From NCBI GenBank assembly GCA_903875215.1, contig CAIQVH010000021.1:1-64000 (forward strand): a DNA stretch of 64,000 nucleotides, given 5' to 3'. A model generated the notes under the pieces. That model was not told the DNA's origin and made no database searches. It saw nothing but the letters and a program-made list of their open reading frames with translations. The stretch is from an uncultured Anaerolineae bacterium (GTDB lineage: Bacteria > Chloroflexota > Anaerolineae > Anaerolineales > Villigracilaceae). Shown in pieces: positions 1 to 64,000 of this stretch; position 1 is the stretch's first letter, and each line of letters opens with the position of its first letter. The translations under genes were made by a program, and so were the position numbers.

Positions 1-167
1 TGCTTGAAGGTCTCCACCTTGCGCGGGTCCGGGTCAATGCCGAGAACGTTGAAGCCCTTCTCGGCGAAAACCACCGCCAGCGGCATGCCCACATAGCCCA
101 TGCCGAGAATGCCGATTCGGGCAGTTTTGTCTTGCAGTTTTTTAATCAGGGTATCTTTGATGTTCAT
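1..167 (-). CDS. Nucleotide-sugar dehydrogenase, N-terminal part (cut by window edge)
   Basis: Reading the minus strand from the ATG at 165-167 gives about 55 residues with a Rossmann nucleotide-binding start (IGILGMGYVGMPLA, then VLGIDPDP). This is typical of the UDP-glucose / UDP-N-acetylmannosamine 6-dehydrogenase family, which oxidises a UDP-sugar to a UDP-uronic acid with NAD+ in the cytoplasm. The rest of the gene lies beyond the left edge, so substrate and completeness cannot be judged. It is divergent from the exporter genes that begin at 341. A uronic-acid donor would fit the two AsnB-like amidotransferases further along, which could amidate uronic acids. The family call is firm; the substrate is unknown. 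Confidence 0.85.
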   Translation of the reverse strand, partial: MNIKDTLIKKLQDKTARIGILGMGYVGMPLAVVFAEKGFNVLGIDPDPRKVETFK

Positions 168-290
168 GGCAGCCTTTTCTGAATCTCTCTAATTTTTTGT
201 ATTCAGGCCTTGGGGGAACCTGACTTGCGTCCTGATTATATTCCATAAGCCGGCAAAACCCAGGCGCGCCATTCTACCTAAAAAAGCGGC

Positions 291-296
291 TATAAT
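291..296 (+). promoter_or_regulatory. Probable -10 box for the polysaccharide exporter operon
   Basis: A perfect TATAAT lies 44 nt upstream of the ATG at 341, in the divergent intergenic region 168-340. No convincing -35 hexamer sits at the usual distance. A second TATAAT in the opposite orientation (235-240 on the plus strand) could serve the divergent dehydrogenase. The rest of the gap shows nothing else I recognise. Confidence 0.5.
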
Positions 297-340
297 ATGT
301 TTTCAATTTACCCAAACATCCCCACCAGCAGTGAGAAAAA

Positions 341-1177
341 ATGTACTCTGCATTTAGTTTTTTGGCAAATTTTCAGGCTTTCATTGAGTTATCCAATGTT
401 TTTCGCACGCGCGGTCGCTTGATCTATGAATTAACCAGGCGCGAGGTATTTGACCGCTATGCCGGCCAGGTCTTTGGCGCATTCTGGCCGCTTGTCCATC
501 CGCTGATGATCACGTTGATCTATGTGTTCATTTTTGGCTTCGTGTTCAAAGCGCGCGTTGGCGGGACCCTGGACATGCCGTTGAATTACACATCCTATAT
601 GCTGGCTGGAATCATCCCGTGGCTGGTGTTTCAGGAGGTGTTGAGCAAATCCAGCACGGTCATCATCAGCAATGCCAACGTCGTCAAGCAGGTGATTTTT
701 CCGATTGAAGTCCTGCCGATCAAGAACGTCCTGGCTTCGCTGGTGACCGAGTTCGTGTTTTTGTGTTTACTGACTGTCTATACCCTCAGTACCAGTCATG
801 GCTTGCTGTGGACGTACTTTCTGATTCCGGTTCTGATTCTTTTCCAGAGTCTGACCATGGTTGGGGTCAGTTTTCTTTTTTCTGCCATAGGGGTCTTTTT
901 TCGGGATTTGAAAGAATTTGTGCAGGTCTTTCTCTCCGTGGCATTTTTCATCCTGCCAATTTTATACCTGCCCGAGTCCATCCCGTCTGCCATCCGCCCC
1001 ATGTTATATCTCAACCCGATCAGTTATATGATCTGGTGCTACCAGGATGTTTTATATTTTGGCGCCATCGCGCACCCCTGGGCCTGGGTGGTATTCAGCC
1101 TGGGAAGCCTTCTTCTCTTCATCTTCGGGTATCGCATTTTTCGGAAATTAAAGGGAATGTTTGGGAACGTGTTATGA
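341..1177 (+). CDS. ABC-2 type polysaccharide export permease (Wzm-like)
   Basis: This 278-residue membrane protein has an ABC-2 permease layout: a cytoplasmic N-terminus containing ELTRREVFDRYAG, then about six hydrophobic segments, including LNPISYMIWCYQDVLYFG near the C-terminus. That is typical of Wzm/KpsM/TagG permeases. It would form the transmembrane half of an exporter that moves a lipid-linked glycan across the cytoplasmic membrane. The start has a purine-rich GTGAGAA just upstream. Its stop overlaps the start of the ATPase gene (ATGA at 1174-1177), so the two are translationally coupled. Family and role are firm; the exported glycan is inferred from the locus. Confidence 0.93.
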   Translation: MYSAFSFLANFQAFIELSNVFRTRGRLIYELTRREVFDRYAGQVFGAFWPLVHPLMITLIYVFIFGFVFKARVGGTLDMPLNYTSYMLAGIIPWLVFQEVLSKSSTVIISNANVVKQVIFPIEVLPIKNVLASLVTEFVFLCLLTVYTLSTSHGLLWTYFLIPVLILFQSLTMVGVSFLFSAIGVFFRDLKEFVQVFLSVAFFILPILYLPESIPSAIRPMLYLNPISYMIWCYQDVLYFGAIAHPWAWVVFSLGSLLLFIFGYRIFRKLKGMFGNVL

Positions 1178-2511
1178 GCAACTCTTCTGAAGCGGCTATC
1201 CATGTGGCCAATCTTTCCAAGGAATTTAAGATCTATTCGCACCCTGCGGATCTGTTCATTGAAGTCTTGCGAGGCAAACCGCGCCACAGATCGTTCTGGG
1301 CCTTGCAGGATATTTCCTTTGATGTGCCGCGCGGGAAGGTGGTGGGGCTGCTGGGCCGCAATGGGGCTGGGAAAAGCACCCTGCTGCGAATCATTTCTGG
1401 CACACTGGATAAGACCTCCGGCGAAGTGGTGACGCGCGGCAGAATCTCTTCCATCCTGGAGCTGGGCACCGGTTTTAGCGGTGAATATACCGGGCGCGAG
1501 AATATCTACCTGGGCGGGTTGATGGTGGGCCTTTCGCGCGAGGAAGTGAAGGCCAAGGAGGACTGGATCATCGAGTTCAGCGAACTCAAGGATTTCATTG
1601 ACCAGCCCTTCAAGACCTATTCCTCCGGCATGCAGGCCCGCCTGACCTTCTCTACTGCGGTGTGCATTGACCCGGATATCCTGATCGTGGATGAAGCTTT
1701 ATCCGTAGGCGATGCGCGCTTCCAAAAAAAATCCTTTGGCAAGATCAAGGAATTTCGAGAAGCTGGAAATACCATCCTGTTTGTTTCCCACGATACCAAC
1801 GCAGTCATGGATCTTTGTGACACGGCCATATTGCTGGAAAATGGCAGGATCCTGGATAATGGCGACCCCAAAGCGGTTGCAAAGCGCTACTGGAAAATGG
1901 TATATGTTGATAACCCGACGGAGGCTTCCGGATCAACTCGGAAAACCGAGGCAGAGGCGCCTGCCAAAGTGGACGCGGACGCATCAGCCATACAAAAAAA
2001 TGACGAGGCGCATACCGATTCGAAAATAAGCAAACAGGATTTTTCCGGATTACTGCGGGCGGGCGAGCGCATCGAAGCGGAAATCATTGAAATTGGAATT
2101 TATGACTCGCATGACCACAAGGTAGTTGTGCTGGAATCAGGGCAAAAATATTCGTTAGTTGCCCGAGCTCTATTTCATGAAGATTGCGATACGATCGGAT
2201 TTGGTTTTCATATCACCAATAATAAAGGCGTCATCATGTATGGAATTGCAACCACTGATGCGGGCGTGAAGTTCCCCCCCGTGAAAAAGGGGCAAATCCT
2301 GGAAGCCCGATTAAATGTGTCCATGTGGTTAACCAACGGAGACTATTTTCTCAGCGCGGGGGTTGGGAATGGGCAAAAGGTTATTGATTTCCTGTATGAT
2401 GCCATGGTCTTTACGATCCCAAGATTGCCGTGGATTCAACATGCTTCCGTCGTTAATCTGGAACCTCACTTTGAGGGGAAAGTATTGGAAGCGGAATCTA
2501 AACAAACATAA
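1174..2511 (+). CDS. Polysaccharide ABC exporter ATPase with C-terminal substrate-binding domain (Wzt-like)
   Basis: The 445-residue protein has the complete ABC ATPase set: Walker A GRNGAGKST (about residues 61-69), signature YSSGMQARL, and Walker B DILIVDEAL. A polar linker around residues 245-290 leads into a C-terminal beta-rich region of about 155 residues, as in Wzt proteins that recognise the modified end of their glycan before export. The ATG at 1174 was chosen because it overlaps the permease stop and gives a standard ABC N-terminus; a longer reading frame upstream lies inside the permease gene. The extra domain suggests that export is gated by a terminal modification, perhaps made by the locus methyltransferases (inference). 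Confidence 0.93.
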   Translation: MSNSSEAAIHVANLSKEFKIYSHPADLFIEVLRGKPRHRSFWALQDISFDVPRGKVVGLLGRNGAGKSTLLRIISGTLDKTSGEVVTRGRISSILELGTGFSGEYTGRENIYLGGLMVGLSREEVKAKEDWIIEFSELKDFIDQPFKTYSSGMQARLTFSTAVCIDPDILIVDEALSVGDARFQKKSFGKIKEFREAGNTILFVSHDTNAVMDLCDTAILLENGRILDNGDPKAVAKRYWKMVYVDNPTEASGSTRKTEAEAPAKVDADASAIQKNDEAHTDSKISKQDFSGLLRAGERIEAEIIEIGIYDSHDHKVVVLESGQKYSLVARALFHEDCDTIGFGFHITNNKGVIMYGIATTDAGVKFPPVKKGQILEARLNVSMWLTNGDYFLSAGVGNGQKVIDFLYDAMVFTIPRLPWIQHASVVNLEPHFEGKVLEAESKQT

Positions 2512-2528
2512 ACATTGCTGGGAGTATT

Positions 2529-3683
2529 ATGTCTGCGACCGATCTAAATGATGGAATTTTCTTAACCGAATTAACAAAAGAACTTGTTAAAAACCTACCC
2601 AACTGGTACGGTTCAGACAATTGGGATTCTGATGTATTGCCCTATCGAGAAACGTCAGGTGATTGGTTTTTTGCCAATATTCGAAAAATTTTTAAATTTA
2701 TTTTTAAGGATAGTGTTCTAATAAAGAATTCTGATTTTGAAACATTAGTTGTCAGCCTATCCAAATCCGAAAATTCTCTTCTTGAACTATCCAGATTATA
2801 TGATCTACTTCAGGATAGCCATTCACGCTCTATATTGGTGTCTCTTATCGCATATCGGCTGATGGGATATAGGAAAGTGAAACTTCCCATTAACACAGCA
2901 TCCTATTGGGAAATCCGAAAAACTGCACAATCTTCTATAAAAAAATTAGAACGCACGCTCAAGATAGGGTTTCGTGATTGGTCGCTAAATCACATGGATC
3001 TCACTAATTTGGGCTATCCAATCGAAAGTTATCTCATGCCAGTATGGGCAGTCGCAACATTTGGACTCAAACAATACGAATATTGCAGGGAAAATATCGC
3101 TATCAAGGCACAGTTAGGAGACTATGTTATTGATGCCGGAGGAGGCTGGGGTGATACTGCCCTTTATTTTTCTCACAATGTTGGCGCACAAGGGAGGGTC
3201 TACACCTTTGAGTTCTCGCCGGACAATCTAGAAGTCTTTCATCAAAATTTGGAACTTAACCCTGGGCTGGCAACAAACATACAAATAATCCAAAACGCTT
3301 TATGGGATAAATCGCATGAGCTGTTGGAGTTTTCCAGTAATGGGCCCGCCACATCACTGAAGAACAACCAGAACCACCAAGGATCTTATTTCCATGTAAC
3401 AACACTATCCTTGGATGACTTTGTCAGAGACACTGGAATCACAAGGGTTGATTTTATTAAAATGGATGTCGAAGGGGCAGAATTAAAGGCGTTGATCGGC
3501 GCGGAAAAAACAATTCGGAGATTCAAACCCAAATTAGCAATTTCTGTATATCATAACCCAGACGATTTTGTTGATATTTCAAACTATCTGGACGGACTGA
3601 AGGTAGGGTATGAATTTTTCCTGGATCATTTTACGATCTATCGCGCTGAAACTATTCTTTTTGCCTGCGCCAAAACAAAATAG
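2529..3683 (+). CDS. FkbM-family SAM-dependent methyltransferase
   Basis: The 384-residue protein has a variable N-terminal half and a C-terminal class I methyltransferase fold of the FkbM type. The SAM loop is VIDAGGGWGDTALYFS, followed by an acidic strand (GRVYTFEFSPDN) and the family signature VDFIKMDVEGAELKAL. FkbM enzymes O-methylate sugars or other small hydroxylated groups, and in glycan loci they usually methylate a sugar or chain end. The start has GGAG a few bases upstream, 17 nt after the ATPase stop. The gene is clearly more AT-rich than its flanks, as is the next one, suggesting separate acquisition. The acceptor is unknown. Confidence 0.88.
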   Translation: MSATDLNDGIFLTELTKELVKNLPNWYGSDNWDSDVLPYRETSGDWFFANIRKIFKFIFKDSVLIKNSDFETLVVSLSKSENSLLELSRLYDLLQDSHSRSILVSLIAYRLMGYRKVKLPINTASYWEIRKTAQSSIKKLERTLKIGFRDWSLNHMDLTNLGYPIESYLMPVWAVATFGLKQYEYCRENIAIKAQLGDYVIDAGGGWGDTALYFSHNVGAQGRVYTFEFSPDNLEVFHQNLELNPGLATNIQIIQNALWDKSHELLEFSSNGPATSLKNNQNHQGSYFHVTTLSLDDFVRDTGITRVDFIKMDVEGAELKALIGAEKTIRRFKPKLAISVYHNPDDFVDISNYLDGLKVGYEFFLDHFTIYRAETILFACAKTK

Positions 3684-3706
3684 TTAAGCAAATAGGGAAA
3701 GAATTT

Positions 3707-4432
3707 ATGGAACCAATTGACCTTTATCTAGGTAGTGACCTTGGACTATGGGCATTGAAGCAAACCCCACCAGATTGTATTAAACAAGTTATTACAGAAG
3801 ATGACGAAATTTCCAGTGAAGCGCAAGCAAGAAATATTAATGTCGTTCCTGGCAATCCAAACAATGTGAACTTTGAATTTGCATCAAGTGGACTTTCAGT
3901 TCATTACCCAAAAATATTGGGGCAATCCTTAATATCACGTTATTCTAAAATATATAATATCCATCCCGGTTTTTTACCATGGGGAAGGGGTTTTTACCCG
4001 GTTTTTTGGGCAATGTGGGAGGAAACACCCGCTGGTGCAACCATACATGAAATTGTTGCAAAAGTTGACCAGGGTCCCATAGTCGATCAAATCCCGGTGG
4101 AATATTATCCACACGATACTGGTTACACTTTGTTTAGTAGGGTGAGATATGCAGAAAAACAATTATTTTCACAATATAGTATGGCAATAATTGAATGTGA
4201 GAATCTGCCCACGACACCACAACCGAGTGGTGGAACTTACCATACAAAAGCCGAGTTTTTTAATATAAAAAGCCTTGAGAATTGGCATTCCATAAAAACA
4301 CTGGAATTGGTTAAGTTAATTCGCTGTCTCTCTTTTCCGGGGTATTCAGGGTTGGAGATTTCCCTGGAAGGACAGAAATTTAGCGTTAGCATGGAAGCGC
4401 TCCCCAAAAACCAAAACTCCCAGATCGGTTAA
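3707..4432 (+). CDS. Formyltransferase-fold protein, probable amino-sugar N-formyltransferase
   Basis: The 241-residue protein has the formyltransferase core: YNIHPGFLPWGRG supplies the Asn/His catalytic pair, and ATIHEIVAKVDQGPIVDQ carries the catalytic Asp in the usual D-x-G setting. It lacks the C-terminal tRNA-binding domain of Met-tRNA formyltransferase. Relatives transfer a formyl group from N10-formyl-THF to the amino group of dTDP-4-amino sugars. The downstream DegT-type aminotransferase would supply such an amine, so a formamido-deoxysugar branch is inferred. AT-rich codon use matches the preceding FkbM gene. Alternatives are other GART-fold transformylases; the catalytic set is convincing and the substrate is inferred. 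Confidence 0.82.
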   Translation: MEPIDLYLGSDLGLWALKQTPPDCIKQVITEDDEISSEAQARNINVVPGNPNNVNFEFASSGLSVHYPKILGQSLISRYSKIYNIHPGFLPWGRGFYPVFWAMWEETPAGATIHEIVAKVDQGPIVDQIPVEYYPHDTGYTLFSRVRYAEKQLFSQYSMAIIECENLPTTPQPSGGTYHTKAEFFNIKSLENWHSIKTLELVKLIRCLSFPGYSGLEISLEGQKFSVSMEALPKNQNSQIG

Positions 4433-4528
4433 CGAAAAAATGTCGACCATATAATCGTTTCTAATTTACAATGGATGCTCAATGCGCCAGTTATTTTTTC
4501 AGACATCAAGTAGTACAAGCAGGTCTAC

Positions 4529-5749
4529 ATGATAAAATTAAGAACCAATGATCTGGCTTTGCTGGATGGCAAACCGGTCTTTTTAGAAAAACTGCATGTT
4601 GGCCGCCCCAATATCGGCAACCGCGAAAAATTTAGCGAGCGCGTGAACGATATTCTGGATCGCCGCTGGCTTTCCAATAGCGGGCGCTACATGCAGGAGT
4701 TTGAGAAAGCCATCGCCAGTTATGTTGGTGTAAAGCATTGCATCGTGGTCACCAATGCCACCATAGCGCTGGAGATCGCCATCCGCGCCCTGGGGCTGCA
4801 GGGCGAAGTGATCATCCCGTCCTTTACCTTCGTCGCCACTGCCCATGCCCTGCAGTGGTTGGGAGTCACACCTGTCTTTTGCGATATTGACCCGCAGACT
4901 TACAACATTGACCCCGCCAGAATCGAGGCATTGATCACCCCGCGTACCAGCGCCATCCTGGGCGTGCACGTCTATGGCCGGCCCTGCGACTGTGACGCGC
5001 TGGAGCAAATCGCCCGCCGGCACGGCCTGAAACTGTTCTATGATGCTGCCCATGCCTTTGGCTGTTCCTACCAGGGCCAAATGGTTGGCAACTTCGGCGA
5101 CCTGGAAGTCTTTAGTTTTCACGCCACCAAGTTCCTCAACTCGCTGGAAGGCGGCGCCATTGCCACTAATAATGAAGAACTGGCAAACCGTGCGCGCAAG
5201 ATGACAAATTTCGGCTTTACTGGTTATGACCAAGTAGACGGTGTTGGCACCAACGGCAAAATGAACGAAGTCTCCGCCGCCATGGGGCTGACCAATCTCG
5301 AAACCATCCAGGAACTGATCGCCGTCAATCAGCGCAATTATCGGCAATACCAACAGGAACTGGAAGGCGTACCGGGAGTGCGCGTGGTGGCCTTCGATGA
5401 AGCCGAAAGGAATAATTATCAATACCTGGTGCTGGAGGTTGACGAAGAAACCGCAGGCCTCAGCCGCGACCAGCTGACCCAACTCCTGCACGCCGAAAAC
5501 GTGCTGGCGCGGCGCTATTTCTACCCCGGCTGTCACCGCATGGAACCCTACGCCACACTCTTCCCGGAAGCCGCTGCGCGCCTGCCAGAGACGGAACGCG
5601 TCACGGCACGCATGCTTTGCCTGCCGACCGGCACCGGAATTCAAAGCGCAGAGATTATCCAGGTCTGTGAATTGATCCGCTATATGCTCGTTCATGGCAT
5701 GGAGATATCTCAAAAAATGAGTCGTATTTCCAAGGGGCCGGCCCAATGA
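4529..5749 (+). CDS. DegT/DnrJ/EryC1 family PLP-dependent sugar aminotransferase
   Basis: This 406-residue fold-type I aminotransferase has YDAAHAFG (Asp172 for the pyridine nitrogen) and FSFHATKFLNSLEGG, with Lys201 as the expected PLP Schiff-base lysine. Such enzymes convert a nucleotide-linked 3- or 4-keto-deoxysugar to the amino sugar using glutamate. Placement directly after a formyltransferase suggests a dTDP-4-keto-6-deoxyglucose aminotransferase of the VioA/PerA kind, though position specificity cannot be read from the sequence. The 96-bp gap before it contains no recognised element. Its stop overlaps the next start (ATGA at 5746-5749). GC content returns to the local norm here. Confidence 0.9.
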   Translation: MIKLRTNDLALLDGKPVFLEKLHVGRPNIGNREKFSERVNDILDRRWLSNSGRYMQEFEKAIASYVGVKHCIVVTNATIALEIAIRALGLQGEVIIPSFTFVATAHALQWLGVTPVFCDIDPQTYNIDPARIEALITPRTSAILGVHVYGRPCDCDALEQIARRHGLKLFYDAAHAFGCSYQGQMVGNFGDLEVFSFHATKFLNSLEGGAIATNNEELANRARKMTNFGFTGYDQVDGVGTNGKMNEVSAAMGLTNLETIQELIAVNQRNYRQYQQELEGVPGVRVVAFDEAERNNYQYLVLEVDEETAGLSRDQLTQLLHAENVLARRYFYPGCHRMEPYATLFPEAAARLPETERVTARMLCLPTGTGIQSAEIIQVCELIRYMLVHGMEISQKMSRISKGPAQ

Positions 5750-7134
5750 AAATCGGTTTTTTGGGCAACACCAACAATTATCCTTTTATCCTGGCCATGT
5801 TGTTCCGTGAAATGGGACATTCGGTTTTTTTTGTGGTCACCGAAAAAAGCCCGCTCCATCGCCCCGAAAGCCGGTATCCCGAATTTAAGGCGGGCTATCC
5901 CGATTGGATCACCGACCTCTCCGACCTGGCCGAATGGGAATTCTTCACCCTGAGCCCCCGGCTGGCGGGCATCCTGGGCCAGCTATCGCAATGCGATGCG
6001 CTGGTGCTCAATTCGTTCGGCCTATCCTGCCTGCCATTTTTGAACCTGCCTGCCATTGCCTTGCTGACCGGTTCGGATCTCACGGATTATGCCAATCTCC
6101 TGTCGGTTGAGACGCGCACCGCGAACTATGATCCTGCCTACAAAGAAACCCCTGCAGGGAAAAGCGACCTTGCGATGTTAAAGGATTTTATCAACCGGCA
6201 GCGGCTGGGGATCCAAAACTCCGCCCTGGTGCGCTGGTTTCCACACGGCCTTGTGCCGGAAGGCGACCGCCTGCTGGACGAGCTGGGCATTCCCGCCTCC
6301 AAGCGGCACTTCTTTGCCATGGCCAATCCGGATATTTTGGAGTTCTCGCCAGCGCCGCATAATCAGACCGCGCGGGTTTTTTGCGGCGCACGCCTGACCT
6401 GGAAACTGCCGGTTGAACCCGGGCGCGCGCTGTTGGACTACAAAGGCGGCGACGTTATGATTCGCGGACTGGGGCAGTTTTATCGCGAAACCGGCACCCG
6501 GCTCGAGATTCGCCTGGTGCGCAAGGGGCTGCATCTCAAAGAAACGGAAGACCTGATCGCGGAAGAAGGCATTGCAGACCAGGTGATCTGGCTGGAGGAA
6601 ATGTCGTTGGTGGATTACTGGCAGGAGATCGAGCGCGCGGATATTATCTTCGACCAGCTGGCGAAATCCCTGCCTTTCGGCCCGGTTTACGATGCCATGG
6701 CAGTTGGCCGGCCCGCCATTGCCAATGCCCGCCCGGAAATTTCCAGTCCTCTGCCCCTGGCCCCCATCTGCCAGGCAGAAACACCGCAGGAGGTCTGCCG
6801 GCAACTCAAACGGCTGGTCTTTAACCCGCAGGAACGGGAGCAAGTGGGCCGGCTGGGCCGCGCGTACGTGGAACAGTACCTGGACCCGCGCAAATCGGCC
6901 ATCCAGATCGAACAGATTTTGGCGGAGGCCAGCCATGCCCGCAGGCAAGAACAGCCGTACAATTACATGCTTCAAACCCTGGTCTTAAGATGGGAGTTGC
7001 AACAAGAGCTTGCAGAAACCAGGCAGGAGCTTGATAATATTTTCAATGCTCTCAGTCGTCTCAAGCCTTTCTTGAGAGTTTTCAATAAGCTGCCAATTTT
7101 AAGAAAATATATCCCTGCTATTCTTCTGAAATAG
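5746..7134 (+). CDS. GT-B fold glycosyltransferase-like protein with C-terminal helical tail
   Basis: The 462-residue protein begins with the Rossmann start MKIGFLGNTNNYPF and has a C-terminal donor-binding half: ADIIFDQLAKSLPFGPVYDAMAVGRPAIAN resembles the GT4-type donor site, although it lacks a canonical E-x7-E. After about residue 390 comes a helical, probably coiled-coil stretch (LRWELQQELAETRQELDNI) and a basic hydrophobic end that may touch the membrane. The start overlaps the aminotransferase stop by 4 nt. I infer a cytoplasmic glycosyltransferase for this glycan; donor and linkage are unknown. Call is moderately sure because the motifs are divergent. Confidence 0.7.
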   Translation: MKIGFLGNTNNYPFILAMLFREMGHSVFFVVTEKSPLHRPESRYPEFKAGYPDWITDLSDLAEWEFFTLSPRLAGILGQLSQCDALVLNSFGLSCLPFLNLPAIALLTGSDLTDYANLLSVETRTANYDPAYKETPAGKSDLAMLKDFINRQRLGIQNSALVRWFPHGLVPEGDRLLDELGIPASKRHFFAMANPDILEFSPAPHNQTARVFCGARLTWKLPVEPGRALLDYKGGDVMIRGLGQFYRETGTRLEIRLVRKGLHLKETEDLIAEEGIADQVIWLEEMSLVDYWQEIERADIIFDQLAKSLPFGPVYDAMAVGRPAIANARPEISSPLPLAPICQAETPQEVCRQLKRLVFNPQEREQVGRLGRAYVEQYLDPRKSAIQIEQILAEASHARRQEQPYNYMLQTLVLRWELQQELAETRQELDNIFNALSRLKPFLRVFNKLPILRKYIPAILLK

Positions 7135-7169
7135 CCGTTCAACAATTATTTTTTCAAACAGGAAAAATT

Positions 7170-9077
7170 ATGTGCGGTATCTGTGGACTTGTTTACCATG
7201 ACTCGGCTCGCCAGGTCTCTGAACCCCAGGTGCAGCGGATGAGCAACATCATCCGTCACCGCGGGCCGGATGACAGTGGCGTGTGGGTCAAGGGGCATGT
7301 GGGCCTGGGGCAGGCGCGCCTCTCGATCATTGATCTCAGTCCTCTCGGGCATCAACCCATGTGCAACGAGGATGGTACCATCTGGATTACCTTTAATGGG
7401 GAGATCTACAACTTCCTCGAGTTAAAAGATGAACTGGTGCGCAAGGGCCACCGCTTCTGCTCCAATACTGATACCGAAACCATCCTGCATCTGTGGGAAG
7501 AGCTGGGTCCGGCATGCGTGGAACGTCTGCGCGGCATGTTTGCCATTGCACTCTGGGATGAACGCCAGCAAAGCCTGTTCCTGGCGCGCGACCGGGTTGG
7601 CAAAAAGCCCTTATTCTATGCCGCTCTGCCAGACCGCTTCCTCTTCGGCTCCGAGATCAAAGCCATCCTGCAGGATGAAGAGTTTCAGGTTTCGCCGGAC
7701 CTGGAAGCCATCCATTACTACTTGACCTACCAATCTGTACCGGCGCCCTATTCCGCCTTCAAGGGGATCAAAAAATTGCCCCCGGCGCATACCCTGCTGG
7801 TCAAAGACGGGCAGGTCACCCTCCAGCGTTACTGGGATTTATCCTATAAGAACAAGCTGCGTGTGGTAGGCGCAGCTGCCGAGCGGGAACTGCAGGAAGA
7901 GATCATTGAGCGCCTGCGCGAGGCCGTGCGCATCCGCCTGATGAGCGACGTGCCATTGGGCGCTTTTCTCTCCGGGGGGGTTGATTCTTCGATCGTTGTG
8001 GCCCTGATGGCCGGTCTGATGGATCAACCGGTCAAGACCTTCTCGATCGGGTTTGCCGAGGATGAATATAACGAGCTCCCTTATGCGCGCATGGTGGCGG
8101 AACGTTACCATACCGATCATCATGAGTTCATTGTCAAGCCAGATGCCCAGGCCATCTTTCCGGAACTGGTCTGGCATTACAACGAGCCCTTTGCAGATTC
8201 GTCTGCCATCCCCACTTACTACGTTTCCAAGCTGGCCCGCGAATATGTCACTGTGGTGCTGACCGGCGACGGCGGCGATGAAAACTTTGCCGGGTATCCG
8301 CGCTACCAGAATCTTGATCCCGCGGCCGATGGCAATTTTGCCACCCGGTTGAAAGATCGACTTAAGAATCCGTACCTCTTTCAACGAGGTTTTCCGCGTC
8401 ACCTCCAGGACCTGCGGCGCCTGGTTGATTTAACCCCGGAACGTCTGCGCTACTATCAACGCATCACGCATTTTTGGGAATACTACCAACGCCAGCTCTA
8501 CGCCCCGGCTTTTTGGGATCAACTGGATGGCAGGTTCGGGGTGGATATCATGCTTGAAAAATACCGCCAATCGGACGCGAAGAATTTCCTGGATGCCACC
8601 CTGTACCTGGACTTCAACCTTTACCTGCCCGACACGCTGATGACCAAAACGGATATTGCCGGCATGACGCATTCGCTGGAAGCGCGTATGCCCATTTTGG
8701 ATCATCCTTTCATGGAATTCGTGGCCAGCATCCCGCCCGAATTAAAGCTGAAAGACGGGAACATCAGTAAATACATCTTCAAGAAAGCGGTGGAACCCTA
8801 TCTGCCACACGAAGTCATCTACCGCAAGAAAATGGGCTTTGGCGTGCCAACCGACCATTGGTTCAGGCACGACCTGAAAGAAATGCTGTATGACACCCTG
8901 TTGAGCCAGAAAGCCCTCCAGCGCGGATACTTTCAGGCAAGCTATATCAGGGGGATGATTGACCGCCATCAAAACGGCGAGAACTGGCAGTACCTGTTAT
9001 GGAATTTACTGATGCTTGAAATGTGGCATTTAATGTTCGTGGATCGAACCCTTTCCCGCCCAGCGGTATCTGGATAG
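7170..9077 (+). CDS. asnB: AsnB-type glutamine-dependent amidotransferase / asparagine synthase (first copy)
   Basis: This 635-residue protein has both AsnB halves. The N-terminal class II glutaminase begins MCGICGLVYH, with Cys2 as the nucleophile, followed by RHRGPDDSG and FNGEIYN. The synthetase half has the PP-loop SGGVDSSIV and VVLTGDGGDENFAGY. The enzyme releases ammonia from glutamine and joins it to an adenylated carboxylate. Inside glycan loci such paralogues often amidate uronic acids rather than aspartate, as proposed for WbpS-like proteins, so the true acceptor is open. The start must be MCG so that Cys2 becomes N-terminal. A strong terminator hairpin follows at 9153-9205. Confidence 0.92.
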   Translation: MCGICGLVYHDSARQVSEPQVQRMSNIIRHRGPDDSGVWVKGHVGLGQARLSIIDLSPLGHQPMCNEDGTIWITFNGEIYNFLELKDELVRKGHRFCSNTDTETILHLWEELGPACVERLRGMFAIALWDERQQSLFLARDRVGKKPLFYAALPDRFLFGSEIKAILQDEEFQVSPDLEAIHYYLTYQSVPAPYSAFKGIKKLPPAHTLLVKDGQVTLQRYWDLSYKNKLRVVGAAAERELQEEIIERLREAVRIRLMSDVPLGAFLSGGVDSSIVVALMAGLMDQPVKTFSIGFAEDEYNELPYARMVAERYHTDHHEFIVKPDAQAIFPELVWHYNEPFADSSAIPTYYVSKLAREYVTVVLTGDGGDENFAGYPRYQNLDPAADGNFATRLKDRLKNPYLFQRGFPRHLQDLRRLVDLTPERLRYYQRITHFWEYYQRQLYAPAFWDQLDGRFGVDIMLEKYRQSDAKNFLDATLYLDFNLYLPDTLMTKTDIAGMTHSLEARMPILDHPFMEFVASIPPELKLKDGNISKYIFKKAVEPYLPHEVIYRKKMGFGVPTDHWFRHDLKEMLYDTLLSQKALQRGYFQASYIRGMIDRHQNGENWQYLLWNLLMLEMWHLMFVDRTLSRPAVSG

Positions 9078-9152
9078 CCGCTGATTCCCTTCCAGCAAAG
9101 GCAATTGGCCCCACATGTCGCACATCTCGCCTGAACAATAAGAAATAATCCA

Positions 9153-9205
9153 TACCATGCCCGGTTGGCATATGTACCTAGACCAACCGGGCATGGTAGT
9201 TTTTT
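9153..9205 (+). terminator. Strong Rho-independent terminator after the first asnB
   Basis: A perfect 16-bp inverted repeat (9153-9168 with 9183-9198, 14-nt loop) is followed by six T residues at 9200-9205. It lies 76 nt downstream of the asnB stop and just before the next gene's ribosome-binding site. This also argues against any start for the next gene upstream of 9225. Confidence 0.85.
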
Positions 9206-9224
9206 CTGTAGAGGAAACCCGCGA

Positions 9225-10592
9225 ATGAATAATCCCCCTTCATCTGGATTAGAGATGAAACCTCGTATCTGTTTTTACAGCTTATATTGTTACCCGCTAT
9301 TTAATTCGGAATGTCAGGCCCCTTTTGGCGGCTGGGAGACCAGAATCTCGCTCATTGCGAAAGAATTGGCGCGGCGAGGCAATTTTGATGTAACCGTGAT
9401 CGTGGGGGATTATGGCCAGGCGCCAGTTGAATACCGGCAGGGGGTCAGGCTGTTGGTCTGGGTGGGCAGGAAGATGATTCCCGTGTCCGAAATAGACCCT
9501 CCTGCCCCGGGCGCCTGGTCGACAGCCGGTCTTGGCCGGCTTCAATCCGTTCGTTTTAATACAGGTGTTTTGGCACTAGCCAAACGGTTGCTGAGGAAAA
9601 TTCTGCACCCAGTCAAAGAACTGTTAATAGCCATTAAAAAAAATCGCGACACATATGCCGTTTTGGATCGATCGGGGCAGCATATTGTTTGGCGGGATGA
9701 GATCAAGATTTTGGATCTTGCGGACGCTGATCTTTATGTCGTGCCGGGCAATCATCATATGTCGGCGGTGATGGCCTTTTACTGCCGGGTACGGAAGAAA
9801 AAGTATGTCTTTCTCTCCGGCTCTGATTATGATTATTCACCAGATTATAAATTAAGCCCCAACGCCATTGATATCTACGGAGAGGCTTATTATGAAAAGG
9901 TCTTTGCCATTGAGGGCTCAGATTTGCATATTGTTCAAAGTCCGCAGCAAGCCAAGCTGCTCGAAGCCGGGTACGGTCGCAGCGGGGTTGTGATTCGCAA
10001 CCCCATTGATCTCTCCAGCTCCCGGCCGCGCTCATCCAACCCGGATACTATTTTATGGGTGGGAAAAACAGATGAGCGGGTCAAAAGGCCCTCCTGGTTT
10101 TTTAGCCTGGCGCGCCGGCTGCCCGAACAAAAGTTTGTCGCGATCATGAACAAATATGATGAGGAGAGTTTTGCTGCCTGCCTGGAAACAGCCCGCTCTT
10201 TACCAAATTTGACCCTGATCGAAAAAGTGCCTTTTGAAGAGGTGGAAAAATATTTTGCAGAGGCGCGTTTATTTGTGAATACCTCGGTGTTTGAGGGGTT
10301 TCCCAACACCTTTTTACAGGCCGCCAAATACGGCGTGCCCATTATTGCCTCAGACGTGGATCCGGCCGGGATGCTTTCACAGCATGGGTGCGGGGTTACA
10401 TGCGGCGGTGATTTCGAGATTTTGGTTCAAAGTGTCCAGCGCATCCTGGCGGATGAACGTCTTTACAGCGCAACCTGCCAGGCCGTCCTCGTTTATGTAA
10501 AAACCCAGCACGATAAAGAGCTTGTTATATCGCAATATGAAAGAGCGTTCAGGAACCTGCTGGATACGTCAGCCGGGAAAACCGAGGAGTAA
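9225..10592 (+). CDS. Glycosyltransferase family 4-like protein
   Basis: The 455-residue protein is a GT-B glycosyltransferase. Its C-terminal half has ILWVGKTDERVKRP, a donor-site region with VNTSVFEGFPNTFLQAAKYG (GT4 E-x7-E variant) and VPIIASDVDPAG. The N-terminal half contains GGWETRISLIAKELARRG, typical of acceptor-domain starts. The ATG at 9225 follows GAGGAAA and lies after the terminator; an in-frame upstream start would sit inside the hairpin. It is expected to work on the cytoplasmic face of the membrane, adding a sugar from a nucleotide donor. Donor identity is unknown. Confidence 0.85.
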   Translation: MNNPPSSGLEMKPRICFYSLYCYPLFNSECQAPFGGWETRISLIAKELARRGNFDVTVIVGDYGQAPVEYRQGVRLLVWVGRKMIPVSEIDPPAPGAWSTAGLGRLQSVRFNTGVLALAKRLLRKILHPVKELLIAIKKNRDTYAVLDRSGQHIVWRDEIKILDLADADLYVVPGNHHMSAVMAFYCRVRKKKYVFLSGSDYDYSPDYKLSPNAIDIYGEAYYEKVFAIEGSDLHIVQSPQQAKLLEAGYGRSGVVIRNPIDLSSSRPRSSNPDTILWVGKTDERVKRPSWFFSLARRLPEQKFVAIMNKYDEESFAACLETARSLPNLTLIEKVPFEEVEKYFAEARLFVNTSVFEGFPNTFLQAAKYGVPIIASDVDPAGMLSQHGCGVTCGGDFEILVQSVQRILADERLYSATCQAVLVYVKTQHDKELVISQYERAFRNLLDTSAGKTEE

Positions 10593-10731
10593 GCAGTAGC
10601 GAGCAGTTTATTTGTGAATAAGGCCGGCCAAATTGTCCGCTTGAGCGCCATTCACCGGGTTATTTACCCGCTCTCCGGCCAGGAATTTGATATGGGGTTG
10701 GGTAGGATCTGTTATTAGGAGGAAGGCATTG

Positions 10732-12171
10732 ATGATTACAAACTCGGAAACAGGCAAAGAGTATGCGGGGATCCGCAGCAGGCATTGGGATGAAGTCGCG
10801 CGGCGCTATCAAGTTCGACGCAATCTGGGCGGTGGATATCATCGGCGTTTGAAATAGGTTTATGGCAATTTGATCCCACCCAATTCAAGCGTGCTGGAGA
10901 TTGGCTGCGGGACCGGTGATTTATTGGCTTCCCTGCAACCCTCGCGGGCAGTCGGGGTTGATTTTTCTGCGAACATGCTGGAACAAGCCCGAGAGAAATA
11001 TCCCAGGTGTGAATTTGTTCTGGCGGATGCTCATGAACTCTGCCTGAATGAGACTTTTGATTTTGTGATTCTTTCCGACCTTATCAACGACCTTTGGGAT
11101 GTGCAGATAGTTTTTGAAGTTGCCCATCGTCATTGTCATGCCAATACGCGTTTGTTAATAAACTCATTCAGTCATCTTTGGCAGATACCTCTTTCAATAG
11201 CATCTGCCTTGGGTTTGGCAAAACCCAATTTGGAGCAAAACTGGCTGGACGTGGAGGAGATTTATAATCTGCTTTACCAGGCTGATTTTGATGTATTGCG
11301 TACATTTCCAGAGTTTTTCTGGCCACTTAATATCCCCTTTATAGAACCGCTATTCAATCGTGTCCTGGTAAGATTCTGGCCATTGACCTGGATGGCGCTG
11401 ACCAATTTTTTTGTTGCCCGACCGCATCTGAACTCTTCTGAAAACAACCCGGCTCCCATTGTTTCCGTCCTGGTTCCGGCCCGCAATGAAGAAGGGAATA
11501 TTCCGGAGATCTTCAAGCGGGTCCCCCGGATGGGTTCTCAGACTGAATTGGTATTTGTGGAAGGACACTCGCGCGACAATACTTACCAGGTAATTTGGGA
11601 TACCGTTGCCGCTCATCCGGAGGTCAACTGTGTTGTGCTCAAGCAAACGGGGGAAGGAAAAGGGGATGCCGTGCGCACCGGGTTTGCCGCCGCAAGCGGA
11701 GACATCCTGATGATCCTGGATGCAGACCTGACCGTTCCCCCGGAAGATCTGCCGCGGTTTTACCGAGCCCTGGTCAGCGGCAAAGGTGAGTTTATCAATG
11801 GGGTACGGTTGGTCTACCCGATGGAAAAACAAGCCATGCGTTTCATGAATTTGTTGGGGAATAAGTTTTTCAGCCTGGCATTCTCCTGGTTGCTTGGACA
11901 GCCGATCGCGGATACCTTATGCGGCACAAAAGTCTTATGGCGAAGCGACTATGAGCGCATTGCGGCGAACCGTTCCTACTTTGGCGATTTTGACCCATTT
12001 GGCGATTATGACCTGCTCTTTGGCGCAGCCCGTCTAAACCTGAAGATCGTAGACCTGCCCATTCGCTACCGGGAACGCAAATATGGCTCCACCAACATTC
12101 AACGCTGGAAACATGGCTGGCTATTAATTAAAATGGTTGCATTTGCAGCCCGCCAAATTAAGTTTGTCTAA
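10732..12171 (+). pseudogene. SAM methyltransferase-GT2 fusion interrupted by an in-frame TAG
   Basis: An ATG at 10732 with a strong AGGAGG at 10717-10722 opens 41 codons (EYAGIRSRHWDEVARRY) that stop at TAG 10855-10857. The same frame continues without a shift into a class I methyltransferase (VLEIGCGTGDLLASL, then a standard fold to about codon 240). A GT2 domain follows (VSVLVPARNEEGNIPE, ILMILDADLTVPPEDL), resembling dolichyl-phosphate mannosyltransferase. The residues before the TAG are the usual N-terminal helix of these methyltransferases, so one base change or sequencing error has split a single gene of about 480 codons. Rescue would need TAG readthrough or the TTG at 10870 with no visible ribosome-binding site. 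Whether the GT2 half is still made is unknown. Confidence 0.75.
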
Positions 12172-12193
12172 TTGCAAGAAAAAGGTATGTATT

Positions 12194-12937
12194 ATGTCTT
12201 TGTCACAGCGAGCTCGGAATGAAATTGAACATAGCAAGGGGCTTGCTGCTTTGGATACTGAATCAGTCTGGGGCTGGGGAATACCAGCTGGTCGTTTACG
12301 TGCTGAAAAACGATCTGCACTTATTATTGAAGGGGCCAATTTGATGGCGGGGCAACGGGTACTTGAGATTGGCTGTGGTACTGGGAATTTTACAGAAATA
12401 TTTGCCCGTACTGGCGCACAAATTGTCGCTGTGGACATCTCGCCAGACTTGTTGGAAAAAGCGCTGGCACGGGGTTTGCCTGCCGGGCAAGTTCAATTCA
12501 TCCAACAGCGCTTTGAAGATTGTGATGCAAATGGATCGTTTGATGCAGTGATTGGCTCGTCAATATTACATCATTTGGACATTCAACTCGCTTTTTCCAA
12601 AATATTTGATTTATTAAAACCGGGAGGCAGGTTGAGTTTTGGGGAACCCAACATGCTTAATCCCCAAGTTTTTCTGGAAAGAAGATTTTATTTTATTAAA
12701 CCCCTGTTCGGGTATGTATCTCCAGATGAAACTGCATTCTTAAGATGGTCACTTCGAACCCAAATGATGGATTTTGGATTTGAAAATGTGGAAATTAAGC
12801 CCTTGGATTGGCTCCATCCATTAGTGCCATCCGCGTTGATTGGTCTTGTAACCGGAGTAGAAAAACAACTTGAAAAAACACCTATTTTTCGTGAATTCGC
12901 GGGATCTCTTTACATACGTGCTCGCCGTCCGCTTTGA
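12194..12937 (+). CDS. Class I SAM-dependent methyltransferase
   Basis: This 247-residue protein has the canonical motif I VLEIGCGTGNFTEIFA, motif II IVAVDISPDLLEKA, and a post-motif region LLKPGGRLSFGEPNML. The fold is complete and soluble. It most likely methylates a locus sugar or lipid-linked intermediate, but the acceptor cannot be derived. The ATG at 12194 follows AAAGGTATG; an earlier in-frame start would overlap the preceding gene and lacks a ribosome-binding site. Base composition is slightly AT-richer than the downstream epimerase region. Confidence 0.85.
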   Translation: MSLSQRARNEIEHSKGLAALDTESVWGWGIPAGRLRAEKRSALIIEGANLMAGQRVLEIGCGTGNFTEIFARTGAQIVAVDISPDLLEKALARGLPAGQVQFIQQRFEDCDANGSFDAVIGSSILHHLDIQLAFSKIFDLLKPGGRLSFGEPNMLNPQVFLERRFYFIKPLFGYVSPDETAFLRWSLRTQMMDFGFENVEIKPLDWLHPLVPSALIGLVTGVEKQLEKTPIFREFAGSLYIRARRPL

Positions 12938-12964
12938 TGTTAAATTTTATCAGGTCAGGTATTA

Positions 12965-13744
12965 ATGTTAAAAAAATGGCTTGCACATCCACTCACGCGT
13001 AATCTTGATCTAGATGATCCTCGTGTGACAAAATTGAGGCAACAAGTGATTCGGCAGGATGCTTTTCTGTCTCAAATCTATGTGTCCTGGTATACCCTGC
13101 TTGGCAATTCGATCCCTCCCGGAGTTGGTCAGATTGTTGAACTCGGATCCGGAGCCGGGTTTTTATCTGAACATGTACCGGGGCTGATCACATCCGAGAT
13201 TTTTTTTCTACATGGCATGAGCCTCATCCTGGATGGACAAAAAATGCCGTTTGCAAAGGAGTCGCTTAAGGCAATTGCCATGACCAACGTTTTGCACCAT
13301 ATTCCAGCGCCGCGGCAATTTTTTTCTGAAGCCACTCGCGTCATACGGCCCGGGGGAGTGATCAGCATGATCGAGCCATGGGCTTCACCCTGGTCAAAGC
13401 TGATTTACACCTCGCTTCACCATGAGCCTTTCGACCCTCAATCCGATACCTGGGAATTCCCATCGAGTGGTCCGCTTTCTGGGGCCAACATGGCGCTGCC
13501 ATGGATCATGTTCCATCGCGATCGCGGTCTTTTCCAACAGGAGTTTCCAGGCTGGCGGGTTGAGCGCATCACGCCGCTGATGCCAATCGCCTACCTGCTA
13601 TCCGGCGGGGTTTCTTTGCGCCAGCTGATGCCCGGGTGGAGTTTTCGCGCCGTAGAGCGGTTGGAAGCTTTGTTCACCCCGCTCCTGCCGCACCGCCCGG
13701 CCATGTTCGCGCATATTTTGCTGGTCAAGAGCCCGGAGCCCTAG
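12965..13744 (+). CDS. Class I SAM-dependent methyltransferase
   Basis: The 259-residue protein has IVELGSGAGFLSEHVPG as motif I and MTNVLHHIPAPRQFFSEATRVIRPGG in the motif IV-VI region (SAM-dependent, Methyltransf_11-like). An EPWASPWSKLIYT stretch and a Trp/Pro-rich C-terminal part are unlike UbiE and suggest a specialised acceptor. It lies 27 nt after the previous methyltransferase, so the two are probably co-transcribed and may modify the same glycan. The downstream 114 nt contain a weak hairpin near 13769-13788, not adjacent to a T-run, so I do not call a terminator. Confidence 0.82.
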   Translation: MLKKWLAHPLTRNLDLDDPRVTKLRQQVIRQDAFLSQIYVSWYTLLGNSIPPGVGQIVELGSGAGFLSEHVPGLITSEIFFLHGMSLILDGQKMPFAKESLKAIAMTNVLHHIPAPRQFFSEATRVIRPGGVISMIEPWASPWSKLIYTSLHHEPFDPQSDTWEFPSSGPLSGANMALPWIMFHRDRGLFQQEFPGWRVERITPLMPIAYLLSGGVSLRQLMPGWSFRAVERLEALFTPLLPHRPAMFAHILLVKSPEP

Positions 13745-13858
13745 GCCCATTATTTTACTCATCCTGCACCGAGAGCGTCGGCTCTTGGCGCCAGGAGCGA
13801 TTTTTATCTGGTCCTGCGGTTCAGATTGAATCCATTCCCAACCCATGACGAGGCTAAT

Positions 13859-16381
13859 ATGTCAATACCGGATTTAAAAGTTCTGCGCAACCCCTGGATC
13901 AGGTCGCTCGGCCTGCTGGCATTGGCAATGATTTCGTACACGGTCTTCCTGGTCATTCCCCCGCCGCTCAGCACCACACGAATATTTCCTTACTTTTCTA
14001 TTCCAATCGCCATCCTGCTGGTCATCTTTTTTGGAGCGCTCTGGCAACAAAAGGGATATTTCTGGGAATGTATCGGTATCGTGGCGGTGATGGCATTATT
14101 TTCGTTTTCGTTGTCCTTCAAATGGCAGACATCTTTGTACGATGGCAACTTGATCGGTGGCTTGTTACCATGGTCGGACGCTTCCGGATATTTTAGTTGC
14201 GCGAATCAACTTCTTTACAGTGGAGAAATCAATATCTGGTGCGCCCGCCGCCCTCTTTTCTCTCTCCTGATGGCGGTGTTATTCCGTCTCACCAATATCA
14301 ATTTGCAGGTTTCCCTGGCAATCCTGGTGGCCATAAACGCCCTGGCTGTCTTCCTCGCCGCCCAGGAGATACGGCGCGCTGTTCAGCCTCTCTCTGCGGC
14401 AGTTTTTGTGATATTGGGCTTTTATTTTTACAGCACATATGCTGGCAAAGTTCTTACTGAAAACCTGGGCTTTGCCCTGGGCGCCCTTGCGATGGCTTTC
14501 CTGGTGCGAGGCATCCGCCTGACCTCCGAAAAACTGGTATTGGGCGGGGTGTTCCTGCTAGCCCTGGCGCTGAATGCCCGGGCGGGTGCTATGTTCATCC
14601 TGCCGTGCCTGGTGCTCTGGTTCACCCTGCATTTCCGCCACAAAAGACCTGTCTGGCTTCTATCCGTAGCCGGGTTGGGTGTCGTGGGGGTTGCCTTTGC
14701 CTTGAACCTGATGATGGTCAAGTCTTTTTCACAGGCAGGAGGCGTGCCTTTTTCAAATTATGCACACACCTTTTACGGCCTTGCTGCTGGCAACCGAGGC
14801 TGGACCCAGATCATGGCAGATCATCCTGCCGCCCCCGAAGCGGATTACCCGCGCCTTGCGCTCGAAAAATTCCGTGAAAACCCTGCCATGTTGCTCAAGG
14901 GCATTGCAGGGGCTTATCAAGACTATTTTCGGCCATCGTTTGGCGCGTTCAGTTTCTTAATTTCCACTTCAGCGAAGAATATGTTTTTCTGGCTGGTGAC
15001 TGGGCTGGCCCTTCTAATGGCGTTCGTCAGACGCGGGAACGGCTTGTACGGTCTGGCACTGGCAGGATTTGCCGGGATATTATTTTCTGTTGGGTTGGTG
15101 CCCCCTATTGATGCAGGAATGCGCGCCTACACTGCCACCATTCCGATGAGCAATTATGTGACCGCGCTGGGGGTTGCTGGGCTTTTCAGCTTCTGGCGCA
15201 AAACCACGCCAGACGAAACAGAACAGAAGCTAAATGAGGCCTCCCTCCTCACGCCGTTTGCCGTCCTTTTATGCTTTTCCCTGCTGGCAGGCCCCTTCCT
15301 GGTGCAGTCATCCCTTGCGCCGCTGAAACCTGCAACGCTGGCGGCTGGCTGTGCAGCCGGTCAATCTAAACTTTCCTTGTTAACAGGCAAGAACTCGACC
15401 ATCTATGTCGGTAATTTTTCACAGACCTATACTCCCATGGTCAACGCTGCCGATTTTGCTGATGCCATTAAGGGCAATCCGGGGGAATACCCAAGGCTGG
15501 ATGCGCTGCTTGGGAAGCTGGAAACCGGGGATCAGTTATCCGTTGGCTACGACCCCAACAAGGTATCGACCGCATTTTTAGTTTCCACAAAACAACCTGT
15601 GACAGATGGGATGGCCATTTATTGCGTCAGCCCCGCCCAGGATGAATGGTTGTTTAAAAATTATTTTTTCTATGTCAACAAAAGTGCCGAAAATAAGGAT
15701 CATTACATCCAAAGTGACATTGCGTTTACATGGATACAAAACCACCCATCCGTGGTTAAGCTAAAGTATGTGTATCTTGTTGCTTTTGTCTTCGTGCTCG
15801 TCGTCCTGACAGTGAAATTAATCGGAGTAAAACAACCGTCTTTGATAACTTATCTCTCTATCATTGCAGCCATACTTCTCCTCGTACAAGGTGTATTCAT
15901 GAATTTGTACACAACAGGGAAATTGTTTGCCCCATTTGGCAGGCAAAGAATTCTCCTGGATGCCAGGCAGGCCGTACCCGAACATGGCAACCCGTTTTTG
16001 CTTGATCTGGGAACCACATGGATGAATCAATCTGAGCTGGGCGCATCACCAGCAGTGGTTTTAGAAAACGGCAGCCCGTTGTCCTTACCTGATGTCGAGC
16101 GCCAAAAAATCAGGGACAAGGGTTATGGCCGCTACTTAGTTTGGAATGGAACCCTGTATTTCTCATCTTCTGATAATACAGATCCGCGGACGAATGGTCG
16201 CGATTATGAGATCGAATGGCCGCGGCCCATTCCCCTGGTTTGGCAGTGGGTTAGTTATGTGTTGGCTGTGGCGGGGGGCAGTGAGCTCATTGTCATCCGC
16301 CTTTATGGGTCGGGAATTGTGTCACAGGTCCGGCCAGTATCCACCAAAATAGCGGGTATTTTTAAAGGTAAAATGGCTTGA
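13859..16381 (+). CDS. Large multi-pass membrane protein, probable GT-C fold glycosyltransferase
   Basis: The 840-residue protein has about ten or more hydrophobic segments in the first 440 residues and two more around residues 625-685, separated by a polar, probably extracytoplasmic region. An early loop with WSDASGYFSCANQLLYSGE contains acidic residues where GT-C enzymes keep their catalytic Asp. Such proteins use lipid-linked sugars on the outer face of the membrane. No Wzy- or ligase-specific signature was recognised, so an O-antigen polymerase-like role is an alternative. The ATG at 13859 was preferred over one at 13826 because CGAGG lies 7 nt upstream. It is the largest protein in the glycan locus. 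Confidence 0.6.
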   Translation: MSIPDLKVLRNPWIRSLGLLALAMISYTVFLVIPPPLSTTRIFPYFSIPIAILLVIFFGALWQQKGYFWECIGIVAVMALFSFSLSFKWQTSLYDGNLIGGLLPWSDASGYFSCANQLLYSGEINIWCARRPLFSLLMAVLFRLTNINLQVSLAILVAINALAVFLAAQEIRRAVQPLSAAVFVILGFYFYSTYAGKVLTENLGFALGALAMAFLVRGIRLTSEKLVLGGVFLLALALNARAGAMFILPCLVLWFTLHFRHKRPVWLLSVAGLGVVGVAFALNLMMVKSFSQAGGVPFSNYAHTFYGLAAGNRGWTQIMADHPAAPEADYPRLALEKFRENPAMLLKGIAGAYQDYFRPSFGAFSFLISTSAKNMFFWLVTGLALLMAFVRRGNGLYGLALAGFAGILFSVGLVPPIDAGMRAYTATIPMSNYVTALGVAGLFSFWRKTTPDETEQKLNEASLLTPFAVLLCFSLLAGPFLVQSSLAPLKPATLAAGCAAGQSKLSLLTGKNSTIYVGNFSQTYTPMVNAADFADAIKGNPGEYPRLDALLGKLETGDQLSVGYDPNKVSTAFLVSTKQPVTDGMAIYCVSPAQDEWLFKNYFFYVNKSAENKDHYIQSDIAFTWIQNHPSVVKLKYVYLVAFVFVLVVLTVKLIGVKQPSLITYLSIIAAILLLVQGVFMNLYTTGKLFAPFGRQRILLDARQAVPEHGNPFLLDLGTTWMNQSELGASPAVVLENGSPLSLPDVERQKIRDKGYGRYLVWNGTLYFSSSDNTDPRTNGRDYEIEWPRPIPLVWQWVSYVLAVAGGSELIVIRLYGSGIVSQVRPVSTKIAGIFKGKMA

Positions 16382-16741
16382 TTACAAAAGATATCAGCAG
16401 TTGTCAACGCAAACTCAATTTTCAAGCCGGATACAACTACCCTTGAAGTAGCCTGATTTCTTATCGCATCATTTATCAATGAGGATGCCAGCCACGATAC
16501 TTCTTTTTGCCGGGTGAAAGAGGCTCAATACTAAACCTACCCCATATACGGATCTTGGAAAACCAGCGCGCGAAAGGATCATGACTGGTTTTTAAATATT
16601 CACCCACATTCAGCAGTGGCAACTTGAAAATCCTGAATATGGCTAAATATAGAGAGACTGCACACAAGGATGTGGAATGGGAGATCTTTCATAAATTATT
16701 TCCCCTGGTCGGTTGTTGAGCCGTTTTATTGCTGAGGACAC
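16382..16741 (+). other. 360-bp intergenic stretch, no confident gene
   Basis: The gap between the membrane protein and the second asnB has stop codons in every plus frame. The minus strand has a 63-codon open frame (16476-16667) that lacks a recognisable ribosome-binding site or family motif. It may be the remnant of a lost gene. No terminator or convincing promoter was found, apart from a purine-rich TGAGGA just before the ATG at 16742. Confidence 0.4.
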
Positions 16742-18643
16742 ATGTGTGGAATTTGTGGAATATGGAATCAACCTGATCAGGTTGCCGTGGGAAAAATGGT
16801 GGCCGCCATGAAACATCGCGGCCCAGATGACCATGGGGTCTTTACCGATGAATGTGTTAGTCTGGGAATGGCCCGTCTGGCCATTATTGATTTAAACCCA
16901 ACCGGCCACCAGCCAATGTCCAACCCTGAAAAGACCATTTGGATTGTTTATAACGGGGAAGTTTACAATTTTCAAAGCGAACGCAAGCTGCTGGAAAAAT
17001 TGGGGTACCAGTTTATTTCCAATTCCGATACAGAGGTCATCCTTCGGCTTTACCAGCATTATGGCGATGATTTCCTGGTGCGTTTGCGCGGGATGTTTGC
17101 CCTGGCGATTTATGATCGCCGAGCAGGGGATGGGAAAGAAAGATTGCTGCTCGCACGCGATCAAATGGGAATTAAGCCCCTGCTTTATTCGATGAATGAG
17201 AATACGTTGATTTTTGCATCCGAAATCAAGGCGCTGCTCGCCAGTGGCTTGCTGCAGAAGGCAGTCGATCCGGAGGCTCTGCGCCTATTGCTGACCTTCG
17301 GATCGATTTATCAACCTTATACGATGATCAAAAATATAAAAATGCTCCTGCCAGGCCATCGCTTAATCATCGCAAATGGAACTATGCGTTTGGAGAGATA
17401 TTGGTCTCTCCAAACCAACCGGAGACCTGAGATCGCGGCGTTGTCATATCGAGAACAAGTCGAAGCCGTGGCGGAAGCGTTAAAAGAATCGGTGCAACTA
17501 CAAATGATAAGCGACGTACCCTTGGGCGCATTCCTGAGTGGCGGAGTTGATTCATCCATCCTGGTAGCCATGATGGCGCGTCAGTCCACTCAAAAAATAA
17601 AAACTTTTTCGGTGGGTTTTGAAGGCGAGGGCGCGGCAATTGATGAGAGTAACGATGCGCGCCGCACAGCTGAATTCCTGGGTACGGAACATCATCATGT
17701 GCTCGTGCGTGGTACAGATGTGCGCGAGCGCATCTTCCATATCGCCTCCGCGCTCGACCAGCCATCGGTGGATGGAGTCAATGCTTATTTTGTATCCTGG
17801 GCGGCGCGGCAGGGCATGACGGTGGCCATCTCTGGCACAGGGGGTGATGAATGGTTTGCCGGGTATCCCTGGTTTCTCAATATGGCGGCTGGATCTACCC
17901 AGCTGGATTGGAAAAGATATCTTTCTGCTTTTGCCCGGCTGCCTATCTTCAACGGATTGTCATTTACTCCCTTAAGGAACAAACTTCATCGGGCCAGGGC
18001 GATGACCAATTTTCTCGACCAATATGCCCAGCAGTACCAGATTTTTGGTTCACCGGGGGCTGAGGCTTTGCTTGAACATAAAATCCATCACGGCCGCATG
18101 GAAAGTTTGGATATACAGGCTAACGATGAACTCCACGACGGATCGGTTCTTGAACGGGTGACGGCCTTATGTTTACGAGGCTACACCACCAACCAGCTCT
18201 TGCGCGATATTGATGCAGTTTCCATGTCACACTCTCTGGAAGTGCGCGTGCCTTATCTCGACACTGAAATTGCCAATCTGGCGCTTTCCCTGCCCGATCA
18301 GACCAAATTGCATCCATCCGCATCCTCGGGGCTGCAGAATACTTATCGGTCAACAGGCGCAAAACGTATTTTGATTGATGCCGGGCGCGATTTGCTGCCC
18401 AAGGATTTCGATATCCAACCCAAGCGTGGCTTTGCCATGCCTTTTGAGCGCTGGCTTGCCGGACCGCTCAAGGATGTTTTCGAGTATGCCCTTGCAGACG
18501 ATACCGTAAAACGGCGTGGCTGGTTCAACAGCCGTGAAACGGGCTTAATCCGGCAACGATTTTGCTCAGGGGCACTGCATTGGTCTCAGCCCTGGCTGTT
18601 GATGATGACAGAACTCTGGGCTCAGCAGGTTTTGGATGGGTAG
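16742..18643 (+). CDS. asnB: AsnB-type glutamine-dependent amidotransferase / asparagine synthase (second copy)
   Basis: This second, clearly divergent AsnB has 633 residues. MCGICGIW gives Cys2 as glutaminase nucleophile, then KHRGPDDHG and YNGEVYNF. The synthetase domain has LSGGVDSSILVAMM and the pyrophosphate-loop region ISGTGGDEWFAGY. The first copy has TGDGGDENFAGY at the same site, so the two may use different acceptors. Two AsnB paralogues in one glycan locus suggest two amidation steps, or one on the glycan and one on aspartate. The following gene starts 5 nt after its stop, indicating co-transcription. Confidence 0.92.
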   Translation: MCGICGIWNQPDQVAVGKMVAAMKHRGPDDHGVFTDECVSLGMARLAIIDLNPTGHQPMSNPEKTIWIVYNGEVYNFQSERKLLEKLGYQFISNSDTEVILRLYQHYGDDFLVRLRGMFALAIYDRRAGDGKERLLLARDQMGIKPLLYSMNENTLIFASEIKALLASGLLQKAVDPEALRLLLTFGSIYQPYTMIKNIKMLLPGHRLIIANGTMRLERYWSLQTNRRPEIAALSYREQVEAVAEALKESVQLQMISDVPLGAFLSGGVDSSILVAMMARQSTQKIKTFSVGFEGEGAAIDESNDARRTAEFLGTEHHHVLVRGTDVRERIFHIASALDQPSVDGVNAYFVSWAARQGMTVAISGTGGDEWFAGYPWFLNMAAGSTQLDWKRYLSAFARLPIFNGLSFTPLRNKLHRARAMTNFLDQYAQQYQIFGSPGAEALLEHKIHHGRMESLDIQANDELHDGSVLERVTALCLRGYTTNQLLRDIDAVSMSHSLEVRVPYLDTEIANLALSLPDQTKLHPSASSGLQNTYRSTGAKRILIDAGRDLLPKDFDIQPKRGFAMPFERWLAGPLKDVFEYALADDTVKRRGWFNSRETGLIRQRFCSGALHWSQPWLLMMTELWAQQVLDG

Positions 18644-18648
18644 ACTCT

Positions 18649-19878
18649 ATGAAAAACTGGTTTGGTTATGACTCTTTTCCCAATCAGCCTAAGATCCTTT
18701 TCATTGGGCTGGCGCAAAGCAGCCACACGCATGCCTGGATAGATTTGCTTGCAGACGCCCCGCTCAATGTGCGGTTGTTTGCCATGCCAACCGGCGCGCC
18801 TCCTGAAACCTGGCCTGTTAAGACGTATGTGAGTTGTACAGTCTCCGGCAATAATTCAAAGACCCGGCAGTTTCTTTATCGTGGCTTTTTGGGGAAACCA
18901 ATCTCACTGATTGATAAAATTGCATCCCGGCTCAAAATTCCACGGATCCAAAACCCTGAATGCTGGCTTGCTGCGCTGATTCGCCAGTGGCGCCCCGATA
19001 TTATCCACACCCTGGGAATGTTCGATGAACAAGGTGGATTGTTCTACTTCCAGGTGCGGGAAAAATATGGGTTGCAAAACATAGGCAAGTGGATTCTGCA
19101 AACGCGGGGAGGCTCAGATCTGGCTCTGCGCCGTCACAACCCGGAAATGACCGCCATGATCCAGCAGATGTTTTCATCTTGCGATGAAATCATCAGCGAC
19201 AATACCGCCAATATTCTTTATGCCCGGGCATATGGGGTTCATGCTGATAAATTTGCCACCCTTGTCCCGATTCCAGGGACGGGCGGCATGGATATTAACC
19301 AGTTGTCAGAAGGTACCGTTTTTCCTTCGCAACGTGAGCGCATCATCTTGTGGCCGAAAGCTTATGAAAGTCAATGGTCAAAGGCTTTACCGGTTTTGGA
19401 AGCCATAAAGATGGCATGGAATAAAATCCAACCCTGTGAGATTTATTTCCTGGCAATGACGCCTGATGTAAAAGAGTGGTTTCTTACCTTGCCGGATCCC
19501 ATTCGGCAGCATTGCCACACCGCCGAACGGATTGCCCGCTCAGAAGTATTATCGCTTATGAAGCGTTCCCGCGTGCTATTGATCCCATCGCTGATCGATG
19601 GGGTTCCCAACAGTCTCTATGAAGCCATGGCGAGTGGAACTTTCCCAATCGTCTCCCCGCTGGACACCATCCTGCCGGTTGTCAGCGAGGAGCTTAATGT
19701 TCTCTTTGCCCGAAATTTATACCCTGACGAAATCTGCGCTGCGTTAATTCGCGCGATGAATGATGATAAACTGGTTGACCAGGCAGCGGAAAATAACCTG
19801 GTTTTGGTTAAAAAAATCGCCGATAGGGCCACGATTAAAGAAAAAGTGGTGAAATATTATTTGGAATTATCGAGATGA
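18649..19878 (+). CDS. Glycosyltransferase family 4-like protein
   Basis: The 409-residue protein is of GT-B type. The N-terminal half has ILFIGLAQSSHTHAW and RPDIIHTLGMFDEQG. The C-terminal half has a donor site ALLIPSLIDGVPNSLYEAMASG-like stretch (SLIDGVPNSLYEAMASG) with the two conserved Glu/Asp positions of GT4. The ATG at 18649 lies 5 nt after the asnB stop; an in-frame start at 18562 lies inside asnB and is rejected. The stop overlaps the next gene (ATGATG at 19875-19880). Predicted to be cytoplasmic and part of glycan assembly. Donor and acceptor are unknown. Confidence 0.85.
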   Translation: MKNWFGYDSFPNQPKILFIGLAQSSHTHAWIDLLADAPLNVRLFAMPTGAPPETWPVKTYVSCTVSGNNSKTRQFLYRGFLGKPISLIDKIASRLKIPRIQNPECWLAALIRQWRPDIIHTLGMFDEQGGLFYFQVREKYGLQNIGKWILQTRGGSDLALRRHNPEMTAMIQQMFSSCDEIISDNTANILYARAYGVHADKFATLVPIPGTGGMDINQLSEGTVFPSQRERIILWPKAYESQWSKALPVLEAIKMAWNKIQPCEIYFLAMTPDVKEWFLTLPDPIRQHCHTAERIARSEVLSLMKRSRVLLIPSLIDGVPNSLYEAMASGTFPIVSPLDTILPVVSEELNVLFARNLYPDEICAALIRAMNDDKLVDQAAENNLVLVKKIADRATIKEKVVKYYLELSR

Positions 19879-20345
19879 TGAAATTTGCTCTGCTTTCTCA
19901 TGTTCTTCCACCCTCTCCATCAGGCCAGGCAGTCATGTTGCACCGAATCCTCACGGGTATTGACCCTGTCAGTTATTACCTGATTGCCAGCCAATCCCAA
20001 TCTATCGCAGCAGATTTGTTTGCTCTGAAAAGCCCGGTGGTCACGCTGCCCTCTGAACCGGCGTTGGGTTTCAGGCCTCGGCGGGTTCGAGCCCTTATCA
20101 ATCTGCTGCCGGGCGTGATTGTGCGCGCAATCAACATTTTAGCGCTGCTGCGCCAGGAACCAGTACAAGTTCTTGTGGCATACACCGGCAATATCCTGGA
20201 TATTCCTGCAGCTTTTCTGGCCAGCCGACAGGCCCGTATCTCGTTCTTTGCTTATATCTTCGATGATTATGCTTATCCATGGCTCGAACAAGGTATGATT
20301 AAGCAAAAAGTAGTCAGCATGTATCAGGAAATACTGGCGAAGTAA
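19875..20345 (+). pseudogene. Truncated glycosyltransferase, N-terminal half only
   Basis: The 156-residue product starts like a GT-B acceptor domain: MKFALLSHVLPPSPSGQAVM, then a middle part with VLVAYTGNILDIPAAFLA and FFAYIFDDYAYPWLEQG. It stops at the point where intact relatives have another 200 residues holding the donor site. It overlaps the preceding gene's stop, so translation initiation is intact. Immediately after the stop, GC content rises and a new gene set begins (SDR reductase). I infer a deletion or recombination joint around 20345; an isolated acceptor domain would not be catalytic. An unrecognised short protein is a less likely alternative. Confidence 0.65.
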
Positions 20346-20359
20346 CAAGAGGAGCTATC

Positions 20360-21241
20360 ATGCGCGTTCTTATCCTTGGCGGCAATGGCATGTTGGGGCA
20401 TCAGCTTTGCCATGTACTCTCTGACCGGCTGGAATTGTGGGCCACATTCCGCAATGCCCCGGCCAAATTTGATTTTTTGCCTGCTGAACGGCGCATCATG
20501 CCTGTTGCGGTCGAAGATACCGCCCGCCTGCGTGAAGTGCTCGACTCGGTCAAGCCCGATGCGGTTATCAACGCCGTCGGCATTGTCAAACAGCGCGACG
20601 AGGCCAAACAGGCTGTGCCCTCCGTGCAGATCAACGCTCTTTTCCCGCACCAGCTGGCGGATGCCTGCCTGGAGCGCGGCATTCGCGTCATCCAGGTTTC
20701 CACCGATTGCGTTTTTTCGGGCTTCCGCGGCAGCTATACCGAGCTGGACAACCCCGACCCGGTGGATTTATATGGCCGCTCCAAGCTGTTGGGCGAGTTG
20801 AATCGCCCCGGCGCCCTGACCCTGCGGACTTCGATCATCGGCTGGCAGCTGAACACTTTCTCCAGCCTGTTGAGCTGGTTCGCTCTCCAGCGCGGCAAAC
20901 GCGTCAAGGGTTATCGCAAAGCCATTTACAGCGGATTTTCCACCGCCGTGCTGTCCCAACTGATCGGAGATATCCTGCTCACCCGCCCCGATCTGACCGG
21001 CCTCTACCAGGTGGCCAGTGAGCCCATCTCTAAGTTTGATCTGCTGGTGCAGCTGCGGGAATTTCTCGGCTGGAATGACATCGTCATTGACCCCGACGAT
21101 CATTTCTTCTGCGATCGCAGTCTTTCTGGCGCACGGTTCAGCCAGGCCACCGGCTGGCGCGCTCCCACTTGGCAGGCCATGCTGAAAGGTCTCGCCGCCG
21201 AATGGCCGCAATACCAGCCCTATTACCCCACTCAAAATTGA
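20360..21241 (+). CDS. RmlD-like SDR reductase, probable FnlB/WbjC-type nucleotide-sugar reductase
   Basis: The 293-residue extended SDR has the cofactor loop LILGGNGMLGHQLC and the catalytic YGRSK (Tyr-x3-Lys), preceded by STDCVFSG. RmlD-family proteins reduce a 4-keto nucleotide sugar with NADPH. The next gene is an epimerase of the FnlC/WbjD/CapG kind, and FnlB partners are exactly such SDRs, so a role in UDP-L-FucNAc-like synthesis is inferred. FnlB/CapF proteins carry a C-terminal cupin domain that is absent here; the frame ends at a normal RmlD length. dTDP-rhamnose synthesis is the main alternative. AAGAGGAG precedes the ATG. Confidence 0.8.
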   Translation: MRVLILGGNGMLGHQLCHVLSDRLELWATFRNAPAKFDFLPAERRIMPVAVEDTARLREVLDSVKPDAVINAVGIVKQRDEAKQAVPSVQINALFPHQLADACLERGIRVIQVSTDCVFSGFRGSYTELDNPDPVDLYGRSKLLGELNRPGALTLRTSIIGWQLNTFSSLLSWFALQRGKRVKGYRKAIYSGFSTAVLSQLIGDILLTRPDLTGLYQVASEPISKFDLLVQLREFLGWNDIVIDPDDHFFCDRSLSGARFSQATGWRAPTWQAMLKGLAAEWPQYQPYYPTQN

Positions 21242-21246
21242 CGCCC

Positions 21247-22329
21247 ATGAAAATCCTCACCGTCCTTGGCACCCGCCCCGAAATCATCCGCCTGAGCCGG
21301 ATCATCGAAAAATTGGATCAGGCCTGTGAACACCTGCTCGTCCACACCGGCCAGAATTATGACCCCAACCTGAACGAAATCTTTTTCCAGCAGTTGGGCG
21401 TGCGCGCGCCGGATGCTTACCTGGATGCCAAAGGCCCCTTTGGAGAACAGGTCGGCATTATCCTGGGAAAAATTGAAGCGCTGATGCTCCAGCACAAACC
21501 CGATAAATTTTTGGTGCTCGGAGATACCAACAGCGCGCTGGCCGCCATCGTCGCCAAACGCCTGGGAATTCCCGTCTACCACATGGAAGCCGGCAACCGC
21601 TGTTACGATGACCGCGTGCCCGAAGAAGTCAACCGCCGCATCATCGACCATTCCAGCGATATCCTGCTGCCCTACACCGAGCGCAGCCGCCAGAACCTGC
21701 TCCGCGAAGGCATTGCGGGCCAGCGCATTTATGTCACGGGTAATCCCATCAAAGAAGTTATTGACCATTTTGAGCCGCAAATCGCCGCTGCGACGATCTT
21801 TGAAAAGCTGGCGATCCAGCGCGGAGAATATTTCCTGATCACCCTGCATCGCGCCGAAAACGTGGACGGGGAAGCCCGGCTGAGGGGTTTCGCCAGCGCC
21901 TTCGACCGGCTGCAAACCACCTACGGCCTGCCGCTGATCGTCAGCACCCACCCGCGCACACGCAGCCGCCTGCAAAGTTTTGGCGTGGAGGTTTCCAATC
22001 CACACATCCGCTTTTTGGAGCCGTTCGGGTTTTTCGACTTTGTTGCGTTGGAGAAAAACGCCCGCTGTGTCCTGTCGGATAGCGGCACAGTGCAGGAAGA
22101 ATGTGCGATTTTCAAGGTTCCCAATGTGACCCTGCGCGACGTCACCGAACGCCCCGAAACGCTGGAGTGCGGCAGCAACATTCTCAGCGGCGGCGACCCT
22201 GATTCGATCCTGCGCTGCGCGGCCTCCGTCCTGGCAACTGCCCCGGCCTGGAATCCGCCGCCCGAATACCTGGCGGAAAATGTCAGCCAGGGGGTGCTAA
22301 AAATCCTGTTGGGGTATCGCCACGCATGA
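21247..22329 (+). CDS. UDP-N-acetylglucosamine 2-epimerase family, FnlC/WbjD-like
   Basis: This 360-residue GT-B fold epimerase has VLGTRPEIIRLSRI, HTGQNYDPNLNEIF, GDTNSALAA and PEEVNRRIIDH. The stretch HMEAGNRC replaces the HVEAGLRT of ordinary WecB and is typical of the FnlC/CapG subgroup, which invert C2 of UDP-sugars to yield UDP-L-FucNAc. The ATG at 21247 gives a standard N-terminus; an earlier in-frame start lies in the SDR gene. It lies 5 nt after the SDR and overlaps the next gene by 4 nt. The dehydratase/epimerase FnlA is not in this window. Family is firm; the subgroup call rests on one motif. Confidence 0.87.
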   Translation: MKILTVLGTRPEIIRLSRIIEKLDQACEHLLVHTGQNYDPNLNEIFFQQLGVRAPDAYLDAKGPFGEQVGIILGKIEALMLQHKPDKFLVLGDTNSALAAIVAKRLGIPVYHMEAGNRCYDDRVPEEVNRRIIDHSSDILLPYTERSRQNLLREGIAGQRIYVTGNPIKEVIDHFEPQIAAATIFEKLAIQRGEYFLITLHRAENVDGEARLRGFASAFDRLQTTYGLPLIVSTHPRTRSRLQSFGVEVSNPHIRFLEPFGFFDFVALEKNARCVLSDSGTVQEECAIFKVPNVTLRDVTERPETLECGSNILSGGDPDSILRCAASVLATAPAWNPPPEYLAENVSQGVLKILLGYRHA

Positions 22330-23138
22330 GCGGGCCGCTGGTCAGCATCATCACCCCGGTTTACAACGGCGCAAAATACCTGCCGCCGTTGATTGAAAGC
22401 GTCCGCAACCAGGATTACCCCAATATTGAGCATGTCATGATTGATGATGGTTCCACCGACGGCGGCGCGACGGTGGAAGTGTTGAAATCCTACCCGCACC
22501 TGCGCTGCTGGAGCCGCGAAAATCGCGGCCAGTATGTGACCATGAACGAGGGCCTGGAAGCGGCGCAGGGCGAGATCGTCTGTTTTATCAGCGCCGATGA
22601 TGTGATGGCGGCGGGAGCGGTTTCGAGCGCGGTGCAGTTCCTGGTCACGCATCCACAGGCGGATGGGGTGTACGGGACTTATACGATGATTGATGAGCAG
22701 GGCTCTGTCTATTGGTATCAGCCGCTGGTGCGCCGCGCCCCGCTCAGCTGGTACCGGTATCTACCCTTTATTGGGCACTGCTCGTTCTATCTGCGCAAGG
22801 AGGCGCTGATCAGGCACGGGTTAATCTTTGACGCAACCCTGCGCTATACTGGCGACTATGATTGGATGGTTCGCATTGCGCAAGCCCGGCTGCGGATTGG
22901 TGCTTTATCGCAGACGCTCTCGCAGGTGCGCTGGCACCCGGAACAAACCACCAACACCAGGGTGGCGCTGATTAAATCGGAACGGGATGTCGTTTGGGGG
23001 AAATACCGGGTGAACTCTTTTCTCTTCAAGGTCATCAATGTCGGAATTGACCGCTGTCTGATCGCCTGGAATATCCTGTTCAACCGCCAGAAGCGCCAGG
23101 AAATACGCGCCTGGCTGGCGCTTCGCAAAAAGGCCTGA
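22326..23138 (+). CDS. Glycosyltransferase family 2 (GT-A)
   Basis: This 270-residue GT-A glycosyltransferase opens with VSIITPVYNGAKYLPPLIES and has the nucleotide-binding VMIDDGSTDGG and the DXD-like ISADDVMAAG (metal-binding Asp pair). The fold is complete, with RYTGDYDWMVRIAQA in the acceptor region. It is overlapped by the epimerase stop (ATGA), so it is coupled to FnlC-like expression; transfer of the sugar made by that branch would be a natural role, but this is inference. Confidence 0.88.
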   Translation: MSGPLVSIITPVYNGAKYLPPLIESVRNQDYPNIEHVMIDDGSTDGGATVEVLKSYPHLRCWSRENRGQYVTMNEGLEAAQGEIVCFISADDVMAAGAVSSAVQFLVTHPQADGVYGTYTMIDEQGSVYWYQPLVRRAPLSWYRYLPFIGHCSFYLRKEALIRHGLIFDATLRYTGDYDWMVRIAQARLRIGALSQTLSQVRWHPEQTTNTRVALIKSERDVVWGKYRVNSFLFKVINVGIDRCLIAWNILFNRQKRQEIRAWLALRKKA

Positions 23139-23144
23139 ATTCGC

Positions 23145-24269
23145 ATGCGTATGCTCATTACCAGGCAGTTTCCGCTGGATTATCCCGGCGGTGAAACCAG
23201 CCACCTTTTTGGTGTGGCGCATGAAATGCGGAAAATCGGGCACGAGATTTATCTCATGCCGGTGACCGATCATCCCAGCCCGGCTTCGCTTTGGCCCCCG
23301 GCTTTTACCCGCGATGTGCCGCCTTTTGGCCTGCACCATCTCTTCGATAGTTTCGCCATCTCGCGAGCCGCCGCGGATTTTTTGCGCACCACCCCGGTCG
23401 ATGTCATCCTGAGCTGGCAGTATGAAACCGCCTACCTGGGCGCTTTCACCCGCGCGCGAAATTTCATCCACGGGATGGTGACCGGTACTCCTTTTGGGCT
23501 GCTCAAACGCATGGCCCGGCGCAATCCGGCGCGCGCCCTGGCCTACCACTTTTTCCATTTTCGGCAGCTGCGCCAGGCGCAGGTGATTTTCTGCCCGTCG
23601 CACTACGCCAAATCCGAGCTGGTGCAGATGCTCGGGCTGGACCCGCAAAAAATCGTGGTTACGCATCTCAGCGCCGATGCGGTTTTTCAGCCAGCGGCGC
23701 AGCCTGCCAGCGGCCCGCTGAAGAATTTTATCTTTGCCGGTTCCTTCGAGCCGATCAAGGGCCTTTTCGATGCCATCGCCGCGTTGGGCCTGGTGGCCGG
23801 GCAGGGCTGCCGCGATTGGACATTAAAAATAGCGGGCTGGGGGGATACGGACGCCGTGCTGACAGCGGCGCGCGCCGCAGGCATCGCCGCGCACCTGCAA
23901 TTTTTAGGGCGTCTCGACCGCCCGGCCCTGGCCGAAGAACTGGCCCACGCCGATCTGGCCATCCTGCCCTCGCACACCGAAACCTTTGGCCTGTCCATCG
24001 CCGAAGCCCAGGCCTGCGGAGTGCCGGTCGTCTCTTACGCGATCGGCGGAATCCCCGAAGTGGTCAGCCCGGCTGAAACCGGCCTGCTGGTTCCGGGCTT
24101 TGATCAGGCTGCCCTGGCCCAAGCCATCCTGAGCCTGATCCAGAACCCGGAACGGGCGCGTCAGATGGGCTGGCGCGGCGCGCAAACCATGCGCGAGAAA
24201 TTCTCGTGGGCTGCCGCCGCTCAACAGATGATCGCCACCCTGGAAGAGCTGCAGGCTCAACCCCGCTGA
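23145..24269 (+). CDS. Glycosyltransferase family 4
   Basis: The 374-residue protein is a well-conserved GT4: YPGGETSHLFGVAHEMRKIG near the start, FIFAGSFEPIKGLFDAI in the linker, and the donor motif LPSHTETFGLSIAEAQACG with the E-x7-E glutamates, followed by VPVVSYAIGGIPEVV. It lies 6 nt after the GT2 gene. It retains the configuration at the donor anomeric centre, as GT4 enzymes do. The specific sugar is unknown. Confidence 0.92.
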   Translation: MRMLITRQFPLDYPGGETSHLFGVAHEMRKIGHEIYLMPVTDHPSPASLWPPAFTRDVPPFGLHHLFDSFAISRAAADFLRTTPVDVILSWQYETAYLGAFTRARNFIHGMVTGTPFGLLKRMARRNPARALAYHFFHFRQLRQAQVIFCPSHYAKSELVQMLGLDPQKIVVTHLSADAVFQPAAQPASGPLKNFIFAGSFEPIKGLFDAIAALGLVAGQGCRDWTLKIAGWGDTDAVLTAARAAGIAAHLQFLGRLDRPALAEELAHADLAILPSHTETFGLSIAEAQACGVPVVSYAIGGIPEVVSPAETGLLVPGFDQAALAQAILSLIQNPERARQMGWRGAQTMREKFSWAAAAQQMIATLEELQAQPR

Positions 24270-24303
24270 CCCCAGTTATTGAGTGAGAAAAGAGCCAGAC
24301 CAG

Positions 24304-25551
24304 ATGCACGTCATTGTCGTCAACGATTTTGCCCATGTCAATGGTGGGGCGGCCAAGATTGCCATCCTGGCGAGCCTTGGGCTGGCCCAATCCTCGCTTT
24401 CCCGCCTCGCTCGCGACAAGAACGGGGTCCAGGTCACCTTTTTTTCGGCAGTCGCTCCGCAAATGCCGGAGCTGGAGGCAGCCGGCATCCGGGTCATTTG
24501 CCTGGGCCAGCAGGAAATCTTGCAGGATCCCGACCGGGTGCGGGCGGCGCGGCAGGGCTTGTGGAATGCGCGCGCGGCGCGCGCCATGGCGGAACTGCTC
24601 TCCAGCTGCGATCCGCGCGAGACGGTGGTTCATGTGCACGGCTGGGTCAAGGCTCTTTCTTCCAGCCCGATCCGGGTGGCGGTGCAGCGCGGCTTCAAGG
24701 TGGTGGTCACGCTGCATGATTATTTCATCGCCTGCCCGAATGGCGGCTTCTACAACTATCAAACCCGCGAAATCTGCACGCTCCAGCCGCTTTCAGCCGC
24801 CTGCCTGCTGGAACATTGCGATTCCCGCAGCTACGCTCACAAAATCTGGCGGGTGGTGCGCCAGGGTGTTCAGCAGAGGCTGGGCGGCCTGCCCGGCGGA
24901 GTGCAGAATTACATCACCTATTCCCCGCTCAGCCGCCAGGTGCTGGAACCTTATCTGCCGGCCGGCGCGCGCCTGTTTCATGTCGATAACCCTGTCGAAA
25001 TGCCCTCCGGCCAGCCAGCCGATCCCGGCGCCAGCCAGGCCTTTGTCTTTGTGGGGCGCATGAGCCCCGAAAAAGGCGCCGTGTTACTGGCGCAGGCCGC
25101 CGCGCAATGCGGCGCGGCGCTCACCTTTGTGGGAGATGGCGCCTGCCGCGCGGAAGCCCTGGCTGCCTGCCCCGGCGCCACGGTCACCGGCTGGCTGCCC
25201 GCCAGCGCCGTGCGCGGCCACCTTCAGCAGGCGCGCGCGCTGGTTCTGCCTTCGCTCTGGTACGAGACTTTTGCGCTGGTGGTGCAGGAAGCGCTCGCCC
25301 TGGGCCTGCCCGTTCTGGTTCCCGAGACCTGCGCCGCCCGCGAATATGTCCGCGACGGGCAGACCGGCTTCTGGTTCAGGCGCGGCGATGTTGAGGACCT
25401 GGCTCAAAAAATGCGCCGGCTGATGGATCCCACCCTGGCCCGCCAGCTGGGTCGCGCCGCTTACGAACAATACTGGTCGCACCCGCTGACGCTGCAAAAC
25501 CATTTGGAACAACTCCTCGCCTGTTACACGGCCATCCTGGCCTCCGATTGA
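24304..25551 (+). CDS. Glycosyltransferase family 4
   Basis: This 415-residue GT4 has VNDFAHVNGGAAKIA at the start, FVFVGRMSPEKGAVLLAQAA in the linker, and LPSLWYETFALVVQEALALG at the donor site, with both conserved glutamates. Its GC content is among the highest in the locus. The ATG at 24304 aligns with the usual GT4 start; an in-frame GTG at 24283 is possible. It is the last gene of the glycan locus; the next gene begins with its own promoter-like sequence. Confidence 0.9.
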   Translation: MHVIVVNDFAHVNGGAAKIAILASLGLAQSSLSRLARDKNGVQVTFFSAVAPQMPELEAAGIRVICLGQQEILQDPDRVRAARQGLWNARAARAMAELLSSCDPRETVVHVHGWVKALSSSPIRVAVQRGFKVVVTLHDYFIACPNGGFYNYQTREICTLQPLSAACLLEHCDSRSYAHKIWRVVRQGVQQRLGGLPGGVQNYITYSPLSRQVLEPYLPAGARLFHVDNPVEMPSGQPADPGASQAFVFVGRMSPEKGAVLLAQAAAQCGAALTFVGDGACRAEALAACPGATVTGWLPASAVRGHLQQARALVLPSLWYETFALVVQEALALGLPVLVPETCAAREYVRDGQTGFWFRRGDVEDLAQKMRRLMDPTLARQLGRAAYEQYWSHPLTLQNHLEQLLACYTAILASD

Positions 25552-25571
25552 TGCGCCCGAATTCGGCGGGG

Positions 25572-25598
25572 TTGAGCCGGCGCCCGCCGTGCTATACT
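25572..25598 (+). promoter_or_regulatory. Probable promoter of the FHA regulator / kinase operon
   Basis: TTGAGC at 25572-25577 and TATACT at 25593-25598 are 15 nt apart and lie about 56 nt ahead of the ATG at 25654. They are in the only gap between the glycan locus and this gene. No operator-like repeat was seen. Confidence 0.45.
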
Positions 25599-25653
25599 TG
25601 AGTTGCCGCCCCGCCCCAATATGGCGGGGGTTGCCGGGCCAGGAGCCAGCCGC

Positions 25654-26265
25654 ATGAGCGAGACAACCTTCCCCTATCTGACAGACCCATCCGGGCAGGA
25701 ACATGCCCTGGAAAAGGAACTCACCCGCCTGGGCCGCGCGGTGGAAAATGAGATTGTCATCACCAACCGGCTCGCCTCGCGCGAGCACGCTCACCTGCGC
25801 CGCGTCGGGCGGCAGACCTTTCTCGAAGATCAGCACAGCACCAATGGCAGTTTTCTTAATGGCGAGCGCCTGCAGGGCGCAGCCCGCCTGCGAGACGGGG
25901 ACCAGTTGACGATTGGCGGGGTTGATTTTCTCTTCCACGACCCGGAAATGACCCAGTGCGAGACTCCTTTCCCCCAGCTGGAAGTCAATCTGCCGGCTGG
26001 AGAAGTACGACTGAACCGCAGCGTGGTGCCGCTCTCGCCCAAGGAATTTGCCCTGCTGGCATTTCTCTACACCCGGCGTGGAACCGTCTGCTCGAAGGAT
26101 GAAATTGGGCGCGCCGTGTGGGCCGAATACCAGGCGGGAGTGTTCGACTACCAGATTGAGAACCTCGTCCGCCGCCTGCGCACCCGCATCGAAACCGATC
26201 CCAACGCCCCGCAGCTGCTGCTCACCCTGCGCGGGCTGGGCTACAAACTGGTCGGGCTGGACTAG
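25654..26265 (+). CDS. FHA domain - winged-helix transcriptional regulator
   Basis: The 203-residue protein has an N-terminal FHA domain with the phosphothreonine-binding set (LGR at 26-28, SREH at 42-45, STNGSFLNG at 62-70). An OmpR-type winged helix follows at about residues 108-200 (SPKEFALLAFLYTRRG, then LRGLGYKLVG). It has no receiver domain, so phospho-Thr peptide binding probably replaces aspartate phosphorylation. The domain order is the reverse of actinobacterial EmbR. CCAGGAG lies upstream of ATG 25654. The Ser/Thr kinase gene 13 nt downstream is the likely partner. Targets and DNA site are unknown. Confidence 0.9.
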   Translation: MSETTFPYLTDPSGQEHALEKELTRLGRAVENEIVITNRLASREHAHLRRVGRQTFLEDQHSTNGSFLNGERLQGAARLRDGDQLTIGGVDFLFHDPEMTQCETPFPQLEVNLPAGEVRLNRSVVPLSPKEFALLAFLYTRRGTVCSKDEIGRAVWAEYQAGVFDYQIENLVRRLRTRIETDPNAPQLLLTLRGLGYKLVGLD

Positions 26266-26278
26266 GCCAGGGGGGAGC

Positions 26279-27874
26279 ATGGCAGAAACACCCACAGCTC
26301 AGACACCCGGAACTCCCGCCGAATTGGGACGAGAAACTCCCGCCGAATTGGGACGGGGAAGCCCCGCCGAATTGGGACGGGGAAGCCCCGCCGAATTGGG
26401 ACGGGGAAGCCCCGCCGAATTAGGGCGGGGAAAATATCGCCTGCTCACCGCGCTGGGACAGGGCGGCATGGCGCAGGTCTACCGCGCCTACCAGCCCCAG
26501 CTCGACCGCTACGTGGCGATCAAGATCCTGCGCACCGACCTGGATGAACAGGCGGAATTTCTCGGGCGCTTTCGCCGTGAAGCGCAAGCCGTCTCCAGCC
26601 TGCGCCACCCCAACATCATCCAGATTTTCGATTTCGACGTGCAGGACGAGCGCCCCTACATGGTGATGGAATTGCTGGAAGGCGATACCCTGCGCGCCCG
26701 CCTGAACCAGTGCCGCCTGCAAGGGGAGCGGATGCCGCTGGCTGAGAGTGTGCGCATCCTGCAAGAAGTGCTGGCCGGGCTGGCTTACGCCCACGCCGCC
26801 GGCATCATCCACCGCGATATCAAACCCGCCAACATCCTGCTCACCCGGCGCGGCCAGGCCGTCCTGACCGATTTCGGCATCGCCCAGATCGTCGGCGCCA
26901 CGCGGCATACCGTCTCCGGCGCGCTGCTGGGCACCCTCAGCTACATGGCCCCCGAACAGGGTCTGAGCGGTGAGTGTGACCCGCGCAGCGACCTGTATTC
27001 GCTCGGCATCGTGTTTTATGAAATGCTGACCGGTTCCCCACCCTTTGAAGCGGCCACGCCGCTGGCAATTCTGCTCCAGCACCTGAATGACTCCCCGCCG
27101 CCGCCCTGCCAGCTCGACCCGGACCTGCCGCCCGCCCTCGAACAGATCACGCTCAAAGCGCTCGCCAAGCAGCCCGCTGATCGTTACCAGAGCGCCGCGG
27201 AAATGCTCTCCGCCCTCGACCAGGCCCTGGGCGCCGGGCTGCCCGCCACCGCGCGGCGCGCCCTGGCAGCCGACCGGCATGCTTCAGCCGGAGCGGCGCC
27301 CGGCGTTTATTCCGGCGCAGCCCGCCAGCAGCTGCTCGGCCAGCCCATTACCACAGCTGAAACCGCTGCCGCCGCCCGCATCCCGGCCCTTGCCCGGCTG
27401 GAGACCCTCATCCGCCCGATCAGTCCGGTCAGCAGCCTGCTGCTCAGCCTGACGGTCTTCAGCCTGGTCAACCTGGCCGCCGCCAGCCTGGGCGCCCTGA
27501 CGGGACGCAACCTGCTGCAAACCAGCTGGCCGTTTGAAATCTTCCTGGTTGCCGCCCTGCTGGCATTTCTCGGATGGGGGACGCAAACCCCCTGGCTGCT
27601 GCTGCCGGTCATCCTGCTCGGTGCCAACGCCGCCTTGCTCGGCTACGCCGCCCTGACCGGCCGCTGGACCGACTGGAGCTTCCTGTGGATGGTTGAACCG
27701 CTGGTGGTTGGCGTGTCCATCTACCTGCCCGCCCGCCTGGCGGAACGTTCCGCCGCCGAAGCGCGCTTCTGGGCGCGCCTGGCCGGGCTGACGCTCGGAA
27801 TCCTGTGCATCCTGCTGGCTGTCCTGCTGGGCTGGCTGGCCCTGCCAATTTCCCATCTCCCCACCGGCGGGTAA
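26279..27874 (+). CDS. Membrane-anchored Ser/Thr protein kinase (PknB-like)
   Basis: The 531-residue protein has an N-terminal stretch of five near-identical 8-residue repeats (about residues 11-50, consensus GSPAELGR). A complete Hanks kinase domain then starts at GKYRLLTALGQGG, with Lys82 (VAIKIL), HRDIKPANILL (Asp180) and DFGIAQ (Asp198). A hydrophilic linker follows, and after about residue 385 there are four to five membrane segments. No extracytoplasmic sensor such as PASTA is present. It is translated just after the FHA regulator and could phosphorylate threonines recognised by that FHA domain (inference). The ATG at 26279 has GGGGGAG adjacent. Confidence 0.93.
   Translation: MAETPTAQTPGTPAELGRETPAELGRGSPAELGRGSPAELGRGSPAELGRGKYRLLTALGQGGMAQVYRAYQPQLDRYVAIKILRTDLDEQAEFLGRFRREAQAVSSLRHPNIIQIFDFDVQDERPYMVMELLEGDTLRARLNQCRLQGERMPLAESVRILQEVLAGLAYAHAAGIIHRDIKPANILLTRRGQAVLTDFGIAQIVGATRHTVSGALLGTLSYMAPEQGLSGECDPRSDLYSLGIVFYEMLTGSPPFEAATPLAILLQHLNDSPPPPCQLDPDLPPALEQITLKALAKQPADRYQSAAEMLSALDQALGAGLPATARRALAADRHASAGAAPGVYSGAARQQLLGQPITTAETAAAARIPALARLETLIRPISPVSSLLLSLTVFSLVNLAAASLGALTGRNLLQTSWPFEIFLVAALLAFLGWGTQTPWLLLPVILLGANAALLGYAALTGRWTDWSFLWMVEPLVVGVSIYLPARLAERSAAEARFWARLAGLTLGILCILLAVLLGWLALPISHLPTGG
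26309..26428 (+). repeat. Five tandem 24-bp repeats in the kinase N-terminus
   Basis: Five direct 24-bp units (26309-26332, 26333-26356, 26357-26380, 26381-26404, 26405-26428) encode GTPAELGR, ETPAELGR and three copies of GSPAELGR. Units 3 and 4 are identical, and unit 5 differs by two bases. The near-identity at the DNA level indicates recent slippage or array expansion, and copy number is expected to vary between strains. Confidence 0.93.
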
Positions 27875-27904
27875 GCCCCGCCTCCCTTGTAAAAGCCGCG
27901 CCCC

Positions 27905-28399
27905 ATGAAACTCGCCACCCTGTGCTATATCAAACACAACCACCAGACGCTCATGCTGCACCGCATCACCAAACCCAACGACATCCACGCTGGAAAATGG
28001 AACGGGCTGGGCGGCAAGCTCGAGCCGGGCGAATCACCCGAAGCCTGCGTCATCCGCGAGGTGCGTGAAGAATCCGGGCTGGAAATCCACCAGCCGCGCT
28101 ATCACGGCCTGCTGATTTTTGCCAATTTCAAGTCTGAAGATTGGTACGTCTGGGTCTTCACTGCCGATCAATTCAGCGGGGAACTGCGCGACTCGAGCGA
28201 AGGCCGCCTGGGTTGGATCCCCGATGAAGCGCTGGTTGCCGCGCCGAAAGAGGGCGGGGCTGCCCTGCCGCTCTGGCCCTCCGACCGGATCTTTTTCCCA
28301 TGGCTCGAAAGTGGGCGTATTTTCTCGGCGCGCTTCCAATACGCAGACGAAGTGATGCTCGGGCATGAAGTGGTCTTTTACGGGCCGACGAATTTGTAG
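27905..28399 (+). CDS. Nudix hydrolase (MutT/MTH1-like)
   Basis: The 164-residue protein contains a full Nudix box, GKLEPGESPEACVIREV followed by REESGLEI, giving the G-x5-E-x7-RE-U-x-EE-x-G-U pattern for metal and diphosphate binding. The preceding MLHRITKPNDIHAGKWNGLG resembles MTH1-type 8-oxo-dGTP diphosphatases. The likely role is hydrolysis of oxidised or other nucleoside di- or triphosphates, although substrate assignment by motif is weak for Nudix proteins. It lies 30 nt after the kinase gene. Confidence 0.88.
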   Translation: MKLATLCYIKHNHQTLMLHRITKPNDIHAGKWNGLGGKLEPGESPEACVIREVREESGLEIHQPRYHGLLIFANFKSEDWYVWVFTADQFSGELRDSSEGRLGWIPDEALVAAPKEGGAALPLWPSDRIFFPWLESGRIFSARFQYADEVMLGHEVVFYGPTNL

Positions 28400-28424
28400 G
28401 GCTGTCTGATGGCCGGCTTGGCAG

Positions 28425-28430
28425 TATAAT
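28425..28430 (+). promoter_or_regulatory. -10 box positioned for a leaderless coaBC transcript
   Basis: TATAAT ends 8 nt before the coaBC ATG at 28439. Transcription would start at about 28437-28439, at or next to the start codon, leaving no room for a ribosome-binding site, and none is visible. The same layout occurs before rsmG and before the TolB-like gene. Confidence 0.55.
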
Positions 28431-28438
28431 CGGCAGAT

Positions 28439-29683
28439 ATGGCGGTATTTAAGCAAAAACACCTTCTGCTCGGCGTGACCGGGTCCATCGCAGCCTACAA
28501 AGCCGCCGAGCTGGCCTCCCGGCTGACTCAGCAGGGCGCGCTGGTTGATGTGATTCTGACCCCCGCCGCCGAAAAATTCATCACCCCGCTTACTTTTCAA
28601 TCTGTTACCGGGCGCCGCGCCTACACTGACGCGGACTTGTGGGGCGGCGAGGCGCATGTTTTGCACGTCGGGCTGGGCCGTGCCGCCGACCTGCTGCTGA
28701 TCGCTCCTTGCACGGCCAACACACTGGCCAGGCTGGCCCACGGCCTGGCCGATAACCTGCTGACGGTGACGGCCCTGGCGGCGGGCGGCGCCGGAACACC
28801 CATCCTGCTGGCCCCGGCCATGGATGCGGGCATGTACGAGCATCCGGCCACGCAGGCCAGCGTGCGCGCCCTGCGCGAGCGTGGCGTCGAGTTCGCCGGG
28901 CCGGCGGCGGGGCGCATGGCTTCGGGTCTGAGTGGGTTGGGCCGTATGCTGGAGCCGGTGGAGATTCTGGGCCACGCGCGGCTGGCGCTGGCGCGCGGCG
29001 GGCCGCTGGCCGGCCGCCACCTGGTCATCACTGCCGGCGGGACGCAGGAGCCGATTGATCCCGTCCGCTACCTGACCAATCGCTCTTCGGGGAAGCAGGG
29101 CTATGCCCTGGCGCTGGCGGCTCTGGAGGCCGGCGCGCAGGTGACGCTGGTGACGCATCCGACCGGGCTGGGGGCGCCGGTTGGGGCGCAGGTGGTGGAG
29201 GTGCGCACCGCCCAGGAAATGCTGGAGGCCGTGCTGGGGGCGCTGGAAAACGCCGATGGCCTGATCATGGCGGCGGCGGTGGCGGATTTTCGGGTCAAGC
29301 GGGTGTCCGGTCACAAGCTTAAGAAACAGGATGGAATTCCGCAGATTGAGCTGGAGGCGGCGCCCGATGTCCTGGGCGCGGTGGCCAGGCTCAGGCCGGG
29401 GTTCAGTCGCCTGAAAGTTGTGGTGGGATTTGCGGCGGAAAGTCAAGATCTGTTGGAAAATGCCGCTGCAAAGCTGGCTTCCAAACAGCTGGATTTGATC
29501 GCCGCGAATGATATTTCGGCTGTAGATGCCGGGTTTGCCGTGGAGACCAACCGGCTGACCCTGCTGTTTGCGGATGGCCGCCGCGAAGCGCTGCCCTTGA
29601 TGGGAAAAGACGAAGCCGCCGAAGCCCTGCTGGAACGGGTGACGGCCTTGATGGAGACTTATGCGCGTTCTCGTACTCTCTGA
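28439..29683 (+). CDS. coaBC: Bifunctional phosphopantothenoylcysteine decarboxylase / phosphopantothenate-cysteine ligase
   Basis: The 414-residue protein has an N-terminal FMN-dependent CoaC half (LLGVTGSIAAYKAAELASRL, APCTANTLARLAHG, PAMDAGMYEHPAT) and a C-terminal CoaB half (VITAGGTQEPIDPVRYLTNR then SSGKQGYALA). It catalyses two successive steps of coenzyme A synthesis: CTP-dependent coupling of cysteine to phosphopantothenate, and decarboxylation to phosphopantetheine. The PAMN motif of E. coli appears here as PAMD. Its 3' end overlaps the next gene by 23 nt. Confidence 0.95.
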   Translation: MAVFKQKHLLLGVTGSIAAYKAAELASRLTQQGALVDVILTPAAEKFITPLTFQSVTGRRAYTDADLWGGEAHVLHVGLGRAADLLLIAPCTANTLARLAHGLADNLLTVTALAAGGAGTPILLAPAMDAGMYEHPATQASVRALRERGVEFAGPAAGRMASGLSGLGRMLEPVEILGHARLALARGGPLAGRHLVITAGGTQEPIDPVRYLTNRSSGKQGYALALAALEAGAQVTLVTHPTGLGAPVGAQVVEVRTAQEMLEAVLGALENADGLIMAAAVADFRVKRVSGHKLKKQDGIPQIELEAAPDVLGAVARLRPGFSRLKVVVGFAAESQDLLENAAAKLASKQLDLIAANDISAVDAGFAVETNRLTLLFADGRREALPLMGKDEAAEALLERVTALMETYARSRTL

Positions 29684-30392
29684 CATTCATGCCAACCTGA
29701 CTGCGCTGGAGGCTGTCCTGGCGGATGCCGGGCCGGTGGACGAAACCTGGTGCCTGGGGGATTTGATCGGCTACGGCCCCGACCCCAACGAAGTGGTGGC
29801 ACGTCTGCGCCAACTGCCCAACCTGGTGTGCATGCTGGGCAACCATGACGTGGCCGCCCTCGGGCAGATGGATCTGGCGGTGTTTAATAACGAGGCGCGC
29901 AAGTCGCTTTTGTGGCAAAAACAGGCGCTCGAGCCGGAGAATGCCGCCTTCCTGGAAAGTCTGCCGCAGGAGACGCTGGTGCGCGAGAATGTTTCGCTGG
30001 CGCACGGCAGTCCGCGTGACCCGGTCTGGGAATATATTCTCAATACGCTGGTGGCGCGTATGAATTTTGGCAGCTTTGCGACTCCCTACTGTTTCGTGGG
30101 TCATTCGCACATCCAGTGCCTGTTTCAGCTCGATCAGCAAGCCGACCGGGTGATGCTGCAGGTGCCGCCCAGCCAGACGCCGCTCCAGCTGACCCCGCGC
30201 GCGATCTTGAACCCGGGCAGTGTCGGCCAGCCGCGCGACCGTGATCCGCGCGCCGCTTATGCCATCTATGACCGCCAGGCCGAAAGCTGGGAGCCGCGCC
30301 GCGTGGCTTACGATGTTCCGGCGGTGCAGGGGCGCATCCGTGCCCGCGGGCTGCCCGAAAAGCACGCCGCGCGCCTGGCGGAAGGCTGGTAA
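29661..30392 (+). CDS. Metallophosphoesterase (calcineurin-like, YfcE/PrpE type)
   Basis: The 243-residue protein has the five metal-binding motifs of the calcineurin-like phosphoesterases: VLVLSDIHAN (DxH), CLGDLIGYGPDPNE (GDxxGxG), MLGNHDVAAL (GNHD), LAHGSPRD and FVGHSHIQCLF (GHSH). Such proteins hydrolyse phosphoesters or diadenosine polyphosphates using two metal ions. The substrate is not known. It starts inside the coaBC coding end, so the two are translationally linked. Confidence 0.9.
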   Translation: MRVLVLSDIHANLTALEAVLADAGPVDETWCLGDLIGYGPDPNEVVARLRQLPNLVCMLGNHDVAALGQMDLAVFNNEARKSLLWQKQALEPENAAFLESLPQETLVRENVSLAHGSPRDPVWEYILNTLVARMNFGSFATPYCFVGHSHIQCLFQLDQQADRVMLQVPPSQTPLQLTPRAILNPGSVGQPRDRDPRAAYAIYDRQAESWEPRRVAYDVPAVQGRIRARGLPEKHAARLAEGW

Positions 30393-30466
30393 TTTGGGTG
30401 GAACCAATTGCAGGAAAAACGCGTCTGTTGAGTGATTGATTTCCTGATTTGAAAAGGAGCAGACTC

Positions 30467-31393
30467 ATGAAACGAAACCTGATTGCCCTGATCCTGGCCG
30501 CGCTGTTGATGACCTCCTGCGCCGCCTCTGCCACCCCCTCCTACGAGAAATATACCGAGCTGGCCTACCCGACCTCCGCCCCGGCCATGGAAGCCCCGGC
30601 TGCCGCTCCCGTTGCCGATAGCCTCGCCGTCCAGGGAACGTCGTTCAACCCGATCCCGCAGGAACGGCTTGTCATCCAAAACGCTGACCTGACGATCGTG
30701 GTGCAGGATCCGCAGGGGCGCATGAATGAAATCGGCGCAATGGCCGCCCGCCTGGGTGGGTTTGTGGTTTCTTCCAACCAGTATGAAACCACCGCGTCGA
30801 ACGGCATCCAGGTGCCCGAGGCATCCATCACGATCCGCGTACCGGCCAAAAGCCTGGAGGATGCCCTGACGCAGATCAAGACCGGGGTGGTGGATGTGCA
30901 GGCTGAAACCCGCTCGGGCCAGGATGTGACCGACCAGTATGTCGATTTGCAATCGCGTCTGAAGGCGCGCCAGGCCGCCGAAAGCCAGCTGTTGAAGATG
31001 ATGGAACAGGCTGAAAGAGCCGAAGATGCGCTGGCCATTTTCAACCAACTGATCCAGATTCAGAGTGAGATCGAAGTGCTGAAGGGCCAGATGACCTACT
31101 TCGAACAGGCCGCCGCACTTTCAGCCATCTCCGTGCGCCTGGTGGCCGAAGAAAGCATCCAGCCGATTGAAATTGCCGGCTGGCAGCCGAAGGGTGTGGC
31201 GCGTGATGCCGCCCAGGCGCTGGTTAATTTCCTGCAAGGATTTGCCAGTTTCCTGATCTGGCTGGCGATTTTTATCCTGCCGGTGGCAGTCGTCAGTATC
31301 CTGCTGCTGGCGTTGCTGTGGCGCGTGCTGCGCTGGTTCTGGCGTAAAGTCTTCCCCAGGAAAACCCCGCCCCCGGCCCAGCCGGCAGCTTAA
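30467..31393 (+). CDS. DUF4349 domain-containing lipoprotein
   Basis: This 308-residue protein starts with a lipoprotein signal peptide: MKRNLIALILAALLMTSC, with the lipobox cysteine at residue 18 and LMTSC as the -4 to +1 stretch. Residues about 60-240 form the DUF4349 region (NADLTIVVQDPQGRMNEIG, QDVTDQYVDLQSRLKARQAA), rich in coiled coil. A transmembrane helix of about 25 residues lies near residue 270, followed by a basic tail (FWRKVFPRK). It is probably anchored at both ends in the cytoplasmic membrane. DUF4349 has no assigned biochemical role. AAAAGGAGC precedes the ATG at 30467. Confidence 0.88.
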   Translation: MKRNLIALILAALLMTSCAASATPSYEKYTELAYPTSAPAMEAPAAAPVADSLAVQGTSFNPIPQERLVIQNADLTIVVQDPQGRMNEIGAMAARLGGFVVSSNQYETTASNGIQVPEASITIRVPAKSLEDALTQIKTGVVDVQAETRSGQDVTDQYVDLQSRLKARQAAESQLLKMMEQAERAEDALAIFNQLIQIQSEIEVLKGQMTYFEQAAALSAISVRLVAEESIQPIEIAGWQPKGVARDAAQALVNFLQGFASFLIWLAIFILPVAVVSILLLALLWRVLRWFWRKVFPRKTPPPAQPAA

Positions 31394-31400
31394 CGGACTC

Positions 31401-31435
31401 AGCGGGAGCGGCACAACGCCGCTCCCGCTTTTTTT
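31401..31435 (+). terminator. Rho-independent terminator after the DUF4349 gene
   Basis: A perfect 12-bp GC-rich stem (31401-31412 with 31418-31429, loop ACAAC) runs into seven T residues. It ends 7 nt after the lipoprotein stop region and separates it from rsmG. Confidence 0.9.
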
Positions 31436-31461
31436 CTGACTGTCGAAATGAGCAAACCGGC

Positions 31462-31467
31462 TATAAT
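31462..31467 (+). promoter_or_regulatory. -10 box positioned for a leaderless rsmG transcript
   Basis: TATAAT ends 6 nt upstream of the rsmG ATG at 31474, so the transcript would begin at or very near the start codon. No ribosome-binding site is present between them. Confidence 0.55.
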
Positions 31468-31473
31468 CTGCGC

Positions 31474-32184
31474 ATGGAAAAACTTGCCCGCGACGCCCAA
31501 ACCCTGTTTGGCCTGACGCTGACCCCCAAACAATTGGCGCAGTTAAGCGCCTATGAGCGCGAACTGCTCGAATGGAACCAGAAATTCAACCTGACGGCTA
31601 TTCGTGAGGTGGATGGCATTCGCGCCAAGCATTTTCTCGATTCCTTCTCGTGCAGCCTGGCCTGGAAGGAACAGCCTCCGCGCCGCCTGGTGGATGTGGG
31701 TACGGGGGCGGGCTTCCCCGGCCTGGTGCTGAAGATTCTCTATCCCGCCATGAAGCTGACGCTGGTCGAATCGGTTGGTAAAAAAGCAAATTTTTGCGCG
31801 CACATTGTCCAGACCCTCGGGTTGGAAAGTGTCGAAGTCCTGACCAGCCGCGCCGAGCAGATTGGCCAGCGCGCGGCGCACCGCGAAAAATATGATTGGG
31901 CTGTGGCCCGCGCCGTGGCCAACCTGCCGGTGCTGAGCGAATATCTGCTCCCGCTGGTGCGCGTCGGCGGTGGTGTGCTGGCCCAAAAAGGCGCCAGCGG
32001 CCCGGCCGAAGCCCAGGCCTCCGAAAAAGCGTTCAAACTGCTGGGGGGAAAACTGCGCCAGATCATCCCGGTGGAACTGCCGGGCGTGGCCGAAGAACGC
32101 TACCTGGTCATCGTGGATAAATCTGCCGCCACCCCGCCCCTCTACCCGCGAAAAGACGGCCAACCGGCCAAAAAACCGCTCTAA
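31474..32184 (+). CDS. rsmG: 16S rRNA (guanine527-N7)-methyltransferase
   Basis: The 236-residue protein matches RsmG/GidB: N-terminal WNQKFNLTAIRE, the SAM loop VDVGTGAGFPGLVLKI, LVESVGKKANFC, and VARAVANLPVLSEYLLPL followed by the Lys-rich GGGVLAQKG. It methylates N7 of G527 in 16S rRNA. Its C-terminal few residues and stop overlap, tail to tail by 4 nt, the ThyX-like gene on the other strand (32181-32184). Confidence 0.95.
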   Translation: MEKLARDAQTLFGLTLTPKQLAQLSAYERELLEWNQKFNLTAIREVDGIRAKHFLDSFSCSLAWKEQPPRRLVDVGTGAGFPGLVLKILYPAMKLTLVESVGKKANFCAHIVQTLGLESVEVLTSRAEQIGQRAAHREKYDWAVARAVANLPVLSEYLLPLVRVGGGVLAQKGASGPAEAQASEKAFKLLGGKLRQIIPVELPGVAEERYLVIVDKSAATPPLYPRKDGQPAKKPL

Positions 32185-33611
32185 CTCTCCGCGCTGAAAT
32201 ATCCCTCCTCAATCGTTTGCCAGGGTTCCTGTGGCAGTCGCATCCAGCCCGCCAACAGCGGATGCACGCGCCGGATCTCTTCGGCCATGCGCTGCGCCAC
32301 CTTGCGGATTGAAAAATGCGCGTTGGCCGCCGCGCGCAGCTGGCAAAAGGCATAGGCCTCGCGCAGGTTAAAGGTCGCCAGCACCCGCCGCTGATACCCA
32401 TTGGGCACCACATACTGCGCCACCAGCGGGTTGAAATCGGCCAGCCGCTCCCAGGCCGCGCCCGCCAGATCCATGGCGCGCCGATACGGGTCGCCAAAAC
32501 CGGCTTCCACCAGGCGGCGCGGCACGGCATATCCCAGCCCGGCCGTCAGAGTCTGCGGTGTCTGTGTCATCATGCGGTGACGCTTGAACTCGGCGTACGC
32601 GCCCTGATCCATCACCAGCTCGAAGGTGTAGTGGGTATGTTCCAACTCGCGCAGGGGGATATCAAACCGCCCGAGATGGGCGAACAGCGCCTCGGCCAGC
32701 GGTTCCGCTCCCAGTGCGCGGACGCGGCCCAACGCCTCGCTGTACTCCAGGTTCCCAAAACGGTACAACGCTGAAGCCAGCACCCGCGCTTCGCCATCCG
32801 GGTCATACTCCACCAGCGTGCACCACTCCTTCCTCGCCAACTTCCGATCACCAACCGGCAACCGGCCTTTCTCCGCCTGGCGGGTCAGGGCATTTCCCGC
32901 TTCCTGCAGATATTCCAGCGGCTCGGCATATTTCACCAGCGTTGGGATCTCAGCGCGCGCCACCTCCCGAACTGTATCGCCAATCTCGCGTACCTCGGCC
33001 AGCCCGTGCGAGCGCCACTTGCGGATGGCATTTTCCAGCACCCGGCCATTAGCCGTCATCCCCACATTAGCCAGCGCCGCGGCGGGCAGCAAAAACCGGC
33101 ACGAATCGACATACTGCGAGCGGATGCGCCGGTCCCAGGCCGCGTCGCTTTCATCGGGGCGGCGCGGGGCGCGCTGCTCAACCAGCGCGCGCACCGGTTG
33201 GAGCGAGGCGGCATAGGCCTCGAACAAAGCCCGGCAGGCGGCCAGATATTCCCCGCGCAGCGGGTGGCCTTCCAATTCAGCCGGGATGTGGAAGTTGTCA
33301 GCGTCCCATTTCTGGTAGCGGGTTGATTTTTCGGTGTAGGAAGCCAGCCGGTTCGATTCAATCGCCTCCATGGCCACCCGCGAGGCGTTCTCGATGGCGA
33401 TGTGCAGCACGGCATGTTCGGCCACCGAGGCGTGCCCGTAGCCCACCACCCACTTTTCGTGAAATTCGGCGCTTTGTTCGTCGCTCAACTCGGCGGCAAT
33501 CTCGCGGAAGGATTCGGGCGAGCGGCTGGTGCGCGCAAACGCCACGGCGATGGTTTCGGGGCTGAGAGTTTGGGGAGATAACAGGTAAATTTCACGTTTG
33601 GGGGCAGGCAT
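32181..33611 (-). CDS. thyX: Tandem-duplicated ThyX-like flavin-dependent thymidylate synthase
   Basis: The 476-residue protein is about twice the usual ThyX length and has two ThyX-like halves. The N-terminal half has HASVAEHAVLHIAIEN and NRLASYTEKSTRY (residues 88-100), close to the ThyX signature RHRxxSxNExSxRY but with Asn for the central His. The C-terminal half (about 265-460) has FKRHRMMTQTPQTLTAGLGY, which keeps RHR but lacks the E-x-S-x-RY part, and NLREAYAFCQLRAAANAHFS, like the nucleotide-binding end. Authentic ThyX makes dTMP from dUMP with FAD and methylene-THF. Here the signature is shared between two halves, so either a pseudo-dimer works or function has diverged. No ThyA was seen in this window. 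Confidence 0.8.
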   Translation of the reverse strand: MPAPKREIYLLSPQTLSPETIAVAFARTSRSPESFREIAAELSDEQSAEFHEKWVVGYGHASVAEHAVLHIAIENASRVAMEAIESNRLASYTEKSTRYQKWDADNFHIPAELEGHPLRGEYLAACRALFEAYAASLQPVRALVEQRAPRRPDESDAAWDRRIRSQYVDSCRFLLPAAALANVGMTANGRVLENAIRKWRSHGLAEVREIGDTVREVARAEIPTLVKYAEPLEYLQEAGNALTRQAEKGRLPVGDRKLARKEWCTLVEYDPDGEARVLASALYRFGNLEYSEALGRVRALGAEPLAEALFAHLGRFDIPLRELEHTHYTFELVMDQGAYAEFKRHRMMTQTPQTLTAGLGYAVPRRLVEAGFGDPYRRAMDLAGAAWERLADFNPLVAQYVVPNGYQRRVLATFNLREAYAFCQLRAAANAHFSIRKVAQRMAEEIRRVHPLLAGWMRLPQEPWQTIEEGYFSAES

Positions 33612-33641
33612 GCGGTCGGTGGCTCCTGAGGGGTGGCCGGG

Positions 33642-34067
33642 TTAAAACAATTTTTGGTTCCCGTGGCTGAGCGGGCGGGGCGGAAAAAGCCCGCGCGCCT
33701 GGCACCATTCCGGGGTGGGGCCGTTCCAGCCGTATTGCTCAAAGTCGATGCGGCCCTGGTCGTTGAAAAAGACGCCCTCGGCGCGCAACAGTTCGGCCTG
33801 TTGCCCGGCGCCGGGGCGCGGGCTGATCTTGCCCTGCGCGTTGATCACCCGCTGCCAGGGGACATCCTCGGGGCAGGCGGCCATCGCCCCACCGACCCAG
33901 CGCGCGCCAAAGGCTTCATATTCCTTGGCGGTCATCCCGCCGGGCGGGGGGATCAGCGCGGCCAGCTGTCCGTAGGTGGCCACTTTCCCGGCGGGAATTT
34001 GACGGGCAATCTCCCAGACCTGGGTGCGGTAGGCCTGCGGGTTGGGGGGTGAGGTGAAGGGAGTCAT
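33642..34067 (-). CDS. Alkyltransferase-like protein (MGMT family, no active-site Cys)
   Basis: The 141-residue protein matches the O6-alkylguanine-DNA alkyltransferase fold (IPAGKVATYGQLAALI, RWVGGAMAAC). The PCHR active-site loop reads PWQRV (residues 70-74), with Trp71 in place of the reactive cysteine. This is the hallmark of ATL proteins such as E. coli YbaZ. These bind O6-alkylguanine and flag it for nucleotide excision repair instead of removing it. It overlaps the EamA gene by 4 nt upstream and lies 30 nt before the ThyX-like gene. Confidence 0.9.
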   Translation of the reverse strand: MTPFTSPPNPQAYRTQVWEIARQIPAGKVATYGQLAALIPPPGGMTAKEYEAFGARWVGGAMAACPEDVPWQRVINAQGKISPRPGAGQQAELLRAEGVFFNDQGRIDFEQYGWNGPTPEWCQARGLFPPRPLSHGNQKLF

Positions 34068-35026
34068 GCGGTGTGGGGCGCGGTCTGGTTGGCGAGCCAG
34101 CCTTCATACAAGCGCAGGAAAACCACTCCCGAGAGGATCAGCAGCGCACCGCCCAGCTGAAGCAGGGTCAGGCGTTCGTTCAGGAAGATGGTTGCGATCA
34201 GCGCGGTAAAGGCCGGTTCGAGCGTGGCGACCAGGTTGACGACGCTGGAGGGCAGGTAGGTCAGGCTGGTCATGTAGAGGCCGAAGCCGGTCACGGTTGG
34301 GCCGGCCGCCAGCAGGAAAAGGATGCCCCAGCCGGGCAGGGAATCTTGCAGCCAGAGCAGGTCTGAGGCCCGGGAGGCGGCTCCGGGCAGGAACCCGCCT
34401 GGGAGCAGGTTAATCAGCAGCAGGAAGACGGAGGCAAATCCGAAGGTGTAGAGCAGGGTTGTCCACGGGTTGAGGCCGCGCTCGGAGGCGGAGCGGCCCA
34501 TCAGGGTGTAAATGGCATAGGCCAGGCCGGAAAGGATGCCGATCAGGATGCCGGCCAGGTTGGTGCGCCAGGCGGCAGCGGTCAGGGCGTCGGCGACGAG
34601 TACGCAGCCGCCCAGGCTGAGCACGACGGCGAGGATTTTGACCCAGTCGAGGCGCTCGCGCAGGAACCACCAGCCGAGCAGGGCGGTGAAGGCCGCAGAG
34701 CAGTAGGCCAGGACGGTGGAGACGGCAGCGCCATTCAAGACCACCGAGGTTGTCCAGATGGAGTTGAAGGCCGCCATCAATAGGCCGTAGCCGGCCAGGT
34801 AGCGCAGGTTGGCGCGCGAAGGGCGCAGCAGGGCCGGGCGGACGAGCGCCAGGATGGGCAGCAGCGTGAGGACGACGAACACATCGCGCCAGAAGGCCAG
34901 CACCAGGGCAGGGAGGTGGTAGGTGTTGGTCAGGTGGCGGATGAAGGGCGCGGTGGTGGAAAGGAAGACGGCGCTGATCAGGGCGATGGTGTAGCCGCGG
35001 GCGAGGTTGTTTTTGGCAGTCAACAT
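34064..35026 (-). CDS. EamA/DMT family transporter
   Basis: The 320-residue protein shows about ten hydrophobic segments in two repeats of five, with the EamA hallmark VNLVATLEPAFTALIATIFL near the end of the second repeat and SVVNL before it. Such drug/metabolite transporters export amino acids, nucleotides or metabolites. The substrate is not predictable. It lies between the nucleoside phosphorylase (13 nt) and ATL genes in a minus-strand operon; a nucleotide-base cargo is conceivable but only by context. Confidence 0.85.
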   Translation of the reverse strand: MLTAKNNLARGYTIALISAVFLSTTAPFIRHLTNTYHLPALVLAFWRDVFVVLTLLPILALVRPALLRPSRANLRYLAGYGLLMAAFNSIWTTSVVLNGAAVSTVLAYCSAAFTALLGWWFLRERLDWVKILAVVLSLGGCVLVADALTAAAWRTNLAGILIGILSGLAYAIYTLMGRSASERGLNPWTTLLYTFGFASVFLLLINLLPGGFLPGAASRASDLLWLQDSLPGWGILFLLAAGPTVTGFGLYMTSLTYLPSSVVNLVATLEPAFTALIATIFLNERLTLLQLGGALLILSGVVFLRLYEGWLANQTAPHTA

Positions 35027-35039
35027 GCCCCCGATGGTA

Positions 35040-35798
35040 TCACATCCGCAGGCAGGCTTCCACTGCCAGCCAGAAGAGATTTTCGCGGATATCCTGGCGC
35101 GATTGCCAGCCGCGATTATCCCAGTGTTCGCTGCTCAGGTCGTCGCCGGCGTAGAGCACCTGGCCGAGCCGGACGTCGCGGTAACGGGCAACCGCCATCA
35201 GCGCGGCGGCTTCCATTTCGACGGTTACGCAGCCTTCTGCGCGCCGGGCGGTGATCATGGCCGGGGTTTCGCGGTAGGGCGCGTCGGTGGTCCAGGTTTT
35301 GGCGCTCAGATACGGGATTCCGCGCCGGGTGAGGACACTTTCCAGGGCGCGCAATCCTTCGGGCTGGGCTTCCACGCTGCGAGCGGGCGGCAGGTAATGA
35401 TACGAGACGCCTTCATCGCGCAGGGCGGCGTTGACGAGAATCAACTTGCCGACGGCCAGGTCTTTTTCCAGCACTCCCGCGCCGCCGCAGACGATGAATT
35501 TGCGGCAGCCGAGGGCGATGACTTCCTCCAGCAGGCCGGCTGCCATGGCCGCTCCAACGCCCGGATGAAAAAAAGCCACCCGCTGACCTTCGTGCTCAAT
35601 CTCATAAAGCGGGTGCTGGCCATCCTCCCAGGTGTTGCGAGCCAGCAGGCGGGCCTGTCGCCCGGCGCTGACGGCCTCCAGCACTTCCCGAAAAAAGCAG
35701 ATCACGGCACATTCGGGCACATCGCGCGGCTGAATCTGGCGCGAGGGCTCAATTTTGGCTTCGGTATGGTAATCATGTTCCAACAATGGATAGGTCAT
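35040..35798 (-). CDS. Uridine phosphorylase-like nucleoside phosphorylase
   Basis: The 252-residue protein has the NP-I fold signatures: FFHPGVGAAMAAGLLEEVI, KFIVCGGAGVLEKDLAVGKL, and VTVEMEAAALMAVA (the ExEAA purine/uridine phosphorylase active-site stretch). Phosphorolytic cleavage of a nucleoside (probably uridine or a related nucleoside) is expected. The start at 35796-35798 follows GAGG; a longer reading frame upstream is out of family and would overlap surE. It is the second gene of the surE operon, 29 nt after surE. Confidence 0.87.
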   Translation of the reverse strand: MTYPLLEHDYHTEAKIEPSRQIQPRDVPECAVICFFREVLEAVSAGRQARLLARNTWEDGQHPLYEIEHEGQRVAFFHPGVGAAMAAGLLEEVIALGCRKFIVCGGAGVLEKDLAVGKLILVNAALRDEGVSYHYLPPARSVEAQPEGLRALESVLTRRGIPYLSAKTWTTDAPYRETPAMITARRAEGCVTVEMEAAALMAVARYRDVRLGQVLYAGDDLSSEHWDNRGWQSRQDIRENLFWLAVEACLRM

Positions 35799-35827
35799 GG
35801 CGCCTCGATGATGGGAGAAATGGAGTC

Positions 35828-36619
35828 TCAAACGGCAGGATTTTCTGCGCCGGAAGGCGAATCCCACCACCCGCGCAGCGCATCCAGCGCCTCGCGCGCA
35901 GTCAGATCCAGCTGTAACGGCGTGACCGAGACATAGCCCGCCCGCAGCGCGCCAAAATCCGTCCCGGCCGCATCCACGCCGGTCGGTAAGTCCCCGCCGA
36001 TCCAATAATAGGGCCGCCCGCGCGGATCGCGGCGCGTATCGAGCGCATCGCGGTAGACGCGCAATCCCTGGCGGGTGATCTGTATCCCGCGCAATTCTGC
36101 CTCGCTGCGCTGCGGCACGTTGACATTCAACAACACCCCGGCAGGCAGGCCGCGCTTCAGCACCTGCGCCACCACATGCGCCGCCGCGCGCGCCGCCGGG
36201 CCATAATCCAGCTCGCCATGCCCCGGCTCCGAATCGAGCGAAACCGCCACCCCAGGCACGCCGCTGATCACCGCTTCCATGGCCGCCGTCACCGTCCCCG
36301 AATAGGTCACGTCATAACCAATATTCGCATTCGGGTTAATGCCCGAAACCACCAGGTCTATTTTCTCCGGTACCACCCCCAGCAGCGCCAGCGCCACGCA
36401 GTCACTCGGCGCGCCGTCACTCGTCAGCGCGGGCGTACCATCGGCCAGCGTCACCTCGCGCACCCGCAGCGGGCGTTCCATCGTCTTGACATGCCCCGAC
36501 GCGCTCCAGTTGCGGTCAGGCGCCAGCACCGTCACCTGCCCAAACGGGCGCATTTCCTGCGCCAGCGCCAGCAAGCCCGGCGCCAGCACACCATCGTCAT
36601 TCGTCACCAGAATATGCAT
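35828..36619 (-). CDS. surE: 5'/3'-nucleotidase SurE
   Basis: The 263-residue protein begins MHILVTNDDGVLAPGL, whose adjacent acidic residues bind the divalent metal, and has APDRNWSASGH and LVVSGINPNANIGYDVTYSG. SurE dephosphorylates nucleoside 5'- and 3'-monophosphates. GAGG precedes the ATG at 36617-36619; an upstream in-frame ATG adds seven residues outside the family. It heads a minus-strand operon with a nucleoside phosphorylase, EamA transporter, ATL and ThyX-like genes, so nucleotide salvage is the common theme. Confidence 0.95.
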   Translation of the reverse strand: MHILVTNDDGVLAPGLLALAQEMRPFGQVTVLAPDRNWSASGHVKTMERPLRVREVTLADGTPALTSDGAPSDCVALALLGVVPEKIDLVVSGINPNANIGYDVTYSGTVTAAMEAVISGVPGVAVSLDSEPGHGELDYGPAARAAAHVVAQVLKRGLPAGVLLNVNVPQRSEAELRGIQITRQGLRVYRDALDTRRDPRGRPYYWIGGDLPTGVDAAGTDFGALRAGYVSVTPLQLDLTAREALDALRGWWDSPSGAENPAV

Positions 36620-36672
36620 CACAACCTCAAAGGAGCCCAAATTACGGAAGCGAACTCCCGCCCTCCAAAGGA

Positions 36673-36680
36673 ATTATAAT
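36673..36680. promoter_or_regulatory. Shared divergent -10 region between surE and the TolB-like gene
   Basis: The palindrome ATTATAAT gives TATAAT on both strands (36675-36680 plus, 36673-36678 minus). On the plus strand it lies 7 nt before the ATG at 36688, suggesting leaderless transcription. On the minus strand it is about 50 nt ahead of surE. Two polymerases could not use it at once, so the two operons may exclude each other. Confidence 0.5.
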
Positions 36681-36687
36681 CCCCCCC

Positions 36688-37776
36688 ATGAACTCAGCAC
36701 CGCGCCGCCTGGCCACCTTTTTCCTGCTGATTGGACTGCTCAACGCCTGCGCCTCGACCGGCAGCCCGGAAAGCCTCCACCGCCCCGGCTTTTTCGTTTA
36801 CTCGCTCCCCAGCGCCTCGCTGCTGATCGCCGATACCCCGGCCGCCCCGCCCCGCCAGGTGATTGCGCTGCCCCCGCCTGCCGATTGCGCCCTGCATGCC
36901 ATCCACCCGGCCCCGCGCGGAAGCTGGATCGCCATCGAATGGGACTGTCCCTCCGGCCTGCGCGTTCAATTGCTCGATACCGCCAGCCGCGCCACGCGCT
37001 TCGCCCTGCGCGACCCAACCCTCGACAACCGCTTGCTGGCCTGGCACCCCGCCGGCCGCGCGCTCTACCTCAAGGTCGGCACACTCTCCAACCCCCAAAC
37101 CGTGCGCCTGGAAGTCGACACCGGCCAGGCCACCGACCTGAACCTGCCCGGCTTCCTCTACGACCTGGCCCCCTCGCCCGATGGCGCGCGCCTGCTCTAT
37201 TCGCTCTCTAACGGCATCGGCTTCGGCTCCGAAACCTGGCTGGGCGCAGAAAATGCCCAGAACGCCTCGCAACTGCTCGTCGAGCCCGCCAGTATCCTCG
37301 CCCTGGCACAGTTCTCGCCTGATGGCCGCCAGATCGCCTACATCAAAATGCCCGATTCCACCGCGCAATATCCCCCCGGCGAGTTATGGATCATGGCGTC
37401 AGATGGCAGCCAGGCTCATTTCGTCGCGCAGGCAGATGCCGGGCGCGGGTTTGGGCCGGCCTGGTCGCCGCGCGGCGATCAAATCGCCTTTGTCAGCCGC
37501 CGCAATCCCGCCGCCAACCAATCCCAAGGAACGCAGGGGCTGGATGACCCGGCTGAGGCCGCCTCCCTGGCCCTTTCCCTCTACACCCTGGCCGATGCCT
37601 CCCTGCGCGTCTGGCCCGCCGCGCTGCTTAAGCCGCCCGCCTGGTCACCCGAGGGTACTCTTTTGGTTTTTACCGCGCTGGAAAATGATACAATGACCGT
37701 ATGGCAGCTTGAAATCGCCACGCAGCGCGCCGAAAAATTGTATACCGCGGCCTGCTGCGCCGGCTGGCTGCGCTGA
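36688..37776 (+). CDS. TolB-like beta-propeller lipoprotein
   Basis: The 362-residue protein starts with a lipoprotein signal (FFLLIGLLNAC, lipobox LLNAC). Residues about 50-350 look like WD40/PD40 propeller blades, with repeats such as DLAPSPDGARLLYSL, ALAQFSPDGRQIAYIKM, GPAWSPRGDQIAFVS and PPAWSPEGTLLVFTA. It is presumably anchored on the outer face of the cytoplasmic membrane. TolB-like propellers commonly bind proteins or carbohydrates, and no partner is evident here. Its end is 12 nt from the next gene. Confidence 0.83.
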   Translation: MNSAPRRLATFFLLIGLLNACASTGSPESLHRPGFFVYSLPSASLLIADTPAAPPRQVIALPPPADCALHAIHPAPRGSWIAIEWDCPSGLRVQLLDTASRATRFALRDPTLDNRLLAWHPAGRALYLKVGTLSNPQTVRLEVDTGQATDLNLPGFLYDLAPSPDGARLLYSLSNGIGFGSETWLGAENAQNASQLLVEPASILALAQFSPDGRQIAYIKMPDSTAQYPPGELWIMASDGSQAHFVAQADAGRGFGPAWSPRGDQIAFVSRRNPAANQSQGTQGLDDPAEAASLALSLYTLADASLRVWPAALLKPPAWSPEGTLLVFTALENDTMTVWQLEIATQRAEKLYTAACCAGWLR

Positions 37777-37788
37777 TTGTGGGCCGAT

Positions 37789-38517
37789 ATGCGAAGACAT
37801 CTCCTGATCCCCCTCATTTTTTTGCTGACCGCCTGCGCCAACGGGCCAACAGAACCTGCCCTCCTGCCAGGCCTGGTGACCGTCACGCCCGAACCTGCCA
37901 CCGCCACCCTCATGGCGGAAGCCTCCTTCACGCCGCTTGCCACACCCACCGCGCTGGAAATTGCCACCGTTGAACCGCCTCCCACCTTCACCCCGGCGCT
38001 GAGCCCCACCCCCGCGCCCACCGCCACTTCCCTCGGCCCGACCCCCACCGAAACGCTCCTGCCTCCCCTCGAACTGCCCACCGAAAAACCCTTCGCCCCC
38101 GCCCGCCTGCCCTGGACCGGCCTGCCCACCTACCCCGGCGATTCCGACCCCGGCCTGCTGTTCCGCATGGATTATGACCCCGATCTGTGGGCCCAAACCG
38201 AGGGCAATTACGGCGAGATCGTGCTCGGTCACCGCAACATTCCTTATTGCACCCTGGCCGCCTGGTCGGGGCGCGGCCTGCCCGGTGGCATGAGAGTGGA
38301 ACACGAATTCCGCGCCCTGGGAAATGCCCACTACGACATCAACACGATCACCCTGCAAACCAACGTCCAGTTCGTCACCTACGTCGGCGGCGATGGGCAT
38401 GTCCTGACCGGCTTCCAGGTCTCCTTTGAAACCCAAAAAGAACAATGTCTCCAGGATGCCGAGGCAATCCTGGGCACATTACGTTCCCTGTCCGCCACTC
38501 CCACCGCCACTCCCTGA
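37789..38517 (+). CDS. Thr/Pro-rich lipoprotein of unknown function
   Basis: The 242-residue protein has a short lipoprotein signal (LLIPLIFLLTAC, lipobox LLTAC). A low-complexity Thr/Pro/Ala linker at about residues 25-105 puts a C-terminal globular part away from the membrane. The globular part (about residues 110-235) contains two Cys in DGHVLTGFQ... and CTLAAW regions but has no family I recognise. The ATG at 37789 was chosen over an in-frame TTG because it gives a clean signal peptide. It is co-directional with the TolB-like and M23 genes. Confidence 0.72.
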   Translation: MRRHLLIPLIFLLTACANGPTEPALLPGLVTVTPEPATATLMAEASFTPLATPTALEIATVEPPPTFTPALSPTPAPTATSLGPTPTETLLPPLELPTEKPFAPARLPWTGLPTYPGDSDPGLLFRMDYDPDLWAQTEGNYGEIVLGHRNIPYCTLAAWSGRGLPGGMRVEHEFRALGNAHYDINTITLQTNVQFVTYVGGDGHVLTGFQVSFETQKEQCLQDAEAILGTLRSLSATPTATP

Positions 38518-38530
38518 GATCCGTCACCCG

Positions 38531-40300
38531 ATGAAACTGCGCCGCTCTGCCAAGCTCTTCCTGTTGCTCCTCGCCCTGGCGGGCATTCTGGGATTGGCCG
38601 AAGTGCGGCTGGCTGCCGCGCTGCCACCTGCCGCCGTCACCCCATTCCTTTATCCACCCTACTATGGCCGCTCCTCCGAAGAATCCATCTTCGATCACAG
38701 CGACCCGATCTATTCCCTGCTCGACAACAAAATCGTCACCTACATGGGCGAGACGCTGACCAAAGCCTGCCCCGCCTCGCCGCAGGGCACCCCGCCGCCC
38801 GGCGGCCAGTGTGACCAGGGCTACGGAAGTTACTGGAGCTACCGGCTGGGCATCTACCTGTGGTACAACGGCCACGACGGCATCGACTATGGCGTCAGCT
38901 ACCGCCCGCTCCTGGCCGCCGCCGATGCCGATCAGGTTGTCTACGCTGGCTGGTACAACCCTCAAGATCACGGCTCCAGCCTCGGCATCTACGTCCGTCT
39001 GCATCACCCCAACGGCTACAACACCTGGTACGGGCACATGAGCGCCATCGCCGTACAATCGTGCGCAACCATCGGCTGCGCCAGCCTGGCGCACGGCGAA
39101 GAGATCGGCACCAGTGGAACCACCGGCAACTCCTCCGGGCCGCACCTGCACTTCCGCGTCACCAACCTGCTTGCCAAACCCATCGACCCCTATGGCTGGG
39201 CTGGCAGCGCCGGGCAGGATCCCTGGGCCTATAACCAGCCCGAATCGCTCTGGGCCCAGTATCCCGATATCAGCGGCTACCCCAAAAACGTCTACCCTGG
39301 CGGCGCACCGCTTGCCACCCCCACCGCGCCCGCCACCGGCTTCCTGGTGGATGATCTCGACCCGCGCTTCGATGAACTCCCTACCGGCTGTTGGGTTCCT
39401 TATAGTACGGCCATCTCCAACAGCCAGGCTGGCCGCCTGCTGGCCGTCACCCCGCTTGCCAGTGGAACCGACACCTGCAAGGTGCGTTGGAAGCGCCCGC
39501 TGGAGACCGGCGCAGGCATTTTCGCGGTCTATGTGCGAGTCCCCGGCCTCCACGCCACCAGCCAGGGCGCACTCTACACCATTCAGCACGATGGCCGCAC
39601 CGACATGGTTGTGCTCAACCAGGCCGTCTTCCCCAACAGCTCAATCACCGATGGCTGGGTCTACCTGGGAAAATATTATTTCAATGGCCTCGATCTGGAA
39701 TATGTCCAGCTTGGCAACCGCACCCAGGATACCTCCGCCGAAGCCTCCCGTCTCGAACTGGGCGCCGACGCCGTGCGTTTCGTCCCGCTCGTGCCGGGCA
39801 CCGCCCAACCCAGCAATACCCCCACCATCACGCTGACTCCTTCGATTACCCCCACCCCCACCATCACCCGCACCCCCACTGCTTCGCGCACCCCCACCAT
39901 CACCCGTACACCCACCATCACCCGCACCCCGACCAATACCCGCACTCCCAGCAACACCCCGGCCATCCGCCCCACTGACACGCGTTGGCCGACCAGGACG
40001 TACACCCCATCCCGCACCCCGACAGCTTCGCTAACCCCCACCATCACCCGCACCCCAACGGTCTCCCGCACCCCGACTGCTTCCCGTACTCCAACCCCCA
40101 CCCGCACAGCCACCAGCACGCGCACCCCAACCCCCACCAAAACCCTCACGCGTACCCCTGGCCCTTCTCCCACTCGGACAGTCACCCCCACGCGCAGCCT
40201 GACGCCCACCCGCACCCCCTCTCAAACACGCTGGCCGACCCGCACCCCCACCCCTTCCCAAACACGCTGGCCGACCCGCACATCCACCTCGCCGCCATAA
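38531..40300 (+). CDS. Secreted M23 peptidase with golvesin-like domain and Thr/Pro tail
   Basis: The 589-residue protein has a signal peptide (LFLLLLALAGILGLAEV). Its M23 LytM-type domain has the zinc ligands in HDGIDYG (His115, Asp119) and HLHF (His205-His207), with the catalytic YGHM (His169). Residues about 270-425 look like a golvesin/Xly C-terminal-like beta domain (WVYLGKYYFNGLDLEYVQLG, ADAVRFVPL). The last ~155 residues are Thr/Pro/Arg-rich repeats. It probably cuts peptidoglycan cross-links and is displayed on or near the wall. The ATG at 38531 begins the signal; an earlier in-frame start overlaps the lipoprotein gene. Confidence 0.87.
   Translation: MKLRRSAKLFLLLLALAGILGLAEVRLAAALPPAAVTPFLYPPYYGRSSEESIFDHSDPIYSLLDNKIVTYMGETLTKACPASPQGTPPPGGQCDQGYGSYWSYRLGIYLWYNGHDGIDYGVSYRPLLAAADADQVVYAGWYNPQDHGSSLGIYVRLHHPNGYNTWYGHMSAIAVQSCATIGCASLAHGEEIGTSGTTGNSSGPHLHFRVTNLLAKPIDPYGWAGSAGQDPWAYNQPESLWAQYPDISGYPKNVYPGGAPLATPTAPATGFLVDDLDPRFDELPTGCWVPYSTAISNSQAGRLLAVTPLASGTDTCKVRWKRPLETGAGIFAVYVRVPGLHATSQGALYTIQHDGRTDMVVLNQAVFPNSSITDGWVYLGKYYFNGLDLEYVQLGNRTQDTSAEASRLELGADAVRFVPLVPGTAQPSNTPTITLTPSITPTPTITRTPTASRTPTITRTPTITRTPTNTRTPSNTPAIRPTDTRWPTRTYTPSRTPTASLTPTITRTPTVSRTPTASRTPTPTRTATSTRTPTPTKTLTRTPGPSPTRTVTPTRSLTPTRTPSQTRWPTRTPTPSQTRWPTRTSTSPP
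39836..40297 (+). repeat. Low-complexity Thr/Pro/Arg repeat region at the M23 protein C-terminus
   Basis: The segment encodes short repeats such as TPTITRTPT and three copies of TRWPTRT. The DNA is a cytosine-rich series of ACCCCC/CACC units, so copy number may drift. Thr-Pro tails of this kind often act as stiff, possibly O-glycosylated spacers. Confidence 0.8.
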
Positions 40301-40307
40301 ACACAAA

Positions 40308-40343
40308 CCGGGGCTGATCATAGGATCAGCCCCGGCCTTTTTT
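40308..40343. terminator. Terminator between convergent M23 and small secreted-protein genes
   Basis: A 12-bp GC-rich stem (40308-40319 with 40324-40335, loop ATAG) is followed by a T-run on the plus strand (40338-40343). On the minus strand the sequence after the stem is less T-rich (TTTGTGTTT), so minus-strand activity is weaker. It lies 8 nt after the M23 stop and 17 nt before the minus gene's end. Confidence 0.82.
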
Positions 40344-40359
40344 CATTCATATCGCCCGG

Positions 40360-40698
40360 CTAGCGAGCCAAAACCACTTTCAACTTCCCCTCAACACACT
40401 GGAAGCGCAGGATACGCGCCTGGCTCATGTTGATGGTGCCATACGCCGTGCCGCAAACGGTAATGGCTTTATAGGAATAAATGGCAGGGGTCAGGGCAAA
40501 TGTGGAGGACGGGAACCCTGCCACCTTCCAGATCTGCTTTCCGCCTGTTTCAAACATCATAGAGATCGAAGTTCCCGGATTGGTATTGTTGACAACAGTC
40601 AGGTTGTTCGTGGTGGTCCTGGAAGCCATAACGCTCGTGCCGAACAGGGAGGCCAGCAAGGCCAGGATCAACGCCGCAAAAAAAACGGACTTCTTCAT
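40360..40698 (-). CDS. Small secreted protein of unknown function
   Basis: The 112-residue protein has a classical signal peptide (FFAALILALLASLFG, ending near VMAS) and a mature part of about 85 residues with no recognised family. It has two cysteines (VCGTAYG, FQCVEG) that could form a disulfide and a mixed polar sequence with TNNLTVVNNTN near the start. AAGGAGAG lies just upstream of the ATG. It is monocistronic, with its own promoter and AGTACT repeats upstream, and its end meets a terminator. Confidence 0.7.
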   Translation of the reverse strand: MKKSVFFAALILALLASLFGTSVMASRTTTNNLTVVNNTNPGTSISMMFETGGKQIWKVAGFPSSTFALTPAIYSYKAITVCGTAYGTINMSQARILRFQCVEGKLKVVLAR

Positions 40699-40768
40699 AA
40701 TTTTCTCTCCTTTTGAGAATTGCGAGGTCGTTTTAACTTGCGAAACAAGCCTGAACGACGGGGCCCAT

Positions 40769-40789
40769 AGTACTACAGTACTGATTATA
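40769..40789 (-). promoter_or_regulatory. Promoter and putative operator of the small secreted protein
   Basis: On the minus strand a TATAAT (40784-40789) lies about 86 nt upstream of the ATG, just downstream of a long A/T tract (40790-40820). Two self-complementary AGTACT hexamers (40769-40774 and 40777-40782) cover the predicted transcription start, which is where a repressor would act. No -35 hexamer matches the consensus. Confidence 0.4.
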
Positions 40790-40840
40790 TATTAAAAAAA
40801 ACAAAAAAAGAAAAGAAAATGGTTGAGTCAACCCTGCTGC

Positions 40841-42274
40841 TCACTTCATATCAAACAGGTACAAGTACACACTCGACCCAGGCTCGATAAACTGGCGCTT
40901 TTTCTCTCCCAGCTGTTTGAGGTACGCCAGCATCAGGTCCTTCTCATTGTACTCAGCGGTTTCATAGACATGCGCAAACAAGACCCAGACCCGGCCGCGG
41001 CCTTTCAATGGATCCAATTCGGCCAGCAGTGCCTGCGGATCGCCGGGATGCAGCCCCCCGGCGATGTACCCGGCTTGCCCGTCGGAATAATAGCGAAACG
41101 CAGGCAGAGCCCAATTGTAAACATACAAAACATCCCCCGGCAAGCGGTTGGCCTGCCAGTAAGCCAGCGCCGGGCGGATGTGTTCCGGGTACTTCGGCGC
41201 GAGAAATGCCCTGGCCGAGGTCAGGGCCGGTGCGCCGAGCAGACCGCCCGCCAGCGAAACCGCCAGGAAAGCAGCCAGGGCCGGTCGCAGACCGAGCCTG
41301 AAGAGACCCTCCAGCGCGGCGCCGCACAGCAGGTAAATGAGCGGGACGGAGAATAACATCATCCGCCCGGCAAAGGGATATTTTTGCAGGCTGGAAGCGA
41401 GCAGCGTGATCAGAAAGATCAGCACCAGCCCCCCCGCCGATTGTGGCCGCCGTGTAAAGAGCACTCCCAATCCTGCCAGGCAGATCCCCGCCAGCAGCGC
41501 CGCCGGCCAGGCTCCCAGGCCGGCAGGAAACTCAAACAACCCCAACAGGGCCGCGAGCGGGCCGGACGCAAAATAGTCGCCCCAGTAATTGAGCAGGTAA
41601 GCATCCTGGGCCAGTGCCCGCAAGCTGACCAGGTACAGCACCCCAAAGCTGACCAGCCAGCCCGCGCCGACCGCCAGGGTGGGCCAGGGGTTGTGGCGGG
41701 TTTCCACCAGCCGCATCAGGCCGATGGCGGCCAGCACGAACACAGCCGGGTGCGAAAACCAGACGGCCAGCATGCCGGTCACGAGCAGCAGCAGATTCTG
41801 TGCAAGGAGCGCAGAGCGCGGCGGGCGCCAGGCCAGGTACAACAAGACCAGCGCAATCAGCACATCGCTGGAATACTGCTTGACTTCGGAAGAGTAATAG
41901 ATCAGTGCCGGGCTGACGGCGAACAGGGCCAGGGCGCTGAGCGCGCCGGGCTCCTCGAGCAATTCGCGGGCCAGGAAGTGGAAAAGAATCAGGGCGGCGC
42001 AGCCTGCCAGCAACGGGAGCAGGCGCAGGGCGCGTTCTCCGCCGCCAAACAGGGTGGCGGCCAGTTTTTCGAGCAGTAAAAAGCCGAGCGGCGCACCCTG
42101 TTCGTAGTCCAGTTTTCCCAAAAGCCCGGCCACGTTTCTGTTCAGGATGTTCAGGGCCAGCATGGCTTCATCGATCCAGAGCGAGCGGTTGGCAAGGTAT
42201 TGCCGCAGGCGCAACGCCAGGCCGAGGGTTATCAGCCCCCAGGCGGCAAAAGTGGCCCATCGACCCGATTTCAT
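40841..42274 (-). CDS. Glycosyltransferase family 39/83-like membrane protein
   Basis: This 477-residue protein has about ten transmembrane segments and the GT-C first-loop motif NRSLWIDEAMLALNIL, which holds the catalytic acidic residues of PMT/ArnT-type enzymes. A YYSSEVKQYSSDV loop follows the second extracytoplasmic region. Such enzymes transfer a sugar from a polyprenyl phosphate carrier to a lipid or protein outside the membrane. The start lies 7 nt after azlD. The acceptor is unknown, although the Thr-rich secreted proteins nearby are plausible substrates (inference). Confidence 0.82.
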   Translation of the reverse strand: MKSGRWATFAAWGLITLGLALRLRQYLANRSLWIDEAMLALNILNRNVAGLLGKLDYEQGAPLGFLLLEKLAATLFGGGERALRLLPLLAGCAALILFHFLARELLEEPGALSALALFAVSPALIYYSSEVKQYSSDVLIALVLLYLAWRPPRSALLAQNLLLLVTGMLAVWFSHPAVFVLAAIGLMRLVETRHNPWPTLAVGAGWLVSFGVLYLVSLRALAQDAYLLNYWGDYFASGPLAALLGLFEFPAGLGAWPAALLAGICLAGLGVLFTRRPQSAGGLVLIFLITLLASSLQKYPFAGRMMLFSVPLIYLLCGAALEGLFRLGLRPALAAFLAVSLAGGLLGAPALTSARAFLAPKYPEHIRPALAYWQANRLPGDVLYVYNWALPAFRYYSDGQAGYIAGGLHPGDPQALLAELDPLKGRGRVWVLFAHVYETAEYNEKDLMLAYLKQLGEKKRQFIEPGSSVYLYLFDMK

Positions 42275-42281
42275 GCCGAAC

Positions 42282-42611
42282 TCAGCCTCCCCACATGACT
42301 TGCAACAGCCACAGGAGCGCCATGCCGACGGCGATGGTCAGCAAGACGTTGCGGGTGCGCCAGGCGATGAGCGCTCCGCCCAGCCCGGCCAGCAGGCGAA
42401 AGTTGTGCAGGGAAAGGTTGATGTGCCCGGCGGTATGCGTCAGCGCGGGAAAAACCAGCGCCGCCAGCACCGAAGCCGGGACAAAGCGCAAAGCGCGGCG
42501 CAGCCGGGCTGGCATTTCAATTTTGCCAAACAGGTAGATGAAAGACAGGCGCAGCAGCACCGTGCCCAGCCCGATGGCGAGAAACAGCGCCCAAATGGCG
42601 AGCGCGCTCAT
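42282..42611 (-). CDS. azlD: AzlD-type branched-chain amino acid export subunit
   Basis: The 109-residue protein has about four hydrophobic helices and the family stretch RRALRFVPASVLAALVFPAL. AzlD is the small partner of AzlC in exporters of branched-chain amino acids and analogues (BrnFE-like). Its ATG overlaps the azlC stop by 4 nt (42608-42611), so the two are coupled. The next gene begins 7 nt after its end. The call is well supported by partner and length. Confidence 0.9.
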   Translation of the reverse strand: MSALAIWALFLAIGLGTVLLRLSFIYLFGKIEMPARLRRALRFVPASVLAALVFPALTHTAGHINLSLHNFRLLAGLGGALIAWRTRNVLLTIAVGMALLWLLQVMWGG

Positions 42612-43303
42612 GCCGTCACCGCCTGCGGGCCCAGCATTTCTGCCAGGTAGCCGGCGGCAATCCCCACCAGGGTGGCCAGCACCAGCCCGGTGTTGTAGGG
42701 CAGGCCCCTGGCCAGCACAGCGGTCAGCCCGCCGGTCAGCGCCGCCAACACCGCCGGACGGTCGCGCAGGGCGCCGAACAGCAGCGCCATGAAGCTGAGC
42801 GGAAAGGCAAAATCGAAGCCCCAACTGGCTGGAACGAGCGTCCCGAGCAGCGCGCCGGTGATGGCGCTGACCTGCCAGACGACCCAGATGGTGCCCGCTG
42901 TGCCGGCATAAAACCATGCGTGGCTGACCGGTTCCGGCTCGATAAACCGCGCCAACGTGACGGCAAAAGCCTGATCAGAGAGCATATAGGCGAACAGGCT
43001 CTTCAGGCGCAGCGGCAATTTTTGAAAATGCGGCGCAAGCGTGGCGCTGTACATCGTAAACCGCACGTTGATGATCCAGGCCGTCAGCACCATGATGATC
43101 CACGGACTGCCCGCGCCAATCAACTGAAAGACGGCCAGCTGCGAAGCCCCGGCAAATACCAGGAACGACATACCAATTGCCTCGGCGGGCGTCAGGCCCA
43201 CGCTGATGGCCGCCACGCCCGAAACCAGCGCAAAGGGCACCACGCCCAGCAAAATTGGCCCGGCAGCGCGCGCCCCGGCCACAAAATCCGGATGAAGTTT
43301 CAT
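42608..43303 (-). CDS. azlC: AzlC-type branched-chain amino acid export permease
   Basis: The 231-residue protein has several transmembrane segments and the AzlC hallmarks LLGVVPFALVSGVAAISVG, FAGASQLAVFQLIG, and AWIINVRFTMYSATLAPH. Together with AzlD it exports branched-chain amino acids. The ATG at 43303 fits the family start; an upstream TTG is possible but has no ribosome-binding site. It lies 44 nt after rsmI and is probably co-transcribed. Confidence 0.93.
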   Translation of the reverse strand: MKLHPDFVAGARAAGPILLGVVPFALVSGVAAISVGLTPAEAIGMSFLVFAGASQLAVFQLIGAGSPWIIMVLTAWIINVRFTMYSATLAPHFQKLPLRLKSLFAYMLSDQAFAVTLARFIEPEPVSHAWFYAGTAGTIWVVWQVSAITGALLGTLVPASWGFDFAFPLSFMALLFGALRDRPAVLAALTGGLTAVLARGLPYNTGLVLATLVGIAAGYLAEMLGPQAVTA

Positions 43304-43347
43304 GCACAATCCTTAAAAAAACTGGGGTTCGCGTGCGCCGCCGGGCC

Positions 43348-44172
43348 TCAACGGCGCTGGCTGGCGAGCGTGTAAATCTCTTTTTTGTTCCAGCCGCTCA
43401 GCGCGGCCAGCTCGGCGGCAATTTCGCGGGTTTTCTGGCCAGCTTCAATTTTTTGATGAATGGCAGCGAGCAGAGTTGCCTCGCTCCACAGCAGAGACTC
43501 CGCCTGGGCCGCTCCCGCCACCACCAGGACAAACTCCCCGCGGGGCGCGGTTTCCGTAAAATGAGCACGCACCTCGCTGATTCGTCCGCGCACAAACTGC
43601 TCGTGGAGTTTGGTCAGCTCCCGCGCGATGGAAATCTGCCGGTCGCCGAGCACCGCTTCCAGATCCGAGAGCGCTTCCAGCAGGCGATGCGGCGTCTCGA
43701 AGAAGATCAGTGTATAGGGGGCATCCAGCACCTTCTCCACAAAAGCGCGCCGCTCCCCGCTTTTACGCGGCAAATAGCCCAGGTACAAGAAGCTATCGGT
43801 CGGCAGGCCGGAGGCGGCCAGGGCAGCCACCGGCGCCGAAGGCCCCGGAATCGGGCTGACGGCGTAGCCTGCTTGCAAGGCGGCTTTAACGAGTTCATAT
43901 CCGGGGTCGTTAATGGCCGGGGTGCCGGCATCCGAAACCAGGGCCACATCTCCCAGGCTCAATGCCGCCAAAATCGCATCCAGCTTGCTCAGCTTGTTAT
44001 GCTCAAAATAACTGGTCAGCGGTGTGTGCAGGTCAAAATGATTCAGCAGGGCGCGGGTGTGGCGGGTATCTTCGGCCGCGATCAGGCGCGCCTCACGCAA
44101 AATTCGCACCGCGCGCGGTGAAAGATCTTCCAGGTTGCCAATCGGCGTGGCGACAAGATACAGGGTGCCCAT
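43348..44172 (-). CDS. rsmI: 16S rRNA (cytidine1402-2'-O)-methyltransferase
   Basis: The 274-residue protein is a tetrapyrrole-methylase-fold RsmI: GTLYLVATPIGNLEDLSPRA at the start, AAEDTRHTRALLNHF, VALVSDAGTPAINDPGYELV, and PGPSAPVAALAASGLPTDSF. It methylates the 2'-OH of C1402 in 16S rRNA. The ATG at 44170-44172 matches the family start; an in-frame upstream extension to 44226 has no family support. It is divergent from dnaE, 155 nt away. Confidence 0.95.
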   Translation of the reverse strand: MGTLYLVATPIGNLEDLSPRAVRILREARLIAAEDTRHTRALLNHFDLHTPLTSYFEHNKLSKLDAILAALSLGDVALVSDAGTPAINDPGYELVKAALQAGYAVSPIPGPSAPVAALAASGLPTDSFLYLGYLPRKSGERRAFVEKVLDAPYTLIFFETPHRLLEALSDLEAVLGDRQISIARELTKLHEQFVRGRISEVRAHFTETAPRGEFVLVVAGAAQAESLLWSEATLLAAIHQKIEAGQKTREIAAELAALSGWNKKEIYTLASQRR

Positions 44173-44294
44173 GCCTGAATTGTAACCCGCTTTTATCGGC
44201 TGCGTTTCTTCAAACTGGTTTTCCAATGCTTAACACGAACACCCGTTCGAAAAACTTTAAGCCAACCGTTGGGTTTGCAAGCGGGGCCGGGTGC

Positions 44295-44300
44295 TATAAT
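44295..44300 (+). promoter_or_regulatory. -10 box of the dnaE promoter
   Basis: TATAAT at 44295-44300 lies 27 nt before the dnaE ATG, and a purine-rich AGTGAGAGAAG precedes the start. The -35 hexamer is weak. Expression here appears to be leadered, unlike the three TATAAT-ATG junctions elsewhere in the window. Confidence 0.5.
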
Positions 44301-44327
44301 CTTGCTAGTCAGTGAGAGAAGCACCCA

Positions 44328-47300
44328 ATGTCCTTCGTCCACCTGCACACCCACACCGTTTATTCCCTGCTCGATGGCTTCTCGAACATCAAGAAGCTGG
44401 TCAATCGCGCCAAAGAGATGGAGATGCCCGCCCTGGCCATCACCGACCATGGCACCATGTTTGGCGTGGTGGAGTTTTACAACGCCGCCAAAGATGCCGG
44501 CATCAAGCCCATCATCGGGGTGGAGACCTACATGGCCGCCCGCCGCATGAGCGATCGCGACAGCAAGCTGGATAAAAAATCCAGCCATTTGCTGCTTCTG
44601 GCCGAAAACGAAACCGGCTACAAAAACCTTCTCAAGCTGACCTCCGCCGCCCAGATGGACGGCTTTTATTACTACCCGCGCATTGACCACGAACTGCTGG
44701 CCGAACACTCCGCCGGGCTGATCGCCACCTCGGGCTGCATGTCTGCCGAAATCCCGCGCGACCTGTTGGAAGAACGCCCCGAAGAAGCTGTGCGGCGCAT
44801 GAACTGGTACTACGACGTCTTCGGCCCCGACCGCTTCTTTGTCGAATTACAACAGCACAACATCGCCGAAATGGTTGACCTGAACCGCAAACTGGTCGAA
44901 CTCGGCGCGCGCTACTCGGCCAAATTCGTTGCCACCAACGACGTGCACTACGTCAACGCCGACGACGCCGCCTACCAGGATGTCCTGCTCGCCATCCAGA
45001 CCGGCAAACTGCTCAGCGACCCGGACCGAATGCGCTACGAAAGCCCGACCTTCTACCTGCGCTCGCCGCAGGAAATGAGCCGCCTGTTCGCCGAAATCCC
45101 CGAATCCCTCACCAACACCGTCGAAATCGCCCAGCGCTGCAATGTAGACCTGGGCTTCAAGGGCTATCACATTCCCGATTTCCCCGTCCCGGCTGGCTAC
45201 ACTGCCCAGACCTACCTGGCCTTTCTCTGCGAACAAGGCCTCGAAAAGCGCTACGGCGCGCGGAAAAATGACAGCAACATCCGCGAGCGGCTCAACTTTG
45301 AATTGGATGTCATCCACACGATGGGCTTCGACTCCTACTTCCTCATCGTCTGGGACCTGTGCCGTTTCGCCGCCGAAAGCGGAATCTGGTACAACACCCG
45401 CGGCTCAGGCGCCGGCTCGCTGGTGGCCTACTCCCTGTTCATCACCCTCGTCGACCCGATCCACCACCAGCTGCTCTTCGAGCGCTTCCTCAACCCGGGC
45501 CGCATCTCCATGCCCGATATTGACCTCGACTTCCGCGACGACCGCCGCGCCGAAATGCTGGCCTACGCCGCCCAAAAATACGGCAATGACCGGGTGGCAC
45601 AAATCATCACATTTGGCACCATGGCCGCCCGCGGCGCCCTGCGTGACGTGGCGCGCGTCATGGACATCCCCATCCCCGAAGTGGACAAGGTCGCCAAGCT
45701 CGTCCCCAATATCCCAGGCAAACCCATGTCGCTCTCCGAGGCTCTCGAACAGGTGGACGATTTCAAGGCCGCCTACGAGACCGATCCAAAGGTCAGGCAA
45801 TTGGTCGATACCGCCATCCACATGGAAGGCACCGTCCGCAACGCCGGGACGCACGCCGCCGGCCTGGTTATTTCAGATAAATCCATCACCGAATACCTGC
45901 CCATTCACCGGCCCACCTCCGGCTCCGAAGAATCCCCCGTCAAAACCGTCACCCAGTTCGAGATGGGCATCCTCGACAGCATGGGCATGCTCAAGGTGGA
46001 TTTTCTCGGCCTTTCCACCCTCACCGTCATGGCCCGCGCCTGCGATATGATCAAACAGCGCCACGGCATCGAATACGACCTGAACAACATCCCGCTCGAC
46101 GACCCGGCCACCTTCAAATTGCTCGGCGAAGGCAAGACGGCTGGCGTATTCCAGCTTGAAGGTTGCCTGAGCGGCGAGACCTATATCGGTCACCGCACCA
46201 TCAAGGAACTCTACGCAGATTTCAAAGCCCGCGAATCCGCTGGGACACTCGGCGGACGCGAATTGCTCCGCACGCAGTCTTGCTATGTGGATGAAGGCCG
46301 CTTTTTCCCGAATATGATCAACAGGGTGGTTTATAGCGGCAGTAAACCGGTTTACCGTCTGATCGCCGCAAACAACACCTGGATTAAAGCCACTGCCGAT
46401 CATCACTTTTTCACCCAACGCGGCTGGGTCAAACTCGGCGACCTTGACCCAAAAACTGATACCCTGCTGTTCAAAACCGGCACCAGCCGCGCCGGGAGAC
46501 TGTGCGTCGAGTGCGGCGAACCGCTTAAAACTGCTGCAACCCGCTCGAAACACTGTAAAAAATGCTCCGCGCATCTTTCATCCAACCCCAGCCGCCCCGA
46601 AGTGCGCGAAAAAATTGCGCAAAGTCGCACCGGGCAGTCATCCTGGAATAAAGGTCTGACTGTTGAAACGGCCAGAGACACCCTTTGGATAAAGAATCTC
46701 AGCGCCTACAATGCCACGCAAAAAGGTGTTGCGCTGGCAGAGCGCAATGGCGAAGAACGCGCCGCCGAAGTGCGCGCCAAACTCTCCCTGCGTTCTGCTG
46801 GTAAAAACAATCCGATGTATGGCCGCCCGCCCAAAGAAACCAAAACCTACACCAAATCCGGCTACCGCGAAGACTTGGGCCATTACGTCCGCTCCTTGTG
46901 GGAGGCCGATATGGCGCGCGTCTTCCGCCATTTTGGGCTGGAATACCAGTACGAACCCGAAACCTTCGAGTTAAGCCGTCAGGATCAGACAACCCTGACC
47001 TATACGCCCGATTTCTACATCCCCGAACAGGATACTTTTTACGAAATCAAAGGCTGGATGGATAAAGCCAGCGCGGAGAAAATTGCCCTGTTCCAGGAAC
47101 AGTATCCGCAGCGCAAGTTGGTTGTCATCGACAAAACCCTTTTCGCCGAATTCCAGGTGCAATACGCCGACCTGGTTCAATGGGAATGCCCGCAATTCCC
47201 GCAAAACAGCGAATGGGTCAGCATCAGGGCAATTGAATTGGTCGGCGAGGAAGAAACCTACGATATCCAGATGCAGGCGCCGGGGAATAACTTCGTCGCC

Positions 47301-49367
47301 AACGGCTTTATCGTCCACAACAGCGGTATGACCCGCTGGGTGGTCGAGATGAAACCCAGAAACCTGGATAACATCATCGCCATGGTGGCGCTCTACCGCC
47401 CCGGCCCGATGGACTTCATCCCCAGCTACATCAAACGCATGCACGGCCAGGAACCGATCGAATACCGCCATCCCTCCCTCGAGCCGATCTTTCGCGACAC
47501 CTACGGCATTCCCGTCTACCAGGAACAGATCATGCGCGCCTCGGTCGAAATCGGCGGCTTCACCCGCTCCGAATCAGACGACCTGCGCAAAGCCATCTCC
47601 AAAAAACTGGCCGACAAAATCGCCAAAAACAAGGAAAAATTCATCAAAGGCGCCTCCGAGCGCGTCATGGACAAGGCCACCGCCACCGCCATCTTCGAAG
47701 ACTGGGAACAGTTCGCGCGTTACGGGTTCAATAAGAGCCATGCCGCCGACTACGGCCTCGTCTCCGTCCAGACCGCCTTCCTGAAAGCGCACTACCCTGC
47801 CGAATACATGTCAGCGTTGATGTCGGTCTTCAAAGACTCCAGCGAAAAAGTCTCGCTCTACATTGCCGAAGCCAAATCGCTGGGCATCGATGTGCTCCGG
47901 CCCGATATCAACCACTCCCTGCTCGATTTCAGCATCGAAGATCCGATCGATGAAAAAGGCCGGAAACGCACCGCCATCCGCTTTGGCATGAGCGCGGTCA
48001 AAAACGTCGGCGAAGGGCCCGTAAATTTTATCCTGGCAGGTCGCCGCGACAAAGGCCCCGATAGCCCCTTCCGCGATCTGACCGATCTGTCCCAGCGGAT
48101 TGACCTGAAAGCCGCCGGCAAACGCTCGCTGGAATGTCTGATCAAAGTGGGTGCCCTGGACAGTTTTGGTGAACGCGCTGCCCTGCTTGCCAGTCTCGAT
48201 CAACTCGTCGCCGCCAGCGCCAGCCACTTCAGAGCCGCCGAAAGTGGACAAATGTCACTTTTCGGCGCCGCCACCGGAGTCCAGGCCCAGAGCATCAGCC
48301 TGCCCAACCTGAAAACCGACAAAAAAGAAGCCCTGGCCTGGGAACGCGAGTTGATCGGGCTTTACCTCTCCGACCATCCCCTTAAAGCCTACGAAAACTA
48401 CCTGGCCCAGGGTTTCATCACCAACTCGCTCACCATCAACGAGCTCGCCAACCAGCAGCCTGTCCGCGTTGCCGGTCTGGTAGTCTCCTCGCGCCCCTTC
48501 AAAACCAAAACCGACAAACTGATGGGTTTCGTCACCCTGGAAGACATGACTGGCAACCTCGAACTGGTCATCTTCCCCAAAACCTGGGAAAAATACCGCG
48601 CGCTCTGCGAAGAAGGCAAAGTCATCCTGGCTGTTGGAAAAGTGGATGCCGCTACCACCCCGCCCAAGATTCTCGTCGATGAGATCCGTACCGACTTCAC
48701 CATGATCGTTGCCGCAGATCTGGAGCCGGAGACGCTGGCCCAGCCCGAGCCGCCTCACCCGCCTCAGACCGTGTTCAACCGCCCCGTCCCTTCCCGGCCA
48801 CCCACCCCCCCGCGCCAGATCACCGAACCCCGACCCGCGCCGGTCGTCGAGCCCAATCCTGTCCCTGCGCCATCACCCAGCTTCGAGGATGACATGCCCC
48901 CCGAACCGGAATTCCCGGACGATTGGCATCTGGATGAACCCTCCGCAGGCTACCAGGCCAGCCCGCCCGCCACACCGATGGACGATCTGCTGACCGCCGA
49001 ACGCTTCGAACCGCCGCGCGTCGAAGCCGTGGTGCCGAACCCTACAGGTTCCCAGCTGCCCGCAGCCCTGCCGCCCCAGGTCGTGGTTGAGAAACAGGAT
49101 GATGCCCAGAAAGCGCGCATGCTCACCATCACCCTGCGCCCCTCCACTGACCCGGAGCGTGATCGCCGCCGGATTAAGAATATCTACTTTATCCTGATGT
49201 CTCAGCCGGGTAAAGACCGCTTCCAATTCCAGATCTTTGAAGGCGGCAAAGGCCACCTGATTGACTTCCCCAACGATACCACCCGTATTTCAGCTGAAAT
49301 GCTTGCCCGGCTGAAGAAGCTCATCGACGAAGAGAGCTGGCGGATTGAAGAAATCACCTTCCAGTAA
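44328..49367 (+). CDS. dnaE: DNA polymerase III alpha subunit, interrupted by an intein
   Basis: This 1679-residue precursor has the replicative polymerase plan: PHP domain (VHLHTHTVYSLLDG at the start), palm acidic residues in PDIDLDF (Asp399, Asp401) and KVDFLG (Asp558), HhH/fingers (YGFNKSHAADYG), an OB fold (VRVAGLVVSSRPFKTKTD, about residue 1380), a Pro-rich linker (about 1473-1541) and a C-terminal domain. An intein fills residues 613-998. Without it the enzyme is 1293 residues, near the family norm. The precursor must be spliced, since the insert splits the conserved LEG-SGM motif. Good upstream spacing from a purine-rich ribosome-binding site; the next hairpin terminates it. Confidence 0.95.
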   Translation: MSFVHLHTHTVYSLLDGFSNIKKLVNRAKEMEMPALAITDHGTMFGVVEFYNAAKDAGIKPIIGVETYMAARRMSDRDSKLDKKSSHLLLLAENETGYKNLLKLTSAAQMDGFYYYPRIDHELLAEHSAGLIATSGCMSAEIPRDLLEERPEEAVRRMNWYYDVFGPDRFFVELQQHNIAEMVDLNRKLVELGARYSAKFVATNDVHYVNADDAAYQDVLLAIQTGKLLSDPDRMRYESPTFYLRSPQEMSRLFAEIPESLTNTVEIAQRCNVDLGFKGYHIPDFPVPAGYTAQTYLAFLCEQGLEKRYGARKNDSNIRERLNFELDVIHTMGFDSYFLIVWDLCRFAAESGIWYNTRGSGAGSLVAYSLFITLVDPIHHQLLFERFLNPGRISMPDIDLDFRDDRRAEMLAYAAQKYGNDRVAQIITFGTMAARGALRDVARVMDIPIPEVDKVAKLVPNIPGKPMSLSEALEQVDDFKAAYETDPKVRQLVDTAIHMEGTVRNAGTHAAGLVISDKSITEYLPIHRPTSGSEESPVKTVTQFEMGILDSMGMLKVDFLGLSTLTVMARACDMIKQRHGIEYDLNNIPLDDPATFKLLGEGKTAGVFQLEGCLSGETYIGHRTIKELYADFKARESAGTLGGRELLRTQSCYVDEGRFFPNMINRVVYSGSKPVYRLIAANNTWIKATADHHFFTQRGWVKLGDLDPKTDTLLFKTGTSRAGRLCVECGEPLKTAATRSKHCKKCSAHLSSNPSRPEVREKIAQSRTGQSSWNKGLTVETARDTLWIKNLSAYNATQKGVALAERNGEERAAEVRAKLSLRSAGKNNPMYGRPPKETKTYTKSGYREDLGHYVRSLWEADMARVFRHFGLEYQYEPETFELSRQDQTTLTYTPDFYIPEQDTFYEIKGWMDKASAEKIALFQEQYPQRKLVVIDKTLFAEFQVQYADLVQWECPQFPQNSEWVSIRAIELVGEEETYDIQMQAPGNNFVANGFIVHNSGMTRWVVEMKPRNLDNIIAMVALYRPGPMDFIPSYIKRMHGQEPIEYRHPSLEPIFRDTYGIPVYQEQIMRASVEIGGFTRSESDDLRKAISKKLADKIAKNKEKFIKGASERVMDKATATAIFEDWEQFARYGFNKSHAADYGLVSVQTAFLKAHYPAEYMSALMSVFKDSSEKVSLYIAEAKSLGIDVLRPDINHSLLDFSIEDPIDEKGRKRTAIRFGMSAVKNVGEGPVNFILAGRRDKGPDSPFRDLTDLSQRIDLKAAGKRSLECLIKVGALDSFGERAALLASLDQLVAASASHFRAAESGQMSLFGAATGVQAQSISLPNLKTDKKEALAWERELIGLYLSDHPLKAYENYLAQGFITNSLTINELANQQPVRVAGLVVSSRPFKTKTDKLMGFVTLEDMTGNLELVIFPKTWEKYRALCEEGKVILAVGKVDAATTPPKILVDEIRTDFTMIVAADLEPETLAQPEPPHPPQTVFNRPVPSRPPTPPRQITEPRPAPVVEPNPVPAPSPSFEDDMPPEPEFPDDWHLDEPSAGYQASPPATPMDDLLTAERFEPPRVEAVVPNPTGSQLPAALPPQVVVEKQDDAQKARMLTITLRPSTDPERDRRRIKNIYFILMSQPGKDRFQFQIFEGGKGHLIDFPNDTTRISAEMLARLKKLIDEESWRIEEITFQ
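46164..47321 (+). other. DnaE intein with PD-(D/E)XK-type homing endonuclease region
   Basis: The insert is residues 613-998 of the precursor (386 residues), placed between FQLEG and SGM of the DnaE palm. Splicing residues are Cys1 (CLSGETYIG), the block-B TxxH (ATADHHFFTQRGW, His80), and the C-terminal FVANGFIVHN with Asn386, followed by Ser as +1. Between the splicing blocks are CVEC/CKKC (Cys114, 117, 131, 134), a half NUMOD3-like WNKGLT, NUMOD3-like KNNPMYGRPPKETK (214-227), and a nuclease core: Glu247 in RSLWEADMARV, Asp283 in YTPDFYI, Glu294-x-Lys296 in FYEIKGW. No LAGLIDADG or HNH motif is present. Splicing residues look intact. Confidence 0.93.
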
Positions 49368-49397
49368 AACGGTGAACGGTCGTAATGTGCAAAAAAT

Positions 49398-49442
49398 AAA
49401 AGGCGCTGGCCTGTGGGATTTTCCCACAGGCCAGCGCCTTTT
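49398..49442. terminator. Bidirectional terminator between dnaE and the AAC(3)-like gene
   Basis: A perfect 21-bp stem with a 3-nt loop (49398-49418 with 49422-49442) has A residues on its left arm edge and T residues on its right arm edge. It therefore reads as a terminator on both strands, ending dnaE and the minus-strand acetyltransferase. Confidence 0.88.
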
Positions 49443-49453
49443 CCGGCCCAGAG

Positions 49454-50257
49454 TCAGCCTTTGCGCAGTTCGTTGCAGCGCTCACAGGTGATGTCGGTGC
49501 AGAGCAGGTCTTTGGGGTTGCGCCGCAGTCGGTTGGCAACCCCCTCGAAAATTGCTTGCATTGGCATGGCGCGGACCAGGGCCTCGCCGACCCGGATTTC
49601 GCGGGTAACATCTGCCAGGTCTTTTTCCAGCGGTTTGAACCCGGCCGAACAGCCGGGGAAGCCCGGACATTCGATGATCCCGCTTTCGGTCAGTGCCCAG
49701 CGGATGAATTGCCGGCGCCCGGCCAGCTTCTCGGCGTAGTGGATGGTGGTGTTGACGGTATGGTCAACGCCGAGCAGCAGCACCCAGCCGTCGTTTTCGG
49801 CAAGCATGCGAATGGGTGCGAGAGGTTCTTGGAGTGTCTGTGCTTGTAGGGCATTATCCACGTTGATGCCGGTGAAAGAGAGAATCGGGTGGGCCGAGCG
49901 GCGGGCGCCGGGACGCTGGCGCAGGGTTTCGGGCAGAATGCCCATCAGCCGGTCGGCGGGCATTTGGGCTGAAAAGGATTCGGCCAGGCGGTTTTGATCC
50001 TGTCTCCGCCCGTAAATGATGCCATTGTTGGCTGGCCCGGCCAACGGGGTGATCATGGTCAGGTATGTGTGGGCGGGCATCATCAGGGCGGCCACGTTGG
50101 GCAGCAGGCTGGAGAGCAGTGTCTCGGCGCCGCCTTGCACCGCCCCAAACGCGCGCAGGGAGGCATGCGCCAGGACGGGAACCTCCTGCAATTCCAGCTG
50201 GGCAAAGGCTTCGATCAGTTCGTTGTAACGCAGTTCTGGAGCGGTTTCAGTCGCCAC
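49454..50257 (-). CDS. AAC(3)-family N-acetyltransferase with Cys-rich tail
   Basis: The 267-residue protein resembles the aminoglycoside 3-N-acetyltransferase fold: LAHASLRAFGAVQGGAETLL, RRSAHPILSFTG and WVLLLGVDHTVNTTIHYAE. Family members acetylate an amine with acetyl-CoA; chromosomal ones often have no resistance role. The C-terminus has CPGFPGC and CTDITCERC, which could bind a metal; the latter is not a usual part of AAC(3) proteins as I know them. The start is GTG at 50255-50257, 8 nt after the enoyl-CoA hydratase stop. Substrate unknown. Confidence 0.8.
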   Translation of the reverse strand: MATETAPELRYNELIEAFAQLELQEVPVLAHASLRAFGAVQGGAETLLSSLLPNVAALMMPAHTYLTMITPLAGPANNGIIYGRRQDQNRLAESFSAQMPADRLMGILPETLRQRPGARRSAHPILSFTGINVDNALQAQTLQEPLAPIRMLAENDGWVLLLGVDHTVNTTIHYAEKLAGRRQFIRWALTESGIIECPGFPGCSAGFKPLEKDLADVTREIRVGEALVRAMPMQAIFEGVANRLRRNPKDLLCTDITCERCNELRKG

Positions 50258-50265
50258 AATGGAGG

Positions 50266-51039
50266 TTACTTCCCTTTCCAGTCTGGTTTGCGGCGGGCGA
50301 GGAAGGCTTGCATGCCTTCTTTTTGGTCGTCGGTGGAGAACAGGCGGTAGAACAGTTCGCGTTCGGTGTGGAGGCCGTCGGTGAGTGATTCTTCGAAGGC
50401 GAGGTTGATGGCTTGTTTGGCGGCCCGCACTGCCAGTGGGGCGCGGGCGGCCAGGCTTTCGGCCAGGGTCAGGGCTTCGTCGAGCAGCCTTTCTGGCGGC
50501 AGGACCCGGTTGACCAATCCAAAATGCAGGGCTTCGGCGGCGGAGAGCTGGCGGTTGTTGAGGATCATTTCCATGGTCAAGGCTTTGCCGATGGCGCGGG
50601 TCAGGCGCTGGGTGCCGCCTGCGCCGGGAATGACGCCGATGGTCACTTCGGGAAGGCCGAATTTGGCGGTTTCGCAGGCCAGGATCAGGTCGCAGGCCAG
50701 GGCCAGTTCGCAGCCGCCGCCGAGTGCAATGCCGTTGACTGCGGCGATGAGTGGTTTTTGGATGCGCGCCAGGTGGTCGAAGAGTTCGATGAAACCGGAC
50801 TGGCGGATTTCAGTTTCGCTGGCTTCGGCCATGGTTTTGATGTCGGCTCCGGCGGCGAAAGCGCGCTCATTCCCGGTCAGTACGATGGCGCCGAGGCTGT
50901 CATCGGCGTCGAATGCGGCCAGGGCGGCGGTGAGTTCAGTCAGCAAAACCTGGTTGAGGGCGTTCAGGGCCTGGGGGCGGTTGAGGGTGATCAGCCCGGC
51001 GCGCCCGCGTGTCTCGACAAGAATGGTGGTGTAGTTCAT
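50266..51039 (-). CDS. Enoyl-CoA hydratase / crotonase family
   Basis: The 257-residue protein has crotonase features: the oxyanion-hole stretch RAFAAGADIKTMAEAS and LPEVTIGVIPGAGGTQRL, whose Glu is the second catalytic glutamate. It probably hydrates enoyl-CoA in fatty-acid or amino-acid degradation. AGGAG (minus strand) and a TATAAT 17 nt above the start give it a short-leader promoter. It is in an operon with the AAC(3)-like gene downstream, which does not suggest a shared pathway. The family is firm, but specificity within crotonases is not predictable. Confidence 0.92.
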   Translation of the reverse strand: MNYTTILVETRGRAGLITLNRPQALNALNQVLLTELTAALAAFDADDSLGAIVLTGNERAFAAGADIKTMAEASETEIRQSGFIELFDHLARIQKPLIAAVNGIALGGGCELALACDLILACETAKFGLPEVTIGVIPGAGGTQRLTRAIGKALTMEMILNNRQLSAAEALHFGLVNRVLPPERLLDEALTLAESLAARAPLAVRAAKQAINLAFEESLTDGLHTERELFYRLFSTDDQKEGMQAFLARRKPDWKGK

Positions 51040-51056
51040 GGCGGTCTCCTGCCCTG

Positions 51057-51062
51057 ATTATA
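51057..51062 (-). promoter_or_regulatory. -10 box for the enoyl-CoA hydratase operon
   Basis: On the minus strand TATAAT (from the palindrome ATTATAAT at 51057-51064) ends 17 nt ahead of the ATG. The leader is about 10 nt, just enough for AGGAG at 51045-51049. Confidence 0.5.
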
Positions 51063-51108
51063 ATCGGCTGGGGGAGGTTTGGCGCAGGGCTCATCCTGGC
51101 TGGAATAC

Positions 51109-51136
51109 AACGGCCCCGCCATTGGGCGGGGCTGTT
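51109..51136 (-). terminator. Probable weak terminator after glpX
   Basis: A 12-bp GC-rich stem with one G-T pair (51109-51120 with 51125-51136, loop ATTG) lies 69 nt downstream of the glpX stop. The minus strand after it reads GTATTCC without a strong T-run, so termination may be inefficient. The rest of 51040-51204 holds only the enoyl-CoA hydratase promoter. Confidence 0.5.
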
Positions 51137-51204
51137 ATGCATTGAAAGCGGGACATGGCTGTGTTTGGGGTCTGCGCAGACAAGCCCGGGCAGGCCGGGG
51201 TGGT

Positions 51205-52206
51205 TTAGTAGTCGATGGCGCTCAAGGTTCTGAGTTTTTCCCAGCGGTGTGTGGCGGTGATTTCGCGGATGGTGCCTGTCAGTCCGCGTACCACCAGAGA
51301 ATCGGTCTTGGCGCCCTGGCTGAGATATTTGACGCCTTGCAGCAGTTCGCCGTTGGTGATGCCGGTCGCGGCGAAGAAGACATCATCCGAGGCTACCAGG
51401 TCATCCATCGTCAGGATTTTGTGAAAGTCGTATCCTTGGGCTTCGCCGCGCTGTTTTTCGGAGTCGTTGCGGGCGTAGAGCTTGCCCTGGATTTCGCCGC
51501 CCATGGCGCGCAGAGCGCAGGCGGTGATGACGCCCTCGGGCGTGCCGCCGATGCCAAACAGGGCGTCAATCCCCGAATCACCCCAGGAGGTCATCAGCGC
51601 GCCGGCCACATCCCCATCGGGGATCAGGCGGATGCGGACGCCGGCCTGCCGCATTTCGGCCACCATTCCGTCGTGGCGTGGGCGGTCGAGAATGACGCAG
51701 GTGAGGTCCTCGAGCTGTTTGCCTTTGGCCTGGGCGATGGCTTTCAGGTTGTCGGTGATGGAGCGTTCGATGTTGATGACGCCCTTTGCTTCCGGGCCGA
51801 CCGCGATTTTATTCATGTAGAGGAACGGGCCGGGATCGAACATTGTGCCGCGCGGGGCGATGGCAACGATCGCGATGGCGTTGAGATTACCGTTTGCGAG
51901 CGGTCGGGTGCCGTCGATCGGGTCGACGGCGATGTCGACTTCCGGGCCGTGTTCCCAGGAGCCGACGGCCTCGCCGTTAAAGAGCATCGGGGCTTCATCC
52001 TTCTCGCCTTCCCCGATGATGATTCGGCCTTTCATGTCGATACTGTTGAGCACCAGGCGAATGGCGTCCACGGCGGCCTTATCGGCGGCGTTCTTGTCGC
52101 CGCGGCCCAAAAAACGGCCAGCGGCCAGGGCGGCAGCTTCGGTGACGCGTACCAGTTCGAGAGCCAGGTTGCGGGTGGGTTCACGATCAAGGATCGGCCT
52201 TTGCAT
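51205..52206 (-). CDS. glpX: Class II fructose-1,6-bisphosphatase
   Basis: The 333-residue protein matches GlpX: GRGDKNAADKAAVDAIR, the Li+-sensitive metal-binding DPIDGTRPLANGNLNAI, DRPRHDGMVAEMRQAGVRI and IGGTPEGVITACALRAMGG. It dephosphorylates fructose-1,6-bisphosphate in gluconeogenesis. GGGAGAA precedes the ATG at 52204-52206, while a longer in-frame start runs into the upstream terminator hairpin. It is separated from cdsA by that hairpin, so it may depend on readthrough or on a promoter I cannot identify. Confidence 0.95.
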   Translation of the reverse strand: MQRPILDREPTRNLALELVRVTEAAALAAGRFLGRGDKNAADKAAVDAIRLVLNSIDMKGRIIIGEGEKDEAPMLFNGEAVGSWEHGPEVDIAVDPIDGTRPLANGNLNAIAIVAIAPRGTMFDPGPFLYMNKIAVGPEAKGVINIERSITDNLKAIAQAKGKQLEDLTCVILDRPRHDGMVAEMRQAGVRIRLIPDGDVAGALMTSWGDSGIDALFGIGGTPEGVITACALRAMGGEIQGKLYARNDSEKQRGEAQGYDFHKILTMDDLVASDDVFFAATGITNGELLQGVKYLSQGAKTDSLVVRGLTGTIREITATHRWEKLRTLSAIDY

Positions 52207-52221
52207 CAATTTTTCTCCCAG

Positions 52222-52255
52222 AAAAAAATACGGTGACGCAAAATTTGCGTCACCG
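52222..52255 (-). terminator. Terminator overlapping the cdsA stop codon
   Basis: On the minus strand a near-perfect 12-bp inverted repeat (52231-52255, centre at 52243) is followed by TATTTTTTT. The cdsA stop codon at 52250-52252 lies inside the stem, so the hairpin would form only after the ribosome has left. It lies 16-25 nt ahead of the glpX start. Confidence 0.8.
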
Positions 52256-53056
52256 GACAAACCAGGTGATGAAGTAATACCCCAGGATGGCGGCCCAAAT
52301 CCACGAGTCGATCCGGTCGAAGGCGCCTCCGTGGCCGGGCAACACGTTGCCGGAATCTTTCAGGCCGGCCTGGCGTTTGAGCATGCTCTCGCCCAGGTCG
52401 CCGAGCGGGGTCAGCAGGCCGATCATCAGGCCGAACAGGGCGCCCTGCCAGGTGGGAAGCTGGAGCGGGCCCCAGGTGGAGTAGGCGTAGGCAAAGAAAC
52501 CGCCCCCGAGCATCCCGGTGAAAGCCCCGGCGGCGAAGCCTTCCCAGCTTTTCTTGGGGCTCAGGCGCGGTGTCATGCGGTGCTTCCCGTAGGCGGCGCC
52601 CAGCATGTAGGCGCCGGTATCCACACACCAGACGGTGGGTAAAACGAACATGATCCACCAGCCGCCATTTTCCAGGTTGCGGATGTCGAGCAGGTAGCTG
52701 CCCAACCAGCCGACGTAGGTCAGCGCCCCGGCGTCGATGGTGAAATCCATGCCGGCTTCAGCGCGTCCGCGCTCGAATTGCAGCAGGTGCGCGCTCATCA
52801 GAAGCAGGATGGTGAAAACCAGGATGGGTGAGGCGTAGGTCGGGAAGAAATAACGCGCGGCGCTGACGGCGATCACTCCGCCAAAAACCAGCCAGCGCGC
52901 CGGGCGGGCGCCGCAGGCTGCGGCCAGGTTGACAAATTCCCAGCCGGTCATTGCCAGGAAAAATCCCATCAGCAAATAGTAGGGCAGACCGCCAAACAGC
53001 AGGGCCGGGAAGCCGATCAGGAGCAGTGCCAGCGCGGAGAGTGTCCGTTTACGCAT
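52250..53056 (-). CDS. cdsA: Phosphatidate cytidylyltransferase
   Basis: The 268-residue membrane protein has about seven hydrophobic segments and the CDP-diacylglycerol synthase signature near the C-terminus: KHRMTPRLSPKKSWEGFAAG and LGDLGESMLKRQAGLKD with GGAFDRIDS. It makes CDP-diacylglycerol from CTP and phosphatidate. It overlaps uppS by 8 nt, as in many bacteria with the uppS-cdsA pair. The ATG at 53054-53056 fits the family. Confidence 0.95.
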   Translation of the reverse strand: MRKRTLSALALLLIGFPALLFGGLPYYLLMGFFLAMTGWEFVNLAAACGARPARWLVFGGVIAVSAARYFFPTYASPILVFTILLLMSAHLLQFERGRAEAGMDFTIDAGALTYVGWLGSYLLDIRNLENGGWWIMFVLPTVWCVDTGAYMLGAAYGKHRMTPRLSPKKSWEGFAAGAFTGMLGGGFFAYAYSTWGPLQLPTWQGALFGLMIGLLTPLGDLGESMLKRQAGLKDSGNVLPGHGGAFDRIDSWIWAAILGYYFITWFVR

Positions 53057-53792
53057 GGTTTTCCTCGTACTCTGTCGAGTTGACCTTTCCATAGCGCCGG
53101 TCGCGCTGCGCGAACTCTTCGAGCGCTTTGCGGAATTCAGTTTTGTCGAAATCGGGCCAGTAGGTGGGGGTGACGTACCACTCGGAGTAGGCCGTCTGCC
53201 AGATGAGAAAATTGCTGATGCGCAACTCGCCCGAAGTGCGGATGATCAGGTCCGGGTCGGGAGTTCCGGCGGTATACAGATATTGGCTGACGAGCTCGGG
53301 GGTGACTTCGCTGGCGGGAATGCCCTCGCGAATGATCTGTTGAATGGCGTGGACGATTTCGTCGCGCCCGCCATAGTTGAAGGCGATGTTGATGATCAGC
53401 CGGCTGTTGTGGCGGGTCGCTTCAATGGCATGCAGGACCTTTTCCTGTAAAAAGGCGGGCAGGCGGTTGAGCTGGCCCAGGTGGCGCAGTTGAACGCCCT
53501 GGCTGTCCAGTTCGGCCAATTCGCGATCGATCACGTCTTCCAATATTCGCATCAGGCCCAGCACTTCTTCCTGCGGGCGTCCCCAATTCTCGGTCGAAAA
53601 AGCATAAATGGTGAGATATTTGACCCCGAATTCCACGCAAGCCTTGATAATCTGGCGCAAATTCTCGGTCCCGGCTTTGTGGCCTGCCAGGCGGGGCAGG
53701 CCGCGTTTCAATGCCCAGCGGCCGTTGCCATCCATGATGATGGCAACGTGAGCGGGGATATTCCCGGAAATGGGTGCAGGGCTGGCGCTCAT
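53049..53792 (-). CDS. uppS: Undecaprenyl diphosphate synthase (cis-prenyltransferase)
   Basis: The 247-residue protein has the cis-prenyltransferase motifs HVAIIMDGNGRWALKRG (catalytic Asp), GHKAGTENLRQIIKAC, YLTIYAFSTENWGRP, and IRTSGELRISNFLIWQTAYSE-like LRISNFLIWQTAYSE. It condenses isopentenyl units to make the C55 lipid carrier for peptidoglycan and surface glycans. The ATG at 53790-53792 suits the family; an in-frame extension upstream overlaps frr's leader and is rejected. It is 13 nt downstream of frr. Confidence 0.95.
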   Translation of the reverse strand: MSASPAPISGNIPAHVAIIMDGNGRWALKRGLPRLAGHKAGTENLRQIIKACVEFGVKYLTIYAFSTENWGRPQEEVLGLMRILEDVIDRELAELDSQGVQLRHLGQLNRLPAFLQEKVLHAIEATRHNSRLIINIAFNYGGRDEIVHAIQQIIREGIPASEVTPELVSQYLYTAGTPDPDLIIRTSGELRISNFLIWQTAYSEWYVTPTYWPDFDKTEFRKALEEFAQRDRRYGKVNSTEYEENHA

Positions 53793-53805
53793 GGGGTCTG
53801 GAAGG

Positions 53806-54363
53806 TTAGACTTCCATGATCTCCTTTTCTTTGTTCTGGCCGATCTTGTCAATTTCGGCCATCAGGCGGTCGACGATCTTCTGCAATTCATCTTCGCCCC
53901 GTTTGCGGTCATCTTCCGAGATCATTTTTTCGTTCTCGAAGTCTTTCATATCTTTGATCGAATCGCGCCGGATATTGCGCAGCGCCACGCGGCTTTCCTC
54001 CAGGCGGTGGTGGACGTGCTTGACCAGGTCGCGGCGGCGTTCCTCGTTGAGGGGTGGCAGGTTCAGGCGGATGGCAATGCCATCGTTGTTGGGCGTCAGC
54101 CCCAGGTCAGAGGCCAAAATGGCCTTTTCGATGGCCTTGATGGTGGTTTTGTCAAACGGTTTAATCATCAATTGGCGCGGCTCGGGCACGCTGATCGAAG
54201 CCAGCTGCAGCAACAGCGTGGGCGAACCAAAATATTCAATGTGAAGTTTTTCCACCAGGGCCGGGTTGGCGCGCCCGGTGCGAATGGCCGTCAGGTCTTC
54301 CTGCAAAACGTGGATCGACTTTTGCATGTGAGCTTCGGCTTCTTTGAGAAGATCCTTTATCAC
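53806..54363 (-). CDS. frr: Ribosome recycling factor
   Basis: The 185-residue protein matches RRF: LKEAEAHMQKSIHVLQEDL, RTGRANPALVEKLHIEYFG, and a C-terminal coiled-coil arm with RRDLVKHVHHRLEESRVALR. With EF-G it dissociates post-termination ribosomes. GGAGG precedes the ATG. It follows pyrH across a 185-nt gap that contains a terminator hairpin, so it may have its own promoter; no clear -10 was seen. Confidence 0.97.
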   Translation of the reverse strand: MIKDLLKEAEAHMQKSIHVLQEDLTAIRTGRANPALVEKLHIEYFGSPTLLLQLASISVPEPRQLMIKPFDKTTIKAIEKAILASDLGLTPNNDGIAIRLNLPPLNEERRRDLVKHVHHRLEESRVALRNIRRDSIKDMKDFENEKMISEDDRKRGEDELQKIVDRLMAEIDKIGQNKEKEIMEV

Positions 54364-54516
54364 CGCAACCTCCTGTGTACTTTAAAATTAGTTTTTGTAA
54401 TGCAAGGATACACTAAAATCTAAAATTACGCTACTGCCGCAACTGGCGATCACTGAAATGTACCGCCAGCCGGCTGACAAAAACTGCACGACGGCTCTCA
54501 ATTTCTGGCAGGAATC

Positions 54517-54539
54517 AAAAAGACGCCCCGCGGGGCGTC
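54517..54539 (-). terminator. Terminator after pyrH
   Basis: On the minus strand an 8-bp GC-rich hairpin (54522-54539) is followed by TTTTTG. It lies 9 nt beyond the pyrH stop. The rest of 54364-54516 contains no recognised element. Confidence 0.78.
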
Positions 54540-54548
54540 CTTCCGTTT

Positions 54549-55319
<771 letters not shown>

Positions 55320-55925
55320 TTATTCGCCTGTGCCTTCGCCCAATTCCCAACGGCTAAAGCGGCGGATGATGACGTTTTCTCCAGTGCTGGCAACCGTCTG
55401 GTGCAGCAGTTTGTCGATGGTCAAATTCTCATCGCGGATATACGTCTGGCGCAGCAGACAAACCTCGTCCTTGAACTTGTTCAGGCGGCCTTCAACGATC
55501 TTGGCAGCCACTGCTTCGGGGCGGCCTTCTTCCACGGCGCGCGCCTTGGCAATTTCAGCTTCGTGGGCCAGCACGGCTTCAGGGATCTCCGTGTCTGAGA
55601 TGTAATGCGGTGCGCTGGCAGCGATTTGCAGGGCCACCTCGTGCGCAAAGGTGCGGAAGGCTTCGGAGCGGGCCACGAAGTCCGTTTCGCAGTTGACTTC
55701 AACCATCACGCCAACGCGCCCGCCGCCGTGCGAGTACATTTCCACGGTGCCGTTCGAGGCCACACGGTCAGCGCGTTTGGCCGCCGTGGCCATGCCTTTC
55801 TGGCGCAGCCAGTCGACAGCTTTATCAAAATCACCATTCGCTTCCACCAGGGCCTTGCGGCAATCCAGAATGCCGGCGTTGGTGGCGGCGCGGAGTTCTT
55901 TAACCATTTCTGCGGTAATATCCAT
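55320..55925 (-). CDS. tsf: Elongation factor Ts
   Basis: The 201-residue protein has the EF-Ts N-terminal UBA-like part (VKELRAATNAGILDCRKALVE) and core VMVEVNCETDFVARSEAFR (the TDFVA contact with EF-Tu). At about 200 residues it is the short form, like those in Thermus, rather than the 280-residue E. coli type. It recycles EF-Tu-GDP. It follows rpsB by 22 nt with AAGAGG ahead of the ATG. Confidence 0.96.
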   Translation of the reverse strand: MDITAEMVKELRAATNAGILDCRKALVEANGDFDKAVDWLRQKGMATAAKRADRVASNGTVEMYSHGGGRVGVMVEVNCETDFVARSEAFRTFAHEVALQIAASAPHYISDTEIPEAVLAHEAEIAKARAVEEGRPEAVAAKIVEGRLNKFKDEVCLLRQTYIRDENLTIDKLLHQTVASTGENVIIRRFSRWELGEGTGE

Positions 55926-55947
55926 GTTCTAACCTCTTGCAACAGAA

Positions 55948-56814
55948 TTATTCAGCCGGAGCAGCTTCATCGTCGGTGGTCTTGGCGAGTTTCGCCAGGG
56001 TGGATTTGCCCAGCAGGGCCTCATCGTTGGTTTCTTCGTCCCCATCCACCACGCGGGGGGCTTTCTTGACGGGCGTCGGCGCAACAAAAGCGGCACTGGC
56101 GCTTTCGGCTTCCATTTCATCTTCATCTTTGCGCATGGCCTTGCCTTCGAGCACGGCGTCGGCGATCTTGGCGACCAGCAATTTGATGGCGCGGATGGCG
56201 TCGTCGTTGGAGGGGATGACGTAATCCACGTTTTGTGGGTTGCAGTTCGTATCCACCAGGGCCAGCACGGGGATGCCCAGCAGGTTGCATTCATGCACGC
56301 CGGCATCTTCGCGGCCAACATCCACAATGAAGACCAGGCTCGGCAGGCGTTTCATCAGGCGCACACCCTCGAGGCGGGTCTGCAGGCGGGTGATTTCGCG
56401 CTGAATCAACAAACCTTCTTTTTTGGTCAGGCGGTTGATTTCGCCCGAGTCGCGCATCGCTTCCAGGCGTTCCATCTCATCGATACGGGCGCGCATCGTC
56501 GACCAGTTGGTGAGCATCCCGCCCAGCCAGCGTTCGGTCACGTAGGGCATTCCGGCGCGGATGGCTTCTTCGCGCACAGTTTCCTGTGCCTGACGCTTGG
56601 TGCCGACGAACAGCACCACACCGCCATTCATGACGGTATCGCGCACGAGGTTGTAGGCGTTGTTCAGTGCTTTGACCGTCTGCTGCAGGTCAATGATGTG
56701 GATGCCGTTGCGTTCCGTAAAAATGAACGGCTTCATGCGAGGGTCCCACTTGTTGGTGCGGTGACCGAAATGGACGCCGCTCTCCAGGAGGGCTTTCATA
56801 GAAATAACAGCCAT
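55948..56814 (-). CDS. rpsB: 30S ribosomal protein S2
   Basis: The 288-residue protein has S2 signatures (LLESGVHFGHRTNKWDPRM, VLFVGTKRQAQETVREEA, RWLGGMLTNWSTM, GIPVLALVDTNCNP) and a C-terminal acidic, Ala-rich extension of about 55 residues (EDEMEAESASAA...). It helps assemble the small subunit. AAGGAGAAACA precedes the ATG. The leader upstream holds three hairpins (56849-56929), a candidate autoregulatory leader. Confidence 0.96.
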   Translation of the reverse strand: MAVISMKALLESGVHFGHRTNKWDPRMKPFIFTERNGIHIIDLQQTVKALNNAYNLVRDTVMNGGVVLFVGTKRQAQETVREEAIRAGMPYVTERWLGGMLTNWSTMRARIDEMERLEAMRDSGEINRLTKKEGLLIQREITRLQTRLEGVRLMKRLPSLVFIVDVGREDAGVHECNLLGIPVLALVDTNCNPQNVDYVIPSNDDAIRAIKLLVAKIADAVLEGKAMRKDEDEMEAESASAAFVAPTPVKKAPRVVDGDEETNDEALLGKSTLAKLAKTTDDEAAPAE

Positions 56815-56848
56815 TGTTTCTCCTTGACTACTTTTGCCGCTGCGCAGT

Positions 56849-56965
56849 CACCCCGCGGGGGTGCCTCACGGCTTGAGTTTAGCGGGGATTAAGTACCCGC
56901 TCAGGGACGCTTGTTGCCCGTCCCGGGCAGAATGTGCTCCCAATTTCTGGAGCCGGACGATTATA
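56849..56965 (-). promoter_or_regulatory. Promoter and structured 5' leader of rpsB-tsf
   Basis: On the minus strand a TATAAT (56960-56965) overlaps the stop codon of the acyltransferase gene. Downstream, three short hairpins can form: 56849-56863, 56881-56901 and 56915-56929. A ribosome-binding site follows about 20 nt later. This resembles an S2-type autoregulated leader, but I cannot match it to a known consensus. Confidence 0.4.
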
Positions 56966-58091
56966 TCACAGTTCCGGGCTGGGCTTTGAGCGGGAAATAG
57001 CGATCTTTGAGATCCAGGATGGGCTTTTCGATGAAGCGGTAGCTGGCGGAGGCAATCAGCAGGGTCAGCAGAAAGGCAATCAGCGCCGAGAGCGGTTTCG
57101 CCAGTTCTTCGGTCATCGGAACGAGATCACGAATCCGCCCGGCAAACCAGGTCAGGCTGAAGTGGTAGACATACATCCCGTACGAGATCCGGCCGAGATA
57201 GGCCAGGGGCGGCCACTCCAACCAGCGCACGAACAGCTGTTCTTTGACCACGCAGTAGATCAGCACGGCGAACAGGTAATTGAGCAGGGAATAGCCCCAG
57301 ATGTGTTTGAAGCTGTTGGCGATCGGGTATTCGTATCCCAGGTTGGTGAGCGCGCCAAAGCTGCCGGTGGCCAGGTATTGACTGGCGAAGCCGGCCAGGG
57401 GCACCAGCCCAAGCAGCAGGGCCAGCTGTAATTTGGGGCGCGGGAGTTCAAAACGGGAGATGTAGGCGCCCATTGCAAAGGCGTCCATGTGCGTCCAGGG
57501 CAGAGGGTAGAGGCCGAGGGGAATGTTCGAGGTAAAGAACGGGAAAATCTCTGCGCGCAGAACCAGGACGGTTGCGATGCGCAGTAGGGGGGCGAGGATA
57601 ATAACGCCCAGAAAGAGTTTTTTTAGCCATTTTTCTGGGGCGAGGAAGATCAGCAGCGGCCAGAAAATGTAAAATTGCTCTTCCACGGAGAGGGACCAGA
57701 AGTGATCGAGAAAACGGTGGTAGGTGAAGGAAGCGCTGGCATAAAAAAAGTTGTAAAGATAAACAAAAGCGTAGGGCGATTGCCGGAAGAATTCGTTCAT
57801 ATAGTTTTGGCGATAGCCGATCGAAAAGAGCAGCGCCGCGATGCCCAGCATCGCGACCAGATAAACGTAGTAGAGGGGAAAAATTCTCAGGAAGCGGCGG
57901 CCGTAAAATTTGATGAAAAACTGCCTGCCATTCCATTTTGCCTTCATTTTGAGCAAAATATCGGTGATCAGGTAGCCCGAAAGCACGAAAAAGAGGAGGA
58001 CTCCTGTCCAGCCGAAGTAGAAATAATCGGTGTGGCAGAGGAAAACCAGCAAAAAAGCCAGGCCGCGCAGGCCGTCTAGACCAGGGATCAT
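56961..58091 (-). CDS. OafA/YrhL-type membrane acyltransferase
   Basis: The 376-residue protein has about ten transmembrane segments and the acyltransferase-3 start GLDGLRGLAFLLVFLCH, with YLITDILLK and a DHFWSLSVEEQFYIFWP motif (the EEQFY conserved stretch). These enzymes transfer acetyl or other acyl groups to sugars outside the cell. It may modify the glycan made by the left-hand locus, although it is far away. GGAG precedes the ATG. Its stop overlaps the rpsB promoter. Confidence 0.9.
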   Translation of the reverse strand: MIPGLDGLRGLAFLLVFLCHTDYFYFGWTGVLLFFVLSGYLITDILLKMKAKWNGRQFFIKFYGRRFLRIFPLYYVYLVAMLGIAALLFSIGYRQNYMNEFFRQSPYAFVYLYNFFYASASFTYHRFLDHFWSLSVEEQFYIFWPLLIFLAPEKWLKKLFLGVIILAPLLRIATVLVLRAEIFPFFTSNIPLGLYPLPWTHMDAFAMGAYISRFELPRPKLQLALLLGLVPLAGFASQYLATGSFGALTNLGYEYPIANSFKHIWGYSLLNYLFAVLIYCVVKEQLFVRWLEWPPLAYLGRISYGMYVYHFSLTWFAGRIRDLVPMTEELAKPLSALIAFLLTLLIASASYRFIEKPILDLKDRYFPLKAQPGTVI

Positions 58092-58401
58092 GGGGGCTCC
58101 GAAAAAGAGGCTGAAATGTCGCTTGGATTATGCCACAAAACGCCAGACTGCGGCGCGGCATGGATTGAGATGAGATTTGCCGGGGTGTACTGTGCCTGGT
58201 GATGACCATGCCGCTCGTGGGTCGGCTGAGGCTGGCGCTGGCAGAACTCCGGGGGCTCTTTTTGCTGCTCGAAACAGGAGAAAGGCTGCCGGGAGAGAAA
58301 ATTGGGGATAAAATTGTGTTACAGTTGCCGGAAGGCTTGAAAGCGGAGAGCGTTCCGGTGCTGAAAATCCAAATCATGGGTGAATCTGGCCTGGAGTGTG
58401 C
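58092..58401 (+). other. 310-bp gap with a possible short coupled reading frame
   Basis: Between the acyltransferase start and the fusion gene lies a plus frame of up to 68 codons (58199-58405, alternative ATG 58205) whose TGA overlaps the ATG of the next gene (58402-58405). Its product (MTMPLVGRLRLALAELRGLF...) has no recognised family. It may be a real small coupled gene or chance. CATAAT-like sequence for the minus-strand acyltransferase lies near 58125-58135. Confidence 0.35.
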
Positions 58402-59553
58402 ATGAATAAAAAGGTGCTGGTCAGCGGTTGTTTTGATATGCTCCACAGTGGGCATGTGGAGTTTTTCAGGGAGGCGGCGCAGTATGGGGATCTGTACGTG
58501 GCGCTCGGCTCGGATAAGACGATTTTTGATCTGAAAGGACGCCCGACCGTCAACAGTGAGCAGGAGCGCATGTTCATGGTCAAGGCGGTCGGTTATGTGA
58601 AGGATGCTTTCGTCTCGAGTGGCACGGGGATTTTGGATTTTGAAGCCGAGATGCGCGCCCTGCAGCCGGATCTGTTTGTGGTGAATGCGGATGGCCATAT
58701 CCCGGAGAAGCGCGCACTGTGCGAACAGCTGGGCACGCAGTATGTGATCCTGGAGCGCCAGCCGCACCCGGGTTTCGAGGCGCGCTCGACGACGGCGCTG
58801 CGCCACGGCGATTACCTGCCCTACCGGATTGACCTGGCGGGCGGCTGGCTCGATCAGCCGTATGTTTCGCAGCATTATCCCGGCCCGGTGGTGACGATTT
58901 CGCTGGAGCCGACCTTGAGCTTTAATGAGCGCAGCGGCATGGCCTCCTCGACCCGCCGGCATGCTCAGGAGCTGTGGGGGGTCAGAATTCCGCCCGGCGA
59001 GTATGAGAAACTGGCCAAAATTTTGTTCTGCTATGACAACCCGCCTGGGACGAAGGTGATTTCCGGCTCGCAAGATTCGATCGGGCTGGTGTTTCCGGGC
59101 CTGGCAAAGGCGCATTACGCCGGTGAGTACTGGCCGACGCGCATTGAGCATGTGCTGGATGAGCCGTTGCTGCAGTTCGTGGAAAGCTCGCTCTACCTGG
59201 TTTCGCTTGGGCCGCGCTATGCCGATTATGATGTGCTGGCGGATACGGATTTTTCTCCCGCTAAGGCGCGCGCGCTGGCCGAGGCGGCTGATGCCTGCTG
59301 GGATGCCATTCACGCCAGGGATGTGGCCGCGTTTGGAAAAAGTCTGCGCGATGGGTTCGAGGCGCAGGTGGCCATGTTCCCGAATATGCTGAATGAGCGT
59401 GTGCAGGCGCTGATCGAGGAGTATCGCAACCGGGCGCTGGGTTGGAAGCTTTCTGGCGCGGGCGGCGGCGGATACCTGATCCTGGTCTCGGAGCAGCCAA
59501 TTTCGGATGCGGTGCGGGTGATTGCCCGGCGGGCGTTTGATAGCGTTTCGTGA
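58402..59553 (+). CDS. Nucleotidyltransferase - GHMP kinase fusion
   Basis: The 383-residue protein joins two enzymes. Residues 1-130 are a cytidylyltransferase-like fold with KVLVSGCFDMLHSGHVEFF (HxGH-type) and a C-terminal ISSTS-like element. Residues about 137-383 are a GHMP kinase: YRIDLAGGWLDQPYVS, ERSGMASSTRRHA (ATP loop), GSQDSIGLVFPG and KLSGAGGGGYLILV. Such a layout suggests a salvage enzyme that phosphorylates a sugar or cyclitol and then activates it with a nucleotide, as FKP does for fucose with the reverse domain order. The GSQD motif resembles HddA/FKP. Substrate unknown. The start is at the ATG after a coupled upstream frame. Confidence 0.82.
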   Translation: MNKKVLVSGCFDMLHSGHVEFFREAAQYGDLYVALGSDKTIFDLKGRPTVNSEQERMFMVKAVGYVKDAFVSSGTGILDFEAEMRALQPDLFVVNADGHIPEKRALCEQLGTQYVILERQPHPGFEARSTTALRHGDYLPYRIDLAGGWLDQPYVSQHYPGPVVTISLEPTLSFNERSGMASSTRRHAQELWGVRIPPGEYEKLAKILFCYDNPPGTKVISGSQDSIGLVFPGLAKAHYAGEYWPTRIEHVLDEPLLQFVESSLYLVSLGPRYADYDVLADTDFSPAKARALAEAADACWDAIHARDVAAFGKSLRDGFEAQVAMFPNMLNERVQALIEEYRNRALGWKLSGAGGGGYLILVSEQPISDAVRVIARRAFDSVS

Positions 59554-59574
59554 CTGGCTGGGATGGAAAAAGCG

Positions 59575-59606
59575 GGGTGCGTTCTCAACAGAACGCACCC
59601 TTTTTT
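59575..59606. terminator. Terminator between the fusion gene and the SNF2 gene
   Basis: An 11-bp stem (59575-59585 with 59590-59600, loop CAAC) runs into six T residues on the plus strand. The left side has AAAAAG, so it may also end the minus-strand SNF2 gene, whose stop is at 59609. Confidence 0.85.
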
Positions 59607-59608
59607 GT

Positions 59609-62600
59609 TCAGCTGAACAGGATTTTAACGTCTTCTCGGGTGATGGATTTGAAAAAGCTGCCCTCGGCGGAGATGAGTTGCTCGACGAGTTCTTTTTTGC
59701 GCTCCTGGAGCTGTAAAATTTTCTCCTCGACCGTGTTGCGGGCGATGAATTTGTAGATGAAAACCGGCTTGTCCTGGCCGATGCGGTGGGCGCGGTCGGC
59801 GGCCTGCATCTCGACGGCCGGATTCCACCACGGGTCGAGGTGCAGAACGTAATCGGCGGCGGTCAGGTTGAGGCCCACGCCCCCCGCTTTCAGGCTGATC
59901 AAGAAGAACGAGAGTGACGGGTCGTTTTGAAACTGGTCGACGCGTTCCTGGCGGTTGCGGGTTTGCCCGTCCAGGGAGAGGTAGGGCAGGCCGTGTTGGC
60001 GCATTTCGCCTTCAAGCAGGCGCAGGGTCTGGACGAATTGCGAGAAGATGAGCGCTTTGTGACCTTCGGCTTGCAGGGTTTCGAGGGTTTCGAGCATGAG
60101 TTCAAATTTGGCTGATTCGCCGTGATAGGTGGGTTCCACCAGCTTGGGGTGGATGCAGATCTGGCGCAGGCGCAGCAGGCCTTCGAGGATTTTCATGCGC
60201 GCGTCGTTAATGTCGCCGTTTTCGAGCAGGCCCATCAGCAGGGCGCGGTAGTGGTCGCGGGTGTGGTTGTAGAGTCTGTGCTGGGCGGGTTCCAGGTCGG
60301 TGTAGAAGATGCGTTCGGTGCGTGGGGGTAGTTCGGGGGCGACCTGTTGCTTGGTGCGGCGTAAAATGAACGGGTAGACCATCCGTCTTAGCAGTTGGGC
60401 CGTGTCTTCTGTGTGGTGGCTTTCAATGGGTGTGGCAAAATCGCGTTTGAAGGTTTCGAGGTTGCCGAGCAGGCCGGGATTGGCAAATGCAAATTGTGAC
60501 CAGAGTTCAAAGGTGTTGTTTTCCACTGGTGTGCCGGTCAGGCACAGGCGGTGGTCGGCGTTGAGCAGGCGCGCGGCTTTGCTGCTCTGCGAAAGGGGGT
60601 TTTTGATGGCTTGGGATTCGTCCAAAATGGCGTGGCGGAAGCGGTATTCGCGCAGGAATTCGATGTCGCGCAGCAGGGTGCCGTAGGTGGTCAGGATCAG
60701 ATCGTAGGCGTTGAACAGGGTGAGATCTTTTTTGCGGAGGTTGCCGGTAAATTCGAGGATTTGGATGGCTGGTGTGAAACGCGCGGTCTCGCGCTGCCAG
60801 TTGGCGAGCAGGCTTTTGGGCACGACCAGCAGGGATGCCGGGGCGGCCTGCTGGTCAGTTTCCTTCAACGATTGCAGGAAAGCCAGCACCTGGATGGTTT
60901 TTCCCAGGCCCATGTCATCGGCCAGGATGCCGCCGAAGCCGTATTCGCCGAGGAAGTGCAGCCAGTCCAGTCCGGCTTGCTGGTAGGGGCGCAGTTGGCC
61001 GTCAAACCCGGCCGGGAGCGGCTGCTTGCGGATTTGGGTGAAATCTTTGAGGCGCTCGCGCTTCTGGTGATATTCTGGGGCGATGTTGTGTTGTTCGGCA
61101 TCGGCGAGTAGTTCGTCCACCAGCGTGAGCTGGAGATTGCTGACGCGCAGCCCGGTTTCGGTCTCCTGCGCCAGTTCGAAGAGGTGTTTGTAGCGCTCCA
61201 GCCAGGTTTCGGGGATTTGGCCGATGGAGCCGTCGGCCAGTTTGACGTATCTTTCGCCTTTTTTGAGAGCCTTGCGGACATCGCCCAGCGGGATTTGTTG
61301 GTCGCCGTATTGCACGATGGCGTCCACGTCAAACCAGTCGATGCCGCTGGTGATGTTGAGTCGGATGGAGGGTGGATTGTGGTTGATGCGGCCGAGGTCT
61401 TTTTCGCCGAAAATCTCGAAGCCGGCTTCTGTCAGGGCGGGGACGCAGCGCAGGAGAAAGTCGTACGGGTGGATCCGGGCGCGGATTTCAAACTGGGAGG
61501 GTTCGCTGGCGCTGGCGCGTTTGAGCCCGTATCTGGCGTCGGTGAGCAGGTTGTGGAAGGTCTGTTCACTTTCCAGCTGCCGGTAGAGTTTGACGGCTCC
61601 CCAGGTGCCGGGGATGTCGAAAATGGCGGTCGGCTGGGCTTTTGGGTTGGCGTCCACTTCATAGTCGCCGTAGCCGAAGCGCAGGGAGGCGGTCAGCGGG
61701 GTGTTTTCTTGCTTGTTGAGATACAGGCGCGGGACCGGCGGCTGGTCAATTTCGGTCCACGAGACGATTTCGCCGACCAGTGGCATGCGCTCGGCGATGG
61801 GCTGGAAGAAGTTTTCGCGGAAGCGTTGTTCATCTTCCCGGGGGATGGTCAGGGGGAAGTGGCGCAGCATTTCGAGGGCTTCGGGGTTTTCGATCGGCAC
61901 GAGGGTGGTGCCGGCCAGTGCCCAGGCGGGTGCATTGCCGGTCAGGATTTTCAGGCTGTGTTTGACCATGGTGAATACGGTATTGTTGACGCGCACACCA
62001 GCCTGCAGGGTGTAGCTTTGCCCATCGAAAGCGAGGGCGGCTTCCAGTGTGGCGGGTTGGGCCTGGATGTGCAGGCGCTCTTTGAGGCTGCGGTCTTTCA
62101 GCAGAAACAGGGGAATATCCAGTGACCCAATCAGCGGCAGGTATTGAAAATAATGGGTGATGCCGCTGTAGCTGTAAAAAAACGGGTTGGAAATCAGCAG
62201 GTTGAAGAGGTGCAAGCCCTCGGGGGAGAGATTGACGGTGGTGTTGATCTGCAGTGGTTTGTTCAGGGCTTCCAGGTGCGGCACCCAGCTGCGGTTTTGA
62301 TCCAGGTATTCGCTGGCCTGCCGGGCATTTTGTAGCAGCTCGATGGATTGTATGCCGGGCCAGTGCCGGTTGGATACCCAAAAGGGATAGAGGTGGGTGG
62401 AATAGTCCCCGCTGTTGTTGCGGTTGATTTCCAGCCCGAGCACGGCGATCATCTTTTCGGGTTCTTTTTTTGCCTTGGGGCGCCGCGGTGTGTTTTCCAG
62501 GGCCAGGCCCAGCTGGTATTGCCAGTGTTTTTCGGCGGTGGTTTTCAGGTATTCACGTACCGCCAGGCCAGAGGCGACCATGTGCTCACAGGTGGCTTTG

Positions 62601-62833
62601 CGGGCCGCCACCGGGCAATTGCACAGGGCATTGAGGCTGCTGCGCGAAACCGCCGAGAGAATGGTGGTGAAATTTCCGCCGGGGGCCAGCACGCGGCAGG
62701 TGGCGCTGTGTCCGTCGAATTCGAGCAATTCTACACGGCCATTCTGATAGAGCGCCTTGCCGCGCTCGGAAATCTGCCAGTCTGAGTAATGAAATGGATT
62801 TTTATCCAGGAGTTCGCGGGTTAATAAGGGCAT
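59609..62833 (-). CDS. SWIM zinc-finger SNF2 family helicase
   Basis: The 1074-residue protein has an N-terminal SWIM motif (Cys71, Cys73, Cys82, His84: CNCPVAARKATCEH) and a large middle region of unknown fold. A SNF2/Rad54-like ATPase follows: motif I GGILADDMGLGKTIQVLAF (about residue 640), motif II LDESQAIKNPLSQSSKAARL with DESQ, KALIFSQFVQTLRLLEGE, and motif VI AADRAHRIGQDKPVF. It would remodel or translocate on DNA with ATP. The ATG at 62831-62833 is preferred over the TTG at 62839, which would overlap recQ. It begins 2 nt after recQ, so the two are co-transcribed. Confidence 0.93.
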   Translation of the reverse strand: MPLLTRELLDKNPFHYSDWQISERGKALYQNGRVELLEFDGHSATCRVLAPGGNFTTILSAVSRSSLNALCNCPVAARKATCEHMVASGLAVREYLKTTAEKHWQYQLGLALENTPRRPKAKKEPEKMIAVLGLEINRNNSGDYSTHLYPFWVSNRHWPGIQSIELLQNARQASEYLDQNRSWVPHLEALNKPLQINTTVNLSPEGLHLFNLLISNPFFYSYSGITHYFQYLPLIGSLDIPLFLLKDRSLKERLHIQAQPATLEAALAFDGQSYTLQAGVRVNNTVFTMVKHSLKILTGNAPAWALAGTTLVPIENPEALEMLRHFPLTIPREDEQRFRENFFQPIAERMPLVGEIVSWTEIDQPPVPRLYLNKQENTPLTASLRFGYGDYEVDANPKAQPTAIFDIPGTWGAVKLYRQLESEQTFHNLLTDARYGLKRASASEPSQFEIRARIHPYDFLLRCVPALTEAGFEIFGEKDLGRINHNPPSIRLNITSGIDWFDVDAIVQYGDQQIPLGDVRKALKKGERYVKLADGSIGQIPETWLERYKHLFELAQETETGLRVSNLQLTLVDELLADAEQHNIAPEYHQKRERLKDFTQIRKQPLPAGFDGQLRPYQQAGLDWLHFLGEYGFGGILADDMGLGKTIQVLAFLQSLKETDQQAAPASLLVVPKSLLANWQRETARFTPAIQILEFTGNLRKKDLTLFNAYDLILTTYGTLLRDIEFLREYRFRHAILDESQAIKNPLSQSSKAARLLNADHRLCLTGTPVENNTFELWSQFAFANPGLLGNLETFKRDFATPIESHHTEDTAQLLRRMVYPFILRRTKQQVAPELPPRTERIFYTDLEPAQHRLYNHTRDHYRALLMGLLENGDINDARMKILEGLLRLRQICIHPKLVEPTYHGESAKFELMLETLETLQAEGHKALIFSQFVQTLRLLEGEMRQHGLPYLSLDGQTRNRQERVDQFQNDPSLSFFLISLKAGGVGLNLTAADYVLHLDPWWNPAVEMQAADRAHRIGQDKPVFIYKFIARNTVEEKILQLQERKKELVEQLISAEGSFFKSITREDVKILFS

Positions 62834-62835
62834 GC

Positions 62836-64000
62836 TCAACTCGACCGGCTCAGGTAAATCAGCCGCAAGGTTTTCAAGTCGTCGTATGTCACACTGCCGT
62901 TCAGACGGTCAAAGACTGGTTTGATGAAGGCTGTGCCAAGTTCCTTAAAGGCCTGCAGTGCGGCCTGTTGCTGCGCCGGGCTGCAGGAGATCAGCGACTC
63001 GAAATCGGTCCCGGCGCGCAGCCGATTCCCGGCTGCGATATAACGCGCCAGGTGGTCGATGATCGTCCCGGCTGCAACTGCGTACTGTTCCATCAGCGCG
63101 GCCAGCGTCGCCCCGGCGTTATAGGCTTCGCCAACCGCCACATAGCGCCGCCCCTCATCGCTTTTGGTGCGCCGGGTGGTTTTGGATTGCTGTTCGGGCA
63201 GGCCCTTTTTCTGGCAGTAGGCCGTGATGATGACCAAAAACGCCTCGCCATACTGCCGCGCTTTGACCTGTCCCACGCCCGAGATATTCAACAAACTGTC
63301 CGCGCTTTGCGGGTAAAAAGCCGCCATCTCTACCAGGGTTTTATCCGAGAAGATGACATACGGTGGCACGCCAGCCTCATCGGCCAGTTCCTTGCGCTTC
63401 TGGCGCAGCAGGGCAAATAAGGCGTGGTTGTACTCCTGTTCAGTCTGGCGGGCTGCTTTGTTGCGCGGGCGCTCCTCCACTTCCTGCATCTGCCCCAGGA
63501 TTGGCGCGCGTTTGCGCAGCGCCTCGAGGGCTTTCTCCGTCAGGCTGAGCGTGTTGAATTCGCCCTCCTGACGCACATATCCTTGCTGGAGCATTTGCCG
63601 CGCCAGGTGCATCCACTGCTTCTCGGTCAGATCCGCGCCGATACCGTAGGTGGAGAGTTGATCGTGCTCATGCCTGAGCACTTTCTCAGCCCTGGATCCG
63701 CGCAGCACGTCGATGACATGCCCGGCCCCAAATTTTTCCCCGGTGCGCCGGACGCAGGAGAGAAATTTCTGTGCCGGCAGGGTGATATTCTCCAGCACTG
63801 GCGGCGTGGAGGTGCAATTGTCACAGTTGTTGCATTTGGTGGTTTCGGCGCCGGCGGGTGGATATTTTTCGCCGAAGTAGGTCAGCAGCGGGGTGCGGCG
63901 GCAGTTGGATTGGTCTTCGGCGTAGTCCACCATCGTATCCAGGTGCTGTTGAGCCACCCGGCGTTCCTCGCCGGATTTCTGGGAGATGAAATATTTCAGC
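62836..64000 (-). CDS. recQ: RecQ-family DNA helicase, C-terminal part (cut by window edge)
   Basis: The reading frame continues off the right edge, so only the last 388 residues are seen. It starts with the RecQ-specific zinc-binding end: YAEDQSNCRRTPLLTYFGE and CNNCDNC (four Cys). A winged-helix RQC region follows, then HRDC-like LFALLRQKRKELADEAG with ADSLLNISGVGQVKARQYG. RecQ unwinds DNA with 3'-5' polarity in recombination and repair. It is followed at 2 nt by the SWIM-SNF2 helicase. The N-terminal helicase core lies outside the window. Confidence 0.9.
   Translation of the reverse strand, partial: LKYFISQKSGEERRVAQQHLDTMVDYAEDQSNCRRTPLLTYFGEKYPPAGAETTKCNNCDNCTSTPPVLENITLPAQKFLSCVRRTGEKFGAGHVIDVLRGSRAEKVLRHEHDQLSTYGIGADLTEKQWMHLARQMLQQGYVRQEGEFNTLSLTEKALEALRKRAPILGQMQEVEERPRNKAARQTEQEYNHALFALLRQKRKELADEAGVPPYVIFSDKTLVEMAAFYPQSADSLLNISGVGQVKARQYGEAFLVIITAYCQKKGLPEQQSKTTRRTKSDEGRRYVAVGEAYNAGATLAALMEQYAVAAGTIIDHLARYIAAGNRLRAGTDFESLISCSPAQQQAALQAFKELGTAFIKPVFDRLNGSVTYDDLKTLRLIYLSRSS

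Follow-up and report, generated by a model that had tools for sequence, protein, structure and literature searches.

The window, a 64,000-nucleotide stretch of contig CAIQVH010000021.1 from an uncultured Anaerolineae bacterium, was found to carry a dnaE reading frame of 1679 aa (44328-49367, + strand, as are all features below) that includes a 386-aa insert. The N-extein (codons 1-612; 44328..46163) ends in FQLEG, the intein (codons 613-998; 46164..47321) runs from Cys1 to His-Asn386, and the C-extein (47322..49367) begins with the +1 Ser (codon AGC), then GM. The intein frame is uninterrupted between FQLEG and SGM, and in profile searches DnaE models matched the extein on either side, codons 1-612 upstream included. 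Pfam Intein_splicing matched the insert with 52.7 bits (cut-off 35.8; E 5.4e-14), and at E<=0.01 this was the single place in the genome with a Pfam splicing domain. A sequence-only reading had called a DnaE intein here, and its boundaries were exact. G+C content was 54% in the insert versus 59% in the extein (third codon positions, 65% versus 77%).

The splicing (HINT) domain was located in two parts by profile matches and predicted structure: an N-terminal part (aa 1-104; 46164..46475) with block B T77-A-D-H80, and a C-terminal part (aa 349-386; 47208..47321; intein_Cterm profile) ending in FVANGFIVHN. AlphaFold confidence for both was mostly high, and solved inteins were among the Foldseek matches to the predicted structure. 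The splicing residues are Cys1, T77-x-x-H80, His385-Asn386 and the +1 Ser. C1, H80, D367, H385 and N386 were invariant in 20/20 aligned members of the family described below, and Cys1, the terminal His-Asn and the +1 Ser were present, with no stop codons, in 22/22 inteins. A splicing profile over cut-off together with conserved Cys1, block B His, His-Asn and +1 Ser defines the insert as a class 1 intein. The insert presumably splices out of the DnaE precursor, because no full-length dnaE lacking it turned up in the genome: the intein-bearing gene was the sole full-length polC/dnaE-type match (assembly 98.64% complete), and a third polC/dnaE-type match, on another contig, scored 34 bits, under cut-off, and covered profile positions 3-71. 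Excision by Cys1, the block B His, His-Asn and the +1 Ser would leave a functional DnaE.

The putative endonuclease between the splicing halves would be made up of a zinc-ribbon-like element, a helical NUMOD3 linker and a catalytic core from the PD-(D/E)XK branch that includes T7 endonuclease I. The zinc-ribbon-like element, CxxC-x13-CxxC (aa 114-134; 46503..46565), has its cysteine pairs in CVEC (114-117) and CKKC (131-134). Both pairs were found in 22/22 inteins, and in the alignment L080 had the same four cysteines as the other members; Pfam zinc-ribbon matches to the window insert were weak (DZR E 0.0099, under cut-off). The NUMOD3 module (aa 202-220, ending NNPMYG; 46767..46823) matched PF07460 with 33.6 bits (cut-off 20.4; E 3.7e-8), and the same model matched 17/20 members at E<=0.1, 15/20 of them over cut-off. 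The NCBIfam group I intron endonuclease model TIGR01453 matched the NUMOD-like stretch aa 170-228 weakly (E 0.005-0.011). Both the zinc element and the NUMOD3-like motif had been proposed from the letters, and both held. In the available text of PMC3943268, NUMODs are DNA-recognition modules of known homing enzymes; here site recognition would fall to NUMOD3 and the zinc element, and cutting to the T7-like core.

The nuclease core (aa 232-341; 46857..47186) was assigned by profile and structure comparisons. Its first acidic residue, E247 (46902..46904), lies on a predicted helix (245-256) and is followed by D283 of TPDF (47010..47012) and by E294-I-K296 of YEIKGW (47043..47051); the E, D, E and K were retained in 33/33 aligned cores (22 intein, 11 free-standing). 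These four residues, the CxxC pairs, NNPMYG, His-Asn and Ser were all at the positions that the sequence-only reading had given them. Pfam Phage_endo_I (PF05367), the T7 endonuclease I family, matched the window core with about 23.1-24.0 bits (E 6e-5), which did not reach the cut-off of 29.1. All 20 of 20 members were matched at E<=0.1 (best 2.1e-7), and four passed the cut-off (L073, 29.4 bits; L074, 30.4; L077, 30.2; L079, 31.1). DUF1064 matched the window under its cut-off (E 0.0036). Among PHROG families, 'Holliday junction resolvase' matched at E 3.5e-18, along with several endonuclease families. A profile of the segment was also searched against PDB sequences. At E<=0.1 it matched only T7 endonuclease I, with four sequences at E 4.9e-6 to 2.2e-4, and two ribosomal S20 proteins (0.093-0.097). 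In these alignments W-E247 stood opposite L-E of T7, TPDF opposite TPDF, and YEIKG opposite VETKG; the spacings within E/D/E-x-K were 35 and 10 in T7 endonuclease I versus 36 and 11 in the window intein. The catalytic residues of T7 endonuclease I are E20, D55, E65 and K67. One deposited T7 endonuclease I entry departs from wild type at the E294 column and another at the K296 column, as expected if those residues are catalytic. By sequence comparison, then, the nearest solved relative of the core is T7 endonuclease I, not Vsr.

Structure predictions of the intein and of the segment were single-chain models. The AlphaFold 2 core elements were H245-256, E268-271, E277-280, E284-286, E291-295, H301-313 and E318-322 (block pLDDT 79-95). 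In this predicted order of helix, strands, helix and strand, the four active-site residues are placed as in a PD-(D/E)XK nuclease: the first helix carries the acidic residue, one strand the D and the following strand E-x-K. Profile matches and predicted core alike thus bear out the earlier PD-(D/E)XK assignment. A Foldseek search with the segment ranked T7 endonuclease I first and second (E 0.006-0.035), although the structures superposed poorly as rigid bodies; the third hit was an R2 retrotransposon protein that looks unrelated.

EDxHD homing endonucleases occur in group I introns and in metagenomic split-intein loci, and carry His-Asp where E-x-K stands. VIA-align placed two proteins of interest for an EDxHD (Vsr/DUF559-like) reading among the structural neighbours, the I-Bth0305I catalytic domain (Z 7.0; 78 residues, rmsd 3.2) and Vsr (Z 6.3; 89 residues, rmsd 3.6), below a mitoribosomal protein (8.7), TnsA (7.7) and Bax1 (7.2). 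TnsA and Bax1 score as high as I-Bth0305I and Vsr, so this neighbourhood informs the superfamily and not the family. Against EDxHD membership, the third motif was E-x-K in 33/33 aligned cores, and Vsr or DUF559 matched in none of the 20 members at E<=0.1 versus 20/20 for Phage_endo_I. We regard an EDxHD enzyme as very unlikely. The PD-(D/E)XK statement of the sequence-only reading stood, with one refinement: by sequence, T7 endonuclease I is nearer than the Vsr/EDxHD-like enzymes. T7 endonuclease I is a structure-selective, domain-swapped dimer that resolves junctions. It was absent from the 50 entries listed by VIA-align, perhaps because of the domain swap, and I-Ssp6803I was absent from the listed rows of the PDB profile search, Foldseek and VIA-align; neither absence counts as evidence.

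A misreading of an ordinary intein of LAGLIDADG or HNH type is extremely improbable. Inteins that look by eye like LAGLIDADG or HNH types do occupy another dnaE site in relatives (e.g., YGFNK|SH). The sequence-only reading, which saw neither type here, had staked itself on a profile search: LAGLIDADG, HNH and GIY-YIG were absent from the 16 Pfam families matching the 20 members at E<=0.1, and for the window insert no LAGLIDADG or HNH match was listed at E<=10.

Relatives were collected by a pattern-based scan, run with a profile of two sequences over genome contigs from 84,980 species, which gave at least 19 loci: five in Chloroflexota, one in Acidobacteria, one in Gammaproteobacteria, 11 with Patescibacteria-type titles and one titled 'bacterium'. 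All 19 scanned loci were uninterrupted inteins with dnaE-like flanks. Two relatives were added, an IMG/VR contig (L082) and a Miltoncostaea oceani plasmid dnaE (WP_217924764.1), for a total of 21 full-length relatives of equal build at a common DnaE site. The four cysteines and the E/D/E-x-K residues were kept in 22/22 inteins; 21 relatives that retain the same residues, plus profile matches to the splicing domain, NUMOD3, Phage_endo_I and PHROG, give the assignment more than chance support. Carriage was sporadic: the full segment was found in 6/400 genomes of the order (own genome included; all six in the family of the source genome), in 3/301 in a phylum sample (query carrier included) and in 2/286 from the phylum to which one Patescibacteria-type carrier belongs (this carrier counted), which agrees with the expectation that such inteins are rare. 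Weaker matches in Chloroflexota were numerous and aligned to the core alone. Among twelve such loci, the core was read in five (L094, L096, L103, L105, L106); in 5/5 of these E-(L/I/M)-T replaces E-x-K, so they were not counted among homing nucleases.

Insertions fell into two registers. In eight members (Chloroflexota, Acidobacteria and Gammaproteobacteria) the intein lies after FQxE(G/S) and before SGM, and in 14 (Patescibacteria-type, 'bacterium', Miltoncostaea and IMG/VR) after FQ(L/F)E and before S-x-GM; because Cys1 and Asn|Ser set both ends, the two registers are exactly one codon apart. In 28 relatives with loci read (60 relatives searched), the intein-free site read FQ(L/V/M)E-x-x-GM unbroken. 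A HINT-N profile run over the 400 genomes of the order gave six matches below E 1e-38, all nuclease-bearing inteins that were themselves profile rows; the next match (1.2e-15) was an intein at a different DnaE site, and a nuclease-free version of the intein was not seen in these genomes.

The L082 contig is classed as viral by IMG/VR, and its dnaE holds the intein. Three of its seven flanking ORFs matched PHROG families at E<=0.001 (unknown function, primase-like and exonuclease-like), and no structural gene was established among the seven. Separately, the stretch 163-410 of the exonuclease-like ORF also matched terminase and primase models, and is perhaps another intein.

Free-standing relatives of the core comprised IMG/VR genes L083 (47% identity over the core) and L084-L087, phage G gp28, genes of an Agrobacterium phage and a halovirus, genes on plasmids of Natrinema and Pusillimonas, and L090, a second, free-standing gene in one Patescibacteria-type genome. 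The best BFVD matches to the predicted segment were a siphovirus 'Endonuclease I' (E 1.4e-12) and phage G Gp28 (1.1e-11). A first viral scan returned a single splicing-domain relative and nothing else. A whole-intein profile brought up 76 viral loci; in these, the nuclease-segment profile picked out six ORFs at E<=0.01: one on the L082 contig, four that look free-standing and are spread over three contigs, and L175. The last is an intein in a phage terminase; its linker and NUMOD3 are similar and its core is HNH-like, which suggests that the parts for recognition and for cutting are exchanged. One common origin for the intein nucleases was neither rejected nor established (AU p 0.197; the unconstrained tree takes 5 label changes and has many long branches). 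The module was most likely derived from free-standing phage endonuclease I-type genes; we infer the direction of capture, from a phage gene to the nuclease module of the intein.

Mobility was assessed from extein and intein trees. Intein-free dnaE, which the sequence-only reading had proposed looking for in close relatives, was found as an uninterrupted site in 10/10 congeners. The extein tree was built without L064 and L078, whose upstream exteins span just 137-139 residues. It placed five intein-free relatives beside the window DnaE (97/98) and rejected a single clade of five Chloroflexota carriers (p 6.7e-142), while the six Chloroflexota inteins formed one group in the intein tree (100/99). 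This tree test alone fits both gain and repeated loss, and gain is preferred because the ten congeners are intein-free. Across phyla, evidence of phylogenetic incongruence from these sequences is mixed. Compared with the Acidobacteria locus, the window showed 52.6 in intein identity versus 39.0 in extein identity; for the Gammaproteobacteria locus the figures were 53.2 and 40.1. Both loci come from metagenome bins whose DnaEs pair on long branches, and mis-binning is possible. Overall, intein identity exceeded extein identity in 120/231 pairs. The intein data rejected the Patescibacteria-type and Acidobacteria/Gammaproteobacteria members as one clade (p 2.6e-5), and the extein data left unrejected a branch with Chloroflexota and the Acidobacteria/Gammaproteobacteria pair on one side (p 0.66).

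Synonymous divergence among the Chloroflexota inteins was near saturation (pS about 0.7-0.9; extein 0.64). Intein pS is not under extein pS, and so no recent transfer is visible among the sampled carriers. Comparison of flanks revealed no conversion tract beside the insertion; only the shared +1 AGC codon fits one. Over 15 Chloroflexota pairs, pN/pS was 0.152 for HINT-N, 0.324 for the zinc element, 0.207 for linker and NUMOD3, 0.152 for the nuclease, 0.108 for HINT-C and 0.198 for the extein; with synonymous sites near saturation (corrected dS finite in 1/15 nuclease pairs), these values are informative as a ranking only. Ranked in this way, the catalytic core is constrained as strongly as the N-terminal splicing part. 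Such constraint bears on whether the nuclease could be catalytically dead, or homing lost, with the intein staying because DnaE needs splicing. The lack of a visible recent transfer or conversion tract is what such a loss might leave; against it stand the catalytic and zinc residues kept in 22/22, a core under constraint equal to that of the splicing domain, and the nuclease-free intein unseen in 400 genomes of the order. We consider a dead nuclease unlikely, and the conservation supports the earlier suggestion of an intact, possibly active element.

Taken together, the locus very probably holds a mobile intein that would home with a nuclease of the phage endonuclease I lineage; the analysis shows its anatomy, homology, conservation, sporadic distribution and predicted fold, while splicing, cutting, site specificity and homing are inferred. 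The intein would cut intein-free dnaE near the FQLE-x-x-GM codons, and repair off the intein-bearing copy would insert the intein into the cut allele. A core acting as a structure-selective (junction or fork) nuclease, which promotes recombination at dnaE with no site-specific double-strand break, would suit a nearest characterised relative that is a Holliday junction resolvase. It accords poorly with NUMOD3, a DNA-recognition module of known homing enzymes (available text of PMC3943268), and with the use of one DnaE site in 22/22 inteins, in two registers one codon apart; we rate it as quite improbable. Beyond homing itself, we advance tentatively, at slightly less than an even chance, that the T7 endonuclease I junction-resolvase lineage forms a distinct class of intein homing nuclease across phyla and in an apparently viral dnaE, with an insertion point that can shift by one codon, and that its homing may pair sequence recognition with cutting of the junction type.

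A resolvase-type intein family would give inteins one more class of nuclease, would demonstrate modular exchange of splicing domains and homing nucleases, and would offer an intact, conserved enzyme open to testing. The question of whether inteins are seeded by free-standing phage nucleases is touched as well, as separate phage genes have a similar build and the dnaE of a viral-classed contig holds the intein. In the available text of the sources consulted, LAGLIDADG is the usual intein nuclease (PMC7765530, PMC5050341), and reviews assign other families to homing endonucleases (PMC3943268, PMC7765530). An intein with a T7 endonuclease I-type nuclease was not found in the literature searched, with partial coverage, and such an intein nuclease is undescribed in the available text of PMC3943268, PMC11270868, PMC7765530, PMC1564403, PMC5050341, PMC1995217, PMC9403480, PMC10448857 and PMC3653736.

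Compared with known systems, the core shares with T7 endonuclease I (PF05367; PDB 1m0d, 2pfj, 3cae) the PD-(D/E)XK fold, the E/D/E-x-K order, TPDF and (V/Y)E-x-KG. T7 endonuclease I differs in being a junction resolvase whose solved chains of 129-149 residues lack the zinc element, NUMOD3 and splicing domain, and the window member falls under the Pfam cut-off for its family. Other DnaE inteins have the splicing domain in common, and distant relatives at a second DnaE site occur within the same taxonomic order, but they carry an unrelated nuclease (LAGLIDADG or HNH by eye) and use other sites such as YGFNK|SH. I-Bth0305I (EDxHD) differs in its third motif and gave no family-level profile match. 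It shares the restriction-endonuclease-like fold and, in the available text of PMC3943268, separate DNA-binding parts. I-Ssp6803I represents the same PD-(D/E)XK superfamily in homing (available text of PMC3943268 and PMC1995217), although it is a group I intron enzyme. Closest in build are the free-standing phage genes (phage G gp28, IMG/VR L083-L086, BFVD A0A8S5VCX7), which have the core residues in common with the intein, whose predicted folds align over most of the intein segment, and several of which, judged by eye, have CxxC pairs at the N-terminal end and NUMOD-like stretches, as in the intein; they differ in being separate genes outside inteins, and two of them sit among tRNA genes.

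Within positions 1-20000 of the window, G+C content per kb was lower, at 0.40-0.59, against 0.54-0.68 elsewhere in the window. Nine of the ten ORFs scanned in this stretch matched surface-polysaccharide-type Pfam families; Pfam matches there included an ABC transporter with a Wzt C-domain, an FkbM methyltransferase, a DegT aminotransferase, two asparagine synthases and glycosyltransferases. An 851-aa ORF at 13826-16381 was without a Pfam match at E<=0.001.

Second inteins were observed in the dnaE genes of relatives. The dnaE of L002 (a relative's locus; L002/L067, G014) carried one between YGFNK and SH that was of LAGLIDADG type by eye, and its splicing domain was distantly related to that of the intein in the window's dnaE (E about 1e-15 to 1e-11). 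The dnaE of several relatives of the same family was broken close to this same site. A second intein adjoined the SFNKSH codons in the dnaE of L082, an IMG/VR contig classed as viral, and was HNH-type by eye; in the dnaE of another relative (L069), a second intein lay after YGI.

A phage terminase intein from IMG/VR (L175) had a linker and NUMOD3 element similar to those of the window's intein. Its core gave a weak HNH match, and its frame stopped past the HNH part, with the C-terminal splicing part in a different open frame. On L082, an exonuclease-like ORF (PDDEXK_1) was located at 9414-10709. Residues 163-410 of this ORF matched terminase, primase and helicase-loader PHROGs alike, and this segment is perhaps a further intein.

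In five Chloroflexota loci that aligned with the nuclease core only (L094, L096, L103, L105 and L106), the PD-(D/E)XK-like domain carried E-(L/I/M)-T at the E-x-K motif, and the domain may possibly not be a nuclease. In some of these loci it was followed by an apparent hypoxanthine phosphoribosyltransferase start (by eye).

Free-standing endonuclease I-like genes of two IMG/VR loci (L085 and L086) were surrounded by tRNA genes; all matches in the Rfam scan (28/28) were tRNAs, and all lay on these two loci. One record labels HVTV-1 gene 37 as 'replication factor C small subunit', but its sequence was alignable with endonuclease I-like nucleases and retained all four residues (E/D/E-x-K) of the intein nuclease core.
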